Virus record (IMG/VR): IMGVR_UViG_3300028820_000067 | Coordinates: 1 to 22,654 of that record | Length of the DNA stretch: 22,654 nucleotides | Direction: 5' to 3' (one strand) | DNA from: a virus | Part shown: one piece after another, positions 1-22,654 of the stretch | Numbering within the stretch: position 1 is the stretch's first letter | Layout of the letters: every line of letters starts with the position of its first letter | Notes under the pieces: model-generated | What the model was told of the DNA's origin: nothing | Databases searched by the model: none | What the model saw: the letters and a program-made list of their open reading frames with translations, nothing else | Position numbers and translations under genes: made by a program

Positions 1-279
1 TAACGCGCGTTTAATCGCCCATTTTGTCCCTTTTTTAGAGGCAATTAAATAACTTTCTACCGCCAAGCGTCTCACATCATTTGCGTTGCGCGCCAATGCC
101 AAAACCGACGGCGGCAATCCGAATGCCAACGCAATCCTTTCCGCAAGCCATATCGGCGTCTCTGCCCCGATACACAACAGGCACGCCTGAACTAATGCCT
201 GATTCTCTAACCGAACCCGACCAACCTCTTCTAACGCAACCGACTGCGCCGTCCACATTCCCTCTGGCTGATACCTCAT
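1..279 (-). CDS. Phage tail protein I (P2 GpI-like), N-terminal part, runs off the window
   Basis: The frame is open from the ATG at 279 to position 1, giving 93 codons with no stop, so only the N-terminal half of the protein is visible. The ATG overlaps the TGA of the GpJ-like gene (ATGA). The peptide ends in a KKGTKWAIKRAL-like segment, which resembles the conserved KGTPxAIRRAL stretch of the P2 tail protein I family. In P2 the J-I gene order is the same. P2 GpI is a baseplate protein that acts with GpJ at the tail tip. An internal ATG at codon 8 is a possible alternative start. The family call rests on this short motif plus gene order. Confidence 0.72.
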   Translation of the reverse strand, partial: MRYQPEGMWTAQSVALEEVGRVRLENQALVQACLLCIGAETPIWLAERIALAFGLPPSVLALARNANDVRRLAVESYLIASKKGTKWAIKRAL

Positions 280-1103
280 AACAATACCACATTGACCTTT
301 GGAACAAAATAACTCACACTCGGAAACGACGGCGTAACAATCGGACTGCTCGGCTCAATCAACTCCAACTGCTCCACCCCCTCCAAAAACAATGCCTGAC
401 TGACTTCCGCCCAACTTATCACCACCCTAAACCGACACGTATAGCGCGCAGTCATTATCGCTAAAAACTTATTCCCCACCGCTACACGCACCGCATTCTC
501 ATCATAGCCTCGCTTGACTTTTACGCCAATCGTAAAATTAACATTAAACGGCGTTACTTCGCCCGGTACATCATTGGCAATCTCAATCACATCGCAGACA
601 CAGCGCACTTTTTCATCGTTCAAAGCGTTCAGCACGGCGGCTCTCAGTTCTTCATCAGGCTCACCGAATTGACCGGTAATCGCAACCCGAACCGTTCCAA
701 TCGGCACATCGCTTTTTTCATTATAGCCATAAACCAACGCATCTTTTGCACCTGCACTGAGCGCGTGAAACCGATACGCCGACTTCGTGCCTGCCGCAAA
801 CCGCTCTGGCGCAAGCCGAACCCGCAACCGCATCGCTTCATCGTTTTCACCGTCAAGGCGCACTACGCCCAACAGCCGTCCGAGTGCATCTAAAAATTCG
901 CCCCGCGCATTATCTACCGTGTTCTGCAAACACGCATCTTGAATCGCCTCCCGAAGCAAACTCTCGCGATACGCCAAAATATCAATCAGTATCCGCTCTG
1001 GTGTTGCTGGGTGCAAAACTTGTCCGCTCAATCTCTCATACTCCGCAATACACTCTTCCAAAACTTTTTGCGGATTGCGCTCGATAAAATTCAACTGACT
1101 CAT
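276..1103 (-). CDS. Baseplate J-like protein (P2 GpJ / Mu gp47 family)
   Basis: This 275-residue protein has the features of baseplate-wedge J proteins: an N-terminal segment with ILIDILAYRESLLREAIQ, then the LDALGRLLGVVRLDGENDEAMRLR stretch typical of the family, and a beta-rich C-terminal half. P2 GpJ is about 300 residues, so the length is normal. It forms the peripheral baseplate ring that triggers tail contraction. It overlaps the GpV-like gene upstream by 4 bp and the tail-protein-I gene downstream by 4 bp (ATGA in both cases), so it is translationally coupled inside the tail operon. The call is firm at family level. Confidence 0.9.
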   Translation of the reverse strand: MSQLNFIERNPQKVLEECIAEYERLSGQVLHPATPERILIDILAYRESLLREAIQDACLQNTVDNARGEFLDALGRLLGVVRLDGENDEAMRLRVRLAPERFAAGTKSAYRFHALSAGAKDALVYGYNEKSDVPIGTVRVAITGQFGEPDEELRAAVLNALNDEKVRCVCDVIEIANDVPGEVTPFNVNFTIGVKVKRGYDENAVRVAVGNKFLAIMTARYTCRFRVVISWAEVSQALFLEGVEQLELIEPSSPIVTPSFPSVSYFVPKVNVVLL

Positions 1104-1576
1104 CCGTGTGTGATAGTCTCGTTAATTAAATTCGTGTAAGTGCCGGTCGTTTTTCCCGTAAGTTGCGAGGTCATGATGGTTTTAAGTGCCGCACCGCCAT
1201 CCGTTGGCACTGGTGTCCAACTCTGAAACCCACTGACCAACGCATCAACCGTTTCTTTCAGTTTTGCAAATTCACTCAAAAACTGAACGGCTTTCAGCAA
1301 TCCGCCAAACTGGTTGCCGTTGAGCATCAAGGTGTTGGCATTGCCCGGTGGCACATTCTGTTCATCATAAATTGCGCCCAAGACCACGCCCTCGTAGGCT
1401 TCGTTCAGTATCACAGCGACCGTCTCGTTCACTTTCGGCATGGCGTAGCACTTAAAGCGTTCTGTCGAGAGTTGCACCACAGGCAGAAAATCCGTTTCAA
1501 TCTCTTCGGCAAACACTTTCACCCGTGCACGTCCTTTTGTGCCGTCTATGTCAATCACACGTCCGAAGCGTATCAT
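1100..1576 (-). CDS. Baseplate assembly / spike protein (P2 GpV / Mu gp45-like)
   Basis: This 158-residue protein starts MIRFGRVIDIDGTKGRARVKV, the oligonucleotide/oligosaccharide-binding-fold opening of GpV/gp45 central spike proteins. A PVVQLST...MPKVNETVAVILN...EGVVLGAIYDEQN core follows. These proteins sit at the tail tip below the tube and puncture the outer membrane. The C-terminus is Thr/Gly rich and could form the beta-helical needle, but I see no clear HxH iron-binding motif. The gene lies between the GpD-like and GpJ-like genes with 4-bp overlaps on both sides, the usual Mu order (44-45-47). Confidence 0.85.
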   Translation of the reverse strand: MIRFGRVIDIDGTKGRARVKVFAEEIETDFLPVVQLSTERFKCYAMPKVNETVAVILNEAYEGVVLGAIYDEQNVPPGNANTLMLNGNQFGGLLKAVQFLSEFAKLKETVDALVSGFQSWTPVPTDGGAALKTIMTSQLTGKTTGTYTNLINETITHG

Positions 1577-2520
1577 GTGCGCACTCCTTCAAGACTGGTT
1601 TCATAGCCCGACCGTTCAACTTGGTGCTGGGTTTGTTCAACAACATACTTGCCGTCAAACACGCCGGAGCCATTCAGTTCTATCGTCATGCCTGATAGCA
1701 GTCGGATGTCGCCCGGCAGTGTAAGCTCGCACTTTGTTTTTTTGCGGTTAGTTTCTTTCAAAAGTTCGCGTGCGCGTTCAGTGGCTTCGCTGGTTGAATC
1801 AATCCCGCTTTCTACGGCATACAGCACGGGCTCGCCCGTTCCTGCTGTGCCTTCAAGCACCTGTCGCGTCTTTGCATTAAACCCCCTGACCACGCACCGT
1901 TTGTAAGTGCCGATGGCTTTGTCAGAAAATTGATACGATTTCACATCGCCGCGCCGAATCGTTGCGACTGCTGGGCTATCATCTATCTGCCCACGAGGTG
2001 CGAAGATGAGCTCACTGCCTTCCATTTTCATCACATAGCCGTAGCGTTTCGCAAGTCGGTGCAGGAACGCCATGTCGCTCTCGTTGCGTTGGGCTTCGAA
2101 GGCGAGTGTACCGCCGATTTCTCCGACCACGCGCAAGCCGTGCCGTCCTGCAACCGTTTCCACGACCGCTTTCAAGGGCTGTTGCCGATACGAAGCCCAG
2201 CGTTTTTCATACAGTCGCTCCGTGCCTGACACTGCGAGTATCTCAATTCGCTCGCCGCTTCTATCGCCTGTGTAATTGACTTCGTGAATCCGATACAGCC
2301 CGAAATCCCGCACCTGCTCGCTGTTTCCAAGTTTCAGCCGTAAGCGTTCTTCGGCTTTAGGAAACCAACTGCCGCGCCAGCGTCCGTCGCTATCTTCAAA
2401 GACCAATCGCGCCTCGCTTAACTGTTCGTTAAAGCGTTCTGTAATCCCAACGCGCAACAGCCGCTCCGACAGCACCCGCGTCGCCTCTACCCCCTCATAC
2501 TCAAGCTCAAGCCTCATCAT
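1573..2520 (-). CDS. Tail hub protein, late control gene D family (P2 GpD / Mu gp44-like)
   Basis: This 315-residue protein matches the gp27-like hub (phage late control D) family. It has an LELEYEGVEATRVLSERLL opening and an ESDMAFLHRLAKRYGYVMKMEGSELIF segment that is a hallmark of D proteins. It ends with LPGDIRLLSGMTIELNGSGVFDGKYVVEQTQHQV. The hub joins the tail tube to the spike. Two adjacent ATGs (2520 and 2517) are possible starts and neither has a clear Shine-Dalgarno. It overlaps the spike gene by 4 bp and follows the GpW-like gene by 11 bp. Confidence 0.9.
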   Translation of the reverse strand: MMRLELEYEGVEATRVLSERLLRVGITERFNEQLSEARLVFEDSDGRWRGSWFPKAEERLRLKLGNSEQVRDFGLYRIHEVNYTGDRSGERIEILAVSGTERLYEKRWASYRQQPLKAVVETVAGRHGLRVVGEIGGTLAFEAQRNESDMAFLHRLAKRYGYVMKMEGSELIFAPRGQIDDSPAVATIRRGDVKSYQFSDKAIGTYKRCVVRGFNAKTRQVLEGTAGTGEPVLYAVESGIDSTSEATERARELLKETNRKKTKCELTLPGDIRLLSGMTIELNGSGVFDGKYVVEQTQHQVERSGYETSLEGVRT

Positions 2521-2531
2521 TTTATTTCAAC

Positions 2532-3473
2532 TCACCCAGTCACTTGAATTTCAACCTCTATCTCGTACACAATCCCTAACCCCGATAGTCGAAAGCGCGC
2601 CACAGCAATCACATCTCCATATATTCCAACTACATCAAACCCGATTACCTCACTCTCTTTCACCGCTTTCACCACTTGCACCTTCGGCTCTATCGTAATC
2701 CCTTTATCTAACAACTCGCCGTCGTTCAGCACCTCGACCCACACTTCGCCATCAACATCAAAGCCCATCAGGTCTAAATAAATCTCAAAGTTGGATGCAA
2801 AACCGAGCTCAATCACAAACGGAATCTCGTAATCGTAAACAAAATCAATGGGCATGTGGAACTTTCTGGGGGTTGTCATGGCTGATGAATCTGTCGTGCG
2901 CACGCGCCACCAATAGGTGCGTCGTCTCGGTAAATTCACCGTGCGGGTGCGTGTTTCGCCCGTTGAACGATGCACCACCATTTCCATCTGTGCGTCGGTT
3001 GCCACTTCCAACACCAGCTCCCGAAAGCACGGCGAAAAAAACCGAAACTCCACTGGCACCACACGCCCCTCGCCCTCCGTACCTATCACTGCATCAGGCA
3101 ACGGCACAATCGGGTTAATCAAGTAAATCAGCCCATCGGTGTTGAGCGTGATGTCATCTAATTCGCTTGGCTCGCCGAGAAAGTTCAGCGCAAGTTTGAT
3201 AGCGACTTGACCTTGGGCAAGGGCAGTGGAATCAATTTCTACGCGCCTTACTTTTACACGCGGGTCTTGCGAGAGTGCGTCGGCGATGTCTTGTGCCGCT
3301 TGTGCTAAATCCACAGGCTCATCAAGCCGATTGAGCAAGGCGTTGCCGAACTCTGGGCGCATCGGAATCGCGCCCTTCGGCGTAAACAACATCAACCGCA
3401 CGGCTTGTTCAAGGGCTTGCCGACCGCGTGCGCCCAATTTAATCGGCTCTTCGGGGTTAAGGTTAAGAACCAT
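2532..3473 (-). CDS. GpW/gp25-like baseplate wedge protein with a long C-terminal extension
   Basis: Residues about 1-110 look like the gp25/GpW wedge family: a GARGRQALEQAVRLMLFTPKGAIPMRPEFGNALLNRLDEP segment followed by a helix-strand repeat ending near IKLALNF. Normal GpW/gp25 proteins have about 100-140 residues, whereas this one has 313. The extra 200 residues are beta-rich, and a YWWRVRTTD stretch near 187-195 resembles the YxWRVRAxD strand of fibronectin-III-like domains. This is followed by Val/Glu-rich strands. The extension could be a surface-exposed carbohydrate-binding decoration of the baseplate. It overlaps the GpX-like gene by 11 bp. The wedge call is good; the nature of the extension is inference. 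Confidence 0.78.
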   Translation of the reverse strand: MVLNLNPEEPIKLGARGRQALEQAVRLMLFTPKGAIPMRPEFGNALLNRLDEPVDLAQAAQDIADALSQDPRVKVRRVEIDSTALAQGQVAIKLALNFLGEPSELDDITLNTDGLIYLINPIVPLPDAVIGTEGEGRVVPVEFRFFSPCFRELVLEVATDAQMEMVVHRSTGETRTRTVNLPRRRTYWWRVRTTDSSAMTTPRKFHMPIDFVYDYEIPFVIELGFASNFEIYLDLMGFDVDGEVWVEVLNDGELLDKGITIEPKVQVVKAVKESEVIGFDVVGIYGDVIAVARFRLSGLGIVYEIEVEIQVTG

Positions 3474-3684
3474 GTCGCCTCCATGCAGGTTGTGTTTCTA
3501 CAAAAACCTCCGTAGGCATATCTAACACGGGCGCAAACACGCTCACGCCCACAGGCAACGCCCCAAAAATCGGTAAGTGTGGATTGTGTGGCAGAATCTC
3601 CCCAAACCGCCGGGCATCGCCATAGACCCGCTCGGCAATTAAATCCCATCGGTCGTTCTTAATGGTCTCAATCACGATAAACAT
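3463..3684 (-). CDS. Tail protein X (P2 GpX-like, LysM-type)
   Basis: This is a 73-residue protein, starting MFIVIETIKNDRWDLIAERVYGD. The pattern ThrIle-x-xx-RWD-xIAxxxYGD followed by LPIFGALPVGVSVFAPV is that of the GpX / LysM-like tail proteins, which are about 70 residues. I chose the ATG at 3684 because it overlaps the TGA of the GpU-like gene (TGATG). A longer open frame reaches upstream to 3894, but that part overlaps the coding sequence of GpU and is not protein-like. LysM-like folds bind peptidoglycan, which suits a protein at the tail tip. Confidence 0.88.
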   Translation of the reverse strand: MFIVIETIKNDRWDLIAERVYGDARRFGEILPHNPHLPIFGALPVGVSVFAPVLDMPTEVFVETQPAWRRHGS

Positions 3685-4364
3685 CACTCCACCTCCACAA
3701 CTTCGGGCGGATAGGCACGCCCATTGACGTAAGCAATCACAGGACTTTTCGGCATAAACGGCACAACCTTTTTCGGTTTCGGTTTCGGGTTCGGGCTTCG
3801 GCGTTCTCGCTCTACGGTTGCAATCGTTTTCTCGGCATATTCTTTCAGCACCACATCTGCAGTGGCATAAATCGGTGTGCCGTCCAATGCGCACTGCACC
3901 ACAGTTGTCTCCACCGATTCAATCACATACTTGCCGTCGTATATTCCGTTTCCGAAGGTCAAGTGTCGCACCTTGCCGTCTTCGCACGCCGCGCGCAGTT
4001 GTGCTAAGCGGTCTTGTGGGTTGCCGAAAAATTGGTGAAAGGTCATTGTTATTGAAACGCTCCGAAGCCGTGCGCCCATCACTTGCAAGACTTCCTTTCC
4101 AAGCACGGTCTCGTGTGTGGCAAGGTGTTGGCTTGTGCTTTCGCGAAACTGTGTAATTCCTTCGACCATCAGAAATTCAATCTCGCCCAAGCGTGCGAAG
4201 ACTGCCTTGCTTGCGCCTGCTATCGTCTCAAATTGAAGCCGCTCCGCTTGGGTTTGATTTTGCAGACGCGCTCGCTCAAGCACCAAATACAGCGCATAGC
4301 CAATCCCTTGCCCTATCGGATTGTAAGCCACTTGCGAAGCAAGATTGATAGCGTTGAATATCAT
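3684..4364 (-). CDS. Tail terminator / tail-tip protein of the P2 GpU family
   Basis: This 226-residue protein contains the GpU core: FARLGEIEFLMVEGITQF, then ASTxHxxLGKEVLQVMGARLRSVSITMTFHQFFGNPQDRLAQLR, then GNGIYDGKYVIESVETTVVQ. P2 GpU is about 160 residues, so this one has an N-terminal addition of some 55 residues. It also has a Pro/Lys-rich C-terminal tail (PNPKPKPKK near 192-200). It sits between the tape measure (ATGA overlap) and GpX (1-nt overlap), exactly as in P2-like tail operons. Confidence 0.87.
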   Translation of the reverse strand: MIFNAINLASQVAYNPIGQGIGYALYLVLERARLQNQTQAERLQFETIAGASKAVFARLGEIEFLMVEGITQFRESTSQHLATHETVLGKEVLQVMGARLRSVSITMTFHQFFGNPQDRLAQLRAACEDGKVRHLTFGNGIYDGKYVIESVETTVVQCALDGTPIYATADVVLKEYAEKTIATVERERRSPNPKPKPKKVVPFMPKSPVIAYVNGRAYPPEVVEVE

Positions 4365-6136
4365 CGTGCGAAAGCAATCGTTTGGTTGCGTGTCTGAACT
4401 TGACCGACCAATTTCGCTAAATGGTCTTTGTGTTCATTGAGCATTTTAAGGAACTTTTCGGTCTCGCGTGCTTCGGCAGTTTGAATGGTTACCGTCGGCT
4501 GATAGTTGATTTGCAGTTCTGTGGGCAGGTAGCGACCGCCTGATTCGCTTGCTGCGCGCACTTGCATAGTCTTGACGTCTTCTGCGCTTACGCCTTCGCG
4601 CATCAGTTCGTTGTAAGCCGTAACGCCCGTTGAAGCCACCATTAAAAGTGGATTTAATCGCCCGATAAACGACAAGACGCGCCCGCCAAGACCCAAGGCA
4701 CGCCCACCAAGACTGCTCGCACCAGTGCTCGCCGCCGAAATCGGTCTTCCCATTGCATCAACCAAGAGCGGAGGTGCGCTTACGCCGCTCGCACCACCTC
4801 CGCCGCCTGAAAGCAGCTTGCTCAAAAACGCTTTGCCTTTCATGGCTCCGAAGTATGTCGCCACTCCGCTCCCGATTGCGCCCACAAGTCCGCCCGTCAG
4901 CGTCAGTTTCGGATTCTCCGACATCCACCCTGCTACCTCATTCCCAATAAAATCAAATAGCTTCTTTTGAATCTCATTCAAGCCTTCGCCGGCTTTTGCT
5001 AAAGCGTTCTCTAATGCGCCCAGCATGGATTCCTTTTTGAGCGTCGCTGTGCCTTGCAACATTCCAATCACTAATTCTTTGTTTGCGCGCTCCGCATACC
5101 GTCGCCCATACTCCCGAAACGCCGAAACACCACCTTTGGAAAGCATTGCACTTACAAACCGCGCCCCCGTCTCTCCAAAGAGCTCCGACATCACTTGTAA
5201 CCGCTTCTCTTCCGAGAGCGTCTCCAACTTGCTTAATTCCCCCAGCGCATTCTCCAATCCCAAAAACTTCCCTTGCTTATCAAAGAAGGTCATCTTGAAG
5301 TCCTTGCCTATCAATCCTTTCTTTCGGAGTTTGGCAAGTTCTTCGCTCACGCGAGGAAGCCGCTTGGCAAACTCATCAAAGTTTGAGCCTGCCAGCGACC
5401 CTTCTTGCCCCGCCTGTTTCAGCACGCCGAACATCGTCATCACATCTTTCGCACCCTTTGAACCCGTTAGTCCCAGATTCGTTATCGCCGACATCGAATA
5501 CTTCAAACTCTCCGCTAATTCTTCGGTCTCCAACTCAAAGGCATACTTCGCCTTCTGCACATCATTGACAAACGTATCTACTTTTTCTTCGGGCAACTTA
5601 AAGGCATCAAGAAACACATTGACCTGTCCTGCGATTTTGATAAAGTCTTCATCGCTTTTGACTTGCTTAATGGTTGCCAAATCGGCAACCGCCTTTAAGC
5701 CTGCCTTCAATATCACATCTTCTTTGACTTGTCCTTGCCGAAGCGTCGTGGCGACTTCCAAAAAGTTCTTGGCTGACCCTGCATAATCGACGCTCAACTT
5801 TTCGGCAAGGGCAACGAGTTTCGGGAAGTTCTCACTTGTCTTGCCCTGTGCGTTCATGAAGGCAACTGTGGCACGCGTGACGGCTTCCTCGTAGGTTTCG
5901 GCGGCTTTGAGCATTGGGGCAACAAATTGATTGTAGCCCACCATCGCGCCTGTGCCGAACATCACGCCGCTTTCCAAGCCCTTCATCATGCCTTTGCCAA
6001 TCCCCGCAAGTGCCGCACTCGCTCGCTTGGCTTCTGCGCCAAATTGTTTAAGTTCACCCGATAAACGTCGTGTCGCCGACAATGCGCTCTGCGCAATACC
6101 GTCAAATACAACTTTGATATTGACTTTGTTGTGCAT
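4361..6136 (-). CDS. Tail tape measure protein
   Basis: The protein is about 591 residues and largely helical. The N-terminal 90 residues carry the amphipathic heptad pattern common in tape measures (ALSATRRLSGELKQFGAEAKRASAAL). The TP901-type core follows with YEEAVTRATVAFMNAQGK and AGSAKNFLEVATTLRQGQ. A Gly/Ala-rich hydrophobic stretch at about 405-430 and 470-515 probably holds membrane-spanning segments. Its length fixes the tail length; at roughly 1.5 Angstrom per residue the tail would be on the order of 90 nm. The frame can start at a TTG (6145), but the ATG at 6136 is more likely. Confidence 0.9.
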   Translation of the reverse strand: MHNKVNIKVVFDGIAQSALSATRRLSGELKQFGAEAKRASAALAGIGKGMMKGLESGVMFGTGAMVGYNQFVAPMLKAAETYEEAVTRATVAFMNAQGKTSENFPKLVALAEKLSVDYAGSAKNFLEVATTLRQGQVKEDVILKAGLKAVADLATIKQVKSDEDFIKIAGQVNVFLDAFKLPEEKVDTFVNDVQKAKYAFELETEELAESLKYSMSAITNLGLTGSKGAKDVMTMFGVLKQAGQEGSLAGSNFDEFAKRLPRVSEELAKLRKKGLIGKDFKMTFFDKQGKFLGLENALGELSKLETLSEEKRLQVMSELFGETGARFVSAMLSKGGVSAFREYGRRYAERANKELVIGMLQGTATLKKESMLGALENALAKAGEGLNEIQKKLFDFIGNEVAGWMSENPKLTLTGGLVGAIGSGVATYFGAMKGKAFLSKLLSGGGGGASGVSAPPLLVDAMGRPISAASTGASSLGGRALGLGGRVLSFIGRLNPLLMVASTGVTAYNELMREGVSAEDVKTMQVRAASESGGRYLPTELQINYQPTVTIQTAEARETEKFLKMLNEHKDHLAKLVGQVQTRNQTIAFAR

Positions 6137-6177
6137 TGACTGCAAATCTGAATTTGTTACATATGGAAATAAACTTC

Positions 6178-6363
6178 ATGAACATCTTGATTGCCATCGT
6201 CCTCTACACCACGCTAATTGCGCTCATCATTACCACCATTCGCGTGTTTGTTGCTCATATTCGCGGCGAGAAGGTCAGTAGCCCGTTCTTTGAATCACTG
6301 GCTTCCATTTTATTTTTCCTCGCAATTTTCAACTTCTTCTTTGGCAACCACAACCGTGAATAA
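6178..6363 (+). CDS. Possible small membrane protein, antisense to the tail operon
   Basis: From the ATG at 6178 the frame gives 61 residues with two hydrophobic helices: about residues 2-25 (ILIAIVLYTTLIALIITTIRVF) and 42-57 (LASILFFLAIFNFFFG). A short charged loop (HIRGEKVSSPF) separates them. An ATG at 6163 would add five residues. GGAAA lies about 9 nt before 6178 as a weak ribosome site. It is the only plus-strand frame in the tail block and ends precisely where the heptamer array begins. A two-helix protein at such a place could be a moron-type gene such as a superinfection-exclusion factor. No homologue is recognised and it may be spurious. Confidence 0.45.
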   Translation: MNILIAIVLYTTLIALIITTIRVFVAHIRGEKVSSPFFESLASILFFLAIFNFFFGNHNRE

Positions 6364-6396
6364 TGAATAATGAATAGTGAATAATGAATAGTAGGT
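6362..6396 (+). repeat. Heptamer run, direct orientation (AATGAAT / AGTGAAT)
   Basis: Four in-register 7-bp units (AATGAAT, AATGAAT, AGTGAAT, AATGAAT) plus a degenerate one start inside the stop codon of the small membrane ORF. They are followed by GGTTTTT and then the large array in the opposite orientation. Together they form an inverted heptamer structure. Confidence 0.85.
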
Positions 6397-6399
6397 TTT

Positions 6400-6623
6400 T
6401 CATTCCGCAATCCACAATCCGCAATCCACAATCCGCAATCCACAATCCGCAATCCACAATCCGCATTCCCCATTCCTCATTCCTCATTCCACAATCCGCA
6501 ATCCACAATCCACAATCCACAATCCACATTCCCCAATCCGCATTCCACAATCCACAATCCGCATTCCACAATCCACAATCCGCATTCCACAATCCACAAT
6601 CCGCATTCCACAATCCACAATCC
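6400..6623. repeat. 32-unit heptamer array, consensus NCA(A/T)TCC
   Basis: Thirty-two consecutive 7-bp units follow the pattern N-C-A-A/T-T-C-C without a single slip in register. Higher-order structure is visible. Units 2-9 alternate GCAATCC/ACAATCC (14-bp period, four times), and units 21-32 repeat GCATTCC-ACAATCC-ACAATCC (21-bp period, four times). The array begins right after the stop of the chaperone -1 frame extension and ends near the stop of the plus-strand small ORF, so it fills a convergent intergenic space. It gives open frames in several phases only because of its periodicity; I see no coding signal. The large period-7 structure suggests slipped-strand or unequal-crossover expansion. 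Confidence 0.97.
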
Positions 6624-6626
6624 GCA

Positions 6627-6740
6627 TTATTTGCTTATTTGCTTCACCCAAAACAGAAACTCCGACATTGTCATTGCTGACAACTCGGAGTATCTAAACA
6701 GCCCTATGCGTAGCAACGTCAGGACGGCTTCTACAACGCC
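6627..6740 (-). CDS. GpE' extension of the tail chaperone, reached by -1 frameshift
   Basis: In the -1 frame just upstream of the chaperone stop, 37 codons stay open to a TAA at 6629-6627. The translation ends in SAMTMSEFLFWVKQISK. This resembles the C-terminal signature of P2 GpE-type proteins (a Met-x-Leu-x-Glu-Leu-x-x-Trp pattern), which in P2 are made by -1 frameshifting at the end of gene E. The zero-frame codons GAA AAG (6745-6740) contain the A_AAG shifty tetramer. Slippage of the Lys tRNA to AAA would give ...MEK-GVVEAVL.... The tail-chaperone frameshift is known in P2, lambda and Mu; its use here is inferred. Confidence 0.68.
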   Translation of the reverse strand, partial: GVVEAVLTLLRIGLFRYSELSAMTMSEFLFWVKQISK

Positions 6741-7009
6741 TTTTCCATTGAATCCAACTGCTCGGCGAGGCTCGCTAAAAAGCCGTCCCGTAATGCTAAA
6801 AAATCCGCTTGTGGCATCTCTAACACATCTTCCATTGTCAGTTTCTTTCCGTCAAATATCCCAATCGTTGCTAAAAGCGCGGCTTGATACTCCAAGCCTT
6901 CGTCTTTCCCCGAAATACGCACGGCAGTCAGGCAGTCGCGCACCGTCGGCTCCTCAAACTCCACCCGCTCAAACACTCGGCGCACCTTCTTCTTGACTTC
7001 AATCTTCAT
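6731..7009 (-). CDS. Tail assembly chaperone (P2 GpE / Mu gp41-like)
   Basis: This 92-residue protein (MKIEVKKKVRRVFERVEFEEPTVRD...) has the tail-assembly-chaperone layout: an N-terminal beta hairpin, the EEPTVRD motif and then helices (YQAALLATIGIFDGKKLTMEDVLEMPQADFLALRDGFL). Chaperones of this family bind the tape measure before tube polymerisation. The start overlaps the preceding gene stop (ATGA at 7006-7009). The zero-frame product stops at 6731, and a longer form is likely made by frameshifting. The tape measure follows only after a 490-bp gap holding an array and an antisense ORF, which is unusual for this tightly packed operon. Confidence 0.85.
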   Translation of the reverse strand: MKIEVKKKVRRVFERVEFEEPTVRDCLTAVRISGKDEGLEYQAALLATIGIFDGKKLTMEDVLEMPQADFLALRDGFLASLAEQLDSMEKAL

Positions 7010-7716
7010 GACGGCAACCCTCCAAACTCGTTACTATCTTCAAGTGCCATGAAACAAATCGGATTCAGCGGCACAGGCACTGGATAGGTAGCGTATGTTC
7101 CCGTTGTCCAATGTGTAATTTGTACTTCACCCGTCGGAAGTACCACCACAATCGCCGAACCCGATGTAAAACTCGGCAAACTAAATACCTGCCGTGTCGC
7201 AGGTCTAAACTGATCCGGTAAGGTAAAGAGTGTGCCCGTAGGCGTCCCTGTCGCAGGCTTATTAAAAAACCCTTCCAAAAACACCCGATTCGAAATATCC
7301 CGATACACCTTCACAAACGGTGTAATGCTCCCCGCGCTACTCAACCCAAACGGATTTCCATATACATTACTTTCATTCTGATAATCTCTTAGTAGAAAGT
7401 GATTGAACGGTGGATTGAGACTCAACATCGATAAAATCATTCGTGCGCCTGCCATGATTTTCCTGCGCGAGACTGCGCCGTCCGCAATCCGATTTTCAGT
7501 CACCCAGTTCGGCGACTCAACCGCCGATAGCCGCGCGTGCAAATTCCTCGTGCGATTCACCAACGCTTGCGTTGCCAAATTAGAAAAGGCGTTAGTGCCA
7601 TCAGGGTTGCGCGCTAAAACTGAATCCGTGTTCTTCAACCGATACACCCTGCCTGTCGACCAGTTATAGGTCTCGCTCTCGCCAAAATTCGGCTCCACTT
7701 GTGGTATATCCGACAT
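7006..7716 (-). CDS. Fibre-like / receptor-binding-type structural protein between tube and chaperone
   Basis: This is a 236-residue protein. Residues about 20-70 (TGRVYRLKNTDSVLARNPDGTNAFSNLATQALVNRTRNLH) resemble the N-terminal attachment region of phage fibre and baseplate-upper proteins, with the recurring ALxNRTxxL motif. The C-terminal half has a GTLFTLPDQFRPATRQVFSLPSF stretch followed by IVVVLPTGEVQITHW. This is the pattern of small beta-sandwich tip domains of fibres (LPxGFRP...G.V..). It sits between tail tube and tail chaperone, where P2 and Mu have no fibre gene. It may decorate the tail tube or act as a short fibre. The family is not certain. Confidence 0.55.
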   Translation of the reverse strand: MSDIPQVEPNFGESETYNWSTGRVYRLKNTDSVLARNPDGTNAFSNLATQALVNRTRNLHARLSAVESPNWVTENRIADGAVSRRKIMAGARMILSMLSLNPPFNHFLLRDYQNESNVYGNPFGLSSAGSITPFVKVYRDISNRVFLEGFFNKPATGTPTGTLFTLPDQFRPATRQVFSLPSFTSGSAIVVVLPTGEVQITHWTTGTYATYPVPVPLNPICFMALEDSNEFGGLPS

Positions 7717-7718
7717 CG

Positions 7719-8237
7719 CTACGCTCCTGTGTTGAGTTTATAGCCTTCTAACAAATTCTCTCCATTCACCTTGTAGATGTTTGCCAGCACATCGACTTCA
7801 AAGAGTGTCGCCCCTGCCACAATGAGCTTAGCATAATACACCGTCATCATGCATTCCATCGTTACATTTTCGTTCTGCCGAAACTGCCCCAAATCCATAT
7901 CCTTAAAAATTCCCGCTGTGGAATACACGACTGGCAGTTGTGTTAAGCGTCCTTGTGGCGTGTAGGTTTCCAAGTTGCATCGCGCCATCAGGTTATAGAC
8001 CTTTGTGGGATTGAGCGCAACGCCGAAGGCTTCGGGATAAAACGCGCTCCACTTCAATCGGCTTTCCATTTTCTCAAAGCCCGACGGAAACTCCGTCTCG
8101 CCTACCATGCCCAATGCCTTGTGGTCTATCATCTTGGATTTGACCTTCGGCAAATCTAATTCTTCGACGCGTCCCAAATACGAGACGCCGTCTAAATACA
8201 CATTCGCATTCGTGAGTCGGTTAATCAGTAGTGCCAT
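7719..8237 (-). CDS. Major tail tube protein (P2 FII-like)
   Basis: This 172-residue protein is of the P2 FII type. It opens LTNANVYLDGVSYLGRVEELDLPKVKSK, continues with a GMVGETEFPSGFEKMESRLKWSAFYPE segment, and ends in a beta-rich half with MTVYYAKLIVAGATLFEVDVLANIYKVNG. P2 FII has about 172 residues, the same length. It polymerises as hexameric rings to form the inner tube. It follows the sheath stop by 11 bp, the usual sheath-tube order. Confidence 0.93.
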   Translation of the reverse strand: MALLINRLTNANVYLDGVSYLGRVEELDLPKVKSKMIDHKALGMVGETEFPSGFEKMESRLKWSAFYPEAFGVALNPTKVYNLMARCNLETYTPQGRLTQLPVVYSTAGIFKDMDLGQFRQNENVTMECMMTVYYAKLIVAGATLFEVDVLANIYKVNGENLLEGYKLNTGA

Positions 8238-8248
8238 GTGGTGCTGAA

Positions 8249-8470
8249 TTAAAATTTCAAAAGTGAAATATCAACAAAGGATTCAAAGCGCACGCGCTCC
8301 ATCGGCACAGGCGGCATGAAGTTGAAATCAAACCGCAATTTGCCTTGTGCGATTTCTGTTTCAGGATTTTTTGCGCTATCAAACACACACTCGCCATCGA
8401 CCAGCGCGCCGCGTGCAATGAGCGTGCGCATAAACGCATTCACCGTCTCTATCGGCGGTTGCATCGCGCT
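8249..8470 (-). pseudogene. Tail sheath protein, C-terminal remnant only
   Basis: About 73 codons are left: AMQPPIETVNAFMRTLIARGALVDGECVFD, then EIAQGKLRFDFNFMPPVPMERVRFE, ending SLLKF with a TAA at 8251-8249. These are the last two conserved blocks of P2-like contractile sheath proteins, which are normally about 390-480 residues. Upstream of about 8470 the sequence changes to cas9 in a different frame. No start codon belonging to a sheath is present, so some 320 or more residues are missing. Without a sheath this tail block cannot make a working contractile tail unless an intact copy exists elsewhere. Confidence 0.85.
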
Positions 8471-9687
8471 TGTATTTGCTGTAAGTGCTAAGTTTCTGCA
8501 CAAAGCCTTGTGTGGTTGCGGCAATGACGGCGGCATCGAGCGCATGGTGTCGGTGGTCTTTGCGGTTCTTTTCGGCAAGGGCTTCTAACTCATCGAGCGT
8601 GGCTTCCTGTCGATTTTTGCCAAGCGGGTGCAGGAGCGAATTGAGTCCCCAGAGGGTTCGGAGTTTTGCGGTGGCTTGTCCGTTGCTGACAACGATGTTC
8701 GGGCAAATGGTTTCGAGATAGGCTTTGGCTTCGCGAGCAAGATACGCCGTATCGTTGAGCTGGAGCGAGATGAAGTCTTCTGTGTTAATTTCCTCTTGCG
8801 TAAAGCGTCGGAGTTTTGGATTGACTTTCTCTTTCTTCTTTTTCTTTGCAAAGCCAAGGAGTTCAGCAAGGTCACGAAACTTTTTCACACGCTCAATCAT
8901 CTGCTTATATTCCGCTTCGCTGATGACTATTCGCTCTTTCATTTCAAAGGGCGAGAGGTTTTTCTTTTTCTTGCGGTTGAAGTCGGCAAAGCAAAGCGTG
9001 AGGTTGTTAAAGGAATCGTCTTGTGTGCGCGAGTAAGGCAAGATGTGTTCAATGTCAATCTCGTTGTTTCGGAAAAGCATTTCGGCAGAAATTTGCTTGC
9101 CCGTGTAAGGACAAACGCCCTTACATTCGAGTCAGAGTTTATACTTGATGATGTCCTCGCTTGAAGGATTTTGGATACCAAGTTTTCGGATTTCATTAGC
9201 GGCGTGTTCGTTGATTTTGCGGCGCATTTCATTTTCTTTGGTGAGTTCTTCGCGTTTTGCTTTGGGCAATTTCAGTTCGCGTGCAAACTCGATATGGATA
9301 GCGTCGGGCTTTCCGTATTTTTTGATGAGTGCATTCACAAGTCGGCGCAGTTCAAACAAGCCTTGTTGCACAATGGGGTTGCGTAGGTTCGGGACTTCAT
9401 CAAGTTTGTCTAACAGTGCTTTTGGGCGTTTATCGCTGTGGTGATAGCCTGCTTCGACGCACGCATCAGAATAATTAAACCCTTGTTTGAAAAATGGAAT
9501 GAGCTTCTTCATGGCGCGTTGGCTTAGACTTGCGTAGCCTTGTTTGAAGTGGATTTTGGTCAAGGCTTTTGCGCCTGCGTCAGAGAGTCCCCATTTTTCT
9601 TTGCCGTATCGCTCCAACCACTCGTTATCGGTTGCATCGTAGATGATTTTCCATCAGCGTTCTTTTTCGTTATCGATAAACCGGAAG
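8471..9687 (-). pseudogene. cas9: cas9 fragment: RuvC-II, HNH and RuvC-III region, two in-frame TGA stops
   Basis: One continuous minus-strand frame of about 405 codons reads as the second half of a type II-C-like Cas9. Recognisable parts in order are WKIIYDATDNEWLERYGKEKWGLSD; KIHFKQGYASLS; AGYHHSD; RuvC-II (IHIEFARELKLPKAKRE); CKGVCPYTGKQIS; the HNH motif (IDIEHILPYSRTQDDSFNNL...FNRKKKK); and RuvC-III (DHRHHALDAAVIAAT). TGA replaces a sense codon at 9656-9654 (family usually Leu, before Trp) and at 9134-9132 (family Trp). The N-terminal RuvC-I, bridge helix and recognition lobe are missing at the phage end. The C-terminal PAM-interacting domain is missing at the sheath junction. The HNH and visible RuvC catalytic residues remain, but the gene cannot make Cas9. 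Confidence 0.92.
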
Positions 9688-9844
9688 TTTGAGAATTGAG
9701 AAAAAAGTCAGAAAGTTGCTGTAAGTGCTTGCGAAAACAACACTTATGGACAACAACGCTCGCAAAGACGGTTTGAGAATTTTTCCGATTTTCTTCCGAA
9801 TTATGCTCATAGTTTGAGAATTTTTTGTGTGATTTTGGTGAAAA
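9688..9844 (+). mobile_element. Presumed left end of the Mu-like prophage (transposase-binding repeats)
   Basis: Three direct copies of GTTTGAGAATT occur at 9688-9698, 9771-9781 and 9812-9822, all in the same orientation, outside the repressor gene and next to interrupted cas9. Mu has three MuA sites at its left end with a wide first gap and a narrow second gap, and here the spacings are 83 and 41 bp. A 5'-TG, as at Mu termini, occurs at 9690-9691, but all three copies share the GTT before it. The exact end is therefore uncertain, somewhere between about 9657 and 9690. The right end and the target duplication are not in the window. Confidence 0.72.
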
Positions 9845-10624
9845 TTAAGGTTGCTTGATGATGAGAACCACACGACCTACGATGGAGGCTTGAACCGCTG
9901 GCGTAAGTTTAATAGACTTGAATTTTGGGTTGGCAGGTTTGAGCCAGAACTCGCCGTTTTTGCGTTTTTGGAGTGTTTTGACCGTGTAACCTTCGCCAGG
10001 AAGGCTGACGACAACGATTTTGTTGGGAATAGGCTCGGTGGTGCGGTCGACAACGATGATGTCTCCGTCGGCGATGCCTGCGCCGACCATTGATGAGCCC
10101 AAAACACGCACAGCAAAGGCGTTTTTAGGGCGTTTAAGGAGCTTTTTATCGAGGATTAAATGCTCGTGATGGTCGTCAGGCGGAAGGTCGGGTGTACCTG
10201 CGGGGATTCTGTAAGTGTAGAATGGGATTTGGATTTCGTCTTCGGGGGTGGGGAGGGGTTGGAAGTCGGAATGGCGTGCGGAAACGAGTTTGTAGAGGTA
10301 ATTGACCTTTTGCTCTAATTGCTTGATTTTATGAGGCTCGGCGGGCGATGGCGTAGGCGGCTCTTGTGCTTGTTTTTCCTCTCCCTTCTCTTCTTGCTTC
10401 TCCTCTTTCTTCTGAAACATCTCCCCTTTACCTGTTAAAAGCCAATTTACATTGAGACCGAAATGTTGATTAACTAACATCAACATCTCCCCGCCGGGAA
10501 TACTTAAATCTGATTCCACTTGTGATAAAAAACTTCGAGAAACCTTGATTTTATCAGCGATTTCAGCTTGTGTCAGTCCCAATTTTTTTCTAAACACACC
10601 AAAACGCTCTCCTATTGTATTCAT
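9845..10624 (-). CDS. LexA/CI-type phage repressor (XRE HTH plus S24 self-cleaving domain)
   Basis: This 259-residue protein has an N-terminal XRE helix-turn-helix (residues about 8-65: LTQAEIADKIKVSRSFLSQVESD). A Lys/Glu/Pro-rich linker (71-100) follows, then an S24 peptidase domain. The likely cleavage bond is Ala-Gly in YRIPAGTPD. The catalytic Ser is in LGSSMVGAGIADGDIIVVDRT and the Lys in GYTVKTLQKR. Such repressors hold the early promoter shut and self-cleave when RecA filaments form after DNA damage, so the prophage is probably SOS-inducible. This differs from Mu itself, whose c repressor is not of the S24 type. It diverges from the early operon across 56 bp. Confidence 0.93.
   Translation of the reverse strand: MNTIGERFGVFRKKLGLTQAEIADKIKVSRSFLSQVESDLSIPGGEMLMLVNQHFGLNVNWLLTGKGEMFQKKEEKQEEKGEEKQAQEPPTPSPAEPHKIKQLEQKVNYLYKLVSARHSDFQPLPTPEDEIQIPFYTYRIPAGTPDLPPDDHHEHLILDKKLLKRPKNAFAVRVLGSSMVGAGIADGDIIVVDRTTEPIPNKIVVVSLPGEGYTVKTLQKRKNGEFWLKPANPKFKSIKLTPAVQASIVGRVVLIIKQP
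10463..10486. promoter_or_regulatory. Inverted repeat inside repressor gene, possible operator
   Basis: ATGTTGAT and ATCAACAT (8-bp arms) flank the central TAACTAAC. The central octamer is the reverse complement of GTTAGTTA in the early-promoter repeats. This could be an additional repressor site, but it lies in coding sequence and may be chance. Confidence 0.3.
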
Positions 10625-10631
10625 AAAAAAA

Positions 10632-10664
10632 GTTAGTTTACTTGACTTTTGTTAGTTAATTGAC
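10632..10664. promoter_or_regulatory. Operator-like direct repeats between repressor and early genes
   Basis: GTTAGTTTACTTGAC (10632-10646) and GTTAGTTAATTGAC (10651-10664) are near-identical direct repeats. They span the -35 region and spacer of the early promoter. A protein bound here would block RNA polymerase, so these are good candidates for repressor or Ner-like sites. Confidence 0.6.
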
Positions 10665-10670
10665 TATATT
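10642..10670 (+). promoter_or_regulatory. Early promoter, TTGACT-N17-TATATT
   Basis: A near-consensus sigma-70 type promoter: TTGACT at 10642-10647, 17 bp, TATATT at 10665-10670. Transcription would start at about 10677, only a few bases before the ATG at 10681. The first early mRNA is therefore leaderless or nearly so, or uses the in-frame ATG at 10711. Confidence 0.65.
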
Positions 10671-10680
10671 AGAACTTAAA

Positions 10681-10932
10681 ATGATTACTAAACTAACAAA
10701 ATTAGGTCAAATGGAAGGCGAAGTCTTGAAAAAGCGCGATACACGGAGAATGAAGTCGATTTGTCGTGGTATTTATGCGCAAATCGCATCTGAAATCGGC
10801 AAGAGCGAAAACGCTGTGCGGATGGCGATTCGGCGCGGTAACTGGGAATTGCAAAAACGATATGCAGAGATTTTGAAAGAAAGACTATCGGTCAGAGATG
10901 AATTTCAAAAACTCTTAAAGGAGGTTGCCTGA
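10681..10932 (+). CDS. Small HTH protein, first early gene (Ner-position regulator)
   Basis: This is an 83-residue basic protein. The segment IYAQIASEIGKSENAVRMAIRRGNW (residues about 38-62) looks like a helix-turn-helix. It is the first gene after the early promoter and stands opposite the repressor, the place of ner in Mu, where Ner down-regulates early and repressor transcription. Sequence similarity to Ner is not evident, so the role is inferred from position. An upstream TTG at 10660 is in frame but lies in the promoter; the ATG at 10681 is preferred. The gene ends in an AGGAGGT that serves as the ribosome site of the transposase gene, and its TGA overlaps that ATG. Confidence 0.7.
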   Translation: MITKLTKLGQMEGEVLKKRDTRRMKSICRGIYAQIASEIGKSENAVRMAIRRGNWELQKRYAEILKERLSVRDEFQKLLKEVA

Positions 10933-12998
10933 TGGAAAACGCGCTGAAACAGGTTCGAGACTTTGATAATGATTTCTCGAACCAAATCTCGAACCTTGAA
11001 GATGTAGTTCGAATCCCTGTTAACTTATTTGATAACAATCATTTACAAGAAAATAAGACTTTTTTAGCGATGGAAGAAGTCTCGAACCTTTTGGGTGTAT
11101 CAGAAGCGGCTATTCGGAAAGCAATCAAGGCGGGGAAATACAGGGCGGTTAGAGATTTGGTTGATGGTCGGAAGCCGTATCGCATTGCGTTGTCGTCGTT
11201 GCCGATTGAGGCACAGAGGAAGTGGGCGAAGATGAAGGGTGTAGGTCGTGATGAGGGTGAAGTGATGAGTGCGGTTGAGGTACGGGCGTTGGCGGAGGCA
11301 CCTGACTACAATCGGCGGAAGGCGTTGCGGTATTTAGAGGCGTTTCGGGTGATTGAGGGGTTGAAAGGCGAAACAGCAATTCAAGAGGCGTTGGACAAGG
11401 CGGGGATTGAGTTGGATTACAAGTCGGTGATGCGGGAGCGGGCGCGGTATCGCGAGGAAGGGATTACGGCGTTGATTGGCAAGTATGGGAAGCGGAAAGG
11501 AACTTCGATTCTTGATGATGAGAAGCGGTTTGGGAAAGGAATCCGAGAAGTCTATGCGTTTTTCAAGTCGCTCTATTTGAAGGAAGGTGCGCCGTCGTTG
11601 CAGGCGTGTTATGTGGCGACGGTGGGGTTTGCCAAAGAGCGTGGGTATGAAGGGTTGATTCAGCGTGGGGAGTTTCCGAGTGCGGATACGTTTCGGGACA
11701 AGTTGCGCAAGGAGATTGGGGAGAGTGCGATATACTTGGCGCGCTATGGGCAGGCGGCGTGGAATAGGAAGTATGCGGCGTTTGCGCATCGGGATTATAC
11801 GAAGGTCAAGGCGGGGGCGGTATGGGTTTCTGACCATAGGCAACTTGACCAGCTTTGGATAATGCCAGATGGCACAAAGAAGCGGGTATGGATAACGGTG
11901 TGGCGGGATTTTAAGACGGCGAAGTGGCTCTCATGGTTGCTCCATGTGGAGGCACCGAACTCGGAGCATGTATTCGAGACATTCTGCCAAGCGGTAGCGA
12001 AGTGGGGAGTGCCAGAAGAGATTTTGATTGATAACGGGAAGGATTATCGGGTGCATGATTTTGCGGGCGGTCGGAAGGTGCATCGGGTTGAGGTGGATAC
12101 GGGTCGGGCGCGGAGTTTGATGGCGTTGCTTGGGATACGGGTGCATTTTAGTGCGCCTTACAATGCGCAGGCGAAGCCGATTGAGCGGGATTTCCTTTTG
12201 TTCAAGGAGTGGTGCGATAAGATGTCGAGTGGGTATTTCGGTGGGAATCCGGTGGAGCGACCGGAGATGGTTGTGCCGAGGTTGGTATTTGAGCGGGGCG
12301 AGGAGATTGTCAGTGAGTTTGTGGAGCGGGTGTTGAATGTCTATAAGTCAGATGGGAAGGTTCATTGTGGGCGGTCGCGTGATGAGGTGTGGAATCAGGA
12401 GTTTGAGGGGTTGAAGCGCGTGAGCGAAGAGGCGTTGCGGCTCTATCGGTTCAGGGTATCGGGTGAATTTACGATTCGGCGGAATGGGATTTACGATTCA
12501 AAGCTCAGGGATTATTACTACGGGGTATGGTGTGAAGGGAACGAGGGTCGGCGGGTGTATTTACGGCGGAATCCGAAGCGGTATCAAGAGGCATGGGTAT
12601 TTGATGCGAAGACAGATGAGTATTTGGGGGTAGCGGTGTTGGGGTATTGGTCGACGGCGGCGTTGGCGAAGTCGTCGTTGGAGTTAGCGAAGGTTAAGGA
12701 AGTGATACAGGCGAAGAAGCGGCAGAAGAAGACGCTGAAATTGTTGAATGAGCAAGGGTTTAAGATAAGCGAAGCGGAGTTGGTGCGGTATCAGGCGGCG
12801 GGGTTGGCGAATGAGACGGGTGGTGTGAGTGAGGAGGTTGCGAAGGCGACGGTGACGATGCTGACGAAGATGGACGAGGTAGCGGCGACGGCGAAGCGGA
12901 CGGGGACGCATGATATTTCGGCGTTTGGGGTTAGTGATGAGGAGATGGAGCGGGAGCGGGAGAAGCGGAAGGTGAAGTATCATTTTTTGAGGGATTAA
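10932..12998 (+). CDS. MuA-like DDE transposase
   Basis: This 688-residue protein is close to Mu A (663) in length. Residues about 42-100 form a Mu-type DNA-binding HTH (FLAMEEVSNLLGVSEAAIRKAIKAGKYRAVR...IALSSLP). A second helical DNA-binding region follows to about 280. The catalytic core has Asp301 (VWVSDHRQLD), Asp367 (ILIDNGKDY) and Glu418 (NAQAKPIERDF), spaced much like D269-D336-E392 of MuA. The C-terminus is basic and helical, as expected for the segment contacting B. It binds phage ends and carries out strand transfer in replicative transposition. A strong AAAGGAGGT lies just upstream of the ATG, which overlaps the previous stop (TGATG). Confidence 0.96.
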   Translation: MENALKQVRDFDNDFSNQISNLEDVVRIPVNLFDNNHLQENKTFLAMEEVSNLLGVSEAAIRKAIKAGKYRAVRDLVDGRKPYRIALSSLPIEAQRKWAKMKGVGRDEGEVMSAVEVRALAEAPDYNRRKALRYLEAFRVIEGLKGETAIQEALDKAGIELDYKSVMRERARYREEGITALIGKYGKRKGTSILDDEKRFGKGIREVYAFFKSLYLKEGAPSLQACYVATVGFAKERGYEGLIQRGEFPSADTFRDKLRKEIGESAIYLARYGQAAWNRKYAAFAHRDYTKVKAGAVWVSDHRQLDQLWIMPDGTKKRVWITVWRDFKTAKWLSWLLHVEAPNSEHVFETFCQAVAKWGVPEEILIDNGKDYRVHDFAGGRKVHRVEVDTGRARSLMALLGIRVHFSAPYNAQAKPIERDFLLFKEWCDKMSSGYFGGNPVERPEMVVPRLVFERGEEIVSEFVERVLNVYKSDGKVHCGRSRDEVWNQEFEGLKRVSEEALRLYRFRVSGEFTIRRNGIYDSKLRDYYYGVWCEGNEGRRVYLRRNPKRYQEAWVFDAKTDEYLGVAVLGYWSTAALAKSSLELAKVKEVIQAKKRQKKTLKLLNEQGFKISEAELVRYQAAGLANETGGVSEEVAKATVTMLTKMDEVAATAKRTGTHDISAFGVSDEEMEREREKRKVKYHFLRD

Positions 12999-13004
12999 AA
13001 AAAT

Positions 13005-13052
13005 AAACCGTGTTAGCGACACGGTTTAGCACCTGCGAGGAGCAGGGTTTTT
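13005..13052 (+). terminator. Tandem hairpins with T-tract between A and B genes
   Basis: First hairpin: AAACCGTGT (13005-13013), loop TAGCG, ACACGGTTT (13019-13027), a perfect 9-bp stem. Second hairpin: CCTGC (13032-13036), loop GAGGA, GCAGG (13042-13046), followed by GTTTTTC. The second looks like a weak intrinsic terminator lying inside the early operon. It would attenuate transcription from A into B, or stabilise the A mRNA 3' end. It could also be a small structured RNA. Confidence 0.6.
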
Positions 13053-13074
13053 CTAACATAAAACATAAACAACT

Positions 13075-14058
13075 ATGAGCAAGATAGCAAATTTATCGGT
13101 TATGAACCAACTGAAAGAGTGGTTCGAGAGGAAGCAAGCGGCGGCGAAGGCGCGTGGGGAGAGTTACTCATACGCCGACCTTGCGCGTGATTTGGGTTAC
13201 GCCGAGAATTCGTCGCTGATGTCACAATACTTCGCGGGGAAGTATGCGGGGGATTTAGTAAAGCTGGAGCGGCGGATTGTGGAGTTTTTGCGGCGCGAGA
13301 GCGAGTTGCAGGAGTTGATTGAGTGGTCGAGTTTGGAAGAGGAGCGGTTTCGGTTTGTGGAGACGAGTGTGTTTAAGCGGTTGAATGAAGCGGCGAAGAT
13401 GTGTCAGCTTCGGGGGCAGATTGGGCGTTTGACGGGCGAATCGGGGCGTGGGAAGACGCGGGCGGTGTTGGAGTATGCGCGTCGGGATAGTGGGGTGATT
13501 GTGATTCAGGCGCACAAGTATTTTACGGCGAAGGAAGTATTTCGGGAAATTGCATACAAATGCGGGATTGAGCCGCGCGGCACGATTCACACGTTGATGT
13601 TGGGTATTGTTGAGAAGCTTAAAGGCACGCGTCGGCTTATCATTATTGACGAGGCAGAGCATCTGAACGCAAACACACTCGATGAAATCCGACAGTTAAA
13701 TGACCGAGCGGGCGTAGGTGTGTTGTATGTTGGGACGGAAAAATTCAAGTCTAAAATCACGACGCTGCGGGGTGATTACGGTTACATTGTGAATCGGATT
13801 AAGGTGCCGGCGACACTTGCGCCAATTACGGTAAGCGATGTGAAGATGTTGGTTGAAACGGTGATTGAAAGTCCTTCGGAAGCGGTTGTAAATGCGTTTG
13901 CCAAGGAAGCGATGGGCGATGTGCGTTTACTGGAGAATTTGGTCTTTAAGGCGATTGTGGCGGCAAGGCATTCAGGGGTTTCTGTGAATAGTACTGAATT
14001 CGTGAAAATCATTCACGATGTCGCAGACATTTTACTGGAAAGGGGGGTTGCGGCATGA
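13075..14058 (+). CDS. MuB-like AAA+ ATPase, target-DNA activator
   Basis: This 327-residue protein (Mu B is 312) has an N-terminal helix-turn-helix region (residues about 15-80: SYADLARDLGYAENSSLMSQYFAGKYAGD) like the MuB N-domain. The AAA+ core carries Walker A GESGRGKT at about 122-129 and Walker B RLIIIDEAEHL near 190-200. A C-terminal helical lid with VTVSDVKMLVETV follows. MuB coats target DNA in an ATP-dependent way, stimulates A and provides target immunity. The start lacks a Shine-Dalgarno and is preceded by an A-rich stretch (ACATAAACAACT). Its stop overlaps the next ORF (ATGA). Confidence 0.95.
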   Translation: MSKIANLSVMNQLKEWFERKQAAAKARGESYSYADLARDLGYAENSSLMSQYFAGKYAGDLVKLERRIVEFLRRESELQELIEWSSLEEERFRFVETSVFKRLNEAAKMCQLRGQIGRLTGESGRGKTRAVLEYARRDSGVIVIQAHKYFTAKEVFREIAYKCGIEPRGTIHTLMLGIVEKLKGTRRLIIIDEAEHLNANTLDEIRQLNDRAGVGVLYVGTEKFKSKITTLRGDYGYIVNRIKVPATLAPITVSDVKMLVETVIESPSEAVVNAFAKEAMGDVRLLENLVFKAIVAARHSGVSVNSTEFVKIIHDVADILLERGVAA

Positions 14059-14198
14059 GACGGTTGAAAATTTGGTTATTACGGCGCACGATTTACTGGT
14101 GTGTGGACAAACTGCGTGAGTTAAGGGTTGAGGCGGGAGTGTATTACACGACGCTTGGCAACGAGGTGATTATGATTGAGAAAGGGGGTGAAGAATGA
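14055..14198 (+). CDS. Small hypothetical early protein (47 aa)
   Basis: The peptide MRRLKIWLLRRTIYWCVDKLRELRVEAG... has 47 residues, with a basic amphipathic N-terminus and a YYTTLGNEVIMI strand. It has no recognisable family. It is supported by tight coupling on both sides: its ATG overlaps the B gene stop (ATGA), and its stop overlaps the next start. The AAAGGGGG near its end acts as the ribosome site for the following gene. Confidence 0.62.
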   Translation: MRRLKIWLLRRTIYWCVDKLRELRVEAGVYYTTLGNEVIMIEKGGEE

Positions 14199-14416
14199 TG
14201 CGGCGCGTGGAGTTAGAACACAACGGGATTTCTGATGAAGAGTTTGTAGAGGCGCGGAAGCAGGCTCGGAGAGTGTCTGTGTTTGGTGAGCCGAAATTGT
14301 GGCTTGATAGGCGTACGGTCAAAGTGAAGAAAGGGTTGGTTGAGCGAATAAGACAGGTACGGCGCGATCTCACCCTACCTGCTGGAGAGGGTGCGAGAAA
14401 GGAGGGTGAGCAATGA
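14195..14416 (+). CDS. Small hypothetical early protein with repeat-derived C-terminus
   Basis: This ORF has 73 residues from the first ATG (14195) or 72 from the second (14198). The body (RRVELEHNGISDEEFVEARKQARRVSVFGEPKLWLDRRTVKVKKG) is charged and has no recognised domain. The final codons (DLTLPAGEGARKEGEQ) come from a degenerate CTCACCCTACCTGCTGGAGAGGGTG repeat of the kind found at three other places in the window. The natural C-terminus has therefore probably been replaced. The ribosome site is AAAGGGGG, and it overlaps the next gene by 4 bp. Confidence 0.65.
   Translation: MMRRVELEHNGISDEEFVEARKQARRVSVFGEPKLWLDRRTVKVKKGLVERIRQVRRDLTLPAGEGARKEGEQ
14369..14393. repeat. Degenerate REP-like repeat at an early-gene 3' end
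   Basis: CTCACCCTACCTGCTGGAGAGGGTG is a diverged form of the CCCTCACCCC...GGAGAGGG repeats at 19278, 21210 and 22537. It again lies in the last codons of a gene. Confidence 0.6.
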
Positions 14417-14937
14417 ATCAAGGGGTGCTTGAATTTTCGCACAACTGGAACGGGCGGCGCGGGAGCGAGTTCGGAAAACTCAACTGTGCCTGCTTCACAA
14501 CAATTCGCCTCTGGCATCAGCGGTACCGAATTGGAAATCGGTTCACGATTTTGCTGAAAGGCAAAGTGAAAGGCGAGGCGGAAATCGTGGCAGTTAAGGC
14601 GTTTAATATCGGCGAACTCGGCGAGAACGAAGCCTACTTAGACACAGGCTACTCGGCGGGTGAAACGTATGAGATTATGCGCAAGATGTGGAAGGCGAAA
14701 GCGGTTGATGGGACGTTTGCGCTCATTACGCTTCGTTGGGTTGATGCGCCGATGCTCACGGTTGATGAACACTTTTTGATTGAAGAGATTTATCGCTGTC
14801 GAGCAGAGATTGCGCAGATGGTCATTGATAACGAGAAAGCGGGTGTTTATCAGTGGACGCTTTTGGAGCAACGGGCGCACGAGTGTTTGAAGTGCGAAGA
14901 GAAGTTGGAGAGTTTGATGCTAAAAAAAGGAGGGTGA
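14413..14937 (+). CDS. ASCH/PUA-like domain protein
   Basis: This is a 174-residue protein. Residues about 20-110 read KLNCACFTTIRLWHQRYRIGNRFTILLKGKVKGEAEIVAVKAFNIGEL, ending in a FALITLRWV strand. The order TTIRL...Y.IG..F.I...G...GxAEIV is that of ASCH-type PUA-like beta barrels, which bind RNA or modified bases and occur in phages. The C-terminal 60 residues are helical with a CLKCEEK motif. Its function in the phage is unknown, possibly RNA binding or modified-base sensing. It lies between small early ORFs and gemA, with an AAAGGAGGG ribosome site upstream. Confidence 0.55.
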   Translation: MNQGVLEFSHNWNGRRGSEFGKLNCACFTTIRLWHQRYRIGNRFTILLKGKVKGEAEIVAVKAFNIGELGENEAYLDTGYSAGETYEIMRKMWKAKAVDGTFALITLRWVDAPMLTVDEHFLIEEIYRCRAEIAQMVIDNEKAGVYQWTLLEQRAHECLKCEEKLESLMLKKGG

Positions 14938-14940
14938 GCG

Positions 14941-15390
14941 ATGAATATTACGACGCAACAAATCAAGCGGATTAAGGCTCTAACTAAGAAACTTGGGTGG
15001 GACGATGAAACATATCGAGCAGTGCTTAAGCACTGGTTTGATGTGGAGTCTTGTAAGGAGCTTTCGTATAGTGGAGCGAATCAGTGTATCAAGATGATGA
15101 CGGCGGCACTTCCGCCGTCGCAAACGAGTGTAAACTATGTGTCGGCACAGGAGTTTTTTGACATTCCGAGTTGGCGACAAGGGGTATGGGCAACGACGTC
15201 ACAACTTTGGAAGATTTGGTATCTGTGGAAAGCAGTCTCGAGACAAACCACAGATGAGGATAGGAAAAGAGCGTTCCGAGTGTGGTTGAAAAATCACTTT
15301 AATCTCTCGGATTTCAAGATGATTCAGCGCGAGCATGTGAGTAAAATCATTCAAGCACTTGAAGCAATGCAAGCTCAACAGCAGAAGTAA
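14941..15390 (+). CDS. GemA / Mu gp16-like regulatory protein (DUF1018)
   Basis: This 149-residue protein starts MNITTQQIKRIKALTKKLGWDDETYRAVL, the signature opening of the gp16/GemA family (I..I..L...LG.DDETYR..L). The middle (VNYVSAQEFFDIPSWRQGVWATTSQLWKIWYLW) and the WLKNHFNLSDFKMI block are also typical. In Mu, GemA influences host gene expression and DNA topology. It is preceded by a strong AAAAAAGGAGGG ribosome site and is the last gene of the early operon before a putative terminator. Confidence 0.88.
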   Translation: MNITTQQIKRIKALTKKLGWDDETYRAVLKHWFDVESCKELSYSGANQCIKMMTAALPPSQTSVNYVSAQEFFDIPSWRQGVWATTSQLWKIWYLWKAVSRQTTDEDRKRAFRVWLKNHFNLSDFKMIQREHVSKIIQALEAMQAQQQK

Positions 15391-15435
15391 GTGTTCTTTG
15401 TGTTCTTTGGCTTATTGTTGTCTTCTCATTGTCAG

Positions 15436-15490
15436 TCGGCGCGCTGGGTGAGTGTTGGGAGCGTTGTAACTTGGCGCGCCGATTTATTTT
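15436..15490 (+). terminator. Long-loop GC hairpin after the early operon
   Basis: TCGGCGCGC (15436-15444) pairs exactly with GCGCGCCGA (15474-15482) across a 29-base loop, followed by TTTATTTT. This is a candidate terminator for the early operon, or a small structured RNA. The large loop makes it atypical. Confidence 0.5.
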
Positions 15491-15493
15491 GAT

Positions 15494-15585
15494 AATGAGG
15501 AATGAATAGTGAGTAATGAGTAATGAGGGGTGAGAAGTGAGTAATTGGATTTTTTTTGTTCATCATTCATCATTATTCATTTTTT
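15494..15585. repeat. Second heptamer array with inverted halves
   Basis: Eight in-register 7-bp units (AATGAGG, AATGAAT, AGTGAGT, AATGAGT, AATGAGG, GGTGAGA, AGTGAGT, AATTGGA) fill 15494-15549. After a TTTTTTTTG spacer come opposite-orientation units (TTCATCA, TTCATCA, TTATTCA at 15559-15579) and another T-run. It has the same design as the 6362-6623 array. It sits between gemA and mor and forms the mor 5' untranslated or promoter region. Confidence 0.85.
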
Positions 15586-15599
15586 TATTACTTTTGGGC

Positions 15600-15908
15600 A
15601 TGAAGAGTGAAGAGTTAAGGAAATACTTGAAGGGCGACATGTTGCTTGTTTTGGAGGCGACTGGGGTGGCGGCAACGATTGAGTTGATGCGCCGCCTCGG
15701 TGGATTACAGATTTATGTGCAGAAGATGCCGATTGAACTTGCGGTGAAGTTGTTTTATGATGGCAAGAACAAGCGGGCGTTGGCACGCGAGTATAACTGT
15801 GCGGAGGCGACGATTGATAAGTATCTACGGCAACGTGTGACGCCATCGCAGGAGGGGTTATTTGAGAAGGGAGCGGGTGATGATAAAGATTTCGGTTCAA
15901 GGGGTTGA
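15600..15908 (+). CDS. mor: Mor/C-type late transcription activator
   Basis: This 102-residue protein from the ATG at 15600 contains GGLQIYVQKMP, the conserved GGxxxYIPK beta-strand motif of the Mor/C family. The helix-turn-helix LAVKLFYDGKNKRALAREYNCAEATIDKYLRQR follows. Mu Mor (129 residues) dimerises and activates the middle promoter. The frame is open upstream to 15537, but that part is heptamer array and T-run with no start of merit, so ATG 15600 is used. It overlaps the start of the gpG-like gene by 29 bp. It is likely the switch from early to late transcription. Confidence 0.85.
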   Translation: MKSEELRKYLKGDMLLVLEATGVAATIELMRRLGGLQIYVQKMPIELAVKLFYDGKNKRALAREYNCAEATIDKYLRQRVTPSQEGLFEKGAGDDKDFGSRG

Positions 15909-16395
15909 GGGGTTAGAGCGGATTGCGGGTGGGTTGGAAAAGGTATTGGAATCGCCGTTGTTACACAAGCGCGCGGCGACGATTTTGATTGCGGATGCAC
16001 GGCGGAACATTGATGCGGGCGGGTATCCGGAGAAGTTTGTGCCGCTGGCACCCAGCACGAAGCTCAATCGGTTGCGGAAGCAGTTTCGGAGTAAGGGTGG
16101 GATTTATGCGAAAACGAGAGGGAGCAAGGCTTTACGGACGCGCAAGGGTGTAGTTGAAGCGGCGCAATCAATGAAGATTTTGCGCGACACAGGTAACTTG
16201 TATCATCAAATGAATTATGATTCATCGGAAAGGAAAACATTTTATATCGGGGTTGTGGATTATTTGATGTATCATCAATCTGATGAGCCGCGACGGAAGT
16301 TACCACAGCGCAAGGTATTTCAGCCGACACGAAGCACATTTAAGGAGATTGAACAAACGATTTCGGAGTATTTATCTCGTCAATTTCAATCATGA
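15880..16395 (+). CDS. Virion morphogenesis protein (Mu gpG-like / tail completion family)
   Basis: This 171-residue protein (MIKISVQGVEGLERIAGGLEKVL...) shows the phage virion morphogenesis pattern. It has AATILIADARRNIDAGGYPEKFVPLAPSTKL, LRDTGNLYHQMNY, and a C-terminal DYLMYHQSDEPRRKLPQRKVFQ block (H-Q-x-G/D...lPqRpfl). In Mu, gpG is a head-tail or tail completion protein encoded with late head genes; here it sits directly after mor. ATG 15880 is chosen because AAGGGAG lies about 7 nt upstream, although the frame is open to a TTG at 15862. Confidence 0.85.
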   Translation: MIKISVQGVEGLERIAGGLEKVLESPLLHKRAATILIADARRNIDAGGYPEKFVPLAPSTKLNRLRKQFRSKGGIYAKTRGSKALRTRKGVVEAAQSMKILRDTGNLYHQMNYDSSERKTFYIGVVDYLMYHQSDEPRRKLPQRKVFQPTRSTFKEIEQTISEYLSRQFQS

Positions 16396-16406
16396 CGGAG
16401 GGGAAT

Positions 16407-16583
16407 ATGAGTTCGGTCTTAACACCAGAAGAGGAAGCGACCTTAAAGTTAATGAAAGAGGTCGATGAGAAAAATCAAAAGGAATTAGAAGAGCGGTTAG
16501 CGAAGATGACCGAAGAAGAGAAGCAAGCCTTTTTTGAGTATATGCATCGGAGGGCGCAATTTATGACCGAAGAGGCTTCGTAA
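16407..16583 (+). CDS. Small acidic helical protein
   Basis: From ATG 16407, with GGAGGGG about 6 nt upstream, the frame gives 58 residues. An ATG at 16392 would add five. The sequence (LTPEEEATLKLMKEVDEKNQKELEERLAKMTEEEKQAFFEYMHRRA) is almost wholly charged helix and likely coiled coil. The family is unknown. Position next to the gpG-like gene suggests a structural or chaperone role. It is the last plus-strand gene before the convergent portal block, only 6 bp from the portal stop. Confidence 0.6.
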   Translation: MSSVLTPEEEATLKLMKEVDEKNQKELEERLAKMTEEEKQAFFEYMHRRAQFMTEEAS

Positions 16584-16589
16584 TTTTTT

Positions 16590-19232
16590 TTACAGTTCTT
16601 CTAAGTAGAAAAAGAACCCTTCTTTTGTGAGTTGTTTTTCCAAAACCTTGAAGCGCGAAGGTGGGATTAGGACTTCTTTTTCTTTTGGGAAAAAGAACGA
16701 GAGGTTTGTGATGTCTCTACCGGTTTTACTTTTTATTATGAAGCGGAGTTTGTATGGTTTTGGGTTTTTTGTTTTGTTGGTGGAGGTAAAATTAGCCCAG
16801 TATAGAGTTTCACCGGGAATGTAGAAGGTTTGCTGTTCGGGGGTGAGGTCGGTGTCAAGGACGCGGTAGACGATGCCGTTGTTTTTGGTGTAGGGTGGTA
16901 GTTTTTCGAGGATGGTTTGGAGTTGGCGTTTGAAGGCGCGCCAGAATCGGGTTGGTCGACCGTCTTTTTCGATGCGCATACCGCGTAGGTATCGGTTGAG
17001 TTGTTCGTGATATTTTGTTGAGGTATAGGCAGCGACAAGCAAGCCTTCGTCTTCGGAAAGTCCCATGGTGCGTGCATTTCTTTGTAATCCTTTCTGTTTG
17101 TATTCTTTTCTGATGGGTTTCATGTCTTCATCGTTGAGGAGTAGTTCCCAGTCTTTTTGGTTGCGTTCGGTGACGCTTTCGAGGAGCAGTTCGGCGGTTT
17201 CGTTGAGGGTGTGTTTGGCTTCGGGGGAGAGGGGTTGGTTAAGGAGCCAGTTAAGGAAGGATTCGTTTTTATTGCCGATGAACTCGGTGTTTTTGAGTTG
17301 GGTGCGCAGGTCGGGCGTGATGAGCGAGGGTTCGGTGATGCTAAGCGAGTTGGCTTTGGTTTTGGAGATAGGGATAGCGGAGCATCGGCAGTTAAAGCCG
17401 ATGGGTGGGAAGAAGCGGTAGTCGCCTGTTTTGAAAATTTTACCGTGCAGGGCTTTATGGCTTGGGCGGGTGCGGCTGTCGCCGACGGCGGAGTATTGCC
17501 AGTAAGGGAAATCATCTTTGATGGTTTCGAGGGCGGCGGTTTGTCCTGCCGAGTAAGCGAGCATGGCGTTGGTGCGCCAGACGGTTTCGAGGTGGTGGGG
17601 ATTTAGGCGCGAAATTCCTGCTTGGTCAAAGACTTCATTTGCGGTTTTTTGCCACGCACGGAATGATTTACCGTTGGATAAAGCCTGTTTTAAGTGGGCT
17701 TTAAGGGTTTGTAAAATACGGTCGTTTTCGACGGTTGCGATGGCGAAGGATTGGAACTCGATGAATCGGGTGGCATCTTGGTTACCAAGTTTGAGGTTTA
17801 GGTCGAGGCTTTCGAAGGTAGCGAGTGTGCTTTCACTTTTTTTGTTGTTGAGCCAATCTTGGACGGAGCGGATACCGCGTGAGCGGGCGTTCAGCAAGGC
17901 GGTGTGGAGGGCGGTGCCGAAGGCACGGATAAAGTCGTTGTCAAGTGTTAAGTCGAGTTCGGAGTGGGCGGACTCGATTTTTTTTTTAAAGCCGTCGACT
18001 GCGTTCAGCAAGGCATCGAGGTCGTCGGATGTTTCGAAGGATTGGGGTTCGGTTGGGGGTTCGGGTTGGGCGATGAAGTCGTCGGGGTCGTAGCCGCGTT
18101 TGGCGAGGAGTTTTGGGGAGAGTTTGCTTCCGCTGGCTTCGGCGTAGAGTTTATCGATTTCGGCTTGTTCTTTGTCGGTTTCGATGGGTGGAAAGAGGGT
18201 GAAGCGGGGATTGGAGTCGGCGTCGGGTAAAGCGGAAAGGGTTTGAATGATGTCGAGGGCGCAGTTGATGGCGGTTTCGGCGAGGGCGATACCACCGGAA
18301 AGGGCTTCGCCACGGATTTTGTAGCCGATTTTGGAGGCGGCGTAACTGCCAGTGCCGTCGAGTTGCATAGAAAGGTCGCTACCGAGGAAGAGTTTGTTGA
18401 TTTTGGAGATAGCGAGTTTTTCGAACTGCACGAAGGCATCGGAGCTGGATTTACGACCTTTGTTTTCGCGCTGTTCAGCTCGCACGCCCTCGAAGAGCAC
18501 GGCAACGGAGCGGCGGCGCAAGGAGGCAAGGGCAAGTTGCACTTTGACAATATAATCTTGGGAGGCGGATGCCGGCACGTAGGCAATCCAGTGGTCGCGC
18601 CCGTCATCTTCGAGGAACTGTAAGTGCCATTCGAAGTTGCCTTTTAAGCCTTCGGCGAGCCAGTAGATTTCGTCTAAAATGGCGTGTCCGTAGGGGTTTT
18701 TGTAGGTAGGTTCGTGTTGAACGAGGATGAACTGGTTGGGATAGGCTTCATCGACAAGGATACCGTCGGGGTTGGCTTTGGTGATGAGGCGGAGTCGGTT
18801 TTGGTAGTCGAACTTAAACCATTCGCGTGGTTTTTCGATGAGGTCTTCGATGAGAATCATGTTGCCGACGCGGGTTTTCTTGGTTTCGAAGACGGTGTAG
18901 CCAAACTCGCGAGCGGAGGCGGCGTTGGAGCAGATGTCTTTGAGGTTCATATCGCGCAAGATAGAGCGCAGGAGTTTGGCGCGGCGTGAGTGATTGTTGT
19001 CTATGATGTCCCACTCCAAGTGTTTGATGCCGTCGTGAAAAGAACGCGAGGCGGCGGCGACATCGGGCTGTTTGAGCGTTTCTTCAAAAATGGCAATCGT
19101 TTTACCACTATCCCTTAAAATTTTTGAAGGGTGTGGTAGAAGGTCGCTGAGATGGATTAAGCCTTCGACAAGGTCGCGGGTGGCGACTTCGGGTTTATAG
19201 GGTTGTCCGAATTGGTTTAAGATGGTAGCCAT
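16590..19232 (-). CDS. Portal-MuF-ADP-ribosyltransferase fusion protein
   Basis: This is a three-part protein of 880 residues. Residues 1 to about 395 are a Mu gp29-type (DUF935) portal: YGHAILDEIYWLAEGLKGNFEW, then SKINKLFLGSDLSMQLDGTGSYAASKIGYKIRGE. A Pro/Glu linker (388-400) leads to a gp30/SPP1-gp7 MuF head-morphogenesis domain (about 430-630) with ETVWRTNAMLAYSAGQ and DSRTRPSHKALHG...PPIGFNCRCSAI. The C-terminal 160 residues fit an R-S-E ADP-ribosyltransferase: Arg790 in GIVYRVLD, Ser817 in WANFTSTNK, and Glu851-Lys-Glu853 in FPKEKEVLIPPSRFKVL. Mu encodes gp29 and gp30 separately and has no such domain. The ART could be carried in the virion and injected. Confidence 0.85.
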   Translation of the reverse strand: MATILNQFGQPYKPEVATRDLVEGLIHLSDLLPHPSKILRDSGKTIAIFEETLKQPDVAAASRSFHDGIKHLEWDIIDNNHSRRAKLLRSILRDMNLKDICSNAASAREFGYTVFETKKTRVGNMILIEDLIEKPREWFKFDYQNRLRLITKANPDGILVDEAYPNQFILVQHEPTYKNPYGHAILDEIYWLAEGLKGNFEWHLQFLEDDGRDHWIAYVPASASQDYIVKVQLALASLRRRSVAVLFEGVRAEQRENKGRKSSSDAFVQFEKLAISKINKLFLGSDLSMQLDGTGSYAASKIGYKIRGEALSGGIALAETAINCALDIIQTLSALPDADSNPRFTLFPPIETDKEQAEIDKLYAEASGSKLSPKLLAKRGYDPDDFIAQPEPPTEPQSFETSDDLDALLNAVDGFKKKIESAHSELDLTLDNDFIRAFGTALHTALLNARSRGIRSVQDWLNNKKSESTLATFESLDLNLKLGNQDATRFIEFQSFAIATVENDRILQTLKAHLKQALSNGKSFRAWQKTANEVFDQAGISRLNPHHLETVWRTNAMLAYSAGQTAALETIKDDFPYWQYSAVGDSRTRPSHKALHGKIFKTGDYRFFPPIGFNCRCSAIPISKTKANSLSITEPSLITPDLRTQLKNTEFIGNKNESFLNWLLNQPLSPEAKHTLNETAELLLESVTERNQKDWELLLNDEDMKPIRKEYKQKGLQRNARTMGLSEDEGLLVAAYTSTKYHEQLNRYLRGMRIEKDGRPTRFWRAFKRQLQTILEKLPPYTKNNGIVYRVLDTDLTPEQQTFYIPGETLYWANFTSTNKTKNPKPYKLRFIIKSKTGRDITNLSFFFPKEKEVLIPPSRFKVLEKQLTKEGFFFYLEEL

Positions 19233-20748
19233 GGTAGGTTGATAGGTTGAAGGTTGTCGGTTGTCGGTTGTCGGTGTCCCTCACCCCTGCCCTTTCCCAA
19301 TAGGAGAGGGAGTGAGTCCAGAGTGTTTCTAAGGGTGGGGTAGTGGTTTCGGAAACAATGTTGGCGTAGGCGGCAGCCCAGAAGAAGTCGGCATGTGAGG
19401 CATCGTCTTCTTTGTTAGGAGTAGCGACATAGCGGGCTTTGCCGGTGGGCGAAGTTTCTTTGCGGATACTATGGAAATCTTCGCGCAAGAGGTCGTGTGC
19501 GGGCATGGTAAAGCGTTTATCGGTTAAGGCGTTGTAGAGGGCGTAGACCATTTTTTCGTTCAGTGTGAGTGAGCCTTCGATGAACTCGATAGCGAAGGTG
19601 CCGAATCGGGCTTGGAGGTAATCGCCGAGTCCGACACCCATACCGCGATAGTCAATTCCAGTACGTCGATGGTTGGGAAGGGCGATAAGTTGCGAGAGCA
19701 GGTGCGCTTGTGTGGGGGTGTCTATATTTTGAAGCGCAAACACGATGGGCGAGGTTTTGATACCGTTAACGACTTCTACACCCCAAGCGACCGTGTAGTT
19801 GATTTTGCGACCGAAGTCAATGCCGAGATAGAAGGGGTTGTTGCGGCGTTGTAGGGCGTGCAGGTGTGGCGCAAGGAGATGTTCTAATTCTTTGAGGGTT
19901 TTGTTTGTGAAGATGCCGAGAAAGTGATTGTGTTCGGTTTCGGCGGTGGCGAGGAGGTCGTAGGTAAAGAACGCCGAGTTAGCGTCTTCGGGGTTGCACA
20001 TGTAGGCGCGTTCCCACATGACAGGGCGCACGGCACGGCGTTTGGCGTCAAGGTAAGCCTGTTGTTCGGCTTCGGTCGTATGTTTGCCTGTGTAGGTGAG
20101 GATAAAGTCGCCGACTTCGACGCGCCCGGTTTTCGCCAAAATTCTATCCAACAATCCTTCTTGGACGGCTTGTGCAAAGGTGATGGTGTGCAGTGAAAAG
20201 CCGTAGTGTTGGTGTTTAGTGATAAGGTCGTTAAAGAAGGTAGATTTATCGTTGTAATGCGCTGAAAAGATGATGAGCGGAAAGCCCCAAGTGGTGCATG
20301 GTTCGGCGGCTTCGAAGAGGGCTTCTTGCTGATGATGTGAATCGAATTCATCAATGACAATTTTCTCTCTACGACCGATGACGGCACCGGGGTTTGAGGA
20401 GACGACTTCGATTTTCTTTCCGCTTCGGAACTCAAGGCGGTAGAGGGTGTCTTGGTCAAGGGTTTCGCCGAAGTCGGCAAGGAGTTTGAGTTTATTCGCC
20501 CAGAATCGGCAGTCATTGATGTATTGTTTTGCAAGGAGTTTATCTTTGGTGGTGATACAGATGTTCCATTTGCCTGTGGCGGCATCGAGGGTATCTTCGA
20601 GGGCTTGTGTCCAAGAGAAGCCGATTTGTCGGGATTTGCGAGCAAGTTTGCGCATACTCGTATCGGCGAGCCAGCGTTTTTGGTAAGGGAGCAAGAGTTT
20701 AGCGACAAGGGACTTCGGATTATGGAGTGCGGTGTGAAGGTCAGGCAT
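19195..20748 (-). CDS. Terminase large subunit (Mu gp28-like)
   Basis: This is a 517-residue protein. The ATPase half has LLPYQKRWLADTSMRKLARKSRQIGFSW (Walker A-like, residues about 38-46) and EKIVIDEFDSHH (Walker B, Asp133-Glu134). The RNase H-like nuclease half has Asp311 (LGIDFGRK), Asp366 (GIDYRGMGVG) and Asp454 (SHADFFWAAAYA). It cuts and pumps DNA into the prohead. The last 45 residues (from about 473) are not terminase-like. They are translated from a dispersed repeat (THSLSYWERAGVRD) and a GGTTGTC run, and they overlap the portal gene by 38 bp, so the original end was probably near 470. Confidence 0.94.
   Translation of the reverse strand: MPDLHTALHNPKSLVAKLLLPYQKRWLADTSMRKLARKSRQIGFSWTQALEDTLDAATGKWNICITTKDKLLAKQYINDCRFWANKLKLLADFGETLDQDTLYRLEFRSGKKIEVVSSNPGAVIGRREKIVIDEFDSHHQQEALFEAAEPCTTWGFPLIIFSAHYNDKSTFFNDLITKHQHYGFSLHTITFAQAVQEGLLDRILAKTGRVEVGDFILTYTGKHTTEAEQQAYLDAKRRAVRPVMWERAYMCNPEDANSAFFTYDLLATAETEHNHFLGIFTNKTLKELEHLLAPHLHALQRRNNPFYLGIDFGRKINYTVAWGVEVVNGIKTSPIVFALQNIDTPTQAHLLSQLIALPNHRRTGIDYRGMGVGLGDYLQARFGTFAIEFIEGSLTLNEKMVYALYNALTDKRFTMPAHDLLREDFHSIRKETSPTGKARYVATPNKEDDASHADFFWAAAYANIVSETTTPPLETLWTHSLSYWERAGVRDTDNRQPTTFNLSTYHGYHLKPIRTTL
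19278..19316. repeat. REP-like palindromic repeat in terminase 3' end
   Basis: CCCTCACCCCTGCCCTTTCCCAATAGGAGAGGGAGTGAG matches the dispersed palindromic repeat class seen again at 21210 and 22537. Next to it (19241-19275) is a heptamer-like run of GGTTGTC units. The repeat is read through as the terminase C-terminus. Confidence 0.85.
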
Positions 20749-21187
20749 GGTGCACCTCGCTTTCTTCGCTGATGACTCCGAGTTCTTGGAGTAGTTTCAG
20801 TCGTTCTTCTTGGGAGATGGTGTTTTTTTCGGATTTGGGTTTCAGGAAGTCTTCGAACTTACGGGCGCGTTCGGTTTGTGGGGAGAGGCGGGCGGCGGCT
20901 TGAATCATTTTCTCGATGCGTTCATCGAAGCCGTCTTTGCCGTTCAAGTCGGCACTTTGCAGGTGAGCCAACACGCGCTTTAAGAGCAAGGTGGAGACTT
21001 GGTAGTGCAAGTCGCTCAGGGCGGTATTTTGTTTAAGGAACTCGTCTCGCTTTTGATGCCAGTTGCCGTTCTTTGCCCAGTTGCGAAGGGTGCGCTCGCT
21101 GATGGAAAAGAGTTTTGCAATGCTCTCGAAGGAGAGTTGTTCGCGCACATAGAGTCGCATGGCATCGTCGTAGAACTGTCGTTTCAT
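20741..21187 (-). CDS. Terminase small subunit-like (Mu gp27 position, HTH)
   Basis: This is a 148-residue protein. Residues 1-45 form a helix-turn-helix (YDDAMRLYVREQLSFESIAKLFSISERTLRNWAKNGNWHQKRDEF), as in small terminases and DUF1804-type Mu-like proteins. The rest is helical and charged, ending SQEERLKLLQELGVISEE. It lies directly upstream of the large terminase with an 8-bp overlap, the normal S-L order. It presumably recognises the packaging site. The role is inferred mainly from the HTH and position. Confidence 0.8.
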   Translation of the reverse strand: MKRQFYDDAMRLYVREQLSFESIAKLFSISERTLRNWAKNGNWHQKRDEFLKQNTALSDLHYQVSTLLLKRVLAHLQSADLNGKDGFDERIEKMIQAAARLSPQTERARKFEDFLKPKSEKNTISQEERLKLLQELGVISEESEVHHA

Positions 21188-21209
21188 TGCTTGTTCTTCT
21201 TTTTTTTAT

Positions 21210-21245
21210 CCCTCACCCCAGCCCTTTCCCAGTGGGAGAGGGAGT
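21210..21245. repeat. REP-like palindromic repeat between small terminase and gp26-position gene
   Basis: CCCTCACCCCAGCCCTTTCCCAGTGGGAGAGGGAG with CCCTTTCCCA / TGGGAGAGGG arms. A T-run precedes it on the plus strand (A-run after it on the minus strand). It could fold into a hairpin in the minus-strand transcript just after the stop at 21249. Confidence 0.88.
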
Positions 21246-21248
21246 TGG

Positions 21249-21488
21249 TTACGCTTCGAGTTTTTCGGCTTCGGCTTCAAGCGTGCGGAGTTGTTTAACG
21301 GTGTTTGAAAGACGATTGGTGACTTCACAGAGTTTATCGACGGGAATCGATGATGCACTCTTGTAAGGAGTGCTGATGATAAGCAAGATGCTGTCTAAGT
21401 CGGATTCTACCAGTAGGTTCAACTTTTCGATTTCCGTTTTGACCTCTACAAGGCGACCGCGTGCGATAAGTTTCGTGGCTTGAGTCAT
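21249..21488 (-). CDS. Small helical protein (Mu gp26 position)
   Basis: This 79-residue protein (TKLIARGRLVEVKTEIEKLNLLVESDLDSILLIIST...VDKLCEVTNRLSNTVKQLRTLEAEAEKLEA) is a helical, coiled-coil-like chain. Mu has a small protein of similar size (gp26) between gp25 and the small terminase. It overlaps the upstream membrane-anchored gene by 4 bp (ATGA) and is separated from the small terminase by the repeat at 21210. The function is unknown even in Mu. Confidence 0.72.
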   Translation of the reverse strand: MTQATKLIARGRLVEVKTEIEKLNLLVESDLDSILLIISTPYKSASSIPVDKLCEVTNRLSNTVKQLRTLEAEAEKLEA

Positions 21489-21871
21489 TTGTTGAGTGCT
21501 TTTAAGGTTTCGATGTGTAGTGAATCAATCCGATTACCGAAGCCGTCGATTTTTTGGTTCATGGTATCTACTTTCAGTTCAACACGCGCTAAAATAGCGA
21601 CGGTCATTTGTTGGGTTTCGATGAGTTTTTCAAGGGCTTTGTATCGGCGCATTTCTTCTTCGGCGTGGCGTTGCATGAGTTTTTCGAAGCGTGATTCTTC
21701 GCTTTCGATAAAGTGTTGAAAGAGGGTTTGTTTATCTTCAAAGAGTTTATCTAATCGGCGTTCTGAGGATTTGTAAAAGAGGTAAAGTAGATAAAACAGC
21801 GCGCCAAAAACCGCGATTACGCCAACACTTTCCTTCGGCAGAAATGATAGAATCTCCAAGAGCTTATCCAT
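21485..21871 (-). CDS. Membrane-anchored coiled-coil protein (Mu gp25 / DUF2730-like position)
   Basis: From ATG 21871 this is a 128-residue protein. Residues about 12-33 form a single transmembrane helix (KESVGVIAVFGALFYLLYLFY). A long coiled coil follows (SERRLDKLFEDK...ALEKLIETQQMTVAILARVELKVDTMNQKIDGFGNRIDSLHIETLKAL). Mu gp25 has the same design, a TM helix plus coiled coil, immediately before gp26. The open frame extends upstream to 22057, but that part crosses the divergent promoter region and the protease start and is not protein-like. Confidence 0.75.
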   Translation of the reverse strand: MDKLLEILSFLPKESVGVIAVFGALFYLLYLFYKSSERRLDKLFEDKQTLFQHFIESEESRFEKLMQRHAEEEMRRYKALEKLIETQQMTVAILARVELKVDTMNQKIDGFGNRIDSLHIETLKALNK

Positions 21872-22015
21872 TGTAGTTGAGTTATTGGTTAAGGGAAATA
21901 AGATGGGTAAAGTGTGGTGAATGACGCTATAAACCCATTTTAATAACCCAAATTTGTAAGATGAGATAGAAAGGTTGCCGAACTTCGCCTCGTTCATCAA
22001 CTTAACGAGTGCGAT
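21872..22015. promoter_or_regulatory. Divergent intergenic region between packaging and capsid blocks
   Basis: These 144 bp separate the minus-strand packaging operon from the plus-strand protease-capsid operon, so two late promoters must lie here or read through from outside. The region is AT-rich around 21890-21965. I see no confident -35/-10 pair, as expected for activator-dependent late promoters. Confidence 0.45.
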
Positions 22016-22603
22016 ATGCCATACAAGCGACATTTGATTTTCAAGACAGGTGTTCATAACCCTGCCAAGGGCGAGCGGGTATGGACGGCAGAGAAAGTCA
22101 GAGCACTATACGAAAACACGCTTGCCCATAGCCCTGAACAGATTCCCTACACGATAAAACACCCTTCGAATCACCTGCCGATTCTTGGTTTTGCGAAGAA
22201 AAGTGAGTTAAAACTGCATGAGCGAGGCGGTGAAGTCTATCTTTCGGCGGTGCCGTCGAGTTTTGCTGATGCGTTTGTGGAGCTCTTGAAGCGCGCACAG
22301 TTTGATAAGCCGTCGATTGCGATTGGGCAGAAGGGCGAGATTGTTCATATCGGCTTGGTGGATAAGCCGGCGGTCGAAGGTGTTGAAGCGGCGTTTGAAC
22401 GGGCGAGCGCGTCGGACGTCGTTGAAGAAATTGAGTCGTCGTTCTCAATCGAAGAGGCGGAAATGGTATCAGAGTTATCGAGCGTGATGATGCTGTTTAG
22501 TGAATTGATGGAGCGGGTGAAGCGGGCGTTTGAACGCCCTCACCCCAGTGCTCTCCCAAAGGGAGAAGGTATCCCTCACCCCAGTGCTCTCCCAGTGGGC
22601 TAA
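22016..22603 (+). CDS. Capsid maturation protease / scaffold (Mu gpI-like)
   Basis: This is a 195-residue protein. The first 135 residues (WTAEKVRALYENTL, then IPYTIKHPSNHLPILGFAKKSELKLHERGGEVYLSAVP, then FDKPSIAIG) fit the Mu I-protein type of prohead protease, with an H-P-x-N-H-x-P-x-x-G core and the later S(I/V)-type strand. The middle is acidic and helical, scaffold-like. The last 25 residues (RPHPSALPKGEGIPHPSALPVG) come from two copies of the dispersed repeat. Mu I is 361 residues, so this is short. The stop codon lies in a hairpin before the next gene. Confidence 0.75.
   Translation: MPYKRHLIFKTGVHNPAKGERVWTAEKVRALYENTLAHSPEQIPYTIKHPSNHLPILGFAKKSELKLHERGGEVYLSAVPSSFADAFVELLKRAQFDKPSIAIGQKGEIVHIGLVDKPAVEGVEAAFERASASDVVEEIESSFSIEEAEMVSELSSVMMLFSELMERVKRAFERPHPSALPKGEGIPHPSALPVG
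22537..22599. repeat. Two tandem REP-like repeats inside the protease 3' end
   Basis: CCCTCACCCCAGTGCTCTCCCAAAGGGAGAAGG (22537-22569) and CCCTCACCCCAGTGCTCTCCCAGTGGG (22573-22599). The second copy is cut short where the GCTAATCT hairpin begins. Both are translated as the protease C-terminus. Confidence 0.88.
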
Positions 22604-22631
22604 TCTTGTCGCATAAAAATGCGAGATTAGC
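22599..22631 (+). promoter_or_regulatory. Long hairpin overlapping the protease stop and preceding the next gene
   Basis: GCTAATCT (22599-22606) pairs with AGATTAGC (22624-22631), and CGCAT (22610-22614) pairs with ATGCG (22619-22623) around an AAAA loop. A TGT bulge is left on one side. The protease stop TAA (22601-22603) is part of the stem. No T-tract follows, so it is more likely an mRNA processing or stability element than a terminator. Confidence 0.65.
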
Positions 22632-22651
22632 GTAAAAGAGAGGAGCAAGCA

Positions 22652-22654
22652 ATG
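22652..22654 (+). CDS. Start codon of the next gene (scaffold or major capsid expected)
   Basis: An ATG closes the window, preceded at a proper distance by AGAGAGGAGC, a strong ribosome site. In Mu the gene after I is scaffold Z or capsid T. No coding sequence is visible to confirm which. Confidence 0.5.

Follow-up and report, generated by a model that had tools for sequence, protein, structure and literature searches.

How does part of a cas9 gene come to lie against the left-end repeats of a Mu-like phage in a sequence recorded as viral? We addressed this question in the complete IMG/VR record IMGVR_UViG_3300028820_000067, hereafter the window (22,654 bases, classed linear), beyond which lie the right prophage end, the other part of cas9 and any target duplication. 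The original prediction was that the prophage had landed in a host cas9, leaving a single-frame second half of the gene that stops abruptly at the left-end repeats.

The Cas9 fragment and the Mu-like left half

The cas9 segment contains the following features:

8452..9677, minus strand: type II (putatively II-C-like) Cas9, middle third, with RuvC-II, HNH and most of RuvC-III (profile and relatives)
9654..9656, minus strand: in-frame TGA, Arg in intact relatives (alignment to relatives)
9132..9134, minus strand: in-frame TGA, Trp in intact relatives (alignment to relatives)

The predicted RuvC-II, HNH and RuvC-III signal is real and far above chance, with matches to NCBIfam cas_Csn1 (E 8e-100) and to Pfam HNH_4 and RuvC_III. 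Solved Cas9 structures match the read-through protein over 47-406. The two in-frame stops contradict the predicted single frame, and the segment is a middle third rather than a second half: it covers about residues 418-808 of a 1154-aa relative, and the C-terminal ~346 residues are absent as well. A functional type II cas9 would combine a complete frame with RuvC-I, HNH, RuvC-II/III and a PAM domain, whereas this one carries two stops and has lost both ends. Reading TGA as tryptophan was rejected, as one stop replaces Arg and the other Trp codons are TGG. The fragment is about 75% identical to its intact relatives at the nucleotide level. Its ratio of amino-acid to silent changes (pN/pS-type) is 0.10-0.12 against each intact copy, compared with 0.12-0.16 among the intact copies, and it shows no clear acceleration of amino-acid change over them. 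This similar level of constraint suggests that the cas9 remained functional until not long ago and that the stops are recent.

The fragment is cut abruptly on both sides, by the left-end repeats on one and by a piece of tail sheath on the other; the latter cut, on its downstream side, was not part of the original prediction. The phage genes on the left-end side are as follows:

9683..9825, plus strand: Mu-like phage left end with three putative transposase-binding sites (repeated motif)
9845..10624, minus strand: phage repressor, HTH and S24 peptidase (profile)
10932..12998, plus strand: Mu-type transposase A (profile; 48-50% identical to the prophage in genome G015)
13075..14058, plus strand: transposase B-like AAA ATPase (profile)
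14941..15390, plus strand: GemA (profile)
16590..19232, minus strand: fused Mu portal and Mu F with an ADP-ribosyltransferase-like C-terminus (profile)
19195..20748, minus strand: large terminase (profile)

The left-end sites contain near-identical 12-mers, GTTTGAGAATT at 9687, 9771 and 9812 (AGTTTGAGAATT-type from 9686, 9770 and 9811), spaced by 84 and 41 bp. Cas9 homology ends at 9669-9677, within ~17 bp of these sites, which bears out the abrupt stop. Separately, an exact 14-nt direct repeat, TTGCTGTAAGTGCT, occurs at 8476-8489 (in cas9, near its cut end) and at 9716-9729 (inside the phage left end); no role was found for this repeat.

The Mu-type transposase A and its AAA partner B are both present (DDE_2, HTH_Tnp_Mu_2, AAA_22), together with the Mu-type head genes for portal, F, GemA and terminase. 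The window resembles Mu, BalMu-1 and DMS3, which likewise have transposase A/B, GemA, Mu portal/F and repeated left-end sites (in the window, putative transposase sites), but its transposase is only 24-25% identical to those of Mu and BalMu-1, and its tail is inverted and IS-interrupted. A collinear layout occurs in a prophage region of G015, which shares repressor, A, B, GemA, sheath, tube, TMP, D and gpW with the window at 25-52% identity and bears related GAAGTTTGAGA sites at one end. This region (G015:C1:304245-325853, L100-L102) combines genes for Mu transposition with a complete contractile tail, has no portal or terminase match, and is perhaps a head-less, tail-only element. As a further observation, the portal, Mu F-like and ADP-ribosyltransferase-like domains of the window share one 880-aa frame, whereas portal and F occupy separate frames in relatives; the C-terminal part of the fusion has a 48% relative in genome G089.

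Host origin of the cas9

Relatives of the fragment were sought in a sample of 395 genomes from one GTDB phylum. Three of them (G298, G348 and G089) encode intact Cas9 proteins with 76-79% identity (78-79% over the whole fragment), accompanied by cas1, cas2, a tracr-like anti-repeat and an array. The best of them has cas1, cas2 and an array of 25 repeats next to it. In G089 the locus runs array, cas2, cas1, cas9 (1154 aa) and a tracr-like anti-repeat. The orthologues thus lie in a chromosomal cas locus, as expected for a host cas9 rather than phage cargo. Neither csn2 nor cas4 was seen among the neighbours of the intact cas9, and on this basis the locus is labelled II-C-like; subtype II-C is accordingly a probable assignment from gene content. 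The window shares this Cas9 family with the II-C-like loci of G298 and G089, which have the order array-cas2-cas1-cas9-tracr, but unlike them holds a pseudogene fragment only.

One bacterial family (nine genomes in the sample) accounts for the matches to the cas9, to the IS and to the CRISPR repeat, and G015 belongs to the same order. We take the window's group to be Chlorobiales-related mat bacteria, in which few phages have been described.

A position inside a phage contig and a mostly open reading frame could suggest that the phage carries the cas9 piece as cargo, perhaps as a decoy or an inhibitor. The two stops and the cut domains speak against cargo, and no relative of the fragment was found in viral contigs or in the relatives of the left half. 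Nor is the fragment conserved in related phages at the tail, being absent from the tail module of ~60 tail relatives. We therefore rejected Cas9 as a phage gene and consider the cargo reading very improbable. The ordinary host orthologues and the lack of cas9 in the tail relatives indicate that the fragment is host DNA.

Inverted tail and state of the prophage

Beyond the downstream cut of the fragment lies the tail module, in three parts:

1..8237, minus strand: genes of a contractile tail (tube, TMP, LysM-type, D, spike, gpW, gp47), in reverse orientation to the left half (profiles, relatives, GC skew)
8249..8446, minus strand: tail sheath, C-terminal ~62 codons, severed from the N-half (phrog_23 profile, relatives)
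8447..8457, no strand: junction of tail sheath and cas9, an inversion or chimera point (alignments)

A search of the left-half relatives L005-L009 with a sheath profile found none, which first suggested a two-phage chimera. A tail from an unrelated phage was rejected, because both the sibling contig L119 and G015 link the sheath to the same type of left half. L119 is 97-98% identical to the window over 20155-22566, and in it the protease, the capsid and, further on, the N-half of the sheath all read in the plus direction; the early and tail genes of the collinear G015 relative also share one direction. The left half has a GC skew of +0.30 to +0.34, also where its genes lie on the minus strand, whereas the tail gives -0.21, equivalent to +0.21 in its native orientation. 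The layout of L119, the gene direction in G015 and the GC skew together indicate that the tail was recently flipped, either biologically or as a data artefact. Mu replicative transposition was rejected as the origin of the sheath-cas9 join, since a phage end would mark such a join and there is none at this one.

In the case of an artefact, the junction between left end and cas9 would be real, but assembly or amplification would have created a chimera where cas9 meets the inverted sheath. When amplification produces chimeras, most of them link parts of a single molecule in inverted orientation, often with complementarity of 2-21 nt (PMC1855051). Truncation of the sheath would be fatal, yet at least 250 residues of sheath precede the junction spot in 54 of the 59 relatives, where the sheath is intact. 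The contigs of this phage group are also short and break easily, as L119 and a second sibling, L011, exemplify. On the other side, the sheath-cas9 junction has no long repeat. L011, 97% identical to the window over 1-6124, comes from a mat metagenome (sample 3300028839, orange/yellow Yellowstone mat, 51 C; PMC9600594), and the text of that paper, which concerns the sample of L011, bears no sign of such amplification. Moreover, the head protease is independently broken by an insertion sequence, as expected in a decaying prophage. An artefact at this join is a real possibility, though short of probable. It is because the contig shows this separate decay that we slightly prefer a natural inversion.

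The same junctions would also arise if two related prophages facing in opposite directions had flanked a cas9 stretch, and a deletion had then taken the 3' part of cas9 together with the leading portion of the second phage. Mu-like phages do form polylysogens and deletions around CRISPR loci (PMC11406979). This course requires two insertions, a deletion and a lost phage end, and a second copy was not seen; we regard it as quite unlikely.

The break in the head protease lies at the right contig end:

22016..22603, plus strand: head maturation protease, truncated to 195 aa from 324 aa in L119 (comparison with L119)
22598..22654, plus strand: terminal stretch of an IS4-type insertion sequence, breaking the head protease gene (match to G400)

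The IS end matches the stretch directly before an IS4-family transposase in G400 (100% over 34 bp, 86% overall), a genome of the same bacterial family as the cas9 relatives. An assembly mis-join at a dispersed repeat, considered as the cause of the right contig end, was replaced by this IS4-type insertion. A dispersed repeat, CTCACCCCAGTGCTCTCCCA, is found at 21210, 22537 and 22573. An intact prophage would have unbroken structural genes in canonical order, whereas here the sheath is cut at 8447-8457 and the protease at 22598. With its tail inverted and its protease gene interrupted by the IS, the prophage is very likely defective. Its genes are otherwise 97-98% like those of the siblings, which indicates that the decay is recent.

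Probable insertion into cas9 and a CRISPR-repeat-like unit

That a prophage sits in cas9, as originally predicted, is supported by the Cas9 homology that runs up to the Mu-like left end and by the host-type orthologues; the clean layout of host cas9 beside an intact prophage did not hold, given the inverted, truncated tail and the IS4-type end. We consider it highly probable that a Mu-like phage inserted in a host cas9. Transposition would be the natural reading of how it did so, from what is established for Mu. The phage would have used its transposase to enter a type II-C cas9 near codon 418, antiparallel to the gene, so that its left end abuts the cas9 part downstream of the insertion point. 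The lysogen would later have decayed, acquiring two stops in cas9 and an IS4-type element in the head protease gene. A single inversion, with breakpoints in the tail sheath gene and in cas9 (about 1.2 kb past the left end), would flip the tail module and fuse the sheath C-terminus to cas9, reproducing the contig layout without a second phage. We infer this order of events, and with it the natural existence of the sheath-cas9 junction; the account as a whole, from insertion through later decay to natural inversion, appears on balance probable. Splitting cas9 would have cost the cell the immunity provided by that locus: interference would be removed, and the adaptation genes may remain.

Mu-like prophages insert near-randomly. 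Spacers of the host arrays in the sampled genomes gave no convincing match to the phage, the best in the window being at most 15 bp, at chance level. Selection for the insertion is therefore not supported, and random insertion is enough. Mostly, the case looks unremarkable, a further instance of phage insertion into a gene, here in a damaged, rearranged prophage contig or a partly mis-assembled one. DMS3, a Mu-like phage, offers a parallel: its lysogens of Pseudomonas aeruginosa resolve CRISPR self-targeting through phage-mediated loss of the locus (PMC11406979). Common to both would be a host CRISPR locus put out of action by a transposable phage, but DMS3 lysogens undergo large deletions of a type I locus under selection, whereas in the window the probable event is insertion into a type II cas9, and selection is not evident. 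The window would show, from nature, a type II cas9 split by a transposable phage, which bears on the mutual exclusion of lysogeny and CRISPR immunity. It also advises caution over cas genes in viral contigs, which may represent flanking host DNA combined with rearrangement.

The tail module contains one more CRISPR-related element:

6128-6163, plus strand: solitary CRISPR-repeat-like unit, 36 nt (32-33/36 to repeats of G089, G298 and G400)

The same comparison gave a maximum of 23 in shuffled windows. The unit, whose cognate host would be the one indicated by these repeats, overlaps the TMP start codon; on the strand opposite the tape-measure gene it borders a small ORF. At this site L011 has an unrelated 40 bp, with flanks that match on both sides (8 bp only on one). 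The unit RNA is predicted to pair with host tracr anti-repeats at -35 to -39 kcal/mol; the G089/G298 repeats reach -42 to -46 kcal/mol, and shuffled sequences average -9. No promoter stands out at the unit, and viral contigs scanned for the exact pattern contained no further copy. Phage-borne solitary repeats can act as RNA anti-CRISPRs (PMC10651486). By analogy, the unit is possibly a candidate RNA anti-CRISPR (Racr) and would, were it expressed, represent such an element for a type II system. The phage might then counter the host type II-C CRISPR twice, with the unit RNA occupying tracrRNA/Cas9 and with cas9-landed lysogens kept, their self-targeting gone; we think this unlikely.

A minisatellite-like dispersed repeat (AATCCGCAATCC type) also lies between phage genes, at 6384-6613 in the window and at 2944-3020 and 5151-5205 in L119.

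Follow-up and report, generated by a model that had tools for sequence, protein, structure and literature searches.

The portal-MuF-ART locus

The window (the whole stretch analysed here, 22,654 nucleotides of one viral contig) carries an 880-aa ORF at positions 16590-19232 on the minus strand, which a frame check showed to have no internal stop. The ORF, its domains and its neighbours are as follows.

16590..19232, minus strand: portal-MuF-ART ORF, 880 aa (frame and Pfam)
17988..19232, minus strand: Mu gp29/DUF935-type portal domain, residues 1-415, with the Portal_Mu match at 47-376 (Pfam)
17238..17984, minus strand: MuF region, residues 417-665, with the Pfam core (508-620) at 17373-17711 (Pfam, TIGR01641)
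16593..17231, minus strand: predicted ADP-ribosyltransferase (ART) domain, residues 668-880 (Pfam, homologue alignment, predicted fold)
19195..20748, minus strand: terminase large subunit, directly upstream of the triple fusion (Pfam, PHROGs)
20741..21187, minus strand: terminase small subunit/DUF1804-like protein (Pfam, PHROGs)
22016..22603, plus strand: head maturation protease-like protein (phrog_976), divergent from the packaging genes (PHROGs)
15862..16395, plus strand: neck1/tail completion protein, convergent with the ART end (PHROGs)

The Pfam scan of the 880-aa ORF matched Portal_Mu at residues 47-376 (E 1.1e-40), Phage_Mu_F at residues 508-620 (E 3.3e-21) and ART (PF01129) at residues 683-877 (E 5.7e-11, 42.6 bits versus a curated cut-off of 22.3), and all three matches exceed their curated cut-offs. 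A TIGR01641 match confirms MuF. PHROGs assign portal and minor head families to the ORF, and because phrog_595 covers MuF through the C-terminus, MuF fusions of such a shape are already present in PHROGs. The initial annotation, made from the letters of the window, had read one 880-residue frame with a portal, a MuF domain and an ART in this order, and the ORF check and Pfam agree with it. Its domain borders were roughly right; the ART-homologous stretch is now seen to begin at about residue 668, where the alignment with the nearest homologue (668-880) starts.

Scans of the window place the ORF in the packaging module of a temperate phage, with adjacent terminase genes, a CI-like S24 repressor and a Mu-type transposase. 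The best explanation is that the virus is a Mu-like temperate phage with relatives in Chlorobiaceae genomes, the lineage of green sulfur bacteria. The head maturation protease-like ORF has homologues of 31-50% identity at the corresponding site in the relatives, and its product is a candidate for processing the portal-MuF-ART protein. The contig shows signs of rearrangement. A Cas9 remnant with broken frames (8382-9617, minus strand; HNH_4 E 3e-16, RuvC_III E 9e-27) is flanked by the phage repressor and by what seems to be the truncated C-terminal end of a tail sheath (8249-8440); either the Mu-like phage hit a host cas9 or the contig is chimeric here. At 6329-6680, units of the CACAATCCGCAATCCGCA type form a short, tandem-like array downstream of the region with the tail tape-measure gene.

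The C-terminal ART domain

Neither viral contigs nor phage records gave a relative when searched with the peptide of the window ART by itself, and the family was reached by profile searches instead. Profile matches in viral contigs comprised MuF-ART (L116, L122, L131, L132), portal-ART (L130) and portal-ART-ART (L115) proteins; homologue searches found single ORFs of the portal-ART and MuF-ART types, as well as of the portal-MuF-PBECR2 type. The nearest ART homologue, 47% identical over residues 668-880, is located in a Chlorobiales prophage remnant (L112), where a 60% identical neck1 gene lies beside the ART tail. Just three parts are left in this remnant (L112 11415-12916), ordered as in the window: neck1, a small ORF of acidic composition and the ART tail.

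The initial annotation had pointed to residues in the R-S-ExE order of arginine-type mono-ADP-ribosyltransferases. They lie on the minus strand as follows.

16863-16865, minus strand: R790
16782-16784, minus strand: S817
16680-16682, minus strand: E851
16674-16676, minus strand: E853

Sequence and homologue alignment both place the residues as described. R790, E851 and E853 are invariant in 9/9 aligned homologues from viral contigs, S817 is kept in 8/9, and all four are also kept in homologues from Chlorobiota/Bacteroidota genomes. The A3 profile matches Tre1 (6dre) at E 2e-19, followed by Vis, XopAI and Vip2. An AlphaFold2 model of residues 654-880 reached a pLDDT of 87.5 and a pTM of 0.78 with a 10-row alignment, which was made without the Chlorobiales remnant and the other loci from genome searches; it supersedes a single-sequence model with a pLDDT of 46. 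The best PDB matches of the model in Foldseek are ARTs, mostly arginine-type: XopAI, Tre1 (TM 0.83 by target), Vis, HopU1 and C3, with E from 1e-6 to 1e-10 for XopAI, Tre1, Vis and C3. Its viral structure matches include entries annotated as portal and minor capsid. The earlier reading had been staked on an ART-like fold and on conservation of R790, S817 and E853. It stands on both counts, as the model matches arginine ARTs and the residues are kept in nearly all aligned homologues.

On this sequence and model evidence, the C-terminal domain is predicted to be an arginine mono-ADP-ribosyltransferase of the Tre1/Vip2 class. The location of the nearest homologue in a prophage remnant would suit a decayed ART, or one that has lost its activity and serves as a structural MuF tail, but the window ART keeps all catalytic residues and the core fold, and we consider such decay quite improbable.

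The portal/MuF joint and its split relatives

The single-ORF state of portal-MuF-ART hinges on ten A's at codons 416-419. This run (T10 on the plus strand) is the sole A/T run of at least nine in the window.

17978..17987, minus strand: run of ten A's on the coding strand, codons 416-419, at the portal/MuF joint; putative slippage site (sequence, relatives)
17948..17950, minus strand: stop reached by a transcript with nine A's (minus one A), giving a 427-aa portal (computed)
17941..17943, minus strand: stop reached by a transcript with eleven A's (plus one A), giving a 430-aa portal (computed)

The two out-of-frame stops lie 9 and 12 codons after the run. The predicted portal-only products of 427-430 aa end in FKKKSSPPTPNST or FKKKNRVRPLRTRLNT and have the size of the relatives' portals.

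Alignments with close relatives run from residue 4 to about residue 680 (in one case to 758) and cover portal and MuF without the ART. Their portals, separate ORFs 49-53% identical to the window portal (seven-row alignment A1), end in KKKY, KKKA or similar, with an A-run just before the stop, which is TGA or TAA. Split joints were collected from 23 distinct loci, of which 22 have A9 and the remaining one has A10, and MuF lies in the -1 frame; the rows are related, so these counts are not independent. In 224 kb from 22 split loci, 22 of the 27 A/T runs of at least nine sit at the portal/MuF joint, and the length of the run is maintained across codon phases (AAA AAA AAA G versus xxA AAA AAA AAG). 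A second A9-G run outside the joint, possibly marking another slippage gene, was seen in two loci (L006:10558, L012:9699).

Within 75 nt past the portal stop, no ATG, GTG or TTG opens MuF in 18 of the 19 tabulated split loci. MuF of the split relatives could nevertheless be a separate protein made by coupled re-initiation, from a CTG or ATG start overlapping the portal stop (NTGA), with the A-run incidental. Most split loci do have CTGA at the portal stop, and L005 has ATGA. However, L104 and L060 lack any NTG there, CTG starts are rare, and A9 is constant at the joint and otherwise rare in the split loci. The window, moreover, has neither the stop nor an early start: the relatives' post-run GNNTGA is replaced by TCGAGT, and no start codon for MuF precedes codon 446. 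We regard re-initiation as improbable.

In the portal tree, the window is nested among split A9 rows (support 95/97), and further A-run lineages lie outside them. The split portal/MuF form therefore looks ancestral, by sequence, and the in-frame fusion of the window derived. Behind the conserved portal and MuF, the C-termini vary: the window has ART, L016 has PBECR2, five loci (L003, L008, L020, L044, L047) share a common C-terminal domain without a Pfam assignment, and L002, L004, L005, L006, L012 and others have little sequence after MuF. The shared MuF tail of these five loci, about 150 aa with the motif NPEFxI...G..xxSDLKTP, is likely a toxin domain; the four scanned (L003, L008, L020, L047) gave no Pfam match at E 0.01.

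Fused relatives with and without the A-run

Bacteroidota-type phages commonly have portal and MuF in a single protein of about 850 aa, and the two such proteins that were scanned end in PBECR2. In a Bacteroidota-type portal clade of 10 rows (support 100/100), 7/10 fused portal-MuF ORFs carry an in-frame A10 or A11 at the joint. Both other frames stop 1-12 codons past the run in all eight ORFs considered (the seven fused ORFs and the window); in the same eight ORFs, 4-31% of positions are followed by double stops this close. In another lineage, L156 (3809-5185) has a split portal gene that ends in A10, with MuF in another frame, and one added A yields an 866-aa fusion.

The A10 of the window is known from one assembly of one 22.7-kb viral contig, and a homopolymer in a single contig invites the view that the tenth A is an assembly error and that the true gene is split as in the relatives. 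We consider this very improbable: the GNNTGA of the relatives is absent and TCGAGT stands in its place, independent fused A10/A11 loci exist, and even with A9 the slip product would equal the same triple fusion.

Fused portal-MuF ORFs without an A-run also exist (L089, L090, L093-L097, L103, L007, L139, L142 and L148). A mixed portal ring is thus not required in all phages, and the switch proposed below is not universal.

A proposed slippage switch

An A/T run of at least nine occurs at a fixed site across divergent relatives, and the alternative frame yields a meaningful short or long product. We consider it probable that a conserved poly-A run in the portal/MuF joint acts as a slippage switch for the number of portal subunits that bear MuF and effector, and that this switch is present in several Chlorobiota and Bacteroidota phage lineages, flipping between default-split (A9) and default-fused (A10/A11) states. 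One gene would give two products, the plain portal of 427-430 aa and the 880-aa portal-MuF-ART protein, through slippage on the A-run, for which RNA polymerase is the likeliest agent and a -1 ribosomal shift a possible one; only part of the portal ring would carry MuF-ART. Relatives with A9 and a stop would make the portal alone by default and the fusion by slipping, and the window would have flipped to the fusion as its default. Bacterial RNA polymerase slips with high efficiency in vivo at nine A/T, and Thermus dnaX makes use of this (PMC5009743). In Chlorobium and Chloroherpeton, poly-A runs likewise mark the split of the dnaX genes (PMC3711429). We found no description of a frameshift at the portal/MuF joint in the open-access literature; PRFect lists MuF-like/VIP2 pairs among its predicted calls, without the portal joint (PMC10885494).

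Ribosomal -1 frameshifting, and not transcriptional slippage, may instead provide the second product; this is a strong rival, possible though doubtful in our view. The heptamer A AAA AAG, known from E. coli dnaX (PMC3711429), lies in the right phase in 19/23 split loci, GGAGG/GAAGG-like stretches occur shortly upstream in many loci, and a -1 shift on A AAA AAG would be expected to leave the same pattern in most loci. Yet the run also keeps nine or ten A's in loci of another phase, which have A AAA AAA as the heptamer (L002, L005, L060, L107), the joints do not all share a downstream stem-loop (z -3.8 to +1.6), and the fused A10/A11 clade has near stops in both other frames, as expected for slippage of either sign. 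The two kinds of slippage may also act together, and either leads to a mixture of portal and portal-MuF(-ART). The probabilities given to these alternatives overlap, as the ribosomal and transcriptional readings share the switch.

A constitutive fusion, in which all twelve portal subunits bear MuF-ART and A10 is a relic of the older split arrangement, appears unlikely. The assembled DNA is in frame, and portal-MuF-PBECR2 proteins without an A-run exist, as in the Porphyromonas phage L103 and in L089. Against this stand the out-of-frame stops at 9 and 12 codons and the maintenance of the A-run in the second fused clade. Furthermore, A10 reaches or exceeds the run length that makes bacterial RNA polymerase slip (PMC5009743), which by itself predicts some portal-only product.

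A proposed virion role for the ART

The initial annotation had put about a dozen ART copies in each virion. Since transcripts with A9 or A11 would encode the portal only and the relatives are split at the same run, this is probably an overestimate, and a portal ring of mixed subunits is more likely, judged from the joint, than a tail on every subunit. MuF gp7 of SPP1 is present at 1-2 copies per capsid in complex with the portal (PMC5576092), which makes a mixed ring attractive.

Delivery by the virion is the most sensible role that we infer for the fused ART. From what is generally known of portal proteins, a C-terminal extension would lie inside the head at the DNA gate. The ART would then reach the following host along with the DNA, possibly once it has been cleaved off, and would modify host proteins early in infection or intoxicate non-lysogens. 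As noted at the outset, no immunity gene is obvious: Pfam scans of 20 window ORFs found no ADP-ribosyl-hydrolase or macro domain. The genes next to the ART end are the convergent neck1 gene and a 63-aa ORF (16392-16583), and this small ORF might be an immunity or partner gene.

To our knowledge, it is not known how a phage sets its MuF copy number. If the switch is real, a homopolymer that gives a portal and a portal-MuF-effector from one gene would explain this number, the toxin dose per virion would be tied to slippage, and gene callers would misread such genes as simple fusions or simple neighbours. Most of the interest is carried by the conserved poly-A joint that can be read in two ways; the enzyme is one more packaged ART of a known class.

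Comparison with known systems

As a virion effector, the window protein compares best with the MuF polymorphic toxins. Its MuF domain precedes a C-terminal toxin domain, its C-terminus varies among relatives that share the N-terminal part, and no adjacent immunity gene was recognised in the window. Immunity genes are not proven for all members of the described MuF toxins, so the comparison is kept and the assignment is not firm. Like Bxa and MuF-VIP2 proteins, the window protein has MuF followed by a variable C-terminal toxin, a class that includes R-S-E ARTs, in the head-packaging region. Set apart by its A10 joint, the window protein also has its MuF joined to a portal in one ORF.

The MuF-ART idea is not new, and describes a known class (PMC5576092; PMC9503650; PMC11699363). 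MuF toxins with ART domains have been published, as has the idea of injection along with phage DNA (PMC5576092), and an ART of a phage may come as a fusion with the portal (PMC9503650). Bacteroides stercoris has a characterised MuF-ART, Bxa (869 aa), for which there are two immunity proteins (PMC11699363). Microbacterium phages have portal-MuF fusions and MuF-VIP2 fusions (PMC7302621). Each pair of parts is thus known, and no published description of the exact portal-MuF-ART triple was found in the open-access literature.

Other fusions share part of this architecture. Portal and ART are joined in one polypeptide in L115 (2054-5815), a single 1254-aa Phage_portal_3-ART-ART protein with two ART copies on one portal, in L130, a lambda-type portal-ART of 767 aa, and in BFVD entries named portal. 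L115 and L130, however, use other portal families, have no MuF between, and no A-run was found in them. The Porphyromonas phage protein DBA55075.1 (852 aa) has the same order of DUF935 portal and MuF, a C-terminal effector-like domain and a similar length, but its effector is an RNase-like PBECR2 instead of an ART and it has no A-run of at least nine. For the enzyme itself, Tre1 (6DRE), an arginine ART of the T6SS, is the best profile match, with the TM of 0.83 by target and the R-S-ExE residues; unlike the window ART, Tre1 has T6SS PAAR delivery and an immunity protein.

For the joint, the closest parallel is dnaX of Thermus thermophilus and Chlorobiota (PMC5009743, PMC3711429). The window site differs in lying among phage head genes and in that its switch is putative. 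In both, 9-10 A's stand at a joint and both split and in-frame versions are found; the short and the long product that dnaX yields from one gene would have their counterpart in the portal and the portal-MuF-ART protein.
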